Below, in pieces: positions 1 to 64,000 of a stretch of 64,000 nucleotides of DNA. How positions within the stretch are numbered: position 1 is the stretch's first letter; each line of letters starts with the position of its first letter. The stretch is from Sphingosinicella sp. GTDB taxonomy: Bacteria > Pseudomonadota > Alphaproteobacteria > Sphingomonadales > Sphingomonadaceae. The stretch lies in NCBI RefSeq assembly GCF_013911755.1, contig NZ_JACESP010000002.1, positions 210,734 to 274,733 of the forward strand, read 5' to 3'. The translations under genes and the position numbers were made by a program. Under the pieces are notes generated by a model, which was given only the letters and a program-made list of their open reading frames with translations, was not told the DNA's origin and made no database searches.

Positions 1-113
1 GCGGGCAAATTTTCGCGGAATTCCGACATCAGATCGTCGAACAACGCCGTATCCCCGCCCGTGATTTCGAGCAGGCGGTGCGGCAGGAAAGCGGGGGCGG
101 ATTCGGGGTTCAT
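1..113 (-). CDS. Hpt-domain phosphotransfer protein, partial (N-terminal 37 residues)
   Basis: Only the N-terminus is present; the rest lies beyond the left edge. The readable peptide starts MNPESAPAFLPHRLLEITGG and goes on GDTALFDDLMSEFRENLP. The pattern L-x-x-x-x-G-G-D-x-x-L-x-x-x-L-x-x-x-F resembles the first helices of histidine phosphotransfer (Hpt) domains, which relay phosphate between hybrid kinases and response regulators. The phosphorylated histidine would lie outside the window, so the assignment rests on this one motif. An in-frame ATG further upstream would run into a stop at once, so the start at 113 is favoured. The gene is divergent from the coiled-coil gene at 247 and the two share a 133-bp intergenic region. 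Confidence 0.5.
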   Translation of the reverse strand, partial: MNPESAPAFLPHRLLEITGGDTALFDDLMSEFRENLP

Positions 114-246
114 GCGCCCATGTTCGACGACGAGTGTTAACAAACTGTCGACAAATGCCGATTGCCGGGCTGTCCTGTCCGCACGGGCGATGATAGACAG
201 GTGCGCAAGGGGTTTTCACACACAGGTTTCGCGGGGGTCGTGCACC

Positions 247-2598
247 ATGAGTCCAGTCGGTCGGCGGTCGTTTCCGGAAAAGCTTCCGCCGGACTACGCA
301 TGGCAGCAGAACGCCGTGCCCGACGCCGCGCCGGATACGTCAGCGCCGATGAAGCGCCTGCGCCAGATGGATGACGAGGCCATAGATGAGGCCGTGCCGA
401 CATTTTCGAGCCGCGTGCTGCTGTTCGCCTCGCTGGCCTCGCTCGCCTGGCTGGCGCTTGCCGCCGCCGTCGTCTGGCTGATCGCCGGTTCGGCGGGTGT
501 TGGCGCGCTGACGCTGACCGAATGGGCGGGCGTCGCTGGCGGTGTCGCGGCGCCGCTTTCGGCGATCTGGCTGATCGCGCTCGTCGCCGCGCGCGTCTGG
601 CCGGGGCAACAGCGCGAAATGCTCGCGCGAATCGAAGCCGCCGAAGAACGCTTCGCGCTGACGGCGCGCGAAACGCGCACGCAGCTTGAAAGCATCGATT
701 CGGTGCTGGCGGCCGTGACCCTGCGCGTCGAAGGTCTGCGCAAGGTGTTCGCCGACGAGGTTGAAGGCTTCGTCAGCGCCACCGACGCCGCCGTTCACCG
801 CACGCGCACGCTTGCGGGGACGCTCGCCGAAGACCGTGCCGCGATCGACGCCAGTTCTGCAGCGCTCGCGGAGAGCAGCGACAAGGCGCGCGCCAGCTTC
901 GATTCGCTTGCCAGCGCGCTGCCCGAAGCCGAAGCGCAGGTGAACCGCATCGCGGGGCTGCTCGCGACGAGCGCCACCGATGCACGCACGCAGCTTCAGG
1001 AAACCGAAGACCTGCTCGCCGCGGTGTGGGCACGGAGCGAGGAAGCGGGCGCGCAGGCCAAGGCCGCGACCGCAAGCCTCACCAGCGTGATTTCCGCCAT
1101 CGCCACCTCCGCCGGCGAGGCGGAAGGCCGGCTCGGCAGCTATGCCGCCACACTTGAAGCGAGCGGCGATGCCGCGCTCGCCAAAACCGGCGAGGCGCTG
1201 GAAGCGACGCGCGCCGGGGTCGAAGCACAGACCGCGGCGCTCGCTGCAGCGATCTCGCGGACCTCGCTCGATCTTGAAGACATCGGCGGCCGTGCGATCG
1301 AAACCATCGCAAACCGGATCACGGGCATCGCCGAGCACGTTTCCGAACTGAGCCGCCGCATCGCCGAGCAGGACGCAGGCAGCCGCGGTTTCCTCGACAC
1401 GGTCGAGCGCGGTTTCAGCGTGCTCGACGCCAAGCTCGGCAATGCCGCGAATTCGAGCGAGAGCGTGCTTGCCAGCCTCTCGGCGCGGATCGGGCAGGTG
1501 CGCGGTGAGATCGATTCGCTCTCCACGCCGCTCGGCGCCACGCGCGGCGCGGCGAAAGAGATCGGCGATTCGCTCGCCGCCGTGCGCGAAGCGACAGAAC
1601 AGGCGCTCGCCTCTTTGTCTGATGGCGTTCCCGCCAGCGCCGAAAAGGGTCTCGGTGCGATCGACGCTCTGCGCGGTTCGGTGGCGAACCTCTCGCAGGA
1701 TGTCGACCGGGTGGCGGAACGCGCCGCCGCCATCAACATGCCGATCGCCGCGGGACGCAAGGCGATCGACGAACTGCTCGATGGGCTGGAAGACCAGCGC
1801 GAAAGCCTCGAAGCCGTGGTGGCCAAGGTGCGCGGCGAGATCGAGACCGCGCAGGGCATCCTGTCGGGCGTCGAACGCTCGGCGGAAAGCACCGCGCTCA
1901 GCGCGACGACGCAGTTGATCGACGCGCTCGGGCGCGTGCGTGAGGTCGCGGCGCAGACGGCCGGAACGGTGAAAACGGCGCTCGAAGCGGTCGTCGAGGA
2001 GGCGCGCGAGGCGCTGACCAAGGCATCGCGCGAGGCTGTGCGCCAGAGCGCGATCGAGCCGGTGGAAACGCAGATCAAAGCGCTGGAAGCGGCGGGCCAG
2101 CGCAGCGCCGACGCCGCGCAGGCCGCCGCCGAGCGACTGTCGCGCCAGCTCGTCTCCGTCGCCGAGACGGCGGCCGCGATCGAAACGCGCGTGAACGAGG
2201 CGGACTCGCACCTCGACGCGGCGCTTCGGAAGGACATCGGCCGCCAGTCCGAACTGCTCGTCGAAGCGCTCAACAGCGCCTCGATCGATATCGCCAAGGG
2301 GCTTTCGGCGGAGGTCACCGAGACGGCGTGGAAGCAGTATCTGGCGGGCGAACGCGGTGTTTTCTCACGCCGCGCCGTGCAGCTCCTCACGAACCGCGAC
2401 GCCAAGGAAGTCACGCGCCGCTACAGCGAAGACGCCGAGTTCCGCGATGGCGTGCGCCGCTATATCCACGATTTCGAGGCGATGCTCCGTCGCTTCAACG
2501 CGGACCGCGACGGCAACGCGCTTTCGATGACGCTGCTGTCGTCCGACCTTGGCAAACTCTACGTGGCGCTGGCGCAGGCGACGGAGCGGCTGCGCTGA
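247..2598 (+). CDS. Two-TM membrane-anchored long coiled-coil protein, unknown function
   Basis: A 783-residue protein from the ATG at 247; the frame stays open upstream but composition and the position of the divergent gene favour this start. Residues 1-55 are soluble and acidic. Two hydrophobic segments follow (about 57-81, with ASLASLAWLALAAAVVWLIA, and about 92-113). A very long Ala/Glu/Arg-rich stretch without prolines then runs to about residue 690 and reads as extended coiled coil, with many repeats of the type ARETRTQLESID. The C-terminal 90 residues (TAWKQYLAGERGVFSRR and onwards) look globular and helical. The architecture recalls inner-membrane-anchored scaffolding proteins or methyl-accepting proteins, but I see no HAMP or signalling-tip motif. 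No family is recognised with confidence. Confidence 0.8.
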   Translation: MSPVGRRSFPEKLPPDYAWQQNAVPDAAPDTSAPMKRLRQMDDEAIDEAVPTFSSRVLLFASLASLAWLALAAAVVWLIAGSAGVGALTLTEWAGVAGGVAAPLSAIWLIALVAARVWPGQQREMLARIEAAEERFALTARETRTQLESIDSVLAAVTLRVEGLRKVFADEVEGFVSATDAAVHRTRTLAGTLAEDRAAIDASSAALAESSDKARASFDSLASALPEAEAQVNRIAGLLATSATDARTQLQETEDLLAAVWARSEEAGAQAKAATASLTSVISAIATSAGEAEGRLGSYAATLEASGDAALAKTGEALEATRAGVEAQTAALAAAISRTSLDLEDIGGRAIETIANRITGIAEHVSELSRRIAEQDAGSRGFLDTVERGFSVLDAKLGNAANSSESVLASLSARIGQVRGEIDSLSTPLGATRGAAKEIGDSLAAVREATEQALASLSDGVPASAEKGLGAIDALRGSVANLSQDVDRVAERAAAINMPIAAGRKAIDELLDGLEDQRESLEAVVAKVRGEIETAQGILSGVERSAESTALSATTQLIDALGRVREVAAQTAGTVKTALEAVVEEAREALTKASREAVRQSAIEPVETQIKALEAAGQRSADAAQAAAERLSRQLVSVAETAAAIETRVNEADSHLDAALRKDIGRQSELLVEALNSASIDIAKGLSAEVTETAWKQYLAGERGVFSRRAVQLLTNRDAKEVTRRYSEDAEFRDGVRRYIHDFEAMLRRFNADRDGNALSMTLLSSDLGKLYVALAQATERLR

Positions 2599-2627
2599 GC
2601 TTCATCGTATCGGGCGGCGCAGTTGTG

Positions 2628-2658
2628 CGTCCCCCGACTTCGCTCGGAATGATGGACG
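2628..2658. repeat. Short palindromic intergenic element (REP-like)
   Basis: In the convergent gap between the coiled-coil gene and the DUF1467 gene, the arms CGTCC and GGACG flank an inner palindrome CCGACTTCGCTCGG. Similar short palindromes with a CCGAGCGAAGTCGG core are common as dispersed intergenic repeats in bacterial genomes. Only this one copy was noticed here. It could also act as a weak bidirectional terminator, although it lacks a T tract. Confidence 0.4.
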
Positions 2659-2694
2659 TAAAGTAAAACGCTGTTCGCGCACGCGGCGCCCAGC

Positions 2695-2943
2695 TTAGTT
2701 CGGCATGAAGTCGAGGTAGCCCGCTTCACCCAGCCACCAGACGCCGGCCATCAGGACGGCCGAAATGAGCGTCGTCCAGAGCAGCTTCTTGGCGAGCATC
2801 GGGTGCGCGGGCGCGCTGTCGGCCTGACCCCTTACCTTGTTCTCGCCGGCTTCGTCGGCCGTGCGGACACCGAACGGGAGAACCGCGAACAGCGTGACCG
2901 TCCAGATCAGAAGATAGATCGCGAGTATCGACCCCCAGCCCAT
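2695..2943 (-). CDS. DUF1467 family small membrane protein
   Basis: An 82-residue protein with two hydrophobic segments: about residues 4-24 (SILAIYLLIWTVTLFAVLPF) and about 55-72. The middle holds the family-typical GVRTADEAGE motif. This matches DUF1467, a small alphaproteobacterial inner-membrane family of unknown role. It is the last gene of the long minus-strand run; its ATG overlaps the rnj stop by one base (TGATG), so translation is probably coupled to RNase J. Confidence 0.85.
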   Translation of the reverse strand: MGWGSILAIYLLIWTVTLFAVLPFGVRTADEAGENKVRGQADSAPAHPMLAKKLLWTTLISAVLMAGVWWLGEAGYLDFMPN

Positions 2944-4592
2944 CAGCCCTTCACCCTTGTGATCGTTACCTCGGTGATCGGCTTCTTGCCCGTCCAGTCC
3001 CGCGCCGTACGGCGTACGGCGACGCGGATCGCCTCGGCAAGCGCCTCTTCGGTCTTGCCACGCGTCTTCGCGACGGCTTCGCTGGCAGCGGAGACGCAGT
3101 CGTCGAGAAATTCGTCGCGGTCGTCTTCCACCGGCACGCCGTGCGACTGCACCTGCGGCGGCGCGAGCAGGCGGCCCTTGCCGTCGAGTACCACGAACAC
3201 CGCGATGAGACCGTTGTGCATCATGCGGCGGCGCGCGAGCATCGTCGCGCCGTCGGCGGGCAGGATCACGTCGCCGTCGAGGACGAGACGCCCGACGGGC
3301 TCGTGACTGATGATCTGCGGTTTGCCGGGCGCAAGGCGGATGGCGCTGCCGTTCACGGGCACGACCGCTTCCGGCACACCGACGCGGCGGGCAAGGCGCG
3401 CGTGCTCTTCCATATGGCGGCGCTCACCGTGGACGGGGATGGAGATTTGCGGCCGAATCCAGCCGTACATCGCCTCCAGCTCCGGGATACCCGGATGCCC
3501 GGAAACGTGGACATGCGCCTGCCGGTCCGTGATGATCTCGATGCCCTTCGCGGCGAGCGCGTTCTGTACGCGGCCGATTGAAATCTCGTTGCCGGGAATC
3601 TGCTTCGACGAATAGACGACGAGGTCGCCGCGTTCGAGCTTGATATAGGGATGGTCGCCGTCCGCGATGCGCGAGAGTGCGGCGCGCGCCTCGCCCTGGG
3701 CGCCCGTCGAGACGATGAGCAGCTTGTCGCGCGGCACCTTCATCGCCTCTTCCTGCGAAATCGTGCGCGGAAAATCGGTGAGGTAGCCAACGCTCTTCGA
3801 GACTTCGAGGATGCGGTCGAGCGAGCGGCCGACGACGCAGATCTGGCGGCCGGTGTCCTTCGCAACCTCGCCGAGCGTGTGGAGCCGCGCGGCATTCGAC
3901 GCGAAGGTGGTGACCAGCACCCTGCCCTTGTGCCCCGCGATCACCTTGTCGAGGCCTTCGCGGACGCCGGTTTCGCTGCCCGACGCTTCGGGATTGAAGA
4001 CGTTGGTGGAATCGCCGACGAGCGCGAGGATGCCCTCGTCGCCGAGCGCGGTGAGTTCTTCCGCCGTGGACGGCACGCCGAGCACGGGCGCTTCATCGAG
4101 CTTCCAGTCACCGGTGTGGAATATCTTGCCGTAGGGCGTTTCGATGAGGAGCGCGTTGCCCTCGGGGATGGAATGCGCGAGCGGCACATAGCGGCACTTG
4201 AACGGGCCAAGGTTGACCTCGCCTTCGAGCGGCACGACGTTCAGCTCGACATCGCGCTCGATGCCCTCTTCGATCAGCTTCTTGCGGATGAGGCCCGCGG
4301 TGAACGGCGTCGCGAACAGCGGCACGTCGAAATCACCGACGAGATAGGGGATCGCGCCGATGTGATCCTCGTGGCCGTGGGTGAGCACGATGCCGAGCAG
4401 ATCCTTCTGCCGGTCCTCGATGAACGACAGGTCCGGGAGCACCAGTTCGATGCCCGGCAGATTCGGATCGGCGAAGGTCATGCCCAGATCGACCATGATC
4501 CACTTGCCGTTGCAGCCGTAGAGATTGACGTTCATGCCGATCTCGCCCGAGCCGCCGAGCGGCAGGAAGATCAGTTCTTTTCCAGGCTTCAA
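2943..4592 (-). CDS. rnj: Ribonuclease J
   Basis: A 549-residue metallo-beta-lactamase / beta-CASP ribonuclease. The zinc-binding motif HGHEDHIGA lies at about residues 75-83, the N-terminus starts FLPLGGSGEIGMNVNLYG as is standard for RNase J, and a late GHPG motif (VHVSGHPGIPELE) belongs to the beta-CASP/metal region. Length fits the family. The enzyme has 5'-to-3' exonuclease and endonuclease activity in rRNA maturation and mRNA decay. Its ATG overlaps the coaX stop (ATGA), and it follows the nuo-birA-coaX genes. Confidence 0.95.
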   Translation of the reverse strand: MKPGKELIFLPLGGSGEIGMNVNLYGCNGKWIMVDLGMTFADPNLPGIELVLPDLSFIEDRQKDLLGIVLTHGHEDHIGAIPYLVGDFDVPLFATPFTAGLIRKKLIEEGIERDVELNVVPLEGEVNLGPFKCRYVPLAHSIPEGNALLIETPYGKIFHTGDWKLDEAPVLGVPSTAEELTALGDEGILALVGDSTNVFNPEASGSETGVREGLDKVIAGHKGRVLVTTFASNAARLHTLGEVAKDTGRQICVVGRSLDRILEVSKSVGYLTDFPRTISQEEAMKVPRDKLLIVSTGAQGEARAALSRIADGDHPYIKLERGDLVVYSSKQIPGNEISIGRVQNALAAKGIEIITDRQAHVHVSGHPGIPELEAMYGWIRPQISIPVHGERRHMEEHARLARRVGVPEAVVPVNGSAIRLAPGKPQIISHEPVGRLVLDGDVILPADGATMLARRRMMHNGLIAVFVVLDGKGRLLAPPQVQSHGVPVEDDRDEFLDDCVSAASEAVAKTRGKTEEALAEAIRVAVRRTARDWTGKKPITEVTITRVKG

Positions 4593-5359
4593 CGCCTGTT
4601 CCTTTCATCGATAATCGTAAGGCCGCGCACCGTGAGATCGACGTCCACGACATCGATCACGCTGGTGTAGGGCTCGAACAGGACGGCAAGGCCGCCCGTT
4701 GCCAGAACTTTCATCGGCCCCGCGGCCTCCGCCTTCAGGCGGGCGACCAACCCCTCGATCATCGCGAGATAACCGAAGAAGATGCCCGACTGCATGGCGG
4801 ACACCGTGTCGTAGCCTTTCGCCTTGCCGCCCTTCGGCGGCGCAACGGCAACACGCGGCAATTGCGCGGCGGCGACGTAAAGCGCCTCCGCCGACAGGTT
4901 GATGCCGGGCGCGATGATGCCGCCCGTATAGGCATTGCCGACGAAGATGTCGAATGTCGTCGCGGTGCCGAAATCGATGATGATGAAATCACCTTCGTGA
5001 CGATCGCCCACGGCGACGCAGTTCACGAGGCGGTCCATGCCCACCTGCTCGGGGTGCGCGACCTCGATGCCGACGCCGAGATCGAGATCCTTGGTCACGA
5101 CCAGCGGATCAATGCCGAAGCCGCGCCGCGCCATGCGTTCGAGATTGAAGAGCGTGGTCGGGACAACGGTGGAGATCACCACGCGGTGGACCTTGTGGCG
5201 GTCGACGCCGTCAATCTCCATGAGCTGGGTGAGCCAGACCATGTATTCGTCGGACGTGCGCGACGCCTGCGTGGATATGCGCCACCGGTGGACGATCTCG
5301 CCGTCGTCCACCACCGCGAACATCGTATTGGTATTGCCGACATCAATCGCGAGCAGCAT
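4589..5359 (-). CDS. coaX: Type III pantothenate kinase
   Basis: A 256-residue ASKHA-fold kinase that phosphorylates pantothenate in the first committed step of CoA synthesis. The phosphate-1 motif DVGNTNTMFA is at residues 6-15, DFGTATTFD at about 128-136, and a glycine-rich stretch YTGGIIAPG follows. Length is typical of CoaX. Both ends overlap neighbours: TGATG with birA upstream and ATGA with rnj downstream. Confidence 0.95.
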   Translation of the reverse strand: MLLAIDVGNTNTMFAVVDDGEIVHRWRISTQASRTSDEYMVWLTQLMEIDGVDRHKVHRVVISTVVPTTLFNLERMARRGFGIDPLVVTKDLDLGVGIEVAHPEQVGMDRLVNCVAVGDRHEGDFIIIDFGTATTFDIFVGNAYTGGIIAPGINLSAEALYVAAAQLPRVAVAPPKGGKAKGYDTVSAMQSGIFFGYLAMIEGLVARLKAEAAGPMKVLATGGLAVLFEPYTSVIDVVDVDLTVRGLTIIDERNRR

Positions 5360-6069
5360 CAGGCCTGATCTCCCAATGTGAACACTTCGCCCGCGTGGAT
5401 GGGGCGTAACGTCCCGTCCGGCAAGCGCAGAAGCAGCGCGCCGTCCTCCGCCAGACCTTCAAACGTCCCGGTGATGTCGGCGTTCCCGAGTCGGGCGACG
5501 ATGGGCTTGCCGATGCCGGCGGCAGCACTGAGCCAGTCGGCGCGCGTGGCGGCGAATCCATCCTCGCGCCAGCGGCGGCGGTGCGCGGCGAAGGCTTCGG
5601 CGAGCGTTTGGCATGCCTCCCGCGCGGAGGGTGGCACGATGCCTGCTGCGGCGAGGCTCGTCGCTGGGCGGTCGGTGCCCTCGGGGAAGTGCGCGAGGTT
5701 GACGCCGATGCCGATGATGACGCCCTGCGCGTGGCCTTCGAGCAGGATGCCCGCGACCTTCACGCCGTCCAGCAGCAGGTCGTTCGGCCATTTGAGCGAT
5801 AGGCGTCCGCGTGGCACCCAGCGGGCGACGGTATCGAGCAGCGCGTTCGCCGCGACGAACGAGAGCTGCTGCGCGGCCCCTTCCCCCGGCTGCGGCGCGG
5901 CGAAGGTGCTGGTGAAGACATTGCCGATGTCGGACGTCCACGCCCGCGCGCGGCGGCCGCGCCCTGCCGTCTGCCGGTCGGCGCGGACCCAGAGCCCGTC
6001 TTCCGGGTTATCGGCGATCCAGTCGTTCGTGCTGCCGGTTTCGGCAAGATCGATGATGCGGAAACTCAT
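5359..6069 (-). CDS. birA: Biotin--[acetyl-CoA-carboxylase] ligase
   Basis: The product is 236 residues when started at the ATG at 6069 (MSFRIIDLAETGSTNDW); this ATG overlaps the nuoN stop as ATGA, which decides the start over an upstream in-frame codon. The protein carries GRGRRARAW (biotinyl-AMP binding loop) and KWPNDLLLDGVKVAGIL (catalytic core). It lacks the N-terminal helix-turn-helix of E. coli BirA, so it is a ligase only and not a biotin-operon repressor. Confidence 0.93.
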   Translation of the reverse strand: MSFRIIDLAETGSTNDWIADNPEDGLWVRADRQTAGRGRRARAWTSDIGNVFTSTFAAPQPGEGAAQQLSFVAANALLDTVARWVPRGRLSLKWPNDLLLDGVKVAGILLEGHAQGVIIGIGVNLAHFPEGTDRPATSLAAAGIVPPSAREACQTLAEAFAAHRRRWREDGFAATRADWLSAAAGIGKPIVARLGNADITGTFEGLAEDGALLLRLPDGTLRPIHAGEVFTLGDQA

Positions 6070-7511
6070 CCGGTGACGATAATGCGCGCCGCCGCCGTCG
6101 CCCACGCCACGAGCGGCGCGATGGCGAGCATCCCGAGCGGCGAGCAGAACACCGCCGCCGCCGTCAGCACGACACCGTTCACGCGGCTGTCGCCCGGCGC
6201 GAGCGTGCCCACCGGCTCGTCGAAGTACGCGAGCTTGACGACGCGCAGGTAGTAATAGGCGCCGACCACCGACGTAACGACGCCGATCACTGCGAGCACA
6301 TACATCTCGGACGCAATGGCGGCATTGAAGACGCTGAACTTCGGCCAGAAGCCGAGCATTGGCGGGATGCCGGCAAGGCTGAACATGAACACGGCAAGCG
6401 CGGCGGCAAGGCCGGGACGCGTTTTCGAAAGGCCCGCGAGGCGCGCCATGTCGTCAACAGGCGTGCCGTCCGGGTCGCGGAGCGCGAGGACGACGAGGAA
6501 CGAGCCGATCGTCATCGCGGCATAGATGCCCATGTAGAAGAGCACGCCCGCGATACCGGCTTCCGTGCCTGCCGCGAGGCCGATGAGCGCGAAGCCGACG
6601 TTGTTGATCGACGAGTAAGCGAGCAGGCGCTTGATGCTGGTCTGTCCGATGGCGCCGACGGCGCCGAGGATCATCGAGGCGACCGCGGCGAAGGCGATGA
6701 TCTGGCGCCATTCGTCGGCAAGCCCGCCGAAACCTTCGATCGCGACACGCACGAGGAGACCCATCGCGGCCACCTTCGGAGCGGAGGCGAAGAAGGCGGC
6801 GACCGGCGTCGGCGCGCCCTCGTAAACGTCGGGCGTCCACATGTGGAACGGCACGGCGCTGATCTTGAACGCGAGCCCCGAGAAGATGAAGACGAGCCCA
6901 AAGACGATGCCGATCGAGGCCTCGCCTTCAAGCTGCGTGCCGAGCGCCACGAAGTTCGTGCTGCCGACGAAGCCGTAGATGAGGCTGATGCCGTACAGCA
7001 GGATGCCGCTCGCCAGCGCGCCGAGCACGAAATACTTGAGGCCGGCTTCGGAGGACTTCGCTTCGCTGCGGTGGAACGCGGCGAGCACGTAGGCGGCGAG
7101 GCTTTGCAGCTCGAGGCCGACGTAGAGCGACAGCAGGTCGTTCGCCGAAACCATCATGCCCATGCCGAGCGCGCCGAGCATGAGCAGCACGGGGTACTCG
7201 AACTTGTCCGAATGCGCGCGGCGCAGATACGGAATCGCGATCACGGTGCAGACGGCGGCCGCGCCGTAAACCACGACTTTCAGGTAATCCGAAAACAGGT
7301 CCGCGACGTAGAGACCGTCGAAGGCGAACGCGCGCGGGGAATCGTCCATCATGAATACACCGGCGACGGCATAGATGACGACGGCGAGCCACGAGATCAG
7401 GCCGAGGCTGCGGTCGCCGCGGAACGTCCCGACCATCAGCAGCAACATGGCACCGAGCGCGAGGACGATTTCCGGTGCGGCGATGCCGAGCGATTGCGCG
7501 AGCGGCTGCAT
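6066..7511 (-). CDS. nuoN: NADH-quinone oxidoreductase subunit N
   Basis: A 481-residue multi-pass antiporter-like subunit of the complex I membrane arm. It shows conserved stretches such as ALGMGMMVSANDLLSLYVGLE with the membrane glutamate, AVPFHMWTPDVYEGAPTP, and KRLLAYSSINNVGFALIGLA with the TM8 lysine region. It is the last nuo gene; its ATG overlaps the nuoM stop and its stop overlaps birA. Confidence 0.97.
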   Translation of the reverse strand: MQPLAQSLGIAAPEIVLALGAMLLLMVGTFRGDRSLGLISWLAVVIYAVAGVFMMDDSPRAFAFDGLYVADLFSDYLKVVVYGAAAVCTVIAIPYLRRAHSDKFEYPVLLMLGALGMGMMVSANDLLSLYVGLELQSLAAYVLAAFHRSEAKSSEAGLKYFVLGALASGILLYGISLIYGFVGSTNFVALGTQLEGEASIGIVFGLVFIFSGLAFKISAVPFHMWTPDVYEGAPTPVAAFFASAPKVAAMGLLVRVAIEGFGGLADEWRQIIAFAAVASMILGAVGAIGQTSIKRLLAYSSINNVGFALIGLAAGTEAGIAGVLFYMGIYAAMTIGSFLVVLALRDPDGTPVDDMARLAGLSKTRPGLAAALAVFMFSLAGIPPMLGFWPKFSVFNAAIASEMYVLAVIGVVTSVVGAYYYLRVVKLAYFDEPVGTLAPGDSRVNGVVLTAAAVFCSPLGMLAIAPLVAWATAAARIIVTG

Positions 7512-9055
7512 CAGTGGGTCTCCGCCGAGGTTTGGGGTTTGGCCGCGGCCTGCTTCACGACCGCAACGGTCTGCTGGTGCGGCGCGGTCGGCTCAAGCCG
7601 GGCGACGATCGCCGCCACGGGCGCGCGCACGGGATCGATGAACACGTTCGGCGCGACACCCATCCAAAGCACGAACACCGCGATCGGCGCGAGGCAGAGG
7701 ATTTCGCGGAACGAGAGGTCCGGCATTGCGCGCACTTCGTCCTTCGTTGCCTCGCCGAACATTACCTTGCGGTAGAGATAGAGCATGTAAGCCGCGCCAA
7801 GGATGATACCCGTGCAGATCACGGCGGTCGCGAAGGTGGACGTGCGGAACGCGCCCATCATCACGAGGAACTCGCCGATGAAACCGCTGGTGCCCGGAAG
7901 GCCGACCGACGCCATCGTGAACAGCATGAACAGGATCGCATAGCGCGGCATGATCGTGGCGACCCCGCCGTAGGCATCGATGTCGCGCGTGTGCAGCCGG
8001 TCGTAGACGACGCCGACGCACAGGAAGAGCGCGCCCGAGACGAGGCCGTGGCTGAGCATCACGACGATCGACCCTTCGATCGCCTGCTGGTTGAAGCCGA
8101 AAAGGCCGACGGTGACGAACGCCATGTGCGCGACCGACGAGTAAGCGATCAGCTTCTTCATGTCGGACTGCGCAAGCGCGATAAGCGACGTGACGACGAC
8201 CGCGATCATCGACAGCGCGAAGACGATCCACATCAGCTCCGCCGAGGCCGCCGGGAACATCGGCAGCGAGAAGCGGATGAAGCCGTAGCCGCCCATCTTC
8301 AGGAGCACGCCCGCCAGGATCACCGAGCCCGCTGTCGGCGCCTGCACGTGCGCGTCGGGCAGCCAGGTGTGCACCGGCCACATCGGCATCTTCACGGCGA
8401 AGCTCGCGAAGAAGGCCAGCCACAGCCATGTCTGCACATGCGGATCGAAGTCGTAGGTGAGCAGCTGCGGGATCGAGGTCGTGCCCGCGACGCTCGCCAT
8501 ATAGAGCATGGCGAGCAGCATCAGCACCGAGCCGAGCAGCGTGTAGAGGAAGAACTTGTAGCTCGCGTAGATGCGGTCCTTGCCGCCCCAGATGCCGATG
8601 ATGAGATACATCGGGATCAGGCCGCCTTCGAAGAAGACGTAGAACAGGAACAGGTCGGTCGCCGCGAAGACGCCGATCATCAGCGCTTCCATGAGCAGGA
8701 ACGCCGCCATGTATTCCGGCACGCGCTTTTCGATCGAGGTCCACGACGCGAGGATGCAGATCGGCATCAGGAACACGCTGAGCGCGATGAGCACGAGGCT
8801 GATGCCGTCGATGCCGAGCGACCACGAGAAGTACGGCTCGAACAGCGGCAGGCTTTCGGCATACTGGAAGCTCGCCGAGCCCACATCGAAGCGCGCCCAC
8901 AGGATGATGCCGAGCACGAGTTCGGCGAGCGTGACGCCGAGCGCCGCCCAGCGCGCCGTATTCGCCCGCGCGTTTTCGTCGCCGGGGACGAACAGCAGCA
9001 GCGTCGCCGCCGCGAGCGGCAGCAGGATCATCAGGGAAAGGATCGGAAAGCCCAT
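7511..9055 (-). CDS. nuoM: NADH-quinone oxidoreductase subunit M
   Basis: A 514-residue proton-pumping antiporter-like subunit. The start is taken at the ATG at 9055 ([16 protein letters not shown]), which overlaps the nuoL stop by one base and opens the first TM helix; an upstream start would add 11 residues of charged leader. Diagnostic stretches are FEGGLIPMYLIIGIWGG, KMPMWPVHTWLPDAHVQAPT and KKLIAYSSVAHMAFVTVG. Confidence 0.97.
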   Translation of the reverse strand: MGFPILSLMILLPLAAATLLLFVPGDENARANTARWAALGVTLAELVLGIILWARFDVGSASFQYAESLPLFEPYFSWSLGIDGISLVLIALSVFLMPICILASWTSIEKRVPEYMAAFLLMEALMIGVFAATDLFLFYVFFEGGLIPMYLIIGIWGGKDRIYASYKFFLYTLLGSVLMLLAMLYMASVAGTTSIPQLLTYDFDPHVQTWLWLAFFASFAVKMPMWPVHTWLPDAHVQAPTAGSVILAGVLLKMGGYGFIRFSLPMFPAASAELMWIVFALSMIAVVVTSLIALAQSDMKKLIAYSSVAHMAFVTVGLFGFNQQAIEGSIVVMLSHGLVSGALFLCVGVVYDRLHTRDIDAYGGVATIMPRYAILFMLFTMASVGLPGTSGFIGEFLVMMGAFRTSTFATAVICTGIILGAAYMLYLYRKVMFGEATKDEVRAMPDLSFREILCLAPIAVFVLWMGVAPNVFIDPVRAPVAAIVARLEPTAPHQQTVAVVKQAAAKPQTSAETH

Positions 9056-11103
9056 TATTCGCCGCCCAGCATCTTCGGGAGGAACCACGCTGCCGCGGCG
9101 GCGAGGCCGATCAGCATCACGAACGCGTAAGTGTAGAGGTAGCCGGTCTGCAGCCGCCGCGCGACGCCTGCGCCGCCCATCACCAGACCAGCAAGGCCGT
9201 TCGGGCCGAAGCGGTCGATGGTGCCCTCGTCACCCTTCTTCCACAGGAAGCGGCCAAGCCACTTCGCCGGGCGCACGAAGATCACATCGTACAGCTCGTC
9301 GAAGTACCACTTGTTGAAGAGGAACGCGTGGAGCCCGCGGAACATCGCGACGAAGCGCGCGGGCGCGCCCGGATCGCGGATGTAGTTGTTCCACGCGATG
9401 AACAGGCCGAGCAGCATGACGGCGGCGGGCGACAGCTTCACCCACAGCGGCACTTCATGCGAAGCGTGCGCGAGGTGCGCGTCGAACGCCAAAGCGCCCT
9501 TCCAGAACGCGACGCCGCCCTCCGCGTCAATGAACGCGTGGTGGAAGAGGAAGCCCGCAAACACTGCGCCGAGCGACAGGACGCCGAGCGGGATGAGCAT
9601 GCTCGCCGGGCTTTCGTGCGGATGATAGCCGAGCGTGCCGTCATCGTGGGCATGGGCATGGGCCGGAGCATGATGATCGTCATGCGCATGGTCATGCCCG
9701 TGATCGCCGTGCGCCGCGTGTTGGATATGCTCGCTCTGCGACCAGCGCGGCTTGCCGAAGAAGGTGAGGAACACGAGGCGCCACGAATAGAAGCTGGTGA
9801 GCAGCGCCGCGAAGACACCGACGCCGTAGGCGACGTAGCCCGGCTGCGTGCCCGCCGCGAAGGCGCTCTCGATGATCGCATCCTTCGAATAGAAGCCTGC
9901 GAAACCGAAGACGCCGATGATGCCGACGCCGGTGATGGCGAGCGTGCCGATCGTCATCGCCCAGAAGGTGAGCGGGATGTGCTTACGAAGGCCGCCGTAG
10001 TAGCGCATGTCCTGCTCGTGGTGCATCGCGTGGATCACGCTGCCTGCACCGAGGAACAGCAGCGCCTTGAAGAAGGCGTGCGTGAACAGGTGGAACATCG
10101 CCGCGCCGTACGCGCCCACGCCTGCGGCGAAGAACATGTAGCCGAGCTGCGAGCAGGTCGAATAGGCGATGACGCGCTTGATATCGTGCTGCGTGGTGCC
10201 GACGGTGGCCGCGAACAGCGCCGTCGCCGCGCCCACATAGGTGACGACGCTGAGCGCGATTTCGCTCGTTTCGAAAAGCGGCGACAGGCGGCAGACCATG
10301 AACACGCCCGCCGTCACCATCGTGGCGGCGTGGATGAGCGCGGAAACCGGCGTCGGGCCTTCCATCGCATCCGGCAGCCAGGTGTGGAGGCCGAGCTGCG
10401 CCGACTTGCCCATCGCGCCGATGAACAGCAGCAGGCAAAGCGCGGTCAGCGTATCGACCTGCGCGCCGAGGAATTCGAAGCTGCTGCCCGCGAAGTTCGG
10501 CGCGGCTTCGAGAATGGTCGCGATGTCCGTTGTGCCGAACACCATGAACACCCCAAAGATGCCGAGCGAGAAGCCGAAATCGCCGACGCGGTTGACGACG
10601 AACGCCTTGATCGCCGCGGCGTTCGCGGACGGCTTCTGATACCAGAAGCCGATGAGCAGGTACGACGCGAGGCCGACGCCTTCCCAGCCGAAGAACATCT
10701 GCACGAGATTGTCCGCCGTCACCAGCATCAGCATGGCGAAGGTGAACAGCGACAGATACGCGAAGAAGCGCGGCTGATCGGGATCCTCCGCCATGTACCC
10801 CCACGAATAGAGGTGCACGAGCGCGGAAACCGTCGTCACCACGACGAGCATCACGGCGGTGAGCGTGTCGAGCCGGAGCGACCAGTCGACGACGAGGCCG
10901 CCCGAGCGGAACCATTCCATGACCGGCTGGCCCTCGACGGGCACGCCGGAGAGCACGGGAATGAAGATCGCCCACGACAGCGCGCAGGCCAGGAACAGCC
11001 CGCCCGTGGTGATCGCCTTGGCGAGCGTGTTGCCGAGCATGCGGTTGCCGAGACCGGCAATGATCGCCGTGAGCAGCGGCAGGAATACGATGGTATGAAG
11101 CAC
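9055..11103 (-). CDS. nuoL: NADH-quinone oxidoreductase subunit L, with a His-rich loop insert
   Basis: A 682-residue distal antiporter subunit of complex I. Family motifs include [40 protein letters not shown] and [18 protein letters not shown], and the C-terminal portion has the long lateral-helix region. Residues about 457-495 are an unusual insert with around fifteen histidines among Asp and Ala ([18 protein letters not shown] and onwards); it lies in a loop of the C-terminal part and could bind metal. The gene lies 6 bp after nuoK. Confidence 0.97.
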
Positions 11104-11109
11104 GCCCGC

Positions 11110-11415
11110 TCAGCCCTTCATCATGTTGATGTCGTCGACCGCGATGGTGCCGCGGTTGCGGAAGTAGATCACCAGAATGGCAAGGCCGATGGCCGCCTCG
11201 CCCGCCGCGACGGTGAGCACGAACATCGCGAACACCTGGCCCACGAGATCGCCGAGGAATGCCGAGAACGCCACGAGGTTGATGTTCACGGCAAGCAGGA
11301 TCAGCTCGATCGACATCAGGATGATGATGACGTTCTTCCGATTGAGAAAGATGCCGAGCACGCCGAGGACGAAGAGGATCGCCGCGACGGTGAGATAGTG
11401 GGTGATGCCGATCAT
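11110..11415 (-). CDS. nuoK: NADH-quinone oxidoreductase subunit K
   Basis: A 101-residue, three-TM subunit of the usual family length. It has the conserved membrane glutamates in [18 protein letters not shown] and in [20 protein letters not shown]. Its ATG overlaps the nuoJ stop (ATGA). Confidence 0.97.
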
Positions 11416-12032
11416 TTGAGTTTCACCCCCTCGCCCACGGGCACGCTGACAACATCGACCGCCTCTTCGGGCCGCACGGCGTTCTGGCGCGCAATGCTCT
11501 GCTTCCTGACGCCCGTGCGCTGGCGGTGCGTGAGCACGATCGCGCCGATCATCGCGGTGAGCAGAACCATGCCTGCCGCCTGGAAGATGTAGACGTATTT
11601 CGTGTAGATGAGCGCGCCGAGCGCCTCTGTGTTGGTGACGTCACCCGCTGCCGAAAGCGGCGCCGCGGCAACCCCCTGCGCGCCCGCGCCGAGCGTCCAG
11701 GCCGTGCCGGCGATCACGAGTTCGGCAAGCAGCACGCCCGCGAGCATCAGCCCGAACGGCATGTAGCGCGAGAAGCCCACGCGCAGCTCGGAAAAGTCGA
11801 TGTCGAGCATCATGACGACGAACAGGAACAGCACCGCGACGGCGCCGACGTAGACGATCACGAGGATCATCGCGATGAACTCGGCGCCGAGCAGCAGGAA
11901 CAGGCCGGCGGCGTTGAAGAACGCCAGGATCAGCCAGAGCACGCTGTGCACCGGGTTGCGGGCGAAAATCACCGCCGTTGCCGACAGGACGATAATGCCT
12001 GCGAGCATGTAGAAGATGATAGCCTCGATCAC
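11412..12032 (-). CDS. nuoJ: NADH-quinone oxidoreductase subunit J
   Basis: Five-TM complex I subunit. I take the GTG at 12032 ([20 protein letters not shown]), giving 206 residues, because a longer reading to 12092 adds a charged non-conserved leader and would run into nuoI. A GAGGGG lies upstream as a possible ribosome binding site. The conserved [18 protein letters not shown] and [19 protein letters not shown] segments are present. Confidence 0.94.
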
Positions 12033-12066
12033 GGTTTCGACTTGCCCCTCTTTTGCCTGCGGCGGG

Positions 12067-12555
12067 TTATCGCCACTGCGCGTCCGCCGCAAGGTTGGCG
12101 GCGATCGCCGCTTCCCACTGCTCGCCGTTCGCGAGCAGCTTCGCCTTGTCGTAGATCAGCTCTTCGCGCGTTTCGGTTGCGAACTCGAAGTTCGGCCCTT
12201 CGACGATGGCGTCCACCGGGCAGGCTTCCTGACAGAAGCCGCAGTAGATGCACTTGGTCATGTCGATGTCGTAGCGCGTGGTGCGGCGCGAGCCGTCCTC
12301 GCGGGGCTCGGCCTCGATCGTGATCGCGAGCGCCGGGCACACCGCCTCGCACAGCTTGCACGCGATGCAACGCTCCTCGCCGTTCGGATAGCGGCGCAGC
12401 GCGTGCTCGCCCCGGAAACGCGGACTGATCGGCCCCTTTTCAAAGGGGTAGTTCAGCGTCGCCTTCGGCTTGAACATGTACTTGAGCGTAAGCGCCATGC
12501 CCTGGACGAACTCCAGCAGCAGCATCGATTTGGCGGCGCGGAATATGGCGGTCAT
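12067..12555 (-). CDS. nuoI: NADH-quinone oxidoreductase subunit I
   Basis: A 162-residue ferredoxin-like subunit starting [19 protein letters not shown]; the ATG overlaps the nuoH stop (ATGA). It has the two [4Fe-4S] cluster motifs [12 protein letters not shown] and [12 protein letters not shown] that form clusters N6a and N6b, which relay electrons from NuoG towards NuoB. Confidence 0.97.
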
Positions 12556-13598
12556 GACGCAAACCTGTCTGTGAAGAACATCAGCCACCCGGACACCAGG
12601 AACACCCAGAAGAGCGACAGCGGCAGGAATACCTTCCATCCCAAGCGCATCAGCTGGTCGTAGCGATACCGTGGCACGGTCGCCTTTACCCAGGCGAAGA
12701 GGAAGAACACGAACGCCATCTTCGCAAGGAACCAGATGAAGCCCGGGATCACGTAGAGCGGCGCCCAGTCCACCGGGGGCAGCCAGCCGCCGAGGAAGAG
12801 GACCGAGGTCATCGCGCACATCAGCAGGATGTTCGCGTACTCGCCGAGCCAGAACAGCGCGAAGCTCATCGACGAATATTCGACCTGATAACCCGCGACG
12901 AGTTCGGCTTCCGCTTCAGGAAGGTCGAACGGCGGGCGGTTCGTTTCGGCGAGCGCCGAGATGAAGAACACGACGCCCATCGGGAAGAGCAGCGGATTGA
13001 AGATATTGCCGTTCAGAAACAGGATGTTGCTCTGCTGGCTCATCACGATGTCGCTGAGATTGAATGACGAGGCGTAGAGCACGACGTTGATGATGACGAG
13101 GCCGAGCGAGACTTCGTAGGACACCATCTGCGCCGCCGAACGGAGGCCGCCGAGGAACGGGTATTTCGAGTTCGACGCCCAGCCCGACATGATGATGCCG
13201 TAGACGCCCAGCGACGAGACCGCGAACAGATAGAGGATGCCGACGTTGATGTCGGCAAGCACCGCGCCCGCATCGAACGGGATCACCGCCCAGCCGATCA
13301 GCGCGAGCGTAAAGGTGATCATAGGCGCAAGCAGGAACACGCCCTTGTTGGCGCCCGACGGGATGATGGTTTCCTTGAGGAACACCTTCGCGCCGTCGGC
13401 AAAGCTCTGCAACAGACCCCACGGGCCGACCACGTTCGGGCCGCGCCGCAGCTGCATCGCCGCCCAGATCTTGCGGTCCGCATAGACCGCGAAAGCGACC
13501 GCAACCATCACCGGCAGCGCGATGAGCAGGATGAGGATGAGCGTGGCGACCAGATAGCCGAGGTTCGGCCCGATCAGATCCTGAAAGAACGCCGTCAT
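12552..13598 (-). CDS. nuoH: NADH-quinone oxidoreductase subunit H
   Basis: A 348-residue multi-pass subunit at the quinone-binding interface between the two arms. It has the family motifs [39 protein letters not shown] and [18 protein letters not shown]. The start overlaps the nuoG stop by one base. Confidence 0.97.
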
Positions 13599-15619
13599 TA
13601 TTCCGCCGCCTCCAGAACCGGCTGGCCATGCAGCAGCGTCGCCGAGCAGGCCTGCATCACCTCGGACGCGCGCGCGATGGCGTTCGTCAGGTAGAAATCG
13701 TGGATGAAACGGCCGATCGGTGCGGCGTCGAACTCACCGCCGGTGCCGAAGTCGATCTCGCCGGAGGCCGGCGCAATGCCTTCCTCGGCGAGGTGCGGCC
13801 ATTCGGCGGCGATGCGCGCGCGGAGCGCCGCGAAGCTGTCGTAGGGCAGCTTATTGCCAAGCACTTCGGAAAGCGCCCGGAGGATCGCCCAGTCTTCACG
13901 GGCGTCGCCCGGCGCGAACACGGCGCGGTAGGCGTGCTGAACGCGACCTTCCATGTTGACGTAGGTGCCGTCTTTCTCGGCGAAGCTCGCCGAGGGCAGG
14001 ATGACATCGGCGCCGCGTGCGCCGAGATCGCCGTGGTGGCCGATATAGACCTTGAAGACACCCTCAAGATCGGTGCCGATCTCGTCCGCGCCGTGGACGA
14101 TGAGCGCTTTCAGACCGCCGCCGAGCACTTCGGCGATGCCGCCTTCGTGCGTGAAGCCGATGTCGAGACCGCCGACCCGCGAGGCGGCGGTGTGGAGAAC
14201 GTTGAAACCCTCTGCGTTCATCTTCGCGGCCTTGGCGATCTTGCCGAGCGCGGCGAGGATCGCAGGCGCGTCGCCGCGCGTGAGCGCTGCCGCGCCGACG
14301 ATGATCGCGGGCTTCGTCGCGCTCTTCAGCGCGTCAGCCGCCACCTTCGGCAGCTTGCCGAGGACGGACGCGCCGTCGCCGAGCTGCGTGACCGGATAGG
14401 TGAGATCGACCTCCGGGCCGACGTTGAAGACCTTGGCGCCCTTCTTGACGACCGCCTTGCGCAGGCGCGTGTTGACGAGCGGCGCATCCCAGCGCGGATT
14501 CGCGCCGACGAGGAGCACGACGTCAGCATCCTCGATCCCGGCGATACCGGTGTTGAAGCGGTAAGCCCCCGCGCCGCCGACGGGCAGCGCCATGCCGTCC
14601 GTCCGGCATTCGAAGCGGTCCGAACCGAGCGACTTCATCAGGTCCTTGAGTGCGACCATCGATTCGACGTCGAGCAGTTCGCCCGCGACCGCGCCGATCT
14701 GGTTGCCGCCGAGGTCGGAGAGGCCGGTTTTCACGGCGTTGAAGGCTTCCGCCCACGTCGCCGGCTCCAGCTTGCCGCCGCGGCGCACATAGGGCTGATC
14801 GAGGCGGCGCTTGCAAAGGCCGAGCGGCGCGTAGCGCGTCTTGTCGGACGCCCACTCCTCGTTCACGTCGTCGTTGACGCGCGGCAGCACGCGCAGCACG
14901 GCGGGGCCGCGCGCATCGATGCGGATGTTGGTGCCCACCGCGTCCATCACGCAGATGCCGCTCGTCTTCGTCAGCTCCCACGGCCGCGCCTCGAACGCAT
15001 AGGGTTTCGAGGTGAGTGCGCCGACGGGGCAGAGATCGATGACGTTGCCCGAAAGCTCCGACTTCACCGCCTGTTCGAGGTAGGAGGTGATCTGCATGTT
15101 CTCGCCGCGGTAGAGCGCGCCGAGCTCGTCGGTGCCCGCCACTTCCTCGGCGAAACGCACGCAACGCGTGCAGTGGATGCAGCGCGTCATGGCCGTCTTG
15201 ATGATCGGCCCCATGTACTTCTCGGTGACGGCGCGCTTGTTCTCCGTGTAGCGCGTACGCCCGCGGCCGTAGGCTACCGACTGGTCCTGCAGGTCGCACT
15301 CGCCGCCCTGATCGCAGATCGGGCAATCGAGCGGGTGGTTGATGAGCAGGAACTCCATCACCCCTTCGCGCGCCTTCTTCACCAGGGCGCTGTCGGTGCG
15401 GATTTCCTGCCCTTCGGCGGCGGGAAGCGCGCACGAGGCCTGTGGCTTCGGCGGCCCCGGCTTCACCTCGACGAGGCACATGCGGCAGTTGCCCGCGATC
15501 GAAAGCCGCTCGTGATAGCAGAAGCGCGGGATTTCCTTGCCCGCAGCCTCGCACGCCTGAAGCACGGTGGCTCCGGCGGGGACTTCGACCTCGATGCCGT
15601 CGACGGTTAGTTTAGGCAT
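13598..15619 (-). CDS. nuoG: NADH-quinone oxidoreductase subunit G
   Basis: A 673-residue catalytic-arm subunit. The N-terminal [2Fe-2S] ferredoxin domain has [19 protein letters not shown]; the His/Cys [4Fe-4S] motif is [18 protein letters not shown]; further Cys motifs are [10 protein letters not shown] and [14 protein letters not shown] molybdopterin-oxidoreductase-like domain fills the C-terminal two thirds. The start overlaps the stop of the small gene at 15619-15822 (TGATG). Confidence 0.97.
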
Positions 15620-15822
15620 CAGCCATCACCCCAAAGGAAGTCATAAGCGATAAAGCAGAGCACCGCCGCCACAGGGAGTGCCAAAAACGCGAGCCAACAC
15701 CCCAAGTGGAGGCGCTTGCTGAGGCGCTTGCGCGCCACTTCATCGGCACCTTCGAAAACAAAGCGACCCACAAGCTCAGCGCAAGCATGGAAGACCACCT
15801 CCAAGACCGGGCCTGCTGGCAT
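15619..15822 (-). CDS. Small single-TM protein between nuoF and nuoG, unknown
   Basis: A 67-residue ORF starting MPAGPVLEVVFHACAELVGR. One hydrophobic segment spans about residues 41-62 (CWLAFLALPVAAVLCFIAYD). It begins 15 bp after the nuoF stop and its stop overlaps the nuoG start by one base, so it is translated inside the complex I operon and probably coupled to nuoG. No family is recognised. Its position invites a role in assembly or membrane tethering of the NADH-binding module, but that is inference. It could also be a poorly conserved spacer gene. Confidence 0.65.
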   Translation of the reverse strand: MPAGPVLEVVFHACAELVGRFVFEGADEVARKRLSKRLHLGCWLAFLALPVAAVLCFIAYDFLWGDG

Positions 15823-15837
15823 AGATCCCCCATCGCC

Positions 15838-17145
15838 CTACTCCGCCGCCACGGCGAGGGCTGCGCCCCGGCGTTCGTTGATGCGGCGCTCAAGTTCCGG
15901 GCGGAAGTGGCGGATGAGGCCCTGGATCGGCCAGGCCGCCGCGTCGCCGAGCGCGCAGATGGTGTGGCCCTCAACCTCGGTCGTGACGTCGAGCAGCGTA
16001 TCGATTTCCGAAAGATCGGCGTCGCCGGTACGAAGCCGCTCCATCACGCGCCACATCCAGCCGGTGCCTTCGCGGCAGGGCGTACATTGCCCGCAGCTTT
16101 CGTGCTTGTAGAAATACGAGATGCGGCTGATCGCGCGGACGATGTCGGTGGACTTGTCCATGACGATCACCGCCGCCGTGCCGAGGCCGGACTTGAGTTC
16201 ACGGAGCCCGTCGAAGTCCATCGGCGCGTCCATGATCTGTTCGGCGGGCACGAGCGGCACGGACGAGCCGCCGGGGATGACCGCGAGCAGATTGTCCCAG
16301 CCGCCGCGAATGCCGCCGCCGTGCTTCTCGATCAGCTCGCGGAAGCTGATGCCCATCGTTTCTTCAACGACGCACGGCGTGTTCACGTGGCCGGAGATCT
16401 GGAAAAGCTTGGTGCCGAGGTTGTTCGGGCGGCCGAAGCCGGCGAACCATTCGGCGCCGCGCCGCAGGATCGTCGGGACGACCGCGATGCTCTCGACGTT
16501 GTTCACTGTCGTCGGGCAGCCGTAGAGACCTGCGCCCGCCGGGAACGGCGGTTTCAGGCGCGGCTGGCCCTTCTTGCCTTCGAGGCTTTCGAGGAGCGCG
16601 GTTTCCTCGCCGCAGATGTACGCGCCCGCGCCGCGATGGACGTAGACGTCGAAATCATAGCCCGAACCGCAGGCGTTCTTGCCGATGAGGCCCTTGTCGT
16701 AGGCCTGCTCGACCGCTGCGAACAGCGTCTCCGCCTCGCGGATGAACTCGCCGCGAATGTAAATGTACGCCGCCTTCGCGCGCATCGCGAAACCGGCGAT
16801 CAGCGCACCTTCGATCAGCTTGTGCGGATCGTGGCGGATGATCTCGCGGTCCTTGCACGAGCCGGGCTCGGACTCGTCGGCGTTGATGACGAGGTAGGAC
16901 GGGCGATCCTCGCGCGGTTCCTTCGGCATGAAGGACCATTTGAGCCCCGTGGGGAAGCCCGCGCCGCCGCGCCCGCGAAGGCCCGACGCCTTCACCTGCT
17001 CGATGATCCAGTCCTGCCCCTTGGCGAGGAAGTCCTTGGTGCCGTCCCAATCGCCGCGCTTCAGCGCGCCTTTGACGCCCCAATCCTGGAACCCGTAGAG
17101 GTTCGTGAAGATGCGGTCCTTGTCCTCAAGCGGCGCAATGGTCAT
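15838..17145 (-). CDS. nuoF: NADH-quinone oxidoreductase subunit F (NADH- and FMN-binding)
   Basis: A 435-residue subunit that takes hydride from NADH onto FMN. It starts [18 protein letters not shown] at the ATG overlapping the nuoE stop. [18 protein letters not shown] is the FMN/NADH glycine-rich motif; [19 protein letters not shown] and the [4Fe-4S] motif [12 protein letters not shown] (cluster N3) follow. Confidence 0.97.
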
Positions 17146-17774
17146 GCCATGAACTCCTTGAGAACACGGGGTCCGCCCACGGGCGCGCTGTTCTGGCGAT
17201 CGACCTGCGGGCCGGGCTTCGGCGTCTTGCCGGCGGCAAGCTCGTCGAGGATGCGCGTCATGCTCGCGTAGTCGAGGTCTTCGTAATTGTCGTCGTTGAT
17301 CTGCACCATCGGCGCGTTCGCGCACGTGCCCATGCACTCGACCTCGGTGAGCGTGAAGAGGCCGTCCGCCGTGGTGTGGCCCTTGGCGAGCCCCTTGTCC
17401 TTGCACGCCTTCATCACGTCGTCGGACCCGCGCAGCATACAGGGCGTCGTTCCGCAGACCTGTACGTGATGACGGCCAACCGGCGCCAGATTGTACATCG
17501 TGTAGAAGGTCGCCACCTCGAGCACGCGGATGTACGGCATCCCGAGCATCCCCGCGATGAACTCGATCACCGGGATCGGCAGCCAGCCCTGCGTCTTCGT
17601 CTGCGCGCCGACCTGGCGCTGCGCGAGATCGAGGAGCGGCATCACGGCGGATTGCCTACGCGCCTCCGGATAGCGCGCAAGGATCACCTTCACGCGCTTG
17701 GCGTTCTCGGGCGTCCAATCGAAGCCATCGAACGCGTGATGCTGTTCGGGCGTAGCTGAAGCGGCGTGACTCAC
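17142..17774 (-). CDS. nuoE: NADH-quinone oxidoreductase subunit E
   Basis: A 210-residue thioredoxin-fold subunit with the [2Fe-2S] N1a ligands in [12 protein letters not shown] and in [13 protein letters not shown]. The tail rich in Pro and Gly after about residue 180 is common in alphaproteobacterial NuoE. The start overlaps the nuoD stop. Confidence 0.97.
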
Positions 17775-18970
17775 CGGTCGACCTCACCGAAAACGATATC
17801 GAGACTGCCGAGCACGGCGGGCGCGTCGGCGAGCATGTGACCCTTGCAGAGGAAATCCATCGCCTGCAGGTGCGAGAAGCCCGTTGGGCGGATCTTGCAG
17901 CGGTACGGCTTGTTGGTGCCGTCCGAGACGAGATAGATGCCGAACTCGCCCTTGGGGCTTTCGGTCGCGACGTAGACCTCGCCCTCCGGCACGTGGAAGC
18001 CTTCGGTGTAGAGCTTGAAGTGGTGGATGAGCGCCTCCATCGAGCGCTTCATCTCGCCGCGCTTGGGCGGGACCACCTTGCGGTCGAGGCTGGCGATCGG
18101 GCCTTCCGGCATCTCGCGCAGGCACTGCTTGATGATGCGCAGCGACTGCTTCATCTCCTCGATGCGGACCATGAAGCGGTCGTAGCAGTCGCCGTTCTTG
18201 CCGACCGGCACGTCGAATTCCATGCGGTCGTAGACCTCGTAAGGCTGCGACTTGCGGAGATCCCACGGCAGGCCGGAGCCGCGAATGCAAGGGCCGGAGA
18301 AGCCCCACGCCACCGCATCCTGCTCGCTGATGACGCCGATATCGACGTTGCGCTGCTTGAAGATGCGGTTGTCGCAGATCAGCGCCTCGAAGTCGGCGAG
18401 CGCCTTCGGGAAGGCGTCGGCCCAGTCGGCGATGTCCGCGATCAGCTTCGGCGGCAGGTCCTGATGGACGCCGCCGGGGCGGAAATAGGCCGCGTGGAAG
18501 CGCGCGCCCGAAGCCCGCTCGTAGAAGCCGAGCAGCTCCTCGCGTTCCTCGAACAGCCACAGGATCGGCGTCAGCGCGCCGACGTCCATCGCGTGCGCGG
18601 TGGTGTTGAGGATGTGGTTGGCGATGCGCGTCAGCTCCGCGAACAGCACGCGGATATACTGGGCGCGCAGCGGCACCTCGATATCGAGCAGCTTTTCGAT
18701 GGCGAGCACGTAGCTGTGCTCCATGGACATCGGCGACACGTAGTCGAGCCGGTCCATGTAGGGCAGCGCCTGCAGGTAGGTCTTGTACTCGATCAGCTTC
18801 TCGGTGCCGCGATGCAGCAGGCCGATGTGCGGATCGCAGCGCTCGATGATCTCGCCGTCCAGCTCCATGACGAGGCGCAGCACGCCGTGCGCCGCCGGGT
18901 GCTGCGGGCCGAAGTTGATCGTGTAGTTCTGGATTTCGACGTCGGGCGTCGTGGTTGCGACTTCGGACAT
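17771..18970 (-). CDS. nuoD: NADH-quinone oxidoreductase subunit D
   Basis: A 399-residue 49-kDa-type subunit that forms the quinone site with NuoB. It has [20 protein letters not shown] near the N-terminus, [18 protein letters not shown], and the C-terminal end DIVFGEVDR typical of the family. NuoC is separate here, not fused. Confidence 0.97.
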
Positions 18971-19599
18971 CAGACAGGCTTTCCTTCCGCCTTCTCATCG
19001 CCCGGCAGCACGTATTCGGCGCCTTCCCAAGGGCTCATGAAGTCGAAGCTGCGGAAATCCTGCGCAAGCTTCACGGGCTCGTAAACGACGCGCTTGTGCT
19101 CTTCGGAATAGCGCAGCTCGACATAGCCGGTGAGCGGGAAGTCCTTGCGGAACGGATGTCCGGTGAAGCCATAGTCGGTGAGGATGCGGCGATGATCCGG
19201 GTTGCCGTCGAAGCGGACGCCGTACATGTCCCACACTTCGCGCTCCAGCCAGCCCGCGACCGGCCAGAGATCGACGACCGACGGCACCGCGTTCTTCTCG
19301 TCTGTGAGCGTCTTGACGCGGATGCGGCGATTCTTCGTCAGCGACAGCAGGCAGTAGTTGACCTCGAAACGCTCGGGGCGCTCCGGGTAATCAACGCCCG
19401 CGATCTCCATGAGCTGCTGGTATTCAAGACCGGGCGTGTCGCGCAGCGTCTCCAGCGCCTTGTAGAGATCGCGGCGGTGAACAGTCAGCGTCACCTCGAA
19501 GGCGTGCTCGGTCGCGGCGATGACGAGATCACCGAGCGCGGCGCGTGCGGCTTCGACGACGCCTTCATCGGAAGAGGTCCGGGGCGCAGGGCTTCTCAT
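18970..19599 (-). CDS. nuoC: NADH-quinone oxidoreductase subunit C
   Basis: A 209-residue 30-kDa-type subunit. The signature [20 protein letters not shown] and [20 protein letters not shown] region is intact. The gene overlaps nuoB upstream (ATGA) and abuts nuoD. Confidence 0.97.
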
Positions 19600-20141
19600 C
19601 GTTCGAACGTCCCCACGCGGCGGATCTTCCGCTGCAGCTGAAGGATGCCGTAAAGCAGCGCTTCCGCGGTCGGCGGGCAGCCCGGCACGTAAATGTCGAC
19701 GGGCACGATGCGGTCGCAGCCGCGCACCACGGAATAGCTGTAGTGGTAGTAGCCGCCGCCGTTGGCGCAGCTGCCCATCGAGATGACGTAGCGCGGTTCA
19801 GACATCTGGTCGTAAACGCGGCGCAGCGCCGGGGCCATCTTGTTGCAGAGCGTGCCCGCGACGATCATCACGTCCGACTGGCGCGGGGATGCGCGCGGCG
19901 CGGCGCCGAAACGCTCGAGATCATAGCGCGGCATACTCGAATGCATCATCTCGACCGCGCAGCACGCAAGGCCGAAGGTCATCCACCACAAGGAGCCCGT
20001 ACGCGCCCAGTGGAAAAGCTCCTCGGTCGAGGTGACGAGGAAACCCTTGTTGGAAACCTCGCTGTTGATGTCGTCGACGAAGCCCTGGTCCGGCATGATG
20101 ATGCTGGAGCCGGCGGGCGCCATTTGGGTGTCTACTCCCAT
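19596..20141 (-). CDS. nuoB: NADH-quinone oxidoreductase subunit B
   Basis: A 181-residue subunit that carries the terminal [4Fe-4S] cluster N2. It shows the tandem cysteines in [29 protein letters not shown] and [20 protein letters not shown]. The start is placed at the ATG at 20141 ([11 protein letters not shown]), which overlaps the nuoA end by 10 bp; a start at the next Met is possible. Confidence 0.95.
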
Positions 20142-20509
20142 TCCAGCGCGCCCTTCTTCCATTCGTAGATGAATCCGATCGTGAGGATGCCGAGGAACAC
20201 CATCATCGACGCCCAGCCGAACACGCCCGTCGCGCCGAGACTGACCGCCCACGGGAACAGGAACGCGACTTCGAGGTCGAAGATGATGAACAGGATCGAC
20301 ACCAGATAGAAGCGCACGTCGAACTGGCGGCGCGCGTCTTCGAATGCGGGGAAGCCGCACTCATACTCGGCGAGCTTGTTGGGGTCCGGCTTGTTGGTTC
20401 CGATGAGGTTCGAAACCAGCACCGGCAAGCCGACGAAGACGCCCGAAAGCACCACCGCGACACCCAGAAACAAGAGGATCGGCAGATACTCCGCCGCGAC
20501 CGATTGCAT
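20132..20509 (-). CDS. nuoA: NADH-quinone oxidoreductase subunit A
   Basis: A 125-residue, three-TM subunit, first gene of the complex I operon. It has the conserved [20 protein letters not shown] loop and [21 protein letters not shown] good sigma-70-type promoter lies in the 77-bp gap behind suhB. Confidence 0.97.
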
Positions 20510-20534
20510 ACGCGATTCCCTGATGTTCGCGGCG

Positions 20535-20563
20535 CTTTTAGGCGCGTGTCAGCGGGCTTGCAA
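20535..20563 (-). promoter_or_regulatory. Predicted promoter of the nuo operon
   Basis: On the minus strand, TTGCAA (20563-20558) and TAAAAG (20540-20535) are separated by exactly 17 bases, 26 bp before the nuoA ATG. It lies in the only sizeable gap between suhB and nuoA, so complex I expression may start here in addition to read-through from suhB. Confidence 0.5.
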
Positions 20564-20586
20564 GGCTGTAAGCCTGCCTTTCGAAA

Positions 20587-21396
20587 TCACTTTGCTGCGC
20601 TGCGAAGTGCCCCGCCGATGAGTTTATGCAAACGCGTCTGAATAGCGCTATTCGACGCGATGATCTCGCGCCGTTCGAGCGGTCGGTCGCCGCCGCGATA
20701 GTCGCTGACGAAGCCCCCGGCCTCGCGCACCAGAAGGATACCGGCAGCGACATCCCAGAGGTTGAGCCCCGCCTCCCAATAGCCGTCGTAGCGCCCCGCC
20801 GCGACCCAGGCGAGATCGAGCGCGGCCGACCCGAACCGGCGAATACCTGCGACATTTGGCGCCACCGCCTGCAGGATGGAATCGAACTGATCGAAGTCGC
20901 CGTGACCGCGGAACGGCACGCCGGTGGCGATCAGGCTGTCGCCGAGCTCCTTGCGCGCCGAAACACGAAGGCGCTGGTTCTGAATCCATGCACCCCTGCC
21001 CGCCTCCGCCCAGAAGCTCTCGTCGGTCATCGGTTGATAGACGAGGCCCGAGATGATCTGGCCGTCCTGCTCCGCCGCGATGGTGATCGCGAAGTGCGGG
21101 ATGCCGTGCAGGAAGTTGGATGTGCCGTCGAGCGGATCGACGATCCAGCGCGGACGCGAAGGATCGCCCTCGATCTCGCCGCCTTCTTCCAGCACCAGCC
21201 CCCAGTCGGGCCGTGCCTGCCGCAGGATCTCGACAATGGTGCGCTCGGCCGCGCGGTCGGCGTTGGATACGAAGTCCGACGGGCCCTTGCGGGAGACCTG
21301 AAGCTGCGACACCTCATTGAAATCACGGCGCAGCCGCGGCGCAGCCTTGCGCGCGGCCTTGTCCATGATGGTGATGAGGGCGGAATGGGCGGGCAT
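20587..21396 (-). CDS. suhB: Inositol monophosphatase family protein (SuhB-like)
   Basis: A 269-residue Mg2+-dependent phosphatase of the IMPase family. It has the metal-binding motif WIVDPLDGTSNFLHGIPHF (about residues 83-101) and the second motif NLWDVAAGILLVREAGG. VLEEGG precedes it as the first metal glutamate. Substrates could be inositol-1-phosphate or related sugar phosphates; in E. coli SuhB also acts in rRNA antitermination. It lies 11 bp after efp. Confidence 0.9.
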   Translation of the reverse strand: MPAHSALITIMDKAARKAAPRLRRDFNEVSQLQVSRKGPSDFVSNADRAAERTIVEILRQARPDWGLVLEEGGEIEGDPSRPRWIVDPLDGTSNFLHGIPHFAITIAAEQDGQIISGLVYQPMTDESFWAEAGRGAWIQNQRLRVSARKELGDSLIATGVPFRGHGDFDQFDSILQAVAPNVAGIRRFGSAALDLAWVAAGRYDGYWEAGLNLWDVAAGILLVREAGGFVSDYRGGDRPLERREIIASNSAIQTRLHKLIGGALRSAAK

Positions 21397-21407
21397 AAGG
21401 GTTCCGA

Positions 21408-21971
21408 TCAGTCCGCGCGGCGGACGTAGGTCTGCTCGTAGACGTCGACGACGATGCGCGTGCCCGATGCGATGTGCGGCGGCACCAGGATACGCACGCC
21501 ATTGTCGAGCACGGCGGGCTTGTAGCTGGACGACGCCGTCTGGCCCTTAACCACAGCGTCGGCCTCCACGATCGTGGCTTCGACCTGATCGGGAAGCTGC
21601 ACGGAAAGCGGCTTTTCTTCATAGAGTTCCATGACGACGTCCATGCCGTCCTGGAGGAACGCGGCGGCATCGCCGAGAAGATCCTGCGGCAGCGAAACCT
21701 GCTCGTAGGTCTCCTTGTCCATGAAGGTCAGCATGTCGCCTTCGGCGTAGAGGAACTGGAAGTCCTTGGTGTCGAGGCGAACGCGCTCCACCGTTTCCGA
21801 CGAACGGAAGCGGACGTTGGTCTTGCGGCCGTCGACGAGGTTCTTCAGCTCCACCTGCATGTAGGCGCCGCCCTTGCCGGGCTGCGTGTGCTGGATTTTA
21901 ACGGCGCGCCACAGCCCGCCTTCATATTCGATGATGTTGCCGGGACGAATGTCCACGCCGCTGATCTTCAT
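21408..21971 (-). CDS. efp: Elongation factor P
   Basis: A 187-residue three-domain translation factor that rescues ribosomes stalled at polyproline stretches. The tip loop reads [16 protein letters not shown] with the usually modified lysine at about residue 34, and the C-terminal OB domain has [19 protein letters not shown]. Length is standard. Confidence 0.97.
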
Positions 21972-22021
21972 GGGTGCGTTCCTGAGAAAGAAGGTCGAAA
22001 CCGAATGCGTTGGGGCTTCTA

Positions 22022-22717
22022 TCAGCGCGCGGGCGCGGGCTCAAGGACGCTCTGAAACGCTTTCACACCCGCCCCGGCGCCATCCGGATGCGCCCAGACG
22101 GCCCTGGAAACGGCCAGAAAGTCCGCACCGGCGGCAACGAGCGGCGCGGCGTTCTCTGCCGTTATGCCGCCGATGGCGACACAGGGAATCTCGCTGATCG
22201 TCGTCCACCACGACAGGATCGACGGATCGGGACGATGCGTCGTCACCTTGGTTGCGGTGGGATAGAAGGCCCCGAACGCCACATAATCAGCGCCCGCCTC
22301 GCCCGCTTCCATCGCGAAGTGGCGGCTGTCGTGACACGTGACCCCGATCTGCGCGTCGTGGCCGAGCAGGCTGCGCGCCGCCGCGACACTGCCGTCGGTC
22401 TGTCCCAGGTGCACGCCATCGGCGCCCAGTTCCTTCGCGAGGTCGGCGCGGTCGTTGAGGATGAAGGCGACGTCATACGCCGCGAGGATCGGTTTCAGCG
22501 CGGCGCCGGCGCGCAGGATTTCCATGTCCTCCACGCCCTTCAGGCGAAGCTGGAACGCCGCCACAGGACCCGCATCGAGCGCGGCCTTCAGCGTTTCGGG
22601 AAAGCCCGGATCGTAGCGCTCCGGCGAGATCAGGTAGAGCTGGCACGGCGGCCGCTTATCCCGCTCGAAACGGTCGGCGAAACCGGGATCGAGCGCCACA
22701 TCGTCATCATTCATCAT
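22022..22717 (-). CDS. thiE: Thiamine phosphate synthase
   Basis: A 231-residue TIM-barrel enzyme that couples HMP-pyrophosphate and HET-phosphate to thiamine monophosphate. Seen are [20 protein letters not shown] (substrate-binding Asp and HLGQTD), [21 protein letters not shown], and the phosphate site [20 protein letters not shown]. The start codon overlaps the O-methyltransferase stop by 11 bp. A second ATG directly follows the first. No TPP riboswitch was seen, consistent with its embedded position. Confidence 0.9.
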
Positions 22718-23375
22718 TCACCACCGCGATCATAAACCCGTCCCAACCCTTGGCACCCACGGTCTGGATCGCCGTGGCCGTCAGCCGGGGCTCGGCTGCG
22801 ACGACATCGAAAAGCGCGCGCGTGCCAAGGATCGCGGCGTCGGTGCTCGAGGCGTCCGTCACACGCCCCTCGCGCACCACATTATCGACGATGATGAGCG
22901 CGCCCGGCCTCGCGAGTGCCAGCGCCGCCTTCAGATAGGCAACGTTGTTCGGCTTGTCGGCGTCGATGAACACGAAGTCGAAGGGCCCTTCGCTCTCAGT
23001 TTCCATGCGCGAGAGCGTCTCCACGGCCGGGCCGACGCGGATCTCGACCTTGTCGCCGATGCCTGCCGTATCAAGGTTCGCGCGTGCGACCTCGGCGTGG
23101 TGCGGATCGATCTCCAGCGTGACAAGAGTTCCGTGGCCGGGAAGCGCGCGGGCGAGCCAGATCGTCGAATAGCCGCCGAGCGTGCCGACCTCAAGAATCC
23201 GCCACGCGCCGATGGAACGCGCAAGTATATGGAGCAGCTTGCCCTGCGCCGCGGACACGTCGATCGCGGGCAAGCCCTCGGCCGCATTGCGGGCCAGGGC
23301 CTTGTCGAGCGCTGGATCGCCGCCGATCAAACGGTCGGCGATCCAGGCGTCAACCTCGGCCGAGGCCACGGACAT
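22707..23375 (-). CDS. SAM-dependent O-methyltransferase (family 3)
   Basis: The product is 222 residues from the ATG at 23375, which is 5 bp behind the fba stop. It has the class I methyltransferase SAM motif [20 protein letters not shown] (about residues 56-75), the acidic [14 protein letters not shown], and [13 protein letters not shown] with the metal-binding Asp typical of catechol- and caffeoyl-CoA-type O-methyltransferases. The substrate is not predictable. It is translationally coupled with thiE. Confidence 0.88.
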
Positions 23376-23380
23376 CGGGC

Positions 23381-24295
23381 CTATTCCTTGCCCTTGTAGA
23401 TGTTCACCAGCTTCGCGAGCATGGCCATCGCTTCGTCGCGCGGACGCTGGAAGGTGTTGCGGCCGATGATCGAGCCGTTGCCGCCGCCGTCGCGGATGTC
23501 GCGCGCGTCCTGATATACAGCGTCGGCGCCCTTCGCAGCGCCGCCCGAGAAGACGACGATGCGGCGGCCGTTGAAGCACGACTTCACGACATGCGCCACG
23601 CGTTTCGCCTGCGTCGAAGCGTCCAGCTTCTCGTAGGCCTTCTGCGCGTCCTTCTGCTCGATGTGCGCGGTCGGCAGCTTCACCTTGATGATATGCGCGC
23701 CGAGCAGCGCCGCCATGTGCGCCGCATAGGCGCCGACGTCGAGCGCCAGTTCGCCGTCCTTCGAAAGATTGCCGCCGCGCGGATACGACCAGATGACCGT
23801 GGCGATACCCACCGACTTCGCTTCGGCAGACATTTCACGGATTTCCTCCATCATGTCGAACACGTCGTCGGCGCCCGGATAGATGGTGAAGCCGATCGCC
23901 GAGCAGCCAAGGCGCAGCGCGTCGTCGACCGTCCCGGTCACGGCCTGGTTGATCGAGGTCGCCCAGCTGTTCGAGCTGTTCACCTTGAGGATCGTCGGGA
24001 TCTGGCCCGCGAACGTGTCGGCGCCCGCCTCGATCATGCCGAGCGGCGCGGCATAGGCGGAAAGCCCCGCGTCGATGGCGATCTGGAAGTGGTAGTGCGG
24101 GTCGTAAGCCGGCTCGTTGACCGCGAAGCTGCGCGCCGGGCCATGCTCGAAGCCCTGATCGACCGGGAGGATGATGAGCTTGCCGGTGCCGCCGAGCTGG
24201 CCCTGCATCAGAATGCGGGCGAGGTTCGCCTTCGTGCCGGGGTTGTCGCTTTCATAGTTCGAAAGGATGGTCTTCACGGCTTTCGTGATCTTCAT
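23381..24295 (-). CDS. fba: Class I fructose-bisphosphate aldolase
   Basis: A 304-residue archaeal-type (DhnA/FbaB) class I aldolase that interconverts fructose-1,6-bisphosphate and the triose phosphates. It has LIILPVDQGFEHGPARSF (catalytic Asp), GFTIYPGADD with the catalytic Tyr, and HIIKVKLPT with the Schiff-base lysine; the phosphate site lies at VVFSGGAAKGADAV. It starts MKITKAVKTILSNYE; longer reading is not supported. It is the first gene of the long minus-strand run. Confidence 0.93.
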   Translation of the reverse strand: MKITKAVKTILSNYESDNPGTKANLARILMQGQLGGTGKLIILPVDQGFEHGPARSFAVNEPAYDPHYHFQIAIDAGLSAYAAPLGMIEAGADTFAGQIPTILKVNSSNSWATSINQAVTGTVDDALRLGCSAIGFTIYPGADDVFDMMEEIREMSAEAKSVGIATVIWSYPRGGNLSKDGELALDVGAYAAHMAALLGAHIIKVKLPTAHIEQKDAQKAYEKLDASTQAKRVAHVVKSCFNGRRIVVFSGGAAKGADAVYQDARDIRDGGGNGSIIGRNTFQRPRDEAMAMLAKLVNIYKGKE

Positions 24296-24463
24296 TCGTC
24301 GTCCTCGTCGCTTTTTGGCTGCTGTGTTGGGAACGCTGTAGCCAATGCCCCGGTTCATCGCAACGCCGTCCGGGAGTATCTGGACGGCGAAATCCAAACG
24401 CTTATCGTGCGCGAACGTTGCTTGCGCGTGTGTGTCGATTCTCACTCCGGCAAAGAAAGCAGC

Positions 24464-25255
24464 ATGATGACATTCCCCCGCACCGTCAGCCTCCTCGCCG
24501 CCGTTTCCCTGAGCCTTTCAGGTTTTCCCGCCAGCGCCGATACCCCGGGCGACCTCAGCGATCTCGTCGGCGCCCGCGGCAGTTCAGGTGAAAACGAGAT
24601 GATTTCGCGCGGCTACTACAACCACCACACCGCCGAAGCCGACGACGGCAAGTACAGCTATTGGTGGAACCAATCGAAAAAGAAGTGCGCGCGCGTGCTC
24701 ACAAGCGATGGCCGCTACGAGAAGATCAAGGCCGTGAGCGCTTCCGATTGCGGCCAGAAAGGTTCCGACGGTGACAAGACCGCAGCGATCGCGATCGGCG
24801 CCGCCGCGCTCATCGGCGTTGTGGCGCTTGCGTCAAAGTCGCACCATCGAGGCGACAGGGACTACGATACGCGGGGGACCGCAGATTTCGAGCGCGGCTA
24901 CCGCGACGGGCTGTACAGCCATGCATACTATAATTACGGCCGCAGCGACGCCTATTCGGACGGGTACAGCGCGGGCGTGAAGGAACGCGGCTATCAGACG
25001 CCCTACCGCGACGGCTACTCCCATAACGCCGGATACAATCCTTATTCGGGGTATCAGGACGTCGTTGGTCACTCGAACGACAGGGCGGACTCGATGCTCC
25101 GCGACCGCGGCTATGTTTACCTGGGCAAGGATGAAACGGGCGGCGGTCACGAGCGCACGTACTGGAACGCGGAAAGCCGTCAGTGCATTTCGGTGCGCAC
25201 GAGCAGCGGAAACGTGGTGGACGCGCATTCGATAAAGGCGCGCAACTGCCGGTGA
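24464..25255 (+). CDS. Exported protein with a duplicated 64-residue Cys module, unknown
   Basis: The product has 263 residues. Residues 1-25 form a signal peptide (MMTFPRTVSLLAAVSLSLSG, cleavage after PASA-D). Residues 33-96 and 199-262 look like two copies of one module: both begin D-[LV]-V-G, hold an aromatic RG-Y motif (SRGYYNHH, DRGYVYLG), a W-N with a Cys (NQSKKKCARVLTSDG, NAESRQCISVRTSSG), and end with a Cys (SASDC, KARNC) that may pair with the inner one. Between them lie a hydrophobic stretch (about 106-122) and a Tyr/Gly/Asp/Ser-rich low-complexity region (ERGYRDGLYSHAYYNYGRSD). Function is unknown; cell-envelope localisation is likely. Confidence 0.85.
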   Translation: MMTFPRTVSLLAAVSLSLSGFPASADTPGDLSDLVGARGSSGENEMISRGYYNHHTAEADDGKYSYWWNQSKKKCARVLTSDGRYEKIKAVSASDCGQKGSDGDKTAAIAIGAAALIGVVALASKSHHRGDRDYDTRGTADFERGYRDGLYSHAYYNYGRSDAYSDGYSAGVKERGYQTPYRDGYSHNAGYNPYSGYQDVVGHSNDRADSMLRDRGYVYLGKDETGGGHERTYWNAESRQCISVRTSSGNVVDAHSIKARNCR

Positions 25256-25259
25256 GCGG

Positions 25260-25787
25260 CTAATAGGCGGAGAAAGCCGCCGCGACCTGCATGTCCGCCT
25301 CGCGGCGGCCGAGCACCATCGTCCAGAAGCGGCCCTTGCTGGGAGAGCAGGCGTAGCCGATGCCGACGTCGGTGACGTCTTCGAGCATCATGTTGTCGCG
25401 GTGGCCGGGGCTCCGGTCCCACGCGACAACGACCGCCTCGGACGTCGGCAGGTTCCACGCGACGTTCTCGGCGCGCGGCACGCCGTCGAAGCGGGCACGG
25501 TCCGCGCGGTCGACGAAATTGCTTCCGTCCGAGCCGCTATGCGAGAGCTTGCCCCACCCGGCGAGATCGTCCGAATGCGCCTGCGCGGCCCGGGTGAGCG
25601 CGTTGCTGACGCGCACGGGGCCAAGCCCCTGCCCGCGGCGCAGATCATTGAGTGCGGACACGGCCTCGGCAGGATTCACATCGCCTGGCGCGCACCAGCT
25701 GTGCTTCGCGACCGCAACGGTCGAAAAACCCGCAGCAACGGCCGGGGTGGCGATCAGGAACGCGGCAGTGGCGAGACGCATAAGCAT
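25260..25787 (-). CDS. CAP-domain (SCP-like) exported protein
   Basis: A 175-residue protein with a signal peptide (MLMRLATAAFLIATPAVAAG). The CAP domain shows ALNDLRRGQGLGPVRVS, HSDDLAGWGKLSHSG with the first His, RAENVAW (conserved Glu-Asn), and WDRSPGHRDNMM with the second His-containing motif, then GIGYACS near the end. Such secreted bacterial CAP proteins are of uncertain role, often linked to the envelope or stress. A CtrA-type site lies 38-52 bp upstream. Convergent with the repeat-module gene; only 4 bp separate them. Confidence 0.88.
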   Translation of the reverse strand: MLMRLATAAFLIATPAVAAGFSTVAVAKHSWCAPGDVNPAEAVSALNDLRRGQGLGPVRVSNALTRAAQAHSDDLAGWGKLSHSGSDGSNFVDRADRARFDGVPRAENVAWNLPTSEAVVVAWDRSPGHRDNMMLEDVTDVGIGYACSPSKGRFWTMVLGRREADMQVAAAFSAY

Positions 25788-25824
25788 GGCACCGACCTTC
25801 GCGCCGAAGACTTAAGGTCGGGTT

Positions 25825-25839
25825 TTAAGAAAAGGTTAA
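25825..25839 (-). promoter_or_regulatory. Candidate CtrA binding site upstream of the CAP gene
   Basis: The minus strand reads TTAACCTTTTCTTAA, i.e. TTAA-N7-TTAA, the full consensus of the alphaproteobacterial cell-cycle regulator CtrA. It lies 38-52 bp before the CAP-protein start, in a region consistent with direct promoter control. Chance occurrence is less likely in GC-rich DNA but not excluded. Confidence 0.5.
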
Positions 25840-25892
25840 TTTCCCGCTCACCATTGCTGAAGTGACGCATCTGCGCGACAAAACCGGGTTCG

Positions 25893-27086
25893 TTACGCCC
25901 GCAGCGCGTCCACGCCCGGCAACGGCTTGCCTTCCATCCATTCGAGGAACGCGCCGCCCGCGGTCGAGACGAAGCTGAAGCTGTCCGCCACGCCCGCGTG
26001 GTTCAGCGCCGCGACCGTGTCGCCACCGCCCGCCACGGAAACGAGGCTTCCGGCCTCGGTGAGCGCCGCCGCCGTGCGCGCGAGCGCGACCGTTGCCGCG
26101 TCGAACGGTTCCATCTCGAACGCGCCGAGCGGGCCGTTCCACACGAGCGTGCGGCAGGTCTTGAGCGCGTCCGACAGCGCCTCCACAGCGGCGGGGCCAA
26201 CGTCGAGGATCATCTCGTCCGCCGCGACTTCGTGCACGTTCACCGTGCGGATCGGCGGATTGGCGCGGAATTCCTTCGCCACCACAACGTCGTAGGGCAG
26301 ATGCACGGTGCAGCGCGCTGCTTCCGCCTTGGCGAGGATGCCGAGCGCCGTGTCCTTGAGGTCGTGCTCGCACAGCGACTTGCCGACGTCGACGCCCTTC
26401 GCGGCGAGGAAGGTGTTCGCCATGCCGCCGCCGATGATGAGGTGATCGACCTTGCCGACGAGATTGTTGAGCACGTCCAGCTTCGAGGAGACCTTGGCGC
26501 CACCGACGACAGCCGCCACAGGCCGCTCAGGCTCGCCGAGCGCGGCTTCCAGATGCTCCAGTTCCGCCTGCATCGAACGGCCCGCATAAGCCGGAAGCAC
26601 GTGCGCCAGCCCCTCGGTGGAGGCGTGCGCACGGTGCGCGGCGGAAAAGGCGTCGTTGACGTAGATGTCGCCGAGCTTCGCGATGGCGGCGACGAGCGCC
26701 GGATCGTTCTTCTCCTCGCCCGCTTCGAAGCGCGTGTTCTCAAGCACCGCGATCTCGCCAGCCGCCATCAGGCCGACCGCCTGCTCGGCAGCCGGTCCCT
26801 TGCACTCGGTGACGAAGCCGACCGTGCGGCCGAGCACCTTCGCAAGCGCGCTGGAGATCGGCGACAAGCTGAGCATCGGGTCTTCGCCCTTCGGACGCCC
26901 GAAGTGCGAAAGCACCAGCACGATCGCACCCTTGTCGGCGAGTTCGTCGATGGTCGGCTGCGCCGCGCGAAGGCGGGTGTCATCGCTGACCTTGCCGTCC
27001 TGCATCGGCACGTTGAGATCGGCACGAACGAGGACGCGCTTGCCGCGCACGTCCCCGATGTCGTCGAGCGTCCGGAACCTGGCCAT
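25893..27086 (-). CDS. pgk: Phosphoglycerate kinase
   Basis: A 397-residue glycolytic/gluconeogenic kinase. It has [20 protein letters not shown] at the N-terminus, LSHFGRPKG, the hinge region and the ATP-site [13 protein letters not shown] with [18 protein letters not shown] near the C-terminus. It starts [13 protein letters not shown], 2 bp after the gap stop; an upstream extension is rejected since it enters gap. Confidence 0.97.
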
Positions 27087-27088
27087 GG

Positions 27089-28096
27089 TTAGAGGAACGC
27101 CGCCATTGCCTTGGCGGTGTCGACCATGCGGTTCGAGAAGCCCCACTCGTTGTCGTACCACGAAACGACGCGCACGAGCTTGCCTTCGAGAACGGCGGTT
27201 TCGAGGCTGTCGATCGTCGAGGATGCGGCCGTGTGCTGATAGTCGATCGAAACCAGCGGCTCGTCCGAATAGCAGAGGATGCCCTTCAGCGGTCCGGATT
27301 CAGACGCCGCCTTCAGGATCGCGTTCACCTCGTCCTTCGTCGTGTCGCGCTTCGGCGTGAAGGTCAAGTCGACAAGGCTGACGTCGGGCGTCGGCACGCG
27401 GATCGCCGAACCATCGAGCTTGCCCTTGAGTTCGGGAAGCACCTCGCCCACGGCGCGGGCGGCACCCGTCGTCGTCGGGATCATCGACATCGCGGCGGCG
27501 CGGGCGCGGCGCGGGTCGTCGTGGATCTGGTCGAGGATCTTCTGGTCGTTGGTGTAGGCGTGCACCGTCGTCATCAGGCCGCGTTCGATGCCGAGGGCAT
27601 CGTTCAGCACCTTGGCGACCGGTGCGAGGCAGTTCGTCGTGCAGCTCGCGTTCGAAACGATCTTGTGCTCGGCCGAAAGCTTGTCGTTGTTCACGCCGAA
27701 GACGACCGTGAGATCGACATTCTTGCCCGGCGCGGAGATCAGCACGCGCTTGGCGCCCGCCGCCATGTGCTTTTCGGCCGAGGCGCGGTCCGTGAAGAAG
27801 CCGGTGCACTCGAGCGCGATATCGACGCCGTTCGCGGCGTGCGGCAGGTTCGCCGGGTCGCGCTCGGCCGATACCTTGATGCGCTTGCCGTCGATGATGA
27901 GGTCGTTGCCGTCCACCTCGACCGTGCCCTGCCACGTGCCGTGCACCGAATCGCGCTTGAACAGCAGGGCGTTCGCCTTCGCATCGGAGAGGTCGTTGAT
28001 CGATACCAGTTCGAGCCCGCTGTCCGGACGCTCCAGAATAGCGCGCGCCACGAGGCGCCCGATGCGGCCGAATCCGTTGATCGAAACCTTCGCCAT
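27089..28096 (-). CDS. gap: Glyceraldehyde-3-phosphate dehydrogenase, type I
   Basis: A 335-residue enzyme. The NAD-binding N-terminus is [16 protein letters not shown], the catalytic cysteine motif is [17 protein letters not shown], and [14 protein letters not shown] closes the protein. It lies 24 bp after tkt and 2 bp before pgk, forming tkt-gap-pgk, an arrangement known from alphaproteobacterial central carbon operons. Confidence 0.97.
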
Positions 28097-28120
28097 GTCT
28101 TCCGTACTCCTGTTCCTGAT

Positions 28121-30091
28121 TTAAGCGAGCTTGCTCCGGACCGCCTTCGCGATCGCGTCGGCGGTCAATCCGAACTTCTCGAACAAGGCCTCGGCGGGCG
28201 CGGACGCGCCGAAGCGGTCGATGCCGAGCCGCAGGCCCTTGCGGCCCGTGTAGCGTTCCCAGCCCACGGTCGTTCCCGCTTCGACCGACACGATGAGCGC
28301 GTCTTCGGGCAGGATGTCCGACTGATAGGCAGCGCTCTGAAGGTCGAAGAGTTCCCAGCAGGGCATGGAAACGACGTCGCAGCCGATGCCACCGGCTTCG
28401 AGCTGATCGGCGGCTTCGAGCGCGGCCTGCACTTCAGAGCCGGTCGCGAGGAACACGACCTTGCGCGCGGCTGCGGCGCTGCGCAGGCGGTAGGCGCCCT
28501 TAGAGGAGAGATTCTCGCCGGATTCCGTGCGAAGCTGCGGCAGGTTCTGGCGGGAAAGCGCGAGCACCGTGGGGCCGCTGTCGTTTTCCAGCGCAAGCGC
28601 CCAGCACTCGGCGGTTTCGACGACGTCGGCCGGGCGCATAACGAGCACGTTCGGCATCACGCGCAGGCTCATCACGTGCTCGATCGGCTGGTGCGTCGGC
28701 CCATCTTCGCCAAGGCCGATCGAATCGTGCGTCATCACATAGATCACCTGCGCACGCTGCAGCGCGCTGAGGCGGATCGCCGGGCGGCAATAATCGGTGA
28801 AGACAAGGAAGGTGCCGCCGTAAGGCACGAGACCGCCGTGCAGCGCCATGCCGTTCATCGCGGCGGCCATGCCGAACTCGCGGATGCCGTAGTAGACGTA
28901 GCGCCCGCCATAATTCGCGGCGTCGAGCGTGCCGAGGCCCTTGGTCAGCGTGTTGTTGGAGCCGGTGAGGTCGGCCGAGCCGCCGATCGTGTTCGGCACG
29001 GCAGCGTTGATCGCGCCGAGCGCAAGCTCGCTTGCCTTGCGCGTCGCGACCGTCTGGGGCGCCGCGATCAGGCTATCGATGTGCGCCTTCAGCGCCGGGC
29101 CTGCGGCTTTCAGTGCAGAGCCATCGAGCCAGCTCAGGAATTCCGCGTAACCCTCCGCCTTCGCAGCGTTCACCTTCCAGTCGGCGCTGATCTTCGTGCC
29201 GCGCGCGCCCGACGTGCGCCACGCATCCAGGATATCCGACGGGATTTCGAACGGCGCGTGACTCCAGCCGAGCGTTTCGCGCGCCGCCGCGATTTCCGCC
29301 GCGCCGAGCGGCGAGCCGTGCGTCGCCGCCGTGCCCTGCTTGTTGGGGGCGCCGTAGCCGATGATCGTGCGACAGGCGATCAGCGACGGGCGCGGATCAG
29401 CTTTCGCGGCCCGCAGCGCCGCGTCGATGCTCGCCGCGTCATGGCCGTCGCAGGAAACGACGTGCCAGCCCGAAGCCTCGTAGCGCGCCTTCACGTCTTC
29501 GGACGTCGACATCGAAGTCGCGCCGTCGATGGTGATGCGGTTGTCGTCCCAGATCACGTTCAGGCGGCCGAGCTTCAGGTGTCCGGCAAGGCCGATCGCC
29601 TCGTGATTGATGCCTTCCATCAGGCAGCCGTCACCCGCGATCACCCACGTATGATGGTCCTGCACCGCGCCGCCGAAGCGCGCGTTGAGATGACGTTCGG
29701 CAATCGCCATGCCGACGGCGGTGGCGAGCCCCTGCCCGAGCGGGCCGGTCGTCGTCTCGACGCCGGGAAGCTCGAAGTTTTCCGGGTGGCCGGCGCAGGG
29801 GCTGCCGAGCTGACGGAAGTTGCGGATCTGGTCGAGCGTCGGCTTCTCGTACCCCGTGAGATAGAGAAGCGCGTAGATCAGCATCGAGCCGTGGCCGGCG
29901 GAAAGTACGAACCGGTCGCGATCAGGCCATTCAGGCCACTGCGGATCGTACTTCAGATGCTGTGTGAAGAGAACCGTCGCGGCATCCGCCATGCCCATCG
30001 GCATTCCAGGGTGGCCGGAATTCGCGGCCTGTACGGCATCCATCGCCAGCGCACGGACAGCGTTGGCGAGATCGGCGTGATTGACGGTCAT
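28121..30091 (-). CDS. tkt: Transketolase
   Basis: A 656-residue thiamine-diphosphate enzyme of the pentose phosphate pathway. Seen are NSGHPGMPMGMADAATVLF, GPLGQGLATAVGMAIAERHL, the ThDP/Mg motif GDGCLMEGINHEA, DDNRITIDG, and the second-domain THDSIGLGEDGPTHQPIEH. Length is usual. It is the first gene of tkt-gap-pgk and divergent from the small gene at 30325. Confidence 0.96.
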   Translation of the reverse strand: MTVNHADLANAVRALAMDAVQAANSGHPGMPMGMADAATVLFTQHLKYDPQWPEWPDRDRFVLSAGHGSMLIYALLYLTGYEKPTLDQIRNFRQLGSPCAGHPENFELPGVETTTGPLGQGLATAVGMAIAERHLNARFGGAVQDHHTWVIAGDGCLMEGINHEAIGLAGHLKLGRLNVIWDDNRITIDGATSMSTSEDVKARYEASGWHVVSCDGHDAASIDAALRAAKADPRPSLIACRTIIGYGAPNKQGTAATHGSPLGAAEIAAARETLGWSHAPFEIPSDILDAWRTSGARGTKISADWKVNAAKAEGYAEFLSWLDGSALKAAGPALKAHIDSLIAAPQTVATRKASELALGAINAAVPNTIGGSADLTGSNNTLTKGLGTLDAANYGGRYVYYGIREFGMAAAMNGMALHGGLVPYGGTFLVFTDYCRPAIRLSALQRAQVIYVMTHDSIGLGEDGPTHQPIEHVMSLRVMPNVLVMRPADVVETAECWALALENDSGPTVLALSRQNLPQLRTESGENLSSKGAYRLRSAAAARKVVFLATGSEVQAALEAADQLEAGGIGCDVVSMPCWELFDLQSAAYQSDILPEDALIVSVEAGTTVGWERYTGRKGLRLGIDRFGASAPAEALFEKFGLTADAIAKAVRSKLA

Positions 30092-30151
30092 CTTCGGCTT
30101 GGTTCCCCAATATTTCGGCCGGGCGGCGAATCGGCGCGCACAATGGAGAGG

Positions 30152-30179
30152 GGCTTATGCTGCGTCAACGTCATGTCAA
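30152..30179 (-). promoter_or_regulatory. Predicted tkt promoter
   Basis: The minus strand carries a consensus TTGACA (30179-30174) followed after 16 bases by TAAGCC. The -35 is perfect and the -10 weak; position about 60-90 bp before the tkt ATG is suitable. Confidence 0.4.
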
Positions 30180-30259
30180 GGCATGGCGGCCATGCACACA
30201 TGAAAGAGGCGGGAATCCGGCTGAATCGAGATGAATCGGCGAACCGTCCGGCGCTTGCC

Positions 30260-30288
30260 TTGACCGTCATTCGGATTCGTTCTTATGT
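30260..30288 (+). promoter_or_regulatory. Predicted promoter of the zapA operon
   Basis: TTGACC (30260-30265) and TTATGT (30283-30288) are separated by 17 bases, about 36 bp before the ATG at 30325. Confidence 0.5.
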
Positions 30289-30324
30289 TCCTCGCCCAAA
30301 CTGCTGATTTCGGGACTTTTCGGC

Positions 30325-30531
30325 ATGGATCAGATGACCGGTTTCGCGTCGGCGCTGACACGCCTCGAAAGCGCGCTCGACAGGCTCGAGCGTGCGGCCG
30401 CGGGTGTGGATGATGCGGGCGGTGCGCTCGCCGAACTGGACGTGCTGCGTCAGAAACACCACCGCCTGAAGGAATCCGCCGAACGCGCCGTCGCCGATCT
30501 CGACGTCCTCATCGCGTCGGCGCGGGGCTGA
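30325..30531 (+). CDS. Small coiled-coil protein upstream of zapA
   Basis: A 68-residue, entirely helical, charged protein (MDQMTGFASALTRLESALDR and so on, heptad-like Leu/Ala spacing, no TM). It ends 4 bp before zapA. Small coiled-coil genes directly ahead of zapA are common in alphaproteobacteria (DUF4164-like), so a role as a partner of ZapA/FtsZ assembly is reasonable, but inferred from position only. Confidence 0.75.
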   Translation: MDQMTGFASALTRLESALDRLERAAAGVDDAGGALAELDVLRQKHHRLKESAERAVADLDVLIASARG

Positions 30532-30535
30532 GCGC

Positions 30536-30847
30536 ATGGGCCAGATCAACGTCACCATCGGCGGCCGTTCCTATCCCCTCGCCTGCCGCGACGGCGAGGA
30601 GGAGCGACTGAACCGCCTTGCCGCGCATGTCGATGCCAAGGCTGCCGATCTCCAGGGCGCGCTCGGGCAGATGAGCGAGCCCCGGCTGCTGTTGATGTCG
30701 GCCATTCTCATCGCCGACGAGTTCTTCGACCTGAAGGAACGCGACCCCTCGCTTGGCGACACGATCGCGACGGGTGCGCTCGAAAAGGCGGCGGCGCGGG
30801 TGGAAGCCATTGTCGCGGCCCTTGAGAAGCGGCGCGCCAACGCCTAG
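30536..30847 (+). CDS. zapA: Cell division protein ZapA
   Basis: A 103-residue ZapA family protein that bundles FtsZ filaments at the divisome. The N-terminal beta motif is QINVTIGGRSYPLACRDGEE, followed by LNRLAAHVDAKAADLQGALG and a C-terminal coiled coil. 6S RNA follows directly, as it does in many proteobacteria, which supports the call. Confidence 0.9.
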   Translation: MGQINVTIGGRSYPLACRDGEEERLNRLAAHVDAKAADLQGALGQMSEPRLLLMSAILIADEFFDLKERDPSLGDTIATGALEKAAARVEAIVAALEKRRANA

Positions 30848-30856
30848 ATTAGACCA

Positions 30857-31020
30857 CGGCGGATACTGCCTGGTGCGCGCGATGCGAACATCCCTGAGGC
30901 GATATCGACATCCAAGGGTGCTGTCCCTGTGCGGATCCTGGTCCGACCATATGGTGCCCACCTGACGTTACTGGCGTCAGAGGATATTCCGGCAAACGGC
31001 CGAGGCGGTTCCGCCACCCA
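30857..31020 (+). ncRNA. ssrS: 6S RNA
   Basis: This lies between zapA and the cyclo-ligase gene, the conserved location of ssrS. The stretch contains the family-like 5' side CTGCCTGGTGCGCGCGATGC, the central bubble-side sequence GGATCCTGGTCCGACCATATG, and the 3' end GGCGGTTCCGCCACCCA followed by a run of T (31021-31025). 6S RNA folds into a long hairpin with a central bubble that mimics open promoter DNA and sequesters sigma-70 RNA polymerase. The ends are approximate. Confidence 0.85.
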
Positions 31021-31047
31021 TTTTTGACCTGTCGCCCGGATTCCCGT

Positions 31048-31611
31048 TTGTCCACCGCCCTCCTCACCGACAAGGAAACACTGCGCCGCGATGCCCGCGC
31101 CGCTCGGGCCGCGTTCGTGCGCGGTATTTCCGCGGACGATCGCAGGGCGCTGGAGGCGGCGCTCGCCGCGCGCGCGCTTCCCTTCCTCGCGAACGCCCGT
31201 GCAATCGCCAGCTACGTGCCGATGGGCCACGAGATCGACCCCGCTGCATGTATCGCGCAGGGCACAGTGCTGCTGCCGTGGTTCGCGAGCCGGGATGACG
31301 TCATGCGTTTCCGCGTCGCAGGCGGTCCGCTGGAGCCCGGTCCCTTCGGCACGATGCAGCCGCTTGCCGACGCTGCCGAGGCAGTTCCCGACACGCTTCT
31401 CGTTCCGCTCGTCGCGGCCGACGTGCACGGCAACCGCATCGGCCAGGGCAAGGGACACTACGACCGCGCGCTCGCCGCGCTCCGGGCCGTGCGCCCCACC
31501 GTGGCCATCGGCCTCGCGTGGGACGTGCAGATTCTGGATGCGCTGCCCGCCGACAGCTGGGACCAGCGCCTCGACGCGGTGGTGACGCCGACAAGGACAC
31601 TCACCGCATGA
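31048..31611 (+). CDS. 5-formyltetrahydrofolate cyclo-ligase
   Basis: A 187-residue enzyme (MTHFS family, ygfA-like) that converts 5-formyl-THF to 5,10-methenyl-THF with ATP. The ATP/substrate motif NRIGQGKGHYDRAL is at about residues 136-149 and an early KETLRRDARAAR provides the basic N-terminal motif. I favour the TTG at 31048; a TTG at 31024 would start inside the T-run of 6S RNA. Its stop overlaps the DUF2842 start (ATGA). Confidence 0.88.
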   Translation: MSTALLTDKETLRRDARAARAAFVRGISADDRRALEAALAARALPFLANARAIASYVPMGHEIDPAACIAQGTVLLPWFASRDDVMRFRVAGGPLEPGPFGTMQPLADAAEAVPDTLLVPLVAADVHGNRIGQGKGHYDRALAALRAVRPTVAIGLAWDVQILDALPADSWDQRLDAVVTPTRTLTA

Positions 31612-31826
31612 CCGACCCCAAGCCGAGCCTCAGAAAGCCCTTCGGCGTGCTGCTGCTGATCGTCCTGATCGCGGTCTATGCCGTTGTCGCCGTCGCCGTG
31701 GCCGAGCCCGTCACGCGGCTTCATGTGCTCGTACAACTCCCGGTCTGGATCATACTCGGCATCGCCTGGGTTTTCCCGGCCCGCCCCCTTGTTCGCTGGA
31801 TAGAAACCGGACGCTTCCGCAAATGA
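31608..31826 (+). CDS. DUF2842 family membrane protein
   Basis: A 72-residue protein with two TM segments (about 13-33, LLLIVLIAVYAVVAVAVAEP, and 41-57) and a C-terminal PARPLVRWIETGRFRK typical of DUF2842, a short alphaproteobacterial family of unknown function. The ATGA overlap with the cyclo-ligase gene and with the next gene indicates coupled translation. Confidence 0.85.
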   Translation: MTDPKPSLRKPFGVLLLIVLIAVYAVVAVAVAEPVTRLHVLVQLPVWIILGIAWVFPARPLVRWIETGRFRK

Positions 31827-32131
31827 CCGACATCGTTCCCCCCGACGCCTGCACCACCATGCCGGAGATCCGCACCGCGATCGACGCGCTCGACCGCGAG
31901 ATCGTCGCGCTGCTGGCGGAGCGGATGCGCTATATCGAGGCGGCGGCACGTGTGAAGACGTCGCGCGGCGCGGTGCGCGACGAAGCCCGGAAGGCGGACG
32001 TGATCGCCAAGGCCTGCGATGCCGCCGAAACGCACGGGCTGTCGCGCGATCACGTGGCGGCGATCTATGAACTGCTTGTGGAGCGTTCCATCGCGCATGA
32101 GTTCAGGGTCTTCGACAGCGTCGAAGCCTGA
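31823..32131 (+). CDS. Chorismate mutase type II family protein (AroQ/PchB-like)
   Basis: A 102-residue all-helical AroQ-fold protein. EIRTAIDALDREIVALLAER and RMRYIEAAARVKTSRGA contain the Arg and Lys positions that bind chorismate. The start PPDACTTMPEIRTAID also resembles isochorismate-pyruvate lyase PchB, so the enzyme may be chorismate mutase, isochorismate-pyruvate lyase, or both. It is the last gene of the zapA-side cluster. Confidence 0.82.
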   Translation: MTDIVPPDACTTMPEIRTAIDALDREIVALLAERMRYIEAAARVKTSRGAVRDEARKADVIAKACDAAETHGLSRDHVAAIYELLVERSIAHEFRVFDSVEA

Positions 32132-32150
32132 TTTCGTTTCCTGCGAGGAA

Positions 32151-32179
32151 GCGCCATTTCTGCCTGTGAGAAATGGCGC
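32151..32179. other. Perfect 11-bp hairpin overlapping the tRNA-Asp 3' end
   Basis: GCGCCATTTCT (32151-32161) and AGAAATGGCGC (32169-32179) are exact inverted repeats with a 7-base loop. On the minus strand the first arm met is the tRNA discriminator-CCA plus its trailer, so the tRNA precursor could pair its 3' end with a downstream trailer. On the plus strand it lies 20 bp after the chorismate-mutase-like stop. No T tract follows on either side. Confidence 0.6.
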
Positions 32180-32250
32180 GAGTGACGGGGCTCGAACCCG
32201 CGACCTCCGGCGTGACAGGCCGGCACTCTAACCAACTGAGCTACACCCGC
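32174..32250 (-). tRNA. tRNA-Asp (GTC anticodon)
   Basis: A 77-nt cloverleaf including an encoded CCA. The acceptor stem GCGGGTG pairs with CACTCGC; the D arm is GCTCAGTTGGTTAGAGT, the anticodon loop CCTGTCACG carries GTC, and the T arm has GCGGGTTCGAGCCCCGT. All arms close with at most G-U pairs. Confidence 0.95.
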
Positions 32251-32396
32251 GCGTTGCTTCGTATTTCGAAAGCCGGGCGTACCTATTGGTGGGGCCGGGC
32301 GCTGTCAAGAAGCATCTGCCGGATTTTACCGCAACTGACCGGGAACTGCGAAGCGCTTTGAAAAAAGCTGGGGAAACGCATAATTTTTGCCCCGCA

Positions 32397-32423
32397 TGTC
32401 ACATGCGCCGAGCCTGTCTCGTC
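32397..32423 (+). promoter_or_regulatory. ECF41-type promoter of the decarboxylase-like / sigma operon
   Basis: TGTCACA (32397-32403) and CGTC (32420-32423) are separated by exactly 16 bases, the promoter signature described for ECF41 sigma factors. It lies 44 bp before the ATG at 32468, in front of the two-gene operon that ends with an ECF41 sigma gene, and so implies autoregulation. Confidence 0.8.
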
Positions 32424-32467
32424 ATGTCTGCAAGCGCGCGTGGTGCGCGCCGCCAAGGAGAACGGAC

Positions 32468-32929
32468 ATGACCGCCCGATTGAACAATGCGCACAGCTAC
32501 GCACCCGAAGCCGTGAAGGCGATGATGGCGCTCGAAGAGAGCTTCAAGGACAGCGGCCTTGAACAGAATTTGATGGAACTGGTGCGGCTGCGCGCATCGC
32601 AGATCAACGGCTGCGCGTTCTGCATCCACATGCATTCAACCGACCTGCGCCGCGCGGGCGAGGACGAGATGCGGCTCTACATGCTGAACGCCTGGCGCGA
32701 ATCGACGCTCTACACGCCGCGCGAACGCGCCGCGCTCGGCTGGACCGATGCGCTCACGCGGCTTCCCGAAACGGGTGCACCGGATGCCGACTACGAAGCC
32801 GTGAAGGCCGCGTTCAGCGAGGCCGAGCAGGTGAACCTGACGCTTCTCATCGGATCGATCAACACATGGAACCGCTTGCAGGTCGGTTTCCGCGCCCCGC
32901 ACCCGGCGCTCCGCCGTGCCGCAGCCTGA
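32468..32929 (+). CDS. Carboxymuconolactone decarboxylase / AhpD-like protein, ECF41 partner
   Basis: A 153-residue all-helical AhpD-like protein. The redox/active-site motif CAFCIHMH (Cys49, Cys52, His56) sits in the typical RASQINGCAFCIHMHSTD context. Such proteins are peroxidase-like or decarboxylase-like; here the preserved CxxC favours a redox role. In ECF41 loci, a gene of this COE type (carboxymuconolactone decarboxylase, oxidoreductase or epimerase) is the standard neighbour and main target of the sigma factor. It overlaps the sigma gene by 14 bp. A GGAG lies before the ATG. Confidence 0.9.
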   Translation: MTARLNNAHSYAPEAVKAMMALEESFKDSGLEQNLMELVRLRASQINGCAFCIHMHSTDLRRAGEDEMRLYMLNAWRESTLYTPRERAALGWTDALTRLPETGAPDADYEAVKAAFSEAEQVNLTLLIGSINTWNRLQVGFRAPHPALRRAAA

Positions 32930-33779
32930 AGAGATCGCGCTGTTCGAGGCGCAGCGCCCCCGGCTGCTGCGCCTCGCCTACCGGATGCTCGGCTCGGTCG
33001 CGGAAGCCGAAGACGTGGTGCAGGACGCGTGGCTGCGCTGGTCCGAAGCGTCGGGCATCGATTCGCCCCCCGCGTGGCTGACGCGCGTCGTCACGCGCCT
33101 CTGCCTCGACCGGATGAAGTCGGCGCGGGCGCGGCGCGAAACCTATTTCGGCACATGGCTTCCCGAACCCCTGCTCGCCGAGCCCGAAGCCATCGCCGAT
33201 GATGTCACGCTCACGCTGATGCTCGCGCTTGAGCGCCTCTCTCCGCTGGAGCGCGCCGCCTTCCTGCTCCACGACGTGTTCGAGGTCAGCCTCGGCGACG
33301 TCGCCGCGACGCTCGGCCGCGATGCGGCTGCGGTGCGCCAGCTCGCCGTGCGTGCCCGGCGGCACGTGCAGGAGTCGAAATCGCGCTATACGGTGGAGGA
33401 CGGCGAGGCCGAACGTATCGCGCAGGCCTTCTTCACTGCGGCGCGCGACGGCGACACGGCGGCGCTGCAGGCGATGCTCGCCGAGAACGTCGTGATCCAT
33501 GCTGACGGCGGCGGGCGGGTTCTGGCCTTCCGCAACCCGATCCGCGGCATCGCGCGTGTGCTCCGGCTCTATGCGAGCCTGTTCCGCAAGTTCGGCGATG
33601 CCGCAACCTTGCTGCGTACGCTGCGCATCGACGGCCTTCCGGGCTTCGTCAGCCTCGATCGCGGCGACGTGCTGCAGACGACCGCGCTGGCGATCGAGGA
33701 CGGCCGCATCACCGCGATCTATATCGTGCGCAATCCCGACAAGCTCGGCCACGTCGCGCAGGCGCTGCCCATCAACTGA
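32916..33779 (+). CDS. ECF41-family sigma factor with SnoaL/NTF2-like C-terminal domain
   Basis: A 287-residue sigma factor from GTG. Region 2 (about 9-75) has RLLRLAYRMLGSVAEAEDVV; region 4 (about 105-160) has LSPLERAAFLLHDVFEVSLG. An NTF2-like domain follows (about 170-287) with the family markers DGGG (IHADGGGRVLAF) and the C-terminal NPDKL (IVRNPDKLGHV). In ECF41 proteins this C-terminal domain replaces an anti-sigma factor and tunes activity. Co-encoded with the AhpD-like gene behind an ECF41 promoter. Confidence 0.93.
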   Translation: MPQPEEIALFEAQRPRLLRLAYRMLGSVAEAEDVVQDAWLRWSEASGIDSPPAWLTRVVTRLCLDRMKSARARRETYFGTWLPEPLLAEPEAIADDVTLTLMLALERLSPLERAAFLLHDVFEVSLGDVAATLGRDAAAVRQLAVRARRHVQESKSRYTVEDGEAERIAQAFFTAARDGDTAALQAMLAENVVIHADGGGRVLAFRNPIRGIARVLRLYASLFRKFGDAATLLRTLRIDGLPGFVSLDRGDVLQTTALAIEDGRITAIYIVRNPDKLGHVAQALPIN

Positions 33780-33783
33780 GGCG

Positions 33784-34179
33784 TCAGCGCGGTTTCACCG
33801 CGAAAGCCTGAATCTCCACCTTCGCGCGATCCTCGACGAGCGCCGCGACCTGCACCAGCGCCATCGCCGGGAAGTTCTTGCCCATGACGTCGCGGTAAGC
33901 CGCGCCCACGCCCTTCAGATTGGCGAGGTATTCGGCCTTGTCGGTCACATACCACGTCATCGACGTCACGTGCTCCGGCCCCGCCCCGCCAGCCTTCAGC
34001 ACCGCCACGATATTCTCCAGCGTCTGCCGCGTCTGCGCCGCGAAATCGTCCGTCTCGAACTCTGCGTTCGCGTTCCAGCCGATCTGGCCGCCGACGAAGA
34101 TCAACGTGCCTTCGGCGGCAACGCCGTTCGCATAGCCGATGGGCTTCACCCAGCCTTCGGGTTGCAGGGTTTCAAACAT
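33784..34179 (-). CDS. RidA family protein (enamine/imine deaminase-like)
   Basis: A 131-residue YjgF/Rid protein starting MFETLQPEGWVKPIGYANG. It has LIFVGGQIGWNA and QTRQTLENIVAVLKAGGAGP typical of the family; VTSMTWYVTDKAEY and VQVAALVEDRAKVEIQAFAV follow, with Glu in place of the usual C-terminal context and no clear sign of the catalytic Arg of RidA proper, so it may be a specialised Rid subgroup. It is the last gene of the tryptophan/anthranilate operon and overlaps the thioesterase gene by 8 bp, so it may speed hydrolysis of the enamine formed after ring reduction. Confidence 0.85.
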   Translation of the reverse strand: MFETLQPEGWVKPIGYANGVAAEGTLIFVGGQIGWNANAEFETDDFAAQTRQTLENIVAVLKAGGAGPEHVTSMTWYVTDKAEYLANLKGVGAAYRDVMGKNFPAMALVQVAALVEDRAKVEIQAFAVKPR

Positions 34180-34588
34180 GGTGTGTCTCCAGATGCTGTT
34201 CGAAGGCCGCGCGCATGTCGTCCGGCCAAGGACGCGCGCGGTGGGTATCGGTGTCGGTGGCAACGACGCGCTGATCGGCGGACCAGAGCAGCGTGTCGCG
34301 ACAGGTAATGCGGTGCAGGAAATCCAGCGAGCTTCCGCCCACACGTTTCACGCCCACTTCGAATTCGAGCACGTCGCCATGCACGCCCGGATGGCTGAAC
34401 GTGATGTCCAGCCGAACGGTCGGCACGGAGATGCGGCGCTCACCCATCATCACCGGCCACGGCGAACCAATGGAGGCGAAGAATTCCTCCATCACCCCGA
34501 CGAGCAGGTTGAGATAGGACGGGAAGTAAGCAATCCCCGAAGGGTCGCAGTCCCCGAACCGCAAGGGCCGAACCGTCGTGAACGCCAT
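34172..34588 (-). CDS. Acyl-CoA thioesterase, 4HBT/hotdog family
   Basis: A 138-residue hotdog-fold thioesterase beginning MAFTTVRPLRFGDCDPSGIA. The D-x-D-x-x-G-I-x-Y-F signature (FGDCDPSGIAYFPSY) marks the 4-hydroxybenzoyl-CoA thioesterase family, with the catalytic Asp at about residue 15. In this operon it could release CoA from stalled aromatic or alicyclic thioesters, for example 2-aminobenzoyl-CoA. It lies 10 bp after the glutaryl-CoA dehydrogenase gene. Confidence 0.85.
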   Translation of the reverse strand: MAFTTVRPLRFGDCDPSGIAYFPSYLNLLVGVMEEFFASIGSPWPVMMGERRISVPTVRLDITFSHPGVHGDVLEFEVGVKRVGGSSLDFLHRITCRDTLLWSADQRVVATDTDTHRARPWPDDMRAAFEQHLETHHV

Positions 34589-34598
34589 GACGGGCCGC

Positions 34599-35774
34599 CT
34601 AGTTCGCGAAGGCTGCGATGCCGGTGATCGCGCGGCCGATGATGAGCGCGTGCACGTCGTGCGTGCCCTCATAGGTGTTCACCACCTCGAGGTTCACCAG
34701 ATGCCGCGCCACACCGAACTCATCGGAAATGCCGTTGCCGCCGAGCATGTCGCGCGCGGTGCGCGCGATATCGAGCGCCTTGCCGCAGCTGTTGCGCTTC
34801 AGGATCGAGGTCAGCTCGACAGGCGGGTGCCCGTCGTCCTTCATGCGGCCGAGCCGAAGGCAGCCCTGGAAGCCGAGCGAAATGTCCGTCACCATGTCGG
34901 CGAGCTTCTTCTGGATGAGCTGGTTCGCCGCGAGCGGCCGTCCGAACTGCTTCCTGTCCATCGTATATTGCCGCGCCGTCTTGTAGCAGGATTCGGCTGC
35001 TCCGAGCGCACCCCACGCAATGCCGAAGCGCGCCGAGTTAAGGCAGGTGAACGGCCCCTTGAGCCCACGCACCTCTGGGAACATCGCCTCTTCAGGCACG
35101 AACACCTCGTCCATCAGGATCTGGCCGGTGATCGAGGCGCGCAGGCCCACCTTGCCGTGGATCGCGGGCGCGGAGAGCCCTTCCATGCCCTTTTCGAGGA
35201 CGAAGCCGCGGATCGCGCCGTCGTCCGTCTTCGCCCACACGACGAACACGTCGGCGATCGGCGCGTTGGTGATCCATGTCTTGGCACCCGAAAGGCGGTA
35301 GCCACCCGGCACGCTCTTCGCGCGCGTCGCCATCGATCCGGGGTCGGAGCCGTGGTCGGGCTCGGTGAGGCCGAAACAGCCAATCCATTCGCCGCGCGCG
35401 AGCTTGGGCAGGTATTTCTGCTTCTGCGCTTCCGAACCGAACGTCTCGATCGGCACCATGACGAGCGAGGACTGCACGCTCATCATCGAACGGTAGCCGC
35501 TGTCGATCGCCTCGACCTCGCGCGCGATGAGGCCATAGGCGACGTAGCCGAAGCCCGCGCCGCCGTATTCGGGCGAAATCGTCGCGCCGAGCAGGCCAAG
35601 CTCGCCCATCTCGCGGAAAATCGCCGGGTCGGTCTTCTCATGCCGGAAGGCCTCGACAACGCGCGGCGCCAGCCGGTCCTCGGCATAGCGGCGCGCAGTT
35701 GTGGAAATCATCTGCTCGTCTTCGGTCAGCTGCTGCTCAAGGCCGAAGGGGTCAAAGGGATCGAAAGTTGCCAA
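34599..35774 (-). CDS. gcdH: Glutaryl-CoA dehydrogenase
   Basis: A 391-residue FAD acyl-CoA dehydrogenase that oxidises and decarboxylates glutaryl-CoA to crotonyl-CoA. The FAD/substrate stretch [38 protein letters not shown], and the C-terminal catalytic-Glu motif [20 protein letters not shown] are those of the glutaryl-CoA subgroup rather than of fatty-acyl dehydrogenases. It provides the exit from the reduced anthraniloyl ring to central metabolism. Confidence 0.9.
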
Positions 35775-35786
35775 GGTCGTGCTCCA

Positions 35787-36632
35787 CTAGAGTTCGGTGC
35801 GTACTTTCCAGAGTTCCGGGAACAATTCCACCTCAAGCATCTTGCGGAGGTAGGACACACCCGAGGTGCCCCCCGTGCCGCGCTTGAGGCCGATGACGCG
35901 TTCCACGGTCGTTACGTGGTTGAAGCGCCAGCGCCGGAAATAATCCTCGAAATCGACGAGTTTCTCGGCGAGTTCGTAAAGCGCCCAGTGTTTCTCCGGT
36001 GCGCGGTAGACGATCTTCCAAGCCTCGACGACATCCTGGCTCTCGGCGCGCGGGCTCGCCCAGTCGGTGCGCTCCGCATCCGCCTTGCCGATCGGGATGC
36101 CGCTGCGCTGAAGGAGGAGCAGCGCCTCGTCATAAAGGCTCGGTTTTGAAAGGATGTCCTCGAGCTGCGCCATGATCTCGGGCCGGTGCGCGTGCGGTTT
36201 CAGCATCGCGGCATTGCGGTTACCGGCGAGGAACTCGATCGCGCGGTACTGGTAGGACTGGAAGCCGGAGGACTGGCCGAGCGAATCCCGGAACTCGGTA
36301 TATTCGCTCGGTGTCATCGTGCGGAGCACGTCCCACGCGCTGTTCAGCTGCTCGAAGATGCGCGCCACGCGCGTCAGCATCTTGAAGGCGTTCGAGACGC
36401 GCCCCTCACGTACCGCTTCCATCGCGGCGCGCACCTCGTGAATGGCGAGCTTCATCCACAGCTCGGACGTCTGATGCTGGATGATGAACAGCATCTCGTC
36501 GTGCGCGGTCGAAAGCGGCTTCTGCGCGTTCAGAATCGGATCGAGCGACAGATAATCGCCGTACGACATGCGTTCCCGGAACGACATCTGCGCGCCGTCT
36601 TTGGCCGGGTCATAGGGTTGCTGGCTGGTCAC
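35787..36632 (-). CDS. kynA: Tryptophan 2,3-dioxygenase
   Basis: A 281-residue heme dioxygenase that opens the indole ring of L-tryptophan to N-formylkynurenine. Starting at the GTG at 36632, which overlaps the kynU stop as GTGA, gives [55 protein letters not shown], and the C-terminal [15 protein letters not shown] with [12 protein letters not shown] (heme ligand His and substrate loop) are intact. It follows kynU and precedes gcdH. Confidence 0.95.
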
Positions 36633-37822
36633 GTGACAAGTCCTCTTCTGTGATATTCGGGTTTGTCCCAGCTCCTTTTGCTCAGCACGTCCTCCATGAT
36701 GGAGACTGCGCCGAGCACCTCCTCCTCGCCGATATAGAGCGGCGTGAAACCGAACCGCAGCGCGTCCGGCGCGCGGAAATCGCCGATAACCCCGCGCGCG
36801 ATCAGCGCCTGCATGATCGCATAGCCCTGCGGGTGACGGAACGACACCTGGCTGCCGCGCGATGCGCTGTCGCGCGGCGAGGCGAGCACGAGATCGGGGC
36901 AGCGCGCCTCGACCTCGCGAATGAACAGCTCCGACAGGGCCACCGACTTGCGGCGCACGTCCGCCATATCGACGCCTTCCCACGCATCGAGCGCAGCATC
37001 GAGTACGGCGAGCGCGATGATCGGCGGCGTGCCGACGCGCATCCGCTCAATTCCGCTGCCGGGTCGGTAGTCCTGGTCGAACGCGAACGGTGCCTCGTGG
37101 CCCATCCAGCCGGACAGCGCCGGGCGCGCGGCGTCGGCGTGCTCCGCCGCCACATAGATGAACGCAGGCGCGCCGGGGCCGCCGTTCAGATACTTGTAGG
37201 TGCAGCCCACAGCGAAGTCCGCGCCGGCGCCCTTCACGTCGACGGGGATCGCACCCGCCGAGTGCGCGAGATCCCAGATCACTAGGGCGCCCACGGCATG
37301 CGCTTTCGCGATCAGCTTCGCCATGTCGTGCTTCCGGCCCGTGCGGTAGTCGACCTCGGTGATCATCAGCGCAGCGACGCTCTCGTCGATCGCGGCTTCC
37401 ACGGCTTCGGGTTCCACGACCTTCAGTTCATGCCCCCGCCCCAACGAAGCGATAAGGCCCTGCGCCATGTAGAGATCGGTGGGGAAGTTGCCGCTGTCCG
37501 ATACGATCACGCGCCGGTCGGGGCGCATTTCGAGCGCGGAGGCGAGCGCCTGATAGACCTTGATCGAAAGCGTATCGCCCATCACGACGCTGCCTTCGTG
37601 GGCGCCGATCAGCCGCGCGATGCGGTTGCCTACTTTGCGCGGCTGCACCATCCATCCGGCGGTGTTCCAGCCCTTGATGAGCTCGCCGCCCCATTCCTCT
37701 TCGATCACCTTCGCCGCGCGCGCCTTCGCGGCGATCGGCAGCGGGCCGAGCGAATTGCCGTCGAGGTAGATGACACCTTCGGGGATATGGAACATCGCGC
37801 GCGTTGCGCTGAAATCAGTCAT
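36629..37822 (-). CDS. kynU: Kynureninase
   Basis: A 397-residue PLP enzyme that cleaves L-kynurenine to anthranilate and alanine. [20 protein letters not shown] opens the protein, [15 protein letters not shown] follows, [13 protein letters not shown] holds the PLP-contacting Asp, and [20 protein letters not shown] has the Schiff-base lysine at residue 210. It starts [17 protein letters not shown], 8 bp after the anthranilate-CoA ligase gene. Confidence 0.96.
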
Positions 37823-37830
37823 TGGACTCT

Positions 37831-39447
37831 CTAAGCCTTCAATCGGAAGCGCTGGATCTTGCCGCTCTCGGTTTTGGGAAGCGCGGCCGTGAACCGCACC
37901 GAGCGGGGATACTTGTAGGGCGCGATCGTTGCCTTCACATGGTCCTGCAGGGCCTTCACGACGCCGTCGTCCGGCGCGATGCCCTCTACCAGCACCACAT
38001 GCGCCTCGACGATCTGCCCGCGCGCCTCGTCGGCAACACCGATCACCGCGCATTCGAGCACATGCGGATGCTTGAGCAGCGCGGCTTCCACCTCCGGCCC
38101 GGCGATATTGTAGCCCGCAGAGATGATCATGTCGTCGGATCGCGCGGCGAAGTGGAACCGACCCTCCGCGTCCTGCGTGAAGGAATCGCCGGTGAGGTTC
38201 CAGCCGTTCCTCACGTACTTCTTCTGCCGCGTGTCCGCGAGATAGCGGCAGCCCACCGGCCCGCGCACCGCAAGCCGCCCGACCTCGCCGCGCGGCAGTT
38301 CGTTCATGTCTTCGTCGACGATCTTCGCTTCATAGCCGGTGAGCGGCCGCCCGGTGCAGGCCGGGTGCATGTCGTCGAGGCGGTTCGAGATGAAGATATG
38401 CAGCAGCTCGGTCGCGCCGATGCCGTCGAGGATAGGCTTGCCGGTCTTGCGCACCCAGTCTTCGAACACCGGCGCAGGCAGCGTTTCGCCCGCAGACACG
38501 GCAATGCGCAGCGAGGAGAGGTCCGCGCCCTCGTCAAACGCTGCGAGCATCATCCGATACGCTGTCGGCGCGGTGAAGCTGATCGTCGCCTTGTAGGTCT
38601 CGATGATCTCGATCATGCTTTGCGGCGAGGCGTGTTCGAGCAGCGTCGCCGCGGCGCCGAAACGCAGCGGGAAGATTGCGAGGCCGCCGAGCCCGAAGGT
38701 GAACGCGAGCGGCGGCGAGCCGACGAAAATGTCGTCCGGGCGCACACCGAGCACTTCCTTCGCGTAGGCGTCCGCGATGATAAGGAGATCGCGGTGGAAG
38801 TGCATCGTCGCCTTGGGCTCGCCCGTGGTGCCCGAGGTGAAGCCGAGCAGGGCAACGTCGTCGCGTCCCGTGTTCACCGCCTCGAATGTCACGGCCTTAC
38901 CGAGCGCGACGCGATCAAGTTCCGCATCGTGGTTGGCAGTGCCGTCGAAACCGACGACGGCTTTCAGGAAGCGGCTGTCCTTCGCGCACAGCACCATTTC
39001 GTCCATCAGACGCGTGTCGCAGAGCGCGAGGCTGATTTGCGCCTTGTCGACGATCTTCGAAAGCTCGCCCGCGCGCAGCATCGGCATGGTGTTGACGACG
39101 ACCGCGCCCGCCTTCGTCGCGGCGAGCCAGCACGCGACCATCGCGGGATTGTTCGCCGAACGGATGAGCACGCGATGGCCCGGCTTGACGCCGTAGTCTT
39201 CGACAAGCGCGTGCGCGATGCGGTTCGACCAGTCGGTCAGCTCCTTGTAGGTGCGGCGGCGCCCGTTGCCGATCAGCGCGGTGTGATCGCCGAAGCCCTT
39301 GCCGACCATCGCGTCGGTCAGTTCGACGCCGGCGTTCAGATAATCCGGGTATTCAAAGCCATCGAGCAGCAGGTCCGGCCACTCCGAAAACGGTGGCAGA
39401 TTGTCCCGCGTAAACGTGTCGACATGCGCCGACGGCCCCAAAATCAT
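37831..39447 (-). CDS. 2-Aminobenzoate (anthranilate)-CoA ligase, benzoate-CoA-ligase family
   Basis: A 538-residue AMP-forming acyl-CoA synthetase. The P-loop [20 protein letters not shown], the core [38 protein letters not shown] and the C-terminal catalytic lysine region [15 protein letters not shown] are present. The family includes benzoate-, 4-hydroxybenzoate- and 2-aminobenzoate-CoA ligases; the neighbouring kynU and aminobenzoyl-CoA monooxygenase/reductase genes favour anthranilate. It overlaps the acyl-CoA dehydrogenase gene (ATGA). Confidence 0.88.
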
Positions 39448-40595
39448 GCTCCCCCTCCCATCACCTGACGCGCAATCACCACTTTTTGTACGTCCGATGC
39501 GCCTTCGTAGATGCGAAGCGCCCGGATCTCCCGGTACAGGCTTTCGACGATGTGGCCGTGGCGCACGCCGTCCCCGCCATGAAGCTGCACCGCCTTGTCG
39601 ATCACGCATTGCGCGCGGTCGGTGGCGTAGAGCTTCGCCATCGCCGCTTCGCGCGTCACGCGCGGCGCGCCCATGTCCTTGGTCCATGCGGCGCGGTAGA
39701 CGAGGAGCGCGGCGGCATCGACGTCGAGCGCCATGTCCGCGATGTGGCCCTGCACCATCTGAAGGTCGAACAGCGGCGCGCCGAAGAGTGTGCGCTCGCC
39801 CGTCCGCTTGATGCTCTCCTCAAGCGCACGCCGCGCGAAACCGAGCGCGGCGGCACCCACCGTCGAGCGGAACACGTCGAGCACCGACATGGCGATGCGA
39901 AAGCCTTCTCCGGGCTTCCCGATCATGGCCGAAGCGGGGACGCGCATGTCATTGAAGCGCAGTCGCGCGAGCGGGTGCGGCGCGATCACGTCGATACGCT
40001 CGGCGATCTCCAGCCCCGGGGTATCCGCCGCCACGACGAATGCCGAAATGCCCTTGGCGCCCGGCGCCTCGCCCGTCCGCGCGAACACGGTGTAGACGTC
40101 CGCAATACCGCCGTTCGAAATCCACGTCTTTTCGCCCGAAAGCACGTAGTCGTCGCCTTCGCGGCGTGCCGTCATGTCCATGTTGGCGACGTCCGAGCCC
40201 GAACGCGGCTCCGATAGCGCGAACGCGGAAATTGCCTTCCCCGCCCGCGTCTTCCTCAGCCATTCGCGGTGGCCTTCGTTGCCGAACAGGCTGATCGTCC
40301 CGGTGCCGAGCCCCTGCATCGCAAAGGCGAAGTCAGCAAGCCCATCATGCCGCGCCAGCGTCTCGCGCGTGATGCACAAAGTGCGCACGTCGAGAGGGGC
40401 CACGGCATCGGGGTCTACCGCCGTCGGCAGCAGCCAGCCGCCTGCGCCCAACATGTCCACGAGACGGCGGCACGCGGCGTCTGTGTCGCCGTGGTCGACC
40501 GGAAGATTCTCCCGGCACCACGCCTCCAGCCGCTCGGCGTAGTCACGGTGCCGATCTTCGAAGAACGGCCAGTTCAGAAAGCTGCGGTCCGCCAT
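39444..40595 (-). CDS. Acyl-CoA dehydrogenase of the anthranilate pathway
   Basis: A 383-residue FAD enzyme starting [40 protein letters not shown] and [18 protein letters not shown] are the flavin and substrate motifs, and [20 protein letters not shown] ends the domain with the catalytic glutamate region. It probably oxidises an alicyclic CoA thioester formed after ring reduction of 2-aminobenzoyl-CoA. TGATG and ATGA overlaps join it to its neighbours. Confidence 0.88.
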
Positions 40596-41398
40596 CAATC
40601 CCCCTCGAACACCGGAGTCTGCTTCGCCACGAACGCCTTGTAAGCCCGTTCGAAGTCCCGCGTCTGCATACAGATCGCCTGCGCCTGCGCCTCGGCCTCG
40701 ATCGCCTGATCGAGGCTCATCGACCATTCGTGGTTGAGCTGCGTCTTGGTGATGCCATGTGCAAAGGTCGGCCCGGCAATGATGCGCCGCGCGATCTCCA
40801 GCGCATCCGCCTCCAGCGTCTCCGCCGCCACCAGCCGGTTGTAATAGCCCCAGCGCTCGCCTTCCTCGGCGCTCATCGTGCGCCCCGTGTAAAGCAGCTC
40901 CGCCGCACGCCCCTGCCCGATGATGCGCGGCAGGATCGCACACGCGCCCATGTCGCATCCGGCAAGGCCGACGCGCGTGAACAGGAACGCCGTCTTCGCC
41001 TGCGGCGTGGCGATGCGGATATCCGACGCCATGGTGATGATCGCGCCCGCACCCACCGCGACACCGTCCACCGCCGCGATGATCGGCTTGCCGCAGTGGA
41101 TCATCGCCTTCACGAGATCGCCGGTCATGCGCGTGAAGGCGAGAAGCTGCTTCATGTCCATCGCGACCAGCGGTCCGATGATGTCGTGGACGTCGCCGCC
41201 CGAACAGAAGTTGCCGCCGTTCGGGAGGAAGGCCACAGCATCGACGTCATCGGCGTAGACAAGCGCGCGGAACGTATCGCGCAGCTCGGCATACGAGTCG
41301 AATGTCAGCGGGTTCTTGCGTTCGGGCCGGTCGAGCCGGACGCGCGCGATGCGGTCCTCGACCTCCCAGAGGAAATGCTTCGGCTTCAATCCTGCCAT
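40595..41398 (-). CDS. Enoyl-CoA hydratase/isomerase family protein
   Basis: A 267-residue crotonase-fold protein starting [20 protein letters not shown]. The oxyanion-hole segments [15 protein letters not shown] and [20 protein letters not shown] are typical. [20 protein letters not shown] occupies the position of the catalytic loop. Role in hydration or ring cleavage of the alicyclic CoA intermediates is inferred from context; related crotonases are found in anthranilate, salicylate and benzoate CoA routes. Confidence 0.88.
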
Positions 41399-41403
41399 CT
41401 GCG

Positions 41404-41868
41404 TCAATGTCCGCCCTCCCACTTGCTCTGGAATGTTCTGAGTGTACCCGCGAGGTGCGCGGCCTCTTCGGGATCGACGTCGGCGAGAAGCGCGTCGATC
41501 CAGCGTTCATGCGCTGCGGCCATGGCCTTGAACTGTATGGCGCCCGCCTCCGTCAGCTTGACGATGAAGGCGCGGCGGTCGCCGTCGCGGGCGGTGCGGG
41601 CGACCAATCCATCCGATACCAGGCGGTCGACGATGCCGGTGACGTTGCCGTTGGAGACAAGCAGGAAACGCGACAGCTCGCTCATCATCATGCCATCGGG
41701 CTGGCGATCGAGTGCCGCCATGACGTCAAAGCGCGGCAGTGTCGTGTCGAACTCGGCCTTCAGCCGTTCGCGCATTTCCGCCTCGATCAGGCGTGTCGCG
41801 CGGAGCAGGCGCAGCCAGAGACGGACACGTTCCTTGCCGGCGGCAGACGCAAGCGGCGCGCTCACCAT
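41404..41868 (-). CDS. MarR family transcriptional regulator
   Basis: A 154-residue winged-helix protein starting [20 protein letters not shown]. The DNA-binding core is [20 protein letters not shown] followed by the wing [18 protein letters not shown]. The gene sits inside the operon between the SDR and enoyl-CoA hydratase genes, so it probably controls this operon in response to an aromatic CoA ester or anthranilate. A candidate operator is the inverted repeat at 44947-44976. Confidence 0.9.
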
Positions 41869-42608
41869 GTCTCGCCCCCCGACACCGAAATGGCTTGACC
41901 AGTGACGGATGCCGCGCCTTCGCTCGCCAGCCAAAGCACGGTGGCGGCGATCTCGTCCGGCGTGATGAAGCGGCCCTGCGGATTCGTCGCGGCGAGACTG
42001 GCGCGCGCATCCTCGCGGCTGCGGCCGGTTGTCGCCATGATGCGCTCGATCGACTCTTCGAGAAGATCGGTCTCCGTGAAGCCGGGACATACGGCGTTGA
42101 CCGTGACACCCGATTTCGCCGTCTCCGCCGCGAGCGCGCGCATCAGCCCGACGACGCCGTGCTTCGCCGCCACATAGGGCGCGACATAGGCATAGCCCTT
42201 GAGACCTGCTGTCGAGGCGATGAAGATGATCCGCCCGGCGCGGCGCTTCACCATCGGCGCGATGGCAGGCTGCACGGTGAGGAACGCGCCCGTGAGGTTC
42301 ACGGCGAGCGCCGCCTGCCACCCCGCCTGCGTCACCTTGTGCGCAGGAGCGCTCTCGGCGGCCCCGGCGTTCGCCACCACAATGTCGAACGGTCCATGCG
42401 CCTCGTGGAGCGCGCGCATCGCGGCCTCGTCGGTCACATCCGCCTGCACGGCGCTTATGCGCTCACTTTCCGCCCCCACCGTTTCCAGTGGCGCGAGGCG
42501 GCGGCCGCAGATCGTGACATCGACCCCTGCGCCTGCAAGCGCGAGGGCGATGGCCCGGCCCGCGCCGGTGCCACCGCCCGTGACGAGAGCGCTTTGCCCT
42601 GCGATCAT
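41862..42608 (-). CDS. Short-chain dehydrogenase/reductase of the anthranilate pathway
   Basis: A 248-residue Rossmann-fold SDR. The cofactor motif is [15 protein letters not shown], the NAG motif VANAGAAES, and the catalytic set Ser-Tyr-Lys is in [21 protein letters not shown]. It likely serves as a 3-hydroxyacyl-CoA or ring-ketone dehydrogenase. It overlaps the monooxygenase/reductase gene by 4 bp and marR by 7 bp. Confidence 0.88.
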
Positions 42609-44896
42609 ACCTTGCCCGTCATCTGCTCGGGCCCGCGCTCGGCGAGACGGAACGCCTGATCACGCCCTGGGAGATAGGGCTTCGGCCACTCCGTCTGCTT
42701 GTCGCCGAGCGTCGCCGCCGCGCGCAGCGTCCAGTAGGGATCGGCAAGATGCGGGCGGGCAAGGCAGACGAGATCGGCGCGGCCTGCCATGAGGATCGAG
42801 TTGGCATGGTCAGGCTCGTAGATGTTGCCCACGGTCATCGTCGCCATGCCGGTCTCGTTGCGGATACGGTCGGAGAACGGCGTCTGGAACATGCGGCCGT
42901 AGACAGGCTTCGCGCGCACCGAGGTCTGCCCTGCGGAGACGTCGCAGATGTCGACGCCCGCCGCCTTCAGGATTTCGGCGATCTGTACGGCTTCTTCCGG
43001 CGTCACACCTTCGTCGCCGACCCAGTCGTTCGCGGAGATACGCACCGAGATCGGCTTTTCTTCCGGCCACACGGCACGGACCGCGCGAAACACCTCAAGC
43101 GGATAGCGCATCCGGTTTTCGAGGCTGCCGCCGTATTCGTCCTCGCGCCGGTTGGTGAGCGGGCTGATGAACGACGAGAGCAGATAGCCGTGCGCGGCGT
43201 GAATCTCGATCATGTCGAAGCCGGCGCGGTTCGCCATTTCCGCCGCCGCAACGAACTCGTCGCGAACACGGTCCATGTCGGCGCGGCCCATCGGCTTCGG
43301 CACGGAGTTGCGCTCCGACCACGGCACCGCAGAGGCGGCAAGCAGCGGCCAGTTGCCCGCGGGAAGCGGCGCGTCCATCTCTTCCCAGCCGACCCGCGTT
43401 GAACCCTTGGGGCCGGAATGGCCGAGCTGCGCGCAGATCTTTGCGTGGGTTTCGGCATGAACGAAATCAACAAGCCGCTTCCATGCCGCCTCGTGCTCGG
43501 GCGCGTAAAGGCCCGGGCAGCCGGGCGTGATGCGGCCTTCGGGGCTGACGCAGGTCATCTCGATGAACAGGAGGCCGGCGCCGCCCTTTGCGCGCTCGGC
43601 ATAGTGCACAAAGTGCCAGTCGGTGGGGCAACCATCGACAGCCTTGTACTGCGCCATCGGCGAGACGACGATGCGGTTGGCGAGCGTCATGCCGCGAAGG
43701 CTGAGCGGCGCGAACATCGGCGCGCGGCGCACGTTTCCGGCGCCCGCTTGCTGCTGGAACCATGTCTCGGCACTGTCGAGCCACGCGCGGTCGCGCAGGC
43801 GCAGGTTCTCGTGCGAAATGCGCTGCGAGCGTGTGAGCAGCGCATAGTTGAACTGCACGGGATCGAGATCGAGGTAGCGCTCCACCTCCTCGAACCATTC
43901 CATCGAGTTGCGCGCCGCCGATTGCAGGCGCAGCACCTCGACACGGCGCGCGTCCTCATACTTCTGGAAGGCAGCGGCCAGCGTCGGTTCGCTGTGAATA
44001 TAGTCCGCGAGCGCCACGGCGCTTTCCATCGCGAGCTTGCTGCCCGAACCGATCGAGAAGTGTGCGGTCGCCGCCGCGTCGCCGAGCAGCGCGACGTTCT
44101 GGTACGACCAGCGCTCGCAAAGCACGCGCGGGAAATTGATCCACGCCGATCCGCGCACATGCGCCGCGTTCGACATCAGGCTGCGGCCGCCGAGGTGCTT
44201 TGCAAAGATGCGCTCGCACGTTGCGATCGACTCTTCCTTCGTCATCTCGCCAAAGCCGAAGGCCGCCCACGTGTCTTCGGTGCACTCGACGATGAACGTC
44301 GCGGTGTCGGCATCGAACTGGTAGGCGTGCGCCCACACCCAGCCGTGTTCGGTCTTTTCAAAGATGAAGGTGAACGCGTCGTCGAATTTCTGGTGCGTGC
44401 CCAGCCAGACGAACTTGCATTTGCGCACATCTATGTTCGGCTGGAAATGGTCGGCGAACTCGGTGCGCGTGCGGGAGTTGAGCCCGTCCGCGGCAACGAC
44501 GAGGTCGTACTTGTCCATGTAGGCCTGGGTCGGCTCGGCCTCGGTTTCGAAGCGGATTTCGACGCCGAGCTCCAGCGCCCGCGCCTGAAGCAGCAGCAGG
44601 AGCTGCTTGCGACCGATGCCGCAGAAGCCGTGCCCGGTGGAAAGCGTGCGCACGCCCTTGTGAACGACGGCGATGTCGTCCCAATAGGCGAAATGCTCCC
44701 GGATCGCGGCAGCGCTGACGGGGTCGTTCGCGGCGAGGTTATCGAGCGTCTCGTCGGAAAGCACGACGCCCCAGCCGAACGTGTCATCGGGCCGGTTGCG
44801 TTCGATGACCGTGATACGATGCGCCGGATCGCGCAGCTTCATGCAGATCGCGAAATAGAGGCCCGCAGGCCCGCCGCCGAGTACAGCCACATCCAT
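42605..44896 (-). CDS. 2-Aminobenzoyl-CoA monooxygenase/reductase (fused FAD hydroxylase and OYE-type reductase)
   Basis: A 763-residue fusion. Residues 1 to about 390 are a group A flavin monooxygenase ([51 protein letters not shown]). Residues about 395-763 are an old-yellow-enzyme-type NADH:flavin oxidoreductase ([54 protein letters not shown]). This architecture is that of 2-aminobenzoyl-CoA monooxygenase/reductase (Azoarcus evansii) and of salicylyl-CoA 5-hydroxylase; kynU and the ligase favour the first. It hydroxylates and reduces the ring to 2-amino-5-oxocyclohex-1-ene-carboxyl-CoA. First gene of the operon. Confidence 0.92.
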
Positions 44897-44946
44897 CGGA
44901 TGATCTCCCTTATCGATGAGTCGGATGCTGACATGGCGACTTTATT

Positions 44947-44976
44947 ATTTCAAGCCTAAAGTTTCAGGGTTGAAAT
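44947..44976. promoter_or_regulatory. Inverted repeat, candidate MarR operator in the divergent promoter
   Basis: ATTTCAAGCC (44947-44956) and GGGTTGAAAT (44967-44976) match as an inverted repeat at 9 of 10 positions around a 10-base spacer. Each arm contains TTGAAA, which resembles a -35 element facing outward to either gene. It lies 50 bp before the monooxygenase/reductase ATG and 44 bp before the hydrolase ATG. Confidence 0.6.
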
Positions 44977-45020
44977 ATTTTTTGCGTGGCGCATTGTGCG
45001 CGAGCCAAACAGGAGTGCAT

Positions 45021-45833
45021 ATGATCACCGACTGGGACGACGCTTACGCCAATGCCGCGCACATCGTGGGCGGTGATCGCTGGCCGGATGCGTGGGTCGA
45101 ACCCGCCCGGCGCTGGCGCGACGCGTGCGGCGCACGAGCGATGCTGGACCTTCCCTACGGTGACGCTCCCCGCAATCGCTACGACCTGTTCCTGCCCGAA
45201 GGTGAGCCGCGCGGCCTCACTGTCTTCATCCACGGCGGCTACTGGCTCGCGCTCGACAAGAGCTATTGGTCGCACCTGTCACGCGGGCCGCTCGCGCGCG
45301 GCTTCGCCGTGGCGATGCCGTCCTACACGCTCTGTCCGGAGAACCGCATCGGTGGCATCACGCGCGAGATTGGCGCCGCGGTCACGACAGCCGCGGCGCG
45401 CATAAGCGGCCCGATCTTCATAACCGGCCACTCGGCGGGCGGACATCTCGCCGCGCGCATGATTTCCGCATCGTCGCCGCTCTCGCCGGAGATCGCAGCC
45501 CGCGTCGCGCATACCGTGCCGATTTCGGCGCTCGCCGACCTGCGGCCGCTGATGCGGACGGAAATGAACGCGACGCTCCACATCGACGATGCCGAGGCTG
45601 CCGCCGAAAGCCCTGCCCTGCTCGGTCCGTTCCCCGGCGCGCGTGTCACCTGCTGGGTCGGCGCGGAGGAGCGACCAGAGTTCCGCCGCCAGTCGGCGCT
45701 TCTCGCCAACATCTGGACCGGGCTCGGCGCCGCCACGGCGCTCGTGGAGGAAGCGGGTCGCCACCACTTCAATGTCATCGACGGCCTCGAAGACCCCGAT
45801 CACCCGCTGACGCGCACGCTGCTCTGCGAATAG
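45021..45833 (+). CDS. Alpha/beta hydrolase, kynurenine-formamidase-like
   Basis: A 270-residue alpha/beta hydrolase from the ATG behind AGGAG. It has the HGGYW oxyanion-hole motif (residues 71-75) shared with animal and bacterial serine-type kynurenine formamidases, the nucleophile elbow GHSAGGH (Ser138) and the C-terminal His in GRHHFNVI (about 248-249). It is divergent from the operon that carries kynA and kynU but lacks a metal-type kynB, so it most likely hydrolyses N-formylkynurenine to kynurenine. Another esterase substrate is not excluded. Confidence 0.82.
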   Translation: MITDWDDAYANAAHIVGGDRWPDAWVEPARRWRDACGARAMLDLPYGDAPRNRYDLFLPEGEPRGLTVFIHGGYWLALDKSYWSHLSRGPLARGFAVAMPSYTLCPENRIGGITREIGAAVTTAAARISGPIFITGHSAGGHLAARMISASSPLSPEIAARVAHTVPISALADLRPLMRTEMNATLHIDDAEAAAESPALLGPFPGARVTCWVGAEERPEFRRQSALLANIWTGLGAATALVEEAGRHHFNVIDGLEDPDHPLTRTLLCE

Positions 45834-45834
45834 C

Positions 45835-47835
45835 TCAGTTGGCTTTCAGCCAGCGGTCGTACCAGTCGATGTTGGCGCGGATGCGGTGCGCGAGGTAGCT
45901 CGGCACGGTGAGGCCGTGGTTTTCGCCCGGGTAGACGATCAGCTTCGTGGGGACACCGCGCGTCTTCAGCGTCAGGTACATCTGCTCGGCGCCGACGCAA
46001 GGCACGTTGTCGTCCGCATCAGCACACTGGAACAAGGTCGCTGCCGTAATGCGCTCCGGCTCGAAGAACGGGTAGGCGAGCTTCTTCCACGTGTCGAAAT
46101 TTTCCCACGGCGTGCCGAGTTCGAGGACGTACTCGCGCTGGTACATGTCGACGCCCCACGTGGCGAAGATGTTGGAAACGCCGGCGCCCGCCACGGCCGC
46201 CTTGATGCGCTTGTCGTAGGCGATCATGTAGCCGGTGAGGATGCCGCCGTAGCTCCAGCCGCCCGCGCCGATGCGGCTGGGGTCCGCGATGCCCGTATCG
46301 ATCGCATTGGTGATGCCGGCGCTGATATCTTGCGCATCGACATTGCCCCAGTCGGCATAGATCGCGCGCGAGAAATCGAAGCCGCGCCCCGATGAACCGC
46401 GCGGATTGATCTTGAGTACGACATAGCCTGCGGCCGCAAGCGCGCGCGCATCGAGATCGAACTCGTGGCTGTGCTGATAGACAGGCCCCCCGTGGAGATC
46501 CGCGATCAGCGGATAGCGCTTCGTCGGGTCGTAATCCGGCGGCAGCACATAGAAGCCGTGGATTTCAGCGTCGCCGCTCTTGAAGCTGACGTCACGCGTC
46601 TCGCCGAGCGCGCGGTCCTTCAGCCACGGATTGTGGTCGGTGAGCGGGCGGGCTCCGGCCTTGTCGAGCGCGAAAAGCTCGGCGGGCTTCTCGTTGGTGG
46701 TCTCCAGAATGGCGATGCGCCCGTCTTTCGCGACCGCATAGTCATAGGCGAAGCGGGTGCCCTTGGTGAGGTAGCTGATCTTGCCGCTCTTCGCGTCGAC
46801 GCGCGCCAGCCACGTGTCCCGGTCGCCCTCGATCTGCGTGAGGATCGACCCATCCGGCGCGAATCGCGGGTAGTAGAACCAGAGATCGAGCTTGGCGGGC
46901 CGCGTCACCGTGCCTGTCGTCACATCGGCAACGGCAAGGTGCGGCGTGCCGTAGTAGAGCCACTTGTCCTCCATGCCTTCGAGCCAGACGATCCGCTTCG
47001 AATCCGGCGACCACGAGACGCCTGCGACCCAATCCGGATCGTCGTCTGCGTTCGCGGTGGGGCTGAGCTTGCGCGGCTCGCCGCCCTCGGATGACAGCAC
47101 ATAGATTTCAGTGTTCAGCGTCTTGTCGGTCTCGCCGTGGTCCTTCGCGGTGTAGGCGATGAGCTTGCCATCCGGCGACCAGGCGGGGCGCCAGTGATCG
47201 CGCGCGCCGCTCGTCAGCTGCCGCGCGGCGCCGCTCGCAAGATCGACGATGAACAGCTGCTGCGTGCGGTCGTCGAGATAGCCGCGCCCGTCCTCCTTGA
47301 AAAAGAAGCGCTCGGTTTCGACGGGGGGCGGATTCTTCGCCTTGCTGCCAACCGCCTTGCCGACTTCCGCGACCACGACCGCATATTTCCCGTCGGGAGA
47401 CAGATCGTAGTCGCTGATGCCGCCGGGGAGGCTGGAAACGCGTTTCCCTGGGCCGCCTGCGGCCGGCATCGTCCAGAGCTGGTCGCTGTCGTCCTCTTCC
47501 TCCTCGCCCGCCGTCTTCTCGCCGGCATCGCTGAGGAACACGATGGTCTTGCCATCGGGCGTGTAGCGCGGACTATATTCGCTCACCTCCGCCGTGCTTG
47601 TGAGCGGTTTGGCGGCTCCGCCCTTCCACGGGACGGTCCACAGATCGCTCGTTTTCTCATCCCGCGCCTGATCGGGAGTCGAGACTGTGTAGGCGATCGT
47701 GCCGCCATCGGGCGCGAAGGTGGGCTCGCTGACATCCGTGAGCCGGTAATAGTCGTCCGGCACCACGGCGGAGGGGGCCGCAGAAGCAAGGCTGGACGAC
47801 GCCAGCAGCAAGACACTGCCCAGAATCCGGTACAT
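45835..47835 (-). CDS. S9 family prolyl-oligopeptidase-type peptidase, exported
   Basis: The product is 666 residues from the ATG at 47835 (MYRILGSVLLLASSSLASAA), which starts a signal peptide; an in-frame ATG 18 bp earlier lacks a better ribosome site. An N-terminal beta-propeller with TolB-like repeats (SPDGK, APDGG) spans about 30-420; the C-terminal hydrolase domain has the nucleophile GGWSYGGILTGYM, Asp in DADDNVPCVG and His in GENHGL. It probably trims peptides in the periplasm. It follows the TonB receptor gene by 28 bp in the same direction. Confidence 0.92.
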   Translation of the reverse strand: MYRILGSVLLLASSSLASAAPSAVVPDDYYRLTDVSEPTFAPDGGTIAYTVSTPDQARDEKTSDLWTVPWKGGAAKPLTSTAEVSEYSPRYTPDGKTIVFLSDAGEKTAGEEEEDDSDQLWTMPAAGGPGKRVSSLPGGISDYDLSPDGKYAVVVAEVGKAVGSKAKNPPPVETERFFFKEDGRGYLDDRTQQLFIVDLASGAARQLTSGARDHWRPAWSPDGKLIAYTAKDHGETDKTLNTEIYVLSSEGGEPRKLSPTANADDDPDWVAGVSWSPDSKRIVWLEGMEDKWLYYGTPHLAVADVTTGTVTRPAKLDLWFYYPRFAPDGSILTQIEGDRDTWLARVDAKSGKISYLTKGTRFAYDYAVAKDGRIAILETTNEKPAELFALDKAGARPLTDHNPWLKDRALGETRDVSFKSGDAEIHGFYVLPPDYDPTKRYPLIADLHGGPVYQHSHEFDLDARALAAAGYVVLKINPRGSSGRGFDFSRAIYADWGNVDAQDISAGITNAIDTGIADPSRIGAGGWSYGGILTGYMIAYDKRIKAAVAGAGVSNIFATWGVDMYQREYVLELGTPWENFDTWKKLAYPFFEPERITAATLFQCADADDNVPCVGAEQMYLTLKTRGVPTKLIVYPGENHGLTVPSYLAHRIRANIDWYDRWLKAN

Positions 47836-47863
47836 AACCCCTGTCCCTCTCATGTTTCCGCGC

Positions 47864-50761
47864 TCAGAACGAAACCGTGGCGCCCATGTAGAAATAGCGT
47901 CCCATCGCGGAGACCGGGTAGGACGTGTATTCAAACCCCGGCTTCGCATCGAACAGGTTGTTGACACCGCCGTAAATGCCGAAGCGTTCGCCGACGTCGT
48001 AACTCACCTGAAACTCGTGCTCCCATTTTTCCTTGACCCAAAGATATTTGGAGTCTGCGTAATCGGGATCGCCCGTGAGATATTCGGTCGGGAAGCGCCG
48101 TGTCTTGTCGAACCAGCTGATGCCATAGGCGATCGTGAGCGGGCCTTTTTGCCATGTGAGATCAAGCGTTGCCGAATAGCGCGGGGCATACTCGTCTGCT
48201 TCGCCGACGTTCGAGTTCAAGTCGGCACCGGGCGTCGCGACGAACTCCAGCCGATCAAGGTAATTGCCGGTCAGTGCGACGCCGAAGGTTCCCGCCGTAT
48301 CGGTGGCGACCCTGTAAGCGAGCGTCACGTCGAGGCCCGCCGTGCGGAACTGCGCGACATTGTCCGGACGCGACACGAAGCCGGTGATGAAGCCCGTATC
48401 CGGATTGCGCGTGATCGCGGGACAGAACGGATTGTCGATCGTCGGCTGATCGACGCACAGTTCGGTCAGTTCCTCGGCTTCGGGCGTGTTGATCGCATCC
48501 TTGATCTTGATGTCGTACCAATCCGCCGAAAAGCTGAACCCCGGCAGGAAGCGCGGCCTCAGCACGACACCTGCAGTCCAGGTCTTCGCCGTCTCCTCCT
48601 TGAGATCGGGATTGCCGCTGCTGAGGCCCTCCGTAAACACTGTCGAGCTTGGATCGCTCGAAGGGCTGAAGGTCGTTGGATCAATGCCGAGGCCGCTCAG
48701 GATGGCCGCGCAGTTCGCTTCCCTTGTCGATGAGCCATTGTTCAGTTCCTGCGTATCGCAGGGATCGACGATGAAGTTGGACGAACCGTCGGCAGGCGCA
48801 AACAATTCCGCGATGTTTGGCGCGCGCACGGCCTGCGAATAGGTGGCTCGGAAGGAGACGTCCCGGATCGGTGCATAGACACCGTCCACCTTCCATGTCG
48901 TCGTTCCGCCGATCGTGCTGTAATCCGAAAGCCGGATCGCCCCACCCACCGAAAGCAGATGCGCGCCGGGCACGTCCTTCAGGATCGGCACGTTGATCTC
49001 GGCGAACACTTCCTTGACGTTGAAGCTGCCGCGCGCAGGCTGCACGGTAGGTGCCCAGGTGAGGCCGTCGGCGATCAGCGGGTCCGGATCGAAACGGCTG
49101 CTTTCCTTGCGGTATTCCGCGCCGAACGCGAAACCGATCGGGCCGCCGGGCAGTTCCAGAAACGCGCCCGTGTCGCCCGAAATCGAACCCGAGAAAACGT
49201 GCTGCGTGACCTTGGCGCGGCTGATGCTGTCGGTCGTCACGAAATCGATCGCCGCCGGATCTCTGAGATACTCGCCGAAAATATTGTAAGGCACACAGTT
49301 CGGAAACGGATTGTCGGGGTCGAGCATGGTCCGGCAGATCGGCGCGCCGGTATCGGGATCGCTGACGACATCAACCGCCGCCTGCCATTCCGCTTCCAGC
49401 CGGTTGCCGCGGGTCACGGTGCGCGTCTTGGTCTGACCGTAGACGTAGGAGACTTCGTACTTCAGGCGTTCGCTGAATTTGCCGCTCGCGCCGATCACGC
49501 CGCGCAGCGTCTCGCGCCGGTTTTCCTCGAAATTGATGCCGAGGTCGAAATGATCGCGTGTCAGCAGCACGCCGTCGGGCGTATCGGGATCTTCAAAGTA
49601 CGCAGCGGCGGCACCCGGCACGATCGCGTTACGGATAGAATCCGGCATGAACGGGTTTTCTGGCGTCTGGAAAAGATAGAAGTCGAACGTCGGCTGCTGC
49701 TGCGTCCATGCCTTTGTGCGGACGTACTTGCCTTCGGCGAAGAGCGTGAACCCTTGGCTGAATTCATAGCGGCCGAGTACGTTGACGAGGTGGCGCTCCA
49801 GGCCGGGAAACAGGTCACCCTGGTAACCATCCACCGGGGTGCTCGATCCGCCCTGCGCGTAGCCGCCCGATTCCTCCAGAACGAGCCCGCGGTCGTAGAC
49901 ATTTCCGTTGCCTTCGAAGTCCGAGGCAAAATCGAAATCCACGTCCACCGCGCCCATGCGCGCACTGTCGGCATAGCGGACATCGTCGTAGCGGATGACG
50001 TCCGGAATGTTCGGATCGTCGGGCAGATCGGCCTGGTTGCGATAAAGGCCGGCGGCGCGCGGGTTCGTGAGCCGCGAGCGGCGCAGCTCGTTTAGCCGGT
50101 CTTCCTTGTTGTACTCATAGGCGGCCGCGATATTGCCCCGGCCCTCCGAGAAATTGGTGCCGGCGGTGATCGCGCCGTAGCGATTGCCGCCGTCGCCGCG
50201 CTGCGAGATGCCGATCTGGCCGCGCGCGGTGATGCCTTCGAAGTCGCGCTTCAGGCGGAAGTTGACGACACCGGAGACGCCATCCGCGCCGTAGATCGCC
50301 GACGCGCCGCCGGTCAGCACGTCGACCGCTTCGATGAGGTCGGTCGGGATCGCGTTGATGTCCACCGCCGCCGAGCCTGCGAGCGAGGACACGTGCCGGC
50401 GCCCATCCACCAGCACCAGAGTGCGGTCGGTGCCGAGGTTCCGGAGGTCGAGGAGGTTGAGGCCGGCTTCGCCGAATTCCGTTTCGGAGCCGCCGGTGAG
50501 GCTGCCGGTTCGCGACCCGACAAGCGCAGGACTCTGCGTCAGGAAGTCTGCGACGTTGGTCTTGCCGGACTGGGCTATGGCCTCCGACGACAGCGTCGTG
50601 ACCGGATTGGCGAAATCGAGCTCTGGTCGGCTGATGCGCGTGCCGGTGATGACAATGGTTTCGGTGACGTCGTCTTCGACAGCATCCGCCTGCTGCGCGA
50701 AGGCCTGCGCGGTCCATGCGGCCGTCGCCATCAACGCGGCAAACGCGGTGATCGTCTTCAT
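47864..50761 (-). CDS. TonB-dependent receptor
   Basis: A 965-residue outer-membrane receptor. A signal peptide (MKTITAFAALMATAAWTAQA) is followed by a TonB-box-like DDVTETIVITGTR, the plug domain (ANPVTTLSSEAIAQSGKTNV; NLLDLRNLGTDRTLVLVDGR; SAIYGADGVSGVVNF) and a long beta-barrel ending in FYMGATVSF with the terminal Phe. The family members with plug motif LRNLG and a downstream peptidase are often peptide or oligosaccharide transporters. Pairing with the S9 peptidase suggests peptide uptake, but this is inference. Confidence 0.93.
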   Translation of the reverse strand: MKTITAFAALMATAAWTAQAFAQQADAVEDDVTETIVITGTRISRPELDFANPVTTLSSEAIAQSGKTNVADFLTQSPALVGSRTGSLTGGSETEFGEAGLNLLDLRNLGTDRTLVLVDGRRHVSSLAGSAAVDINAIPTDLIEAVDVLTGGASAIYGADGVSGVVNFRLKRDFEGITARGQIGISQRGDGGNRYGAITAGTNFSEGRGNIAAAYEYNKEDRLNELRRSRLTNPRAAGLYRNQADLPDDPNIPDVIRYDDVRYADSARMGAVDVDFDFASDFEGNGNVYDRGLVLEESGGYAQGGSSTPVDGYQGDLFPGLERHLVNVLGRYEFSQGFTLFAEGKYVRTKAWTQQQPTFDFYLFQTPENPFMPDSIRNAIVPGAAAAYFEDPDTPDGVLLTRDHFDLGINFEENRRETLRGVIGASGKFSERLKYEVSYVYGQTKTRTVTRGNRLEAEWQAAVDVVSDPDTGAPICRTMLDPDNPFPNCVPYNIFGEYLRDPAAIDFVTTDSISRAKVTQHVFSGSISGDTGAFLELPGGPIGFAFGAEYRKESSRFDPDPLIADGLTWAPTVQPARGSFNVKEVFAEINVPILKDVPGAHLLSVGGAIRLSDYSTIGGTTTWKVDGVYAPIRDVSFRATYSQAVRAPNIAELFAPADGSSNFIVDPCDTQELNNGSSTREANCAAILSGLGIDPTTFSPSSDPSSTVFTEGLSSGNPDLKEETAKTWTAGVVLRPRFLPGFSFSADWYDIKIKDAINTPEAEELTELCVDQPTIDNPFCPAITRNPDTGFITGFVSRPDNVAQFRTAGLDVTLAYRVATDTAGTFGVALTGNYLDRLEFVATPGADLNSNVGEADEYAPRYSATLDLTWQKGPLTIAYGISWFDKTRRFPTEYLTGDPDYADSKYLWVKEKWEHEFQVSYDVGERFGIYGGVNNLFDAKPGFEYTSYPVSAMGRYFYMGATVSF

Positions 50762-50820
50762 AGCTGCTGCTCCCACCCGTTTTGCCGGTTTCCGGCGTTC
50801 TTTCGAACTTCCCGGAGCGG

Positions 50821-50849
50821 AGGATGTCGCAGCCTCAGTAGTTAGTCAA
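50821..50849 (-). promoter_or_regulatory. Predicted promoter of the TonB receptor gene
   Basis: The minus strand has TTGACT (50849-50844) and CATCCT (50826-50821) with a 17-base spacer, about 60-90 bp before the receptor ATG. The -35 matches five of six bases, the -10 is weak. Confidence 0.35.
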
Positions 50850-50925
50850 TTGTCCAATCCGTGAGCGGAAGACGCCGCCCCCGAGCGGGATCGGGAGCGG
50901 CGCGACCGAACTTCGGACGGAGTAT

Positions 50926-51171
50926 TCAGTAAGAACCGAGCGGATTGCGTGCGCGGTTCCAGCCGAGTGCCGCGAGTCGTTCCGAGCGTTCGAAACGGCG
51001 GCGCTCGATGATGCCGTTGAGCTTCATCGCAAGGCCGATCGCGAGAAAGGCACACACCGCCTGCGAATAGTTTTGCAGCGCGAAGCTGGCGGTACCGATG
51101 ACAGTGCAAATGATGATGATCATAGGGAAGACGCGGGCGTACACCGCGTCAGCGAGTTCAACCTTGTCCAT
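50926..51171 (-). CDS. Small membrane protein, unknown
   Basis: The product has 81 residues from the ATG at 51171 (MDKVELADAVYARVFPMIII). Two closely spaced hydrophobic segments cover about residues 16-30 and 36-54, followed by a basic tail ending ARNPLGSY. No family is recognised. An upstream in-frame ATG exists (51261) but would include a hydrophilic leader and the inverted repeat at 51250-51278. It stands alone; neighbouring genes on the same strand are about 130-160 bp away. Confidence 0.6.
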   Translation of the reverse strand: MDKVELADAVYARVFPMIIIICTVIGTASFALQNYSQAVCAFLAIGLAMKLNGIIERRRFERSERLAALGWNRARNPLGSY

Positions 51172-51249
51172 GGCCCCTAGACTCCCGAGCGTTTTCTTGA
51201 CCCGAGGACCATTAGCGGCCGGAATAGCTAACGAGGTCTTGCCGAACGC

Positions 51250-51278
51250 GGTTAACATCAAAACTTTGATGGTTAACC
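51250..51278. promoter_or_regulatory. Inverted repeat with GTTAAC ends
   Basis: GGTTAACATCAAA (51250-51262) and TTTGATGGTTAACC (51265-51278) form a nearly perfect palindrome with one extra G and a 2-base centre. It lies about 80 bp upstream of the 81-aa membrane-protein gene and downstream of the lipoprotein gene. It has no T tract, so it looks more like an operator than a terminator. Each end contains TTAACC, a half-site of CtrA-like regulators, but the spacing is not the CtrA one. Confidence 0.5.
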
Positions 51279-51298
51279 TTACGGACCTGTTATTACCT

Positions 51299-51838
51299 CT
51301 ACTGTGTACCCGCGATCAGGCTCGCGGTGCTGCCGCCGCCTTCCTTCGCGGAAGCGTGAACCTGCAGGCTGCGCCCACCCGCCTTGTCCTCCGCGGCGAC
51401 CATGCGCATGTCCGGCGTCGTCATCTCGCCGGCGATCTTGAGCCCGGACTTCTCGGCCTCCGCCTTGTACCAGGCGATGACCTTTTCGGGTGCGTCGCCC
51501 GTTTCGAAATTGATCATGCCGCCCTTGCCCGTGTTCGAGTCGCCGCCCGCGCCACCGACGACCTTCGCACCCGGATAAAGCGGCGCGAAATCGGGGAGGA
51601 AATCAGCGGCGCCCTCCCCGCTCATGAACTTGCCGGTCTGGCCGTCCGGCCCGGTGACGGTGACGGTCGAGGTGTCCCCGTCCTGACGCACGCTGTACTG
51701 CGCCTCCCCGTCTTCTGTCGCAACGCTACCGCTCGCGACTTCCTCGCCTTCGCCTTTCGACGCCTCGCTTGCGTCGTTGCCGCCGCAAGCCGCGAGTGCC
51801 AGCAGCGCCGCACCCGCGATAAATCCCTGTTTCGTCAT
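51299..51838 (-). CDS. Lipoprotein, unknown
   Basis: A 179-residue protein with a lipoprotein signal peptide (MTKQGFIAGAALLALAACGG; lipobox LAAC with Cys18). An acidic low-complexity linker is followed by a compact domain with LPDFAPLYPGAKVVGGAGGD and an alpha/beta tail (PEKVIAWYKAEAEKSGLKI). This resembles small periplasmic lipoproteins common in sphingomonads; function unknown. Confidence 0.8.
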   Translation of the reverse strand: MTKQGFIAGAALLALAACGGNDASEASKGEGEEVASGSVATEDGEAQYSVRQDGDTSTVTVTGPDGQTGKFMSGEGAADFLPDFAPLYPGAKVVGGAGGDSNTGKGGMINFETGDAPEKVIAWYKAEAEKSGLKIAGEMTTPDMRMVAAEDKAGGRSLQVHASAKEGGGSTASLIAGTQ

Positions 51839-51904
51839 GAGGCCTCCTGTCCGGCAAACACATTATCAAATGCCTGCCGGACAGGAAGCCTTGTTATCGA
51901 CAGG

Positions 51905-52300
51905 TCAGCGGCACTTCACGCCGTCATCGAGACTCTTGCCGACGAGACCGCCCGCGACCGCGCCGAGCACGGCGCCCACGGTCTTGGAGCCCCCCGGCGC
52001 GATCTCGTGGCCGAGCACGCCGCCCGCCACGCCGCCGATGATGAGGCCGGTCGTGCCGTCCTTGCGCTTGCAGTAATAGCGCCCGTCGCGGCCGCGATAG
52101 ATCTCTTCGTTCGCTGCAAGGCGGCGCTCGCGGTAGTTGCCCTTGCGGTAGTGTTCGTCCGGGTACCAGCGATCCCGGTCCTTGGCGCGCTTTCCGTGCG
52201 CCGGCGCCCAGTCCGGCGGATCGGCGAAAGCCGGTGCCGAAGGCACGGCGGCAAGCGGGATCAGCGAAGCCGCAACCGCGGCGAAAACGACTTTTTTCAT
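51905..52300 (-). CDS. Glycine-zipper 2TM domain exported protein
   Basis: A 131-residue protein starting MKKVVFAAVAASLIPLAAVP, a signal peptide. A basic/aromatic middle (KDRDRWYPDEHYRKGNYRER) leads to RGRDGRYYCKRKDGTTGLII and the glycine-zipper GGVAGGVLGHEI plus AVLGAVAGGLVGKSL, typical of the 2TM glycine zipper (Rick_17kDa-like) family in the outer envelope. A 7-residue longer start is possible but less likely. Confidence 0.82.
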   Translation of the reverse strand: MKKVVFAAVAASLIPLAAVPSAPAFADPPDWAPAHGKRAKDRDRWYPDEHYRKGNYRERRLAANEEIYRGRDGRYYCKRKDGTTGLIIGGVAGGVLGHEIAPGGSKTVGAVLGAVAGGLVGKSLDDGVKCR

Positions 52301-52452
52301 AATCTCTCCAAACCTTGTCACGGAAGCGTTCGCTTCGGCTGCCCAACGCTGGAGCAGGAAAACGGCTCCCCTTCAACACCATGCCCCGGAACGCTTTCGG
52401 ATAGCTGAACAGCCGTGGCGGGCCGCGCGGGCGCGCGCTAAGACGTGCAACC

Positions 52453-52794
52453 ATGCAGACGATCGTCCTTCTCACCCTTTCGAACATCCTGATGACCTTC
52501 GCGTGGTACTGGCACCTGAAAGCCGGCGCGGCGGGGGCGAAGCCGATGTTCGTCATCGTCCTCATCAGTTGGGGCATCGCGTTCTTCGAATATGCGCTCG
52601 CGGTCCCGGCAAACCGCATCGGCGCCGGCGCGGGCTGGACGCCGGGACAGCTGAAGATCGCGCAGGAGGCGATCGCGCTCACCATCTTCGGCGTGTTCAT
52701 GGTGACGTACCTCGGCGAACCGCTGCACTGGCGCCACTTCGCCGCCTTCGGCTGCATCATGGCGGCGGTCGGCTTCCTGTTCGTCGGCAGGTAA
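52453..52794 (+). CDS. DUF486 / DMT-type membrane protein
   Basis: A 113-residue protein with four predicted TM segments (about 2-22, 34-54, 66-85, 91-112). It has the family stretch LSNILMTFAWYWHLK and SWGIAFFEYALAVPANRIG, and it ends GCIMAAVGFLFVGR. DUF486 proteins are small multi-TM proteins related to the drug/metabolite transporter fold, without a known substrate. The DUF167 gene follows after 2 bp. Confidence 0.85.
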   Translation: MQTIVLLTLSNILMTFAWYWHLKAGAAGAKPMFVIVLISWGIAFFEYALAVPANRIGAGAGWTPGQLKIAQEAIALTIFGVFMVTYLGEPLHWRHFAAFGCIMAAVGFLFVGR

Positions 52795-52796
52795 CC

Positions 52797-53066
52797 GTGG
52801 ATACCGCTCTCGCCGCGCTCGTCTCGCCCGATGGCACGCTCGCCGTGCGGGTGACGCCGAAGGCGCGCGGCGGCGAGCGCATCGTCGTTGAAGACACGCC
52901 CGGAGGCCCGCGCGCCCGCGTCTGGGTTTCCGCCCCGCCCGAGGACGGAAAGGCCAACGCCGCCGTCTGCCGACTCGTGGCAAAAGCGCTCGGCCTTCCC
53001 AAATCCGCCGTCAGCGTCGCGCGCGGCGACACCTCGCGCGAAAAGCTGCTGCACATCGCGCGCTAA
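52797..53066 (+). CDS. DUF167 (YggU) family protein
   Basis: An 89-residue protein from GTG. It has the diagnostic VRVTPKARGGE and VSAPPEDGKANAAVCRLVAK motifs and ends SVARGDTSREKLLHI. The YggU fold is widespread but its role is unknown. It is placed 2 bp after the DUF486 gene, so the two are probably co-transcribed. Confidence 0.9.
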   Translation: MDTALAALVSPDGTLAVRVTPKARGGERIVVEDTPGGPRARVWVSAPPEDGKANAAVCRLVAKALGLPKSAVSVARGDTSREKLLHIAR

Positions 53067-53168
53067 ACGCGCGCGGTTTGATCCACCGCAAGGCAACCCG
53101 ACTCGGGGGCGGTGCATAGTGCGATTGCGGCCAAAGGCCCCCGCCCCTTTTTTCCCGGTCTGATTCGG

Positions 53169-53197
53169 CCTTGGCCCGATTTTTTCGAACCCAAAGG
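53169..53197 (+). promoter_or_regulatory. Possible RNA thermometer over the hsp20 ribosome binding site
   Basis: CCTTGG (53169-53174) can pair with CCAAAGG (53191-53197), with one bulged A, around a loop rich in T. The second arm overlaps the AAAGGAGG ribosome binding site of hsp20. A further C/T tract at 53144-53153 offers an alternative pairing (CCTTT with AAAGG). It does not show the fixed motifs of the ROSE family. Confidence 0.4.
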
Positions 53198-53206
53198 AGG
53201 CACGAC

Positions 53207-53698
53207 ATGGCTATGAAATCGCTTGCACCGTTCAGCTCCGGATCGCCGACGCGTAGCGCCGATCCCTTCGGCGGGCTTCGCCACGACATCGAGCGCCTGT
53301 TCGACGATGTCACGCGCGGATGGCAGCTTCCGGCTGTCTTCCGCGGCGACGGTCTGCTCAACCCGCGCGTCGACATTGCAGAGACCGACGCCGGCCTCGA
53401 GCTGACCGCGGAACTGCCTGGAATTGACGAGAAAGACATCGACCTCTCGCTCGACGACGACGTGCTGACGCTGAAGGCCGAGCACAAGACGGAGAAAGAG
53501 GAAGAGGACAAGAAGAAGCGTTACCACCTCGTCGAGCGTTCGCACGGCACCTACCTCCGCCGCTTCCAAGTGCCCTTCACGCCCGATGCCGCCAAGGTGA
53601 GCGCGAGCTTTGACAAGGGCGTGCTGAAAGTGAGCGTCCCGCGTGCCGCCGTGGAGGATTCGAAGGCCCGGAAAATCGCCATCGGCAAGGCCGCCTGA
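53207..53698 (+). CDS. Hsp20 family small heat-shock protein
   Basis: A 163-residue alpha-crystallin-type chaperone behind a strong AAAGGAGG. It has LFDDVTRGWQLPAVF, then NPRVDIAETDAGLELTAELP and the crystallin-domain DVLTLKAEHKTEKEE, DKGVLKVSVPRA as the C-terminal strand. It holds unfolding proteins in a refoldable state under heat. An intrinsic terminator follows 19 bp after the stop. Confidence 0.92.
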   Translation: MAMKSLAPFSSGSPTRSADPFGGLRHDIERLFDDVTRGWQLPAVFRGDGLLNPRVDIAETDAGLELTAELPGIDEKDIDLSLDDDVLTLKAEHKTEKEEEDKKKRYHLVERSHGTYLRRFQVPFTPDAAKVSASFDKGVLKVSVPRAAVEDSKARKIAIGKAA

Positions 53699-53717
53699 AC
53701 GGCGCGTTCGCGAAGCA

Positions 53718-53753
53718 GGGCGTCTCCCGCGTGGAGGCGCCCTTTCTTTTTTT
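53718..53753 (+). terminator. Rho-independent terminator of hsp20
   Basis: GGGCGTCTCC (53718-53727) and GGAGGCGCCC (53733-53742) form a 10-bp stem with one G-U pair and a 5-base loop, followed by TTTCTTTTTTT (53743-53753). Confidence 0.92.
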
Positions 53754-53754
53754 C

Positions 53755-54037
53755 TGCATCGAGCCGCTGCACACAGATACGAGTTTGACTCAAGTCAAAG
53801 TCCGAAAGCCCCGATGGCGTACCACCAGAGGCGAGGTTCCGCCGGCGACTACCGTCCCACCACCCTCCGCAAGGGGCCGGCGGACCCTCCCCGCAGTAAA
53901 CACCTCCTCCTTGGGGGATAGCGCGCTCCTGCTGTCCCCCGCATTTCTTTCCTGTCCATTTGAAGACGTTGCGCCGCGCCGCGCGGCTCATCACGATCCG
54001 CCGTTCGAAACGGGTGCAGACGGGGGGAGAACCAATC
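53755..54037 (+). other. Gene-free stretch with FNR-type box and hairpins; possible small RNA
   Basis: No convincing protein gene. It holds an FNR-type palindrome at 53785-53798, a long stem between GGTTCCGCCGGC (about 53835-53846) and GCCGGCGGACC (about 53876-53886), exposed CCTCCTCC-type anti-ribosome-binding-site sequence at about 53902-53910, and a stem of GGGGGATAG (53913-53921) with CTGTCCCCC (53932-53940) followed by GCATTTCTTTC. The order fits a small RNA of about 100-150 nt reading rightward, but no good -10 is seen. Confidence 0.4.
53785..53798. promoter_or_regulatory. FNR/DNR-type palindrome
   Basis: TTGACTCAAGTCAA reads TTGAC-N4-GTCAA, the geometry of FNR/FixK/DNR family binding sites. 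It lies 240 bp before the membrane-protein gene at 54038 and could activate that gene or a small RNA between them. Confidence 0.45.
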
Positions 54038-54410
<373 letters not shown>

Positions 54411-54412
54411 GG

Positions 54413-54523
54413 CGCGATTTGTTCCGGCGAGATCAGGTGCGGGCGGACGAACTGGCGGAACTGAAAGCCGCGCTGGATGCCGGCGAGAATATAGGGGTCA
54501 GTAGGCGTGCCACGCGTAGCTGA
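54413..54523 (+). pseudogene. 3' remnant of a parD-type (RHH) antitoxin gene
   Basis: The frame from 54413 reads RDLFRRDQVRADELAELKAA then LDAGENIGVSRRATRS and a stop. RDL-x-RRDQ and LKAALDAGE-x-x-GVSRR match the C-terminal half of ParD antitoxins, which neutralise ParE toxins. The ribbon-helix-helix N-terminus is missing; the match begins abruptly at the AG microsatellite, and no parE follows. The last residues diverge from the family. Confidence 0.6.
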
Positions 54524-54555
54524 CATCGCTTCACTGAGGCGGCGCCGGGGCCTCT

Positions 54556-55464
54556 TCACTCTTTCCTTTGAAGGCTCTCACTTAAGGCAAAAGCTATTAA
54601 CGCCTCTTCCACGTAGCGTCTCAGGAATTTTGCAAAAGAAGTTGATGACGAAATATAAAGTATAAAGAAAGTTATCAAGAATGTATAATTCTCATTTAGA
54701 CTATCTGACTTTTCAGGATATTCCAAAACGAATTTTCTTAAAATTAAAAATATTTCACCCCAAATTGAACACAAAAATATCCATGATATAGACCTCATCA
54801 AGCCAGATATTACCAAATAGTTATACATTCTTGCATTGGCCACCGGATCATTGTTTGCAACATAATATTCTATCCAACGAAACCAGCTCGATTTTCTACT
54901 TATAACAAAATTATTTCCAAAAATTATCTTAGAATTATATTTTATTTTGTATATTAAATTCTTTGGTATTCTAGTTTCATAAAATCCAAACATGCCAACG
55001 GCATAAGTTAGTAAATACCAAGGCAAAACTGGAATATGAATCAATACTCTAAAATACGAAGCAACAAAATGCATTTGAAAAAAATTATAACATAATTGTT
55101 TCTTTATTGATTTTCTGAAAAGGCCATTTCTATTTTTTGCATTCGATCTGCACGATAAAAGGATAAACTTACTGGTTTTTCCCAGCGTGTTTTCTAGAAA
55201 TTTTTCTATAAATATCGCGGATTGATATGAAATTAAATGCCCAAATATATAAGCAAAGAAAGAAAACGTAAGAAATTTAATTATTTGATCCGCAAATCCG
55301 TAAGAAACTGAATCCGGAAAACTGGGAATGGGAATTCCAAGAGGCGCAACAATATAACGAAATAAAAATGGCGTTGAAAATAATCCAACGCCAAAATAAA
55401 CTACTATATCATAGTTCGCAAAAGGAGGGCGGGCGCTTAAACTAAATGGGTCAACCTTGTTCAA
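54556..55464 (-). CDS. AT-rich orphan gene for a multi-pass membrane protein, unknown
   Basis: The product has 302 residues from TTG (MNKVDPFSLSARPPFANYDI); no in-frame ATG is found nearby. Five or so hydrophobic segments are seen (about 19-42, 60-82, 135-160, 225-250, 263-285), with a basic cytosolic stretch between the second and third (NTLGKTSKFILLSCRSNAKN). Base use is unlike everything around it: sampled 60-base lines are about 10-40 % G+C in a GC-rich genome, and the low-GC block begins and ends with the gene. A perfect TATAAT lies 25-30 bp upstream. No family recognised; recent horizontal gain is likely. Confidence 0.75.
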   Translation of the reverse strand: MNKVDPFSLSARPPFANYDIVVYFGVGLFSTPFLFRYIVAPLGIPIPSFPDSVSYGFADQIIKFLTFSFFAYIFGHLISYQSAIFIEKFLENTLGKTSKFILLSCRSNAKNRNGLFRKSIKKQLCYNFFQMHFVASYFRVLIHIPVLPWYLLTYAVGMFGFYETRIPKNLIYKIKYNSKIIFGNNFVISRKSSWFRWIEYYVANNDPVANARMYNYLVISGLMRSISWIFLCSIWGEIFLILRKFVLEYPEKSDSLNENYTFLITFFILYISSSTSFAKFLRRYVEEALIAFALSESLQRKE

Positions 55465-55488
55465 TCCGAGTTCCCATCACAGCCTTTT

Positions 55489-55494
55489 ATTATA
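55489..55494 (-). promoter_or_regulatory. TATAAT -10 element of the AT-rich gene
   Basis: On the minus strand TATAAT lies between the nrdB stop and the TTG start. The -35 at the right distance (TGCTGG, inside nrdB) is poor, so the promoter may be weak or the gene may depend on read-through from nrdAB. Confidence 0.4.
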
Positions 55495-55497
55495 CCC

Positions 55498-56538
55498 CTA
55501 CTCCGCCACCCCCAGCAGCCCCTGCGCGTCGCCCGCCTCGTTGGCGGCGGTGGTGATCTTGGCGGATTTGCGCTTGTCGAAGGCGTCCCACACGTCGTTC
55601 CAGCTGCCCTTGGTGGCGGCTTTCGAATATTCGGTGGCGCGGGTTTCGAAGAAGTTGGCGTGCTCGACGCCGTTCAGCAGCGGCGCGAGCCACGGCAGCG
55701 GGTGTTCAGCGATCTTGTAGATCGGCTTCAGGCCAAGCTGACCGAGGCGCCAGTCGGCGATGAAGCGGATGTAGTTCTTGATGTCGTCGGGCGTCATGCC
55801 GGGCACCGGGCCCATTTCGAACGCCAGATCGACGAAGGCGTCCTCCAGATCGACCGTGTGATAGCAGGTGTCGCGGATTTCCTTGCGCATCGCCGGGGTC
55901 AGGCAGTCCCGCTCCTGGCAGAAGGTGTGGAACAGCTTGATAATACCTTCGCAGTGCAGCGACTCGTCGCGCACCGACCAGCTGACGATCTGGCCCATGC
56001 CCTTCATCTTGTTGTGGCGCGGGAAGTTCATCAGCATGGCGAAGCTGGCGAAGAGCTGAAGCCCCTCGGTGAAGCCGCCGAACATCGCGAGCGTCTTCGC
56101 GATATCCTCGTCCGTATCCACACCGAAGGTGGCGAGGTAATCGTGCTTGTCCTTCATTTCCTTGTACTGAAGGAACATGCCGTACTCGCTTTCGGGCATA
56201 CCGATCGTATCGAGCAGGTGGCTGTAGGCGGCGATGTGCACCGTTTCCATGTTGCTGAACGCGGTCAGCATCATCTTGATCTCGGTGGGCTTGAAGACGC
56301 GGCCGTACTTCTCGTGGTAGCAATCCTGCACCTCGACGTCCGCCTGCGTGAAGAAGCGGAAGATCTGCGTGAGCAGGTTGCGCTCGTGATCCGAGAGCTT
56401 CTGCGCCCAGTCGCGGCAATCTTCGCCGAGCGGCACTTCCTCCGGCAGCCAGTGGAGCTGCTGCTGGAGCTTCCAATAGTCGTATGCCCACGGATATTCG
56501 AAGGGCTTGTACTGCTTGGAGGCTTGCAGAAGAGGCAT
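55498..56538 (-). CDS. nrdB: Ribonucleotide reductase class Ia, beta subunit
   Basis: A 346-residue diferric-tyrosyl-radical subunit. ETVHIAAYSHLLD holds the Glu-x-x-His iron ligands and the radical tyrosine, VQDCYHEKYG precedes it, and VRDESLHCEGIIKLFH carries the second Glu and His. The C-terminal AGDAQGLLGVAE would contact NrdA. It lies 87 bp after nrdA. Confidence 0.95.
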   Translation of the reverse strand: MPLLQASKQYKPFEYPWAYDYWKLQQQLHWLPEEVPLGEDCRDWAQKLSDHERNLLTQIFRFFTQADVEVQDCYHEKYGRVFKPTEIKMMLTAFSNMETVHIAAYSHLLDTIGMPESEYGMFLQYKEMKDKHDYLATFGVDTDEDIAKTLAMFGGFTEGLQLFASFAMLMNFPRHNKMKGMGQIVSWSVRDESLHCEGIIKLFHTFCQERDCLTPAMRKEIRDTCYHTVDLEDAFVDLAFEMGPVPGMTPDDIKNYIRFIADWRLGQLGLKPIYKIAEHPLPWLAPLLNGVEHANFFETRATEYSKAATKGSWNDVWDAFDKRKSAKITTAANEAGDAQGLLGVAE

Positions 56539-56625
56539 CGCCGTTACTTTCCCGTTGCGGGCCGAAATTCAAACCGACCCGAATTTACACCGTTTCCCAA
56601 GATCAAAGTATCGCTTTGATCACGC

Positions 56626-58497
56626 CTACTGGCAGGCCAGGCACTCGTCGTAATCCTTCACCTCGACCTCGATCTGCTTGAGGTTGATGGTGTTGTCCGC
56701 CTCCACGCCGCCCGCGAAGCCCGCGCGCTGCATGGATTTGGAGCGGCAGTAGTAGAGGGACTTGATGCCAAGTTCCCACGCCCGGTAGTGCATCATCAGA
56801 AGATCCCACTTCTCGATGTCCGCCGGCAGGAACAGGTTGAGGCTCTGCGCCTGATCGATATAGGGCGTGCGGTCGCCGGCGAGTTCGAGCAGCCAGCGCT
56901 GGTCGATCTCGAACGCGGTGCGGAACGTCGCCTTCTCGTCGGGCGTGAGGAAATCGAGGTGCTGCACAGAGCCGCCGCGCTCCAGGATCGTGCTCCACAC
57001 CTTGTCGCTGTTCTTCGCCTTCTCCTCGAGCAGCTTTTCAAGGTGCGGGTTCTTCACGGTGAAGCTGCCCGACAGCGTCTTGTGCGTGTAGATGTTCGCC
57101 GGAATCGGCTCGATGCACGCCGAGGTGCCGCCGCAGATGATGCTGATCGACGCGGTCGGCGCGATCGCCATCTTGCAGGAGAAACGCTCCATTACGCCCA
57201 TGTCCTCGGCATCCGGGCAGGCGCCGCGCTCGCTCGCGAGGAGCATCGAGGCTTCGTCCGCCTGCGTGCGGATGTGGCGGAAGATCTTGAGGTTCCAAGA
57301 CTTCGCCATCGCGCTTTCGAACGGAATCGAACGCGCCTGCAGGAAGCTGTGGAAGCCCATGACGCCAAGACCCACCGAACGCTCGCGCATCGCGGCATAT
57401 TTGGCGCGCTCCATCTCGTCCGGCGCGCGCGCGATATAGTCGGAGAGCACGTTGTCGAGGAAGCGCATCACGTCCTCGATGAACAGCTTGTCCTTCGACC
57501 ACTCGTCCCAGGTTTCGAGGTTGAGGCTGGAGAGGCAGCAGACCGCCGTGCGGTCCTTGTTGTACTGATCGACGCCCGTCGGCAGCGTGATTTCCGAGCA
57601 CAGGTTCGATGTCGTGACCTTGAGGCCCACGTCACGCTGGTGCTTGGGCATCGTGTTGTTCACGTGATCGATGAAGATGATGTACGGCTCGCCCGTCGCC
57701 AGCCGGGTCTCGACCAGCTTCTGGAACAGCGCGCGCGCATCCACCTCGCCCCGCTTCGAACCGTCCTTGGGGCTGACCAGATCGAAGGGAAGACCATCTC
57801 GCACGGCCTCCATGAAAGCGTCTGTAACGAGGACGCCGTGATGAAGGTTCAAGGCCTTGCGGTTGAAATCACCGGAAGGCTTGCGGATTTCGAGGAACTC
57901 TTCGATTTCCGGGTGCGAGATGTCGAGGTAGCAAGCTGCGGATCCCCGCCTCAGCGATCCCTGGCTTATCGCCAGTGTCAATGAATCCATGACGCGCACA
58001 AACGGGACGATGCCCGACGTCTTGCCATTGAGGCCCACAGGCTCGCCAATGCCGCGGACATGGCCCCAGTAGGTGCCGATGCCGCCGCCCTTGGAGGCGA
58101 GCCAGACGTTCTCGTTCCACGTGCCGACAATGCCTTCGAGGCTGTCCGACACGCTGTTCAGGTAGCAGGAGATGGGCAGGCCGCGCCCGGTGCCGCCGTT
58201 CGACAGCACAGGCGTCGCGGGCATGAACCACAGGCGGGAGATATAATCGTAAAGGCGCTGCGCGTGGGCATCGTCGCCGTCGTCAGCATACGCTGCGGCA
58301 ACGCGCGCGAACAGGTCCTGCGGCCGCTCGCCGGGCAGCAGGTAGCGGTCCTCCAGCGTCTGGCGGCCGAAATCCGTGAGCAGCGCATCCCGGCTGTGAT
58401 CGATCTCGACGGCATGCGCCGCCGCACCGCGCGGGCGCGCCGTGGCTGCAACGTCATCGCCGTCAAGAGTCGCCGTATCCACGCCACTGAAATCCAT
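56626..58497 (-). CDS. nrdA: Ribonucleotide reductase class Ia, alpha subunit (no ATP cone seen)
   Basis: The product has 623 residues from the ATG at 58497 (MDFSGVDTATLDGDDVAATA). Active-site elements are LPISCYLNSVSDSLEG, TTSNLCSEITLP with the Asn-x-Cys-x-Glu site, and AVCCLSSLNLE with the second redox Cys; the C-terminal shuttle pair is YDECLACQ. E. coli NrdA is 761 residues with an N-terminal ATP cone; here the N-terminus is short and acidic with no ATP-cone motif, so overall-activity feedback by dATP may be absent or placed elsewhere. Start choice avoids 28 residues of low-quality leader. Confidence 0.94.
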   Translation of the reverse strand: MDFSGVDTATLDGDDVAATARPRGAAAHAVEIDHSRDALLTDFGRQTLEDRYLLPGERPQDLFARVAAAYADDGDDAHAQRLYDYISRLWFMPATPVLSNGGTGRGLPISCYLNSVSDSLEGIVGTWNENVWLASKGGGIGTYWGHVRGIGEPVGLNGKTSGIVPFVRVMDSLTLAISQGSLRRGSAACYLDISHPEIEEFLEIRKPSGDFNRKALNLHHGVLVTDAFMEAVRDGLPFDLVSPKDGSKRGEVDARALFQKLVETRLATGEPYIIFIDHVNNTMPKHQRDVGLKVTTSNLCSEITLPTGVDQYNKDRTAVCCLSSLNLETWDEWSKDKLFIEDVMRFLDNVLSDYIARAPDEMERAKYAAMRERSVGLGVMGFHSFLQARSIPFESAMAKSWNLKIFRHIRTQADEASMLLASERGACPDAEDMGVMERFSCKMAIAPTASISIICGGTSACIEPIPANIYTHKTLSGSFTVKNPHLEKLLEEKAKNSDKVWSTILERGGSVQHLDFLTPDEKATFRTAFEIDQRWLLELAGDRTPYIDQAQSLNLFLPADIEKWDLLMMHYRAWELGIKSLYYCRSKSMQRAGFAGGVEADNTINLKQIEVEVKDYDECLACQ

Positions 58498-58701
58498 CTG
58501 AGCCGACTCCCCTATGTTCCTGCTTCGTTCCACATCCGTCAAGGGGTGCTGCGAATATGGGGTAGCGGGTCTTTCCCGCAACGGATACGGGCGATGTCGC
58601 GCCGTCCCCGATATCCTCGTAATTCACAGGCCCCGGCGATTTCTCGCCAGACCAAGGGGGCAAAACCAGCCCTGCCCCGGGAACGTATCGTTTCCCGTGT
58701 G

Positions 58702-58749
58702 ACACAAGCTGTTGTGGTGACCCCCCGGTCCCAGAACCAGACTTTGTGG
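58702..58749 (-). promoter_or_regulatory. Candidate tandem NrdR boxes upstream of nrdA
   Basis: ACACAAGCTGTTGTGG (58702-58717) agrees with most positions of the 16-bp NrdR palindrome. A weaker partner GAACCAGACTTTGTGG (58734-58749) lies 32 bp away, about three helical turns, as in known tandem NrdR sites. NrdR represses ribonucleotide reductase genes when dATP is plentiful. The distance to the nrdA ATG (over 200 bp) is long. Confidence 0.4.
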
Positions 58750-58898
58750 TGAAGCGCCGCCTAACGCAAGGGGGTTTTTACACAATTTAAGTTTTTGTGA
58801 CGAGATCAGGCACTTAGCTGAATCGCTTCACGTTTCCGATAATCAGCGCCCTTCAAAGCGTCGGTCGTGCAACCCCGAAACACATGTTGTGGTAAGCA

Positions 58899-58925
58899 TT
58901 CTCTGTCATCATAGATGATAGAGAA
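58899..58925. promoter_or_regulatory. 12-bp inverted repeat upstream of the deacetylase cassette
   Basis: TTCTCTGTCATC (58899-58910) and GATGATAGAGAA (58914-58925) are inverted copies at 11 of 12 positions around ATA. It ends 45 bp before the deacetylase ATG; no T tract follows, so an operator is more likely than a terminator. Confidence 0.55.
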
Positions 58926-58970
58926 TCGTGTCAGAAGCCCTTCAGACACAGCACGAACGAAGTCTCCTCA

Positions 58971-59942
58971 ATGACCGCCGTCTATATCACCGTGGATACC
59001 GAATACCTGCAAGGTGTCTTCCGCACGTCGGGAGCCTCCGGCTGGCAGGAAAACTTCGACAAGGCCATTCGCGGCACGACCAGAGACGGCGAGGTCGGCA
59101 TCTATTACCAGATGGACGTGCTGGAACGGCACGGATTGAAAGGTGTGTTCTTTGTCGATCCCATTCCGGCGCTGATCTTTGGGCCGGACGCCATCGCCCG
59201 GATTGTCGAACCCATCGTGGAGCGAGGGCATGACGTGCAGTTGCAAATTCACACGGAATGGTTACGTCACGTCGATGAAAAGCGTGTTCCCACCCCGGAA
59301 AGAGGAAACAATATCAGGGACTTCTCCCTGAATGCTCAGATAGAGCTTCTGTCTCTTGCCCGCGACCTTCTTGTCGAAGCCGGCGCGCCCGCACCGCAAG
59401 CATTCCGAGCAGGCAACTACGGTGCCAACAACGATACGCTGCGCGCGCTGAAGGCCATCGGACTTCGTTACGATACCAGCTTCAATCCCGGTATGAGGAC
59501 CTCTCCCTGCCGGATCGATCTCCCACCCGAGTTGCAGGAAGCAACGGAATATCTGGGCATTATCGAGGTTCCGATCAGTGCCATCTGGAGCCTTGGACAA
59601 AGACGCCATGCGCAGATTACCGCCCTTTCGGTGCAGGAGATGATCGCAGCCCTCCGCCACGCCGCACGATCGGGACGCACGCAGTTCACCATTGTCTCGC
59701 ACAGCTTCGAGATCACGGGTCTCAACCGCGAAAGAACGAATGCGATCGTGAAAAGGCGCTTCGAGCGTATCTGCAAGGCCATTGAAATGCACAGCGACCT
59801 TCATACCGCCACCTACCGTGAGAACCCGCCCGGCATTCCGGAAACTGCGGCCCATCCCCCGCTGCTCCCGCACAACGTCCTGAGAACCGGATGGCGCATG
59901 ATAGAGCAGGCGGTTGGCAACCACCTCTACGGTGTCAAATGA
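58971..59942 (+). CDS. Polysaccharide-deacetylase-like (NodB-fold) enzyme
   Basis: A 323-residue protein without a signal peptide (MTAVYITVDTEYLQGVFRTS). The metal/base Asp sits in TVDTE, a His in VQLQIHTEWLRHVDE, and the conserved Arg in PQAFRAGNYGANNDTLRALK, typical of the cytosolic deacetylase subgroup found in polysaccharide gene clusters. A second His occurs at IVSHSFEITG. It overlaps the next gene (ATGA) as the first of three coupled genes. Exact substrate unknown. Confidence 0.85.
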   Translation: MTAVYITVDTEYLQGVFRTSGASGWQENFDKAIRGTTRDGEVGIYYQMDVLERHGLKGVFFVDPIPALIFGPDAIARIVEPIVERGHDVQLQIHTEWLRHVDEKRVPTPERGNNIRDFSLNAQIELLSLARDLLVEAGAPAPQAFRAGNYGANNDTLRALKAIGLRYDTSFNPGMRTSPCRIDLPPELQEATEYLGIIEVPISAIWSLGQRRHAQITALSVQEMIAALRHAARSGRTQFTIVSHSFEITGLNRERTNAIVKRRFERICKAIEMHSDLHTATYRENPPGIPETAAHPPLLPHNVLRTGWRMIEQAVGNHLYGVK

Positions 59943-60853
59943 CAACGAGGCCCATCAATCTCAATTTTACCGTGGGATCGCGGACAATCGCTTCAGTGTC
60001 GCGGCGCCTTCAGCCTGTATCCTACACGCTGGATAACATTCTCTCGGGCGTGCGCCCCCCGTTTCCGGATCTCGATCCCGAAGCCCACGGCTACGATGTC
60101 CATTCCGTCCCCGCCGAGCAGGTCGCTGAAATTCGGCAGAAGTACGCCGATTTCATAATCGGGAAACCCCGACAATATGATCGCTGCTTCATTGATATGG
60201 CAGGCACGTATGACGACTATCTCGGAAAATTTTCATCCAAGACCCGGTCGACGTTTGGCCGCAAGAAACGCAAACTTGAGCAGGTGTGCGGCGGAAAGCT
60301 CGACATCCGCGGTTTCCATACGGGCGCCGAATTTACAGCCTTTCTGGAACATGCCCTGCCGCTTTCCCGTCGAACCTATCAAGGCAGGCTGTTGAACGCC
60401 GGGCTTCCGGAAAAGCCCGAAGACATCGCGCGCATGACGGCGCTTGCAAACCAGGACCGTATTCGAAGCTTCATCATGTTCATTGATGGCAAACCCGCGA
60501 GCTATTTGTATCTTCCCGTAAAAGACGGCATTATCTCTTATACCTATCTTGGATATGACCCGGATTATGCACATCTTTCAACGGGAACTATTCTTCAACT
60601 CGAGGCATTGAAAACTCTGTTTGAGGAACAGCGCTATAGGTACTTTGACTTTACCGAAGGCGAAGGTTCCCATAAAAAGATGTTTGCAACGGGATCAGCC
60701 ACCGCCTGCACTTTTTTTATGCTTAAGCCCGCAATTTCGAACAAAATTCTGATAAGAACCCTGGACACCTTCAATGCAAGTGTGGCGGCTGCGCGCAAAA
60801 CTGCGGAGCGCTTTGGCTTAAAATCCAAAATCGGCGCCTTCCTGAGACGATGA
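59939..60853 (+). CDS. FemAB/BioF2-like GNAT-fold acyltransferase
   Basis: The product has 304 residues from the ATG at 59939 (MTTRPINLNFTVGSRTIASV). FSSKTRSTFGRKKRKLEQ, then SYLYLPVKDGIISYTYLGYD and LSTGTILQLEALKTLFEEQR with YFDFTEGEGSHKKMFA match the BioF2-like or FemAB-like GNAT domain often found with exopolysaccharide and capsule genes, where it acylates a sugar. Coupled by ATGA to both neighbours. Base use is somewhat lower in GC than in the housekeeping regions. Confidence 0.8.
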   Translation: MTTRPINLNFTVGSRTIASVSRRLQPVSYTLDNILSGVRPPFPDLDPEAHGYDVHSVPAEQVAEIRQKYADFIIGKPRQYDRCFIDMAGTYDDYLGKFSSKTRSTFGRKKRKLEQVCGGKLDIRGFHTGAEFTAFLEHALPLSRRTYQGRLLNAGLPEKPEDIARMTALANQDRIRSFIMFIDGKPASYLYLPVKDGIISYTYLGYDPDYAHLSTGTILQLEALKTLFEEQRYRYFDFTEGEGSHKKMFATGSATACTFFMLKPAISNKILIRTLDTFNASVAAARKTAERFGLKSKIGAFLRR

Positions 60854-61449
60854 CTGCAAAAGACTGCCTGAAAGCGCTTCTCGCCCGAACGTTTTCGGAC
60901 TACCGCGTCAACTGGATTTACGCGTCGGTCGCCGGTTGTGAAGCCGCCCCACTGAACGACGGCCTGTCGTTGGGGCCACTCACGGCAACGCAGACGCAGG
61001 CTATTCTGGAAAGCTCAAGCCACAAGTTTCGGAACACGCTGAGCTTTCACAAAGGCGGCCTCGCCGGGTTTGTCCTTTCTGACGACAAAGGCCCCGTTTG
61101 CGTGGCCCACTTCGCCTCGCCCGATCAATATCGTCACAATGCGACATGGCCCATTCGCGCAAACGAAGTCGCCCTGGTGGACATCGCAACCGACGACCGG
61201 GCCAAAGGCAAAGGCTATGCCCCTCTCACGATCCGCGCTGCAACGCAGGCTTATCGGGAAGCCGGCATTGAACGACTGATCGCTTTCATCTGGTGGAGCA
61301 ACAAACCTTCGATACGCTCCTTTGAAAAGGCGGGATGGGTAAGGATCGGTTTAGCGATCGAGGTGCGGACGGGTAAGCGGTGGCGCTCGCTGAGGATACC
61401 GCTTCCACATCGCAGCGCGGCAGCACAGGTCCGCGCAAAGCACCGGTAG
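60850..61449 (+). CDS. GNAT family N-acetyltransferase
   Basis: A 199-residue protein (MTAKDCLKALLARTFSDYRV). The acetyl-CoA-binding core reads VALVDIATDDRAKGKGYAPL (the R/Q-x-x-G-x-G/A loop as RAKGKGYA), followed by AYREAGIERLIAFIWWSNKP and SFEKAGWVRIG. Third gene of the cassette. The substrate is likely a sugar or amino-sugar intermediate, by context only. Confidence 0.85.
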   Translation: MTAKDCLKALLARTFSDYRVNWIYASVAGCEAAPLNDGLSLGPLTATQTQAILESSSHKFRNTLSFHKGGLAGFVLSDDKGPVCVAHFASPDQYRHNATWPIRANEVALVDIATDDRAKGKGYAPLTIRAATQAYREAGIERLIAFIWWSNKPSIRSFEKAGWVRIGLAIEVRTGKRWRSLRIPLPHRSAAAQVRAKHR

Positions 61450-61510
61450 ACGGGAAACGGCTGCGTCGCTAATCACCGCCCCAAACCGGTCTTTTCGAGA
61501 GGGCTTTTGC

Positions 61511-63031
61511 ATGGCGGTGATCCGCGAAGAAGACGTCATTGAGTCGGTCGCCGACGCGCTTCAGTACATCAGCTATTACCACCCCATGGACTACATCCGC
61601 GCACTCGGCCGCGCGTATGAACTGGAGCAGGGACCGGCCGCGAAGGACGCGATTGCGCAGATTCTAACGAACAGCCGCATGTGCGCGGAAGGCCACCGCC
61701 CGATCTGCCAGGACACGGGCATCGTCACCGCCTTCGTGAAGATCGGCATGAACGTCCAGTGGCAAGCCACGAAAACCGTTCAGGAAATGGTCGACGAAGG
61801 CGTGCGCCGCGCCTACCTCCACCCGGAAAACCGCCTGCGCGCCTCGATCGTTTCGGACCCGGCGTTTTCCCGCAAGAACACGAAGGACAACACGCCCGCG
61901 GTCGTCCATGTCGAAATGGTGCCCGGCGACACGGTGGAAATCACAGTCGCGGCGAAGGGCGGCGGCAGCGAGAACAAGTCCAAGTTCAAGATGCTGAACC
62001 CCAGCGATTCCATCGTCGACTGGGTGCTGGAGATGGTGCCGCAGATGGGCGCCGGCTGGTGCCCGCCCGGCATGCTCGGCATCGGCATCGGCGGCACGGC
62101 GGAAAAGGCGATGCTGCTCGCCAAGGAATCGCTGATGGAAGCGATCGACATGGCCGAACTCAAGGCGCGCGGGCCGCAGAGCGAGATCGAGGCGCTGCGC
62201 ATCGAGATTTACGACAAGGTGAATGCGCTCGGCATCGGCGCCCAAGGCCTCGGCGGGCTCGCGACCGTGCTTGACGTCAAGATCTACGATTGCCCGACGC
62301 ACGCGGCCTCGAAGCCGGTTGCGATGATCCCGAACTGCGCCGCGACGCGCCACGCGCACTTCGTGCTCGACGGTTCCGGTCCGGCCTATCTCGAAGCACC
62401 GGACCTCGCCGACTGGCCGAAGGTGGAATGGACGCCTTCGAAGGAAGCGATCCGCGTCGACCTCGACACGCTGACGCCCGAGGTCGTGCAAGGCTGGAAG
62501 CAGGGTGACCGCCTGCTGCTCAATGGCAAGATGCTCACCGGGCGCGACGCCGCGCACAAGCGCATCCAGGACATGCTGGCGAAGGGCGAGCCGCTGCCGG
62601 TCGAGTTCAAGGGCCGCGTGATCTATTATGTGGGCCCGGTCGATCCCGTGGGCGAAGAGGTCGTCGGCCCCGCCGGCCCCACCACCGCGACCCGCATGGA
62701 CAAGTTCACGCGCATGATGCTGGAACAGGGCCTCACCGCGATGGTCGGCAAGGCCGAGCGCGGACCGATGGCGGTGGACGCGATCCGCGATCACAAGAGC
62801 GCCTATCTGATGGCGGTCGGCGGCGCGGCGTACCTTGTCGCGCGCGCCATCAAGCGCAGCAAGGTCGTCGGCTTCGAAGACCTCGGCATGGAAGCGATCT
62901 ACGAGTTCGAGGTGAAGGACTTCCCCGTCACCGTCGCGGTCGACAGCGAGGGCAAGAACGTCCACCACCTCGCCCCCCTCGTCTGGCGCGAAAAGATCGC
63001 GAAGGAGCGCCTGCTGGAGCCTGCTGAATAA
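61511..63031 (+). CDS. Fumarate hydratase, class I (iron-sulfur)
   Basis: A 506-residue class I fumarase that interconverts fumarate and malate in the TCA cycle with an oxygen-labile [4Fe-4S] cluster. MCAEGHRPICQDTGIVTAFV is the diagnostic early motif, followed by GGGSENKSKFKMLNPSD, GWCPPGMLGIGIGG, and IPNCAATRHAHFVLDG; the beta domain has GPAGPTTATRMDKFTRMMLE. Both alpha and beta domains are fused, as is usual for FumA/FumB types. Confidence 0.95.
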   Translation: MAVIREEDVIESVADALQYISYYHPMDYIRALGRAYELEQGPAAKDAIAQILTNSRMCAEGHRPICQDTGIVTAFVKIGMNVQWQATKTVQEMVDEGVRRAYLHPENRLRASIVSDPAFSRKNTKDNTPAVVHVEMVPGDTVEITVAAKGGGSENKSKFKMLNPSDSIVDWVLEMVPQMGAGWCPPGMLGIGIGGTAEKAMLLAKESLMEAIDMAELKARGPQSEIEALRIEIYDKVNALGIGAQGLGGLATVLDVKIYDCPTHAASKPVAMIPNCAATRHAHFVLDGSGPAYLEAPDLADWPKVEWTPSKEAIRVDLDTLTPEVVQGWKQGDRLLLNGKMLTGRDAAHKRIQDMLAKGEPLPVEFKGRVIYYVGPVDPVGEEVVGPAGPTTATRMDKFTRMMLEQGLTAMVGKAERGPMAVDAIRDHKSAYLMAVGGAAYLVARAIKRSKVVGFEDLGMEAIYEFEVKDFPVTVAVDSEGKNVHHLAPLVWREKIAKERLLEPAE

Positions 63032-63098
63032 GGCCGCGGGAACCCTCTTGCATCGTCCGCCGTTACGGACGGCATATGAAGCCAAGAGGAGACACGCC

Positions 63099-63374
63099 AT
63101 GTTTCGCAGCATCGCCCGTTTCGGTACGGTTGCCGCCGTCCTTTCGGTCCTGTCGTCGCCCGCGCTCGCCGACCGCAAGCCGAGCGCGAGCGAGCTCGAA
63201 AAGCTCACCGCCACGCTCCGCGCTGCGGGCTACACGAGCTGGGAAGAGATCGAGCTTGACGATGACGGCCCCTGGTTCGAGGTCGACGACGCCCGCAAGG
63301 CGGACGGTACGCGCTGGGACCTGAAGCTTAGCCCTTCGGACTTCCAGATCGCGAAGGCCGATTCCGAAGACTGA
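63099..63374 (+). CDS. Small exported PepSY-like protein
   Basis: A 91-residue protein behind AAGAGGAG. A signal peptide (MFRSIARFGTVAAVLSVLSS, cleavage near PALA-D) is followed by a 66-residue domain with LEKLTATLRAAGYTSWEEIE and GPWFEVDDARKADGTRWDLK, like the PepSY / YpeB-type fold. Secreted proteins of this type may inhibit peptidases, but function is not known here. Confidence 0.8.
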   Translation: MFRSIARFGTVAAVLSVLSSPALADRKPSASELEKLTATLRAAGYTSWEEIELDDDGPWFEVDDARKADGTRWDLKLSPSDFQIAKADSED

Positions 63375-63495
63375 TCGCGCCATAGCGGCGCCCACGCGCC
63401 GGAACGAACGAAATCCACGCCTGCCCGAAGGGGAATATCCCGGTTTCGCGGATTGTTGACTTGGCTCCGAATTGACGGCCGACGGTCTGTTCAGC

Positions 63496-64000
63496 ATGAG
63501 CGGGATGATGGCGACGGATAGGGAAAGACGAGACCAGAGCGCGGAGCCTCTCGGCGCACGGCTTTCGGATACGATTTCCGTTGTTCGTGTCGTTTGCGTG
63601 CTCGGTATCGTTTACGTCCATGCGTGGACGGGCCTCACCGGCGAGCAACTCGCGGCGGCCGCTGCGAGCGGACAAGGCCTGCTCCGTCTCGTGCTGATGG
63701 AGGTGTTCGGGCGCAGCGCCGTACCGCTGCTCGGCATGATCTCCGGCTATCTTGTTGCCGGCGCGGCGATCCGGTCCTGGCGCGGGTTCATCGGCCGGAA
63801 GGCGCAGACGATCCTGCTGCCGATGGCGCTTTGGAATGCGCTCGCCATTCTGCTGGTCTCGGGCACGGCATGGCTTGGTTTCCTGCAGGCGCCGGTTCCT
63901 GAAAGCCTCTGGTGGCTGATCGACGAGCTGTTTTCGATCCTGACGCCCAATCACATCAACGTGCAGACACCGTTCCTCCGCGACCTCTTCGTCTGCATGG
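63496..64000 (+). CDS. Acyltransferase-3 family membrane protein, partial
   Basis: The gene runs off the right edge; 168 residues are readable. VVRVVCVLGIVYVHAWTGL starts the first TM with the conserved R and H of acyltransferase family 3; FGRSAVPLLGMISGYLVAGA is the second conserved TM with the LGxISG-type pattern; RKAQTILLPMALWNALAIL is the third. These enzymes move acyl groups to surface or secreted glycans across the inner membrane. An alternative start at the ATG a few codons later is possible. Confidence 0.82.
   Translation, partial: MSGMMATDRERRDQSAEPLGARLSDTISVVRVVCVLGIVYVHAWTGLTGEQLAAAAASGQGLLRLVLMEVFGRSAVPLLGMISGYLVAGAAIRSWRGFIGRKAQTILLPMALWNALAILLVSGTAWLGFLQAPVPESLWWLIDELFSILTPNHINVQTPFLRDLFVCM

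Follow-up and report, generated by a model that had tools for sequence, protein, structure and literature searches.

Within the 64,000-nucleotide stretch of DNA analysed here (the window), genes for tryptophan 2,3-dioxygenase and kynureninase lie in an operon with genes for anthraniloyl-CoA metabolism, and the locus raises the question of which enzyme deformylates N-formylkynurenine: the best match in this genome to the formamidase KynB has an E-value of 2.2e-5 and falls under the 223-bit cut-off. The reading that we favor from the sequence, at a probability of about 0.78, is that of a tryptophan catabolic operon in which a divergent hydrolase would carry out the deformylation, with both transcription units under shared MarR control.

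Gene content of the cluster

Eleven minus-strand genes run from 44896 to 33784 in the order ABMR-SDR-MarR-ECH-ACAD-ligase-kynU-kynA-GCDH-thioesterase-RidA, with spacings of -8 to +12 bp. Profile matches bear out the original prediction that the named genes are tightly packed on this strand (overlaps of 1-8 bp, gaps of at most 12 bp), and the possibility that the cluster is a misreading was rejected on the strength of these matches. The first gene, ABMR (42605..44896), encodes a fused FAD monooxygenase and old-yellow-enzyme-type reductase (2-aminobenzoyl-CoA monooxygenase/reductase), the fusion expected of an abm pathway operon, with the Pfam domains FAD_binding_3 and Oxidored_FMN and a match to NF006101 over residues 1-758 (1289.5 bits versus a cut-off of 1078). 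It overlaps by 4 bp with an SDR dehydrogenase gene (41862..42608; Pfam adh_short, 1e-50), which is followed by a MarR-type regulator (41404..41868; Pfam MarR_2, 1.6e-11), an enoyl-CoA hydratase family protein, ECH, that may be a ring-cleaving hydrolase or a hydratase (40595..41398; NF006107, 478.3 bits versus 330), and an acyl-CoA dehydrogenase, ACAD (39444..40595; Pfam Acyl-CoA_dh_1/_M). These four genes are linked, as expected of an abm operon, with a RidA-type enamine/imine deaminase (33784..34179; Pfam Ribonuc_L-PSP, 2.5e-21), which is preceded by a 4HBT-type thioesterase (34172..34588; Pfam 4HBT_2, 5e-16).

Both enzymes of the anthranilate branch of the kynurenine pathway are encoded in the operon, namely kynureninase by kynU (36629..37822; TIGR01814, 275.0 bits versus 246.4; KYNU_C) and tryptophan 2,3-dioxygenase by kynA (35787..36632; TIGR03036, 421.8 bits versus 390.7). 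The adjoining aryl-CoA ligase (37831..39447) belongs to the benzoate-CoA ligase family, scoring 352.7 against the TIGR02262 cut-off of 375.25, and is probably an anthranilate-CoA ligase, its best solved relative being the anthranilate-CoA ligase 4wv3 (E 4e-85), with benzoate-CoA ligases next. For several genes the longest open reading frame is too long; the likely starts are a GTG at 36632 for kynA, 37822 for kynU and 39447 for the ligase, as well as 40595 for ACAD, 41868 for MarR, 34588 for the thioesterase and 34179 for RidA. The divergent hydrolase (45021..45833, plus strand) starts at 45021 rather than 44916, because the long frame is aligned only from its residue 40 onward and the ATG at 45021 has AGGAG upstream, which leaves an intergenic region of 124 bp between it and ABMR.

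The second acyl-CoA dehydrogenase of the operon (34599..35774, TTG start) aligns along its entire length with glutaryl-CoA dehydrogenases (best 3d6b, E 3e-206), and nine of the 10 distinct PDB chains at E<=1e-80 are named glutaryl-CoA dehydrogenase (GCDH) or putative GCDH, the other being an acyl-CoA dehydrogenase; full-length similarity above that to other acyl-CoA dehydrogenases thus points to a GCDH. The gene falls outside the shared operon core: it is absent from all 17 of the relatives' stretches examined, and a second GCDH, 66% identical to the operon copy, is found elsewhere in the genome. A route that reaches glutaryl-CoA and crotonyl-CoA is thus no more than plausible. The original prediction of a single regulated unit from tryptophan to crotonyl-CoA consequently is supported for its upper part, with kynA, kynU and the 2-aminobenzoyl-CoA genes in one tight operon, the hydrolase divergent, a conserved palindrome between them and the core order recurring in other Alphaproteobacteria, and is plausible for its GCDH-dependent end.

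The core operon is also found in Aquamicrobium, Nitratireductor, Thalassospira, Hoeflea, Paracoccus and Sulfitobacter, and tree analysis suggests a Hyphomicrobiales-like donor, from which the cluster in the window was probably acquired as a unit. Base composition was considered as a sign of transfer and set aside, as it gives no clear signal: the GC content of the cluster equals that of the left flank (both 65.6%), the right flank being at 60.8%.

The divergent hydrolase as a candidate formamidase

The hydrolase belongs to the alpha/beta fold and scores 382.2 bits against NF058665 (curated cut-off 320), a family that NCBIfam names 'HaHSL hormone-sensitive lipase'. The expectation of a formamidase-like divergent gene is thus borne out by the gene itself and by its structural relatives, but not by name, as the Pfam and NCBIfam profile searches returned no formamidase label. 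Its nearest solved structures are 2pbl and a 'lipase', followed by Drosophila kynurenine formamidase (E 6e-12); among the solved esterases listed, only 2pbl and 9n8r rank higher than that enzyme, as expected of the fold of an animal-type kynurenine formamidase in comparison with general esterases. An HGGYW oxyanion motif, a GHSAG nucleophile motif, an acid and a histidine are present, the motifs align with those of the Drosophila enzyme (PDB 4e11), and H71, G73, W75, S138, E217 and H249 are invariant across 10 aligned hydrolase sequences, the acid residue probably being Glu217. From its sequence, structural ranking and genomic context, and from a double palindrome that it shares with the operon, the protein is probably an animal-type kynurenine formamidase acting in place of KynB. 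The original prediction did not single out a formamidase other than KynB as the unusual feature.

In the principal alternative, which we consider improbable, the hydrolase would be a carboxylesterase of general function, or would serve as an esterase that supplies anthranilate from, for example, methyl anthranilate, with N-formylkynurenine being handled by another enzyme or by spontaneous hydrolysis. The family name agrees with such a function, as do the assays of HaHSL, the sole characterised NF058665 member found, which was studied as an esterase on pNP esters; a term search of the main text of that paper gave no words beginning with kynureni or formamid (PMC6921082). Against it stands the ranking of the kynurenine formamidase among the solved esterases, together with the distribution of KynB, which is over its cut-off in none of the 50 named genomes bearing the hydrolase. 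Tryptophan dioxygenase has a match in 43 of these 50 genomes (34 over the cut-off), and the seven that lack one fit the esterase alternative better. Both hydrolase and KynB are present in one genome of the order (G054), and another (G023) carries the hydrolase with KynB fragments under the cut-off.

The gene neighborhood also argues against a general esterase. In the order as a whole, kynU is found no more than 10 kb away from 28 of 38 hydrolases, two of which form a single open frame with kynU (counts that ignore shared ancestry, the 120-bit threshold having been chosen once a gap in the scores was visible), and both adjacency to kynureninase and the single open frame occur also away from abm genes. 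The single frame in G073 spans 625 codons and starts near a contig end, without the hydrolase N-terminus. However, at the thresholds used, 33 of 80 hydrolase loci are without a kyn, ligase or ABMR neighbor, a count that includes L099 even though an ABMR start adjoins the hydrolase there, and this proportion favors the esterase function. For some of these loci a kynA-ABMR operon is located elsewhere in the same genome (L080/L132, L087/L135, L098/L137 and L114/L139), and in one genome a second hydrolase lies beside kynA and ABMR (L110/L141). Among the loci inspected that lack kyn and abm genes, the hydrolase neighbors are varied.

Several hydrolase neighbors fit poorly: MurA (L043), succinate-semialdehyde dehydrogenase (L106, L114), a PreT/GltD-like protein (L080), an FMO-like monooxygenase (L110), an acyl-CoA synthetase (L107), and a heavy-metal ATPase and an AndAa-like reductase (L069).

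A further alternative, to which we give slightly less credence still, reverses the order of the two steps, so that kynureninase would cleave N-formylkynurenine before deformylation and N-formylanthranilate would be the compound deformylated by the hydrolase. Identical gene neighbors are expected in that case, and formylanthranilate is named as a kynureninase product in the part of one account that was available (PMC4646340), but for the eukaryotic formamidases of the same fold the substrate is given as N-formylkynurenine in the accessible text of two others (PMC4243253, PMC4217691); the observations made here fit either substrate. That the ligase and ABMR serve mainly salicylate and salicylyl-CoA, with the kyn genes as chance neighbors, is very unlikely: it accords with the NF006101 title ('bifunctional salicylyl-CoA 5-hydroxylase/oxidoreductase') and the sub-cut-off TIGR02262 score of the ligase, but not with that protein's best structural match, with the presence of kynA, mostly together with kynU, on the same strand inside the operon in several genera, or with the finding that 16 of the 35 genomes in which both kynA and ABMR are placed have them no more than 12.5 kb apart.

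Proposed regulation and mechanism

The 124-bp intergenic region contains a double palindrome (44948..44975), TTTCAAGCCTAAAGTTTCAGGGTTGAAA, which is the sole site in the genome at <=3 mismatches and is proposed as a MarR operator common to ABMR and the hydrolase. Of 13 intergenic regions between ABMR and the hydrolase, 12 retain its half-site, compared with 0.016 expected from mononucleotide shuffling. The palindrome is, however, less general than this set implies: when <=2 mismatches are allowed, 18 of 36 loci carry a 14-base box ahead of ABMR, and when <=3 are allowed, only 19 of the 78 loci lacking an identified ABMR start carry it ahead of the hydrolase. A search for consensus sigma-70 promoters and for terminators gave no promoter-like site in the shared intergenic region.

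The sequences show gene identity and order, a conserved layout and palindrome, and the absence of KynB above its cut-off; from them we infer the catalytic steps, the binding and effector of MarR and the succession of reactions in the lower part as follows. KynA would convert tryptophan to N-formylkynurenine, from which the hydrolase, replacing metal-dependent KynB, would remove formate through a Ser-Glu-His triad, a serine triad being used by the animal kynurenine formamidases; KynU would then yield anthranilate and alanine. The ligase would form anthraniloyl-CoA, and ABMR would hydroxylate and reduce it to a non-aromatic amino-oxo-cyclohexene-carboxyl-CoA, with RidA, ECH, SDR and ACAD presumably responsible for deamination, ring opening and beta-oxidation, the thioesterase for relief of stalled CoA esters, and GCDH able to finish glutaryl-CoA to crotonyl-CoA. 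MarR is a probable repressor of both divergent promoters, acting at the double palindrome, with repression relieved once an aryl-CoA ester, likely anthraniloyl-CoA, builds up. Gene presence does not guarantee growth, as illustrated by Cupriavidus metallidurans CH34, which has annotated abm and kyn genes yet, according to the available part of the source, does not grow on anthranilate (PMC8879955).

With slightly less confidence than in the reading of this locus, we consider it likely that the NF058665 family, PDB 2PBL included, and the remoter relatives that it has in the order constitute a bacterial animal-type kynurenine formamidase. In many Alphaproteobacteria this enzyme would stand in for KynB as a non-orthologous replacement; one genus has it fused to kynureninase, and here it would share its MarR operator with the anthraniloyl-CoA genes in one transferable tryptophan-to-CoA-ester regulon. 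A literature search, made mostly without subscription papers and with UniProt and KEGG outside its scope, found no assignment of such a bacterial enzyme. Eukaryotic and prokaryotic formamidases are stated to differ, in the accessible text of two papers (PMC4243253, PMC4217691); should the hydrolase prove to be a kynurenine formamidase, this divide fails for many Alphaproteobacteria, a structure that is solved but has no assigned function (2PBL) and a lipase-annotated family gain one, and missing-kynB gaps are filled in many genomes. The shared palindrome also offers a testable model for the coupling of CoA ring activation to tryptophan supply.

Comparison with known systems

The overall route is of a known kind, combining the kynurenine pathway with the Azoarcus-type 2-aminobenzoyl-CoA pathway. 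Phaeobacter inhibens is said, in work from 2014 by Drueppel and colleagues, to degrade tryptophan via kynurenine and 2-aminobenzoate, 'as known from Azoarcus evansii', an overall route like that of the present cluster. The joining of the two routes was therefore rejected as the main point of novelty, given this earlier work and the recurrence of the operon in relatives. The abm operon of the 2-aminobenzoyl-CoA pathway in A. evansii, described by Schuehle and colleagues in 2001, is reported to comprise a fused monooxygenase/reductase, a ligase, an acyl-CoA dehydrogenase, an enoyl-CoA hydratase, a dehydrogenase, MarR and a RidA-type protein, all shared with the operon here, in which kynU, kynA and GCDH are inserted and the formamidase-like hydrolase is divergent. 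In the Aquamicrobium operon, kynA and RidA are separated by a branched-chain-type ABC transporter, whereas no transporter is found among the 11 genes here.

Compared with Drosophila kynurenine formamidase, the hydrolase is about 21-22% identical, and its formamidase activity is a prediction. KynB (TIGR03035), whose reaction the hydrolase is proposed to share, is metal-dependent and of unrelated fold, as given in the available part of one source (PMC4243253). HaHSL, from Halocynthiibacter arcticus, shares the NCBIfam family by name, and its Ser138, Glu216 and His244, as reported in the accessible text, occupy places matching Ser138, Glu217 and His249 of the hydrolase (PMC6921082). HaHSL and 2pbl (Ruegeria sp. 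TM1040) are described as a lipase/esterase and a putative thioesterase, in contrast to the formamidase function proposed here, and it is this hydrolase, a putative non-KynB formamidase, that is the new element of the cluster.

The operon and its divergent hydrolase

Eleven minus-strand genes lie head to tail from 44896 to 33784, in the order ABMR (the fused 2-aminobenzoyl-CoA monooxygenase/reductase), SDR dehydrogenase, MarR, enoyl-CoA hydratase, acyl-CoA dehydrogenase, ligase, kynU (kynureninase), kynA (tryptophan 2,3-dioxygenase), glutaryl-CoA dehydrogenase (GCDH), thioesterase and RidA, and with intergenic gaps of -8 to +12 bp the tight one-strand packing described in the original prediction is borne out. 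ABMR, kynA, kynU and the enoyl-CoA hydratase each score above curated-model cut-offs, the ligase falls just under that of the benzoate-CoA ligase family and has an anthranilate-CoA ligase as its top solved relative, and GCDH aligns with solved GCDHs from end to end. The proposed tryptophan cluster and its predicted route are confirmed. As had also been described, the alpha/beta hydrolase (45021..45833, plus strand; 45021 being the best start placement) is divergent from the operon, its start 124 bp from that of ABMR.

At the opposite end, a convergent gene for a SigJ-type ECF sigma factor with a SnoaL domain (32916-33779) stops 4 bp short of where RidA ends. At 45835-50776, an S9 peptidase with sub-cut-off matches to Dpp5 and to a lasso-peptide isopeptidase model adjoins a TonB-dependent receptor, possibly forming a peptide uptake pair beside the tryptophan operon.

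A candidate animal-type kynurenine formamidase

Two reports describe the bacterial kynurenine formamidase as a metal enzyme, KynB, and the eukaryotic one as an unrelated alpha/beta hydrolase (PMC4243253; PMC4217691). Against the window's genome the KynB model gives weak matches only (best E 2.2e-5). Among 246 genomes of the order, the hydrolase reaches 120 bits with the HaHSL model, a threshold placed at a score gap (121.7 versus 86.8 bits), in 38, and KynB exceeds its cut-off in 70; the two occur together in one genome, G054, where KynB adjoins one kynA and the hydrolase another (Fisher p 1.6e-5 for the overlap, shared ancestry ignored). G023, with the hydrolase and sub-cut-off KynB fragments, is likely a second overlap. 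Three genomes of the window's family (G025, G044 and G164) have kynA beside kynU with neither KynB over the cut-off nor a hydrolase above 120 bits, and perhaps use a third formamidase or require none.

In a sample of 50 genomes chosen by the hydrolase alone, KynB is over the cut-off in none, ABMR is over its cut-off in 42, and tryptophan dioxygenase is matched in 43 (34 matches exceed the cut-off, 3 are near it or split in two, and 6 are weak). Two of the seven genomes without a dioxygenase match, Haematobacter (L084) and Yoonia (L105), keep the hydrolase adjoining kynU, a possible means of scavenging external (formyl)kynurenine.

Within the order, the hydrolase lies within 10 kb of kynU in 28 of the 38 genomes (within 1 kb in 26), kynU not being listed on the hydrolase's contig in the remaining ten, and a spacing of 15-31 bp separates the matched regions of hydrolase and kynA in seven genomes belonging to one family. 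In G052 (locus L028, 4220-6328) a single 714-codon open frame, giving 702 residues from its ATG, encodes hydrolase and kynureninase together and carries the Pfam domain of each, and G073 (L029), of the same genus, has a 625-codon frame containing both; the fusions may be a single event, and a two-step enzyme converting N-formylkynurenine to anthranilate is possible. Among 80 named loci, the best of 575 from the hydrolase alignment, six have ABMR, ligase, kynU and kynA all neighbouring the hydrolase in the 10 kb retrieved (L053, L058, L081, L082, L088 and L093), and at 33 the fetched stretch has no kyn, ligase or ABMR gene, which counts against the formamidase reading. Three lines, namely context, the kynureninase fusion and the hydrolase-chosen genomes, point to the hydrolase, a candidate bacterial animal-type kynurenine formamidase that has good support from context and structure.

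A putative shared regulatory box

The sequence TTTCAAGCCTAAAGTTTCAGGGTTGAAA lies at 44948-44975, inside the 124-bp ABMR/hydrolase intergenic region, and the double site is unique to this locus in the whole genome at up to 3 mismatches. The half-site TTCAAGNNTNAA, 50-83 bp from the ABMR start, is present in 12 of 13 such regions (L099 being the sole miss) from Hyphomicrobiales, Rhodospirillales, Rhodobacterales and the window's order, against 0.016 regions expected from mononucleotide shuffles. A TTTCAAGCTTGAAA box (up to 2 mismatches) precedes ABMR at 18 of the 36 loci, including L009 and L021 with kynA on another contig, but (at up to 3 mismatches) it precedes the hydrolase at just 19 of 78 loci without an ABMR start found. 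On these counts the box is probably that of the MarR regulator of the abm genes, which is predicted to bind it, and the hydrolase probably shares it where it adjoins ABMR.

Origin and relation to known systems

Quick trees (SH-aLRT support only) were built from rows selected on hydrolase or ABMR score. In them, ABMR from the window groups with four Phyllobacteriaceae (93), apart from the other ABMRs of its order in the tree, with G076 and G107 as the exceptions. The window's hydrolase groups with two Hyphomicrobiales (85), its kynA falls in a group of 15 rows that includes 13 Hyphomicrobiales and the own-family genome G039 (98), and its kynU pairs with Azospirillum (83). The hydrolase exceeds the NF058665 cut-off in only 4 of the 246 genomes of the order, the window's being the sole one from its family. 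The trees and this rarity fit acquisition of the cluster as a unit, despite a GC content resembling that of the left flank. In a record named Bacillus subtilis SK6B4 (L091), probably mislabelled or contaminated, the hydrolase groups with a Rhizobiales sequence (support 100).

Within the order, kynA and ABMR lie within 20 kb on one contig in 8 of 49 genomes with both placed, the window's included, and are on the same strand in G000, G076 and G107, but divergent in G004, G018, G028 and G009 and 18 kb apart in G003. Among 17 longer stretches selected by kynA-ABMR closeness, 13 have a same-strand ABMR-SDR-MarR-enoyl-CoA hydratase-acyl-CoA dehydrogenase core accompanied by ligase and kynA (Aquamicrobium, Mesorhizobium microcysteis, Nitratireductor, Aquibium, two Hoeflea, three Thalassospira, Roseitalea, two Paracoccus and Sulfitobacter); kynU is outside the operon in four of these 13, and a divergent hydrolase adjoins ABMR in seven. 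GCDH (at least 50% identity) was found in none of the 17, and in Aquamicrobium its slot between kynA and RidA is occupied by a branched-chain-type ABC transporter. GCDH is close to the system in other layouts, next to the hydrolase in L100 and L108 and divergent from ABMR in G013 (L016, 4039-5199), a second arrangement tying it to the pathway.

In published accounts, Arthrobacter Rue61a degrades anthranilate via a 2-aminobenzoyl-CoA-type route (PMC3534580), and Cupriavidus metallidurans CH34 has annotated abm and kyn genes yet failed to grow on anthranilate (PMC8879955). Both the cluster and the route it would encode are mostly known in kind, and the part deserving specialist attention is the hydrolase as a candidate animal-type formamidase. 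The lower half of the operon is a 2-aminobenzoyl-CoA operon of the Azoarcus evansii type.
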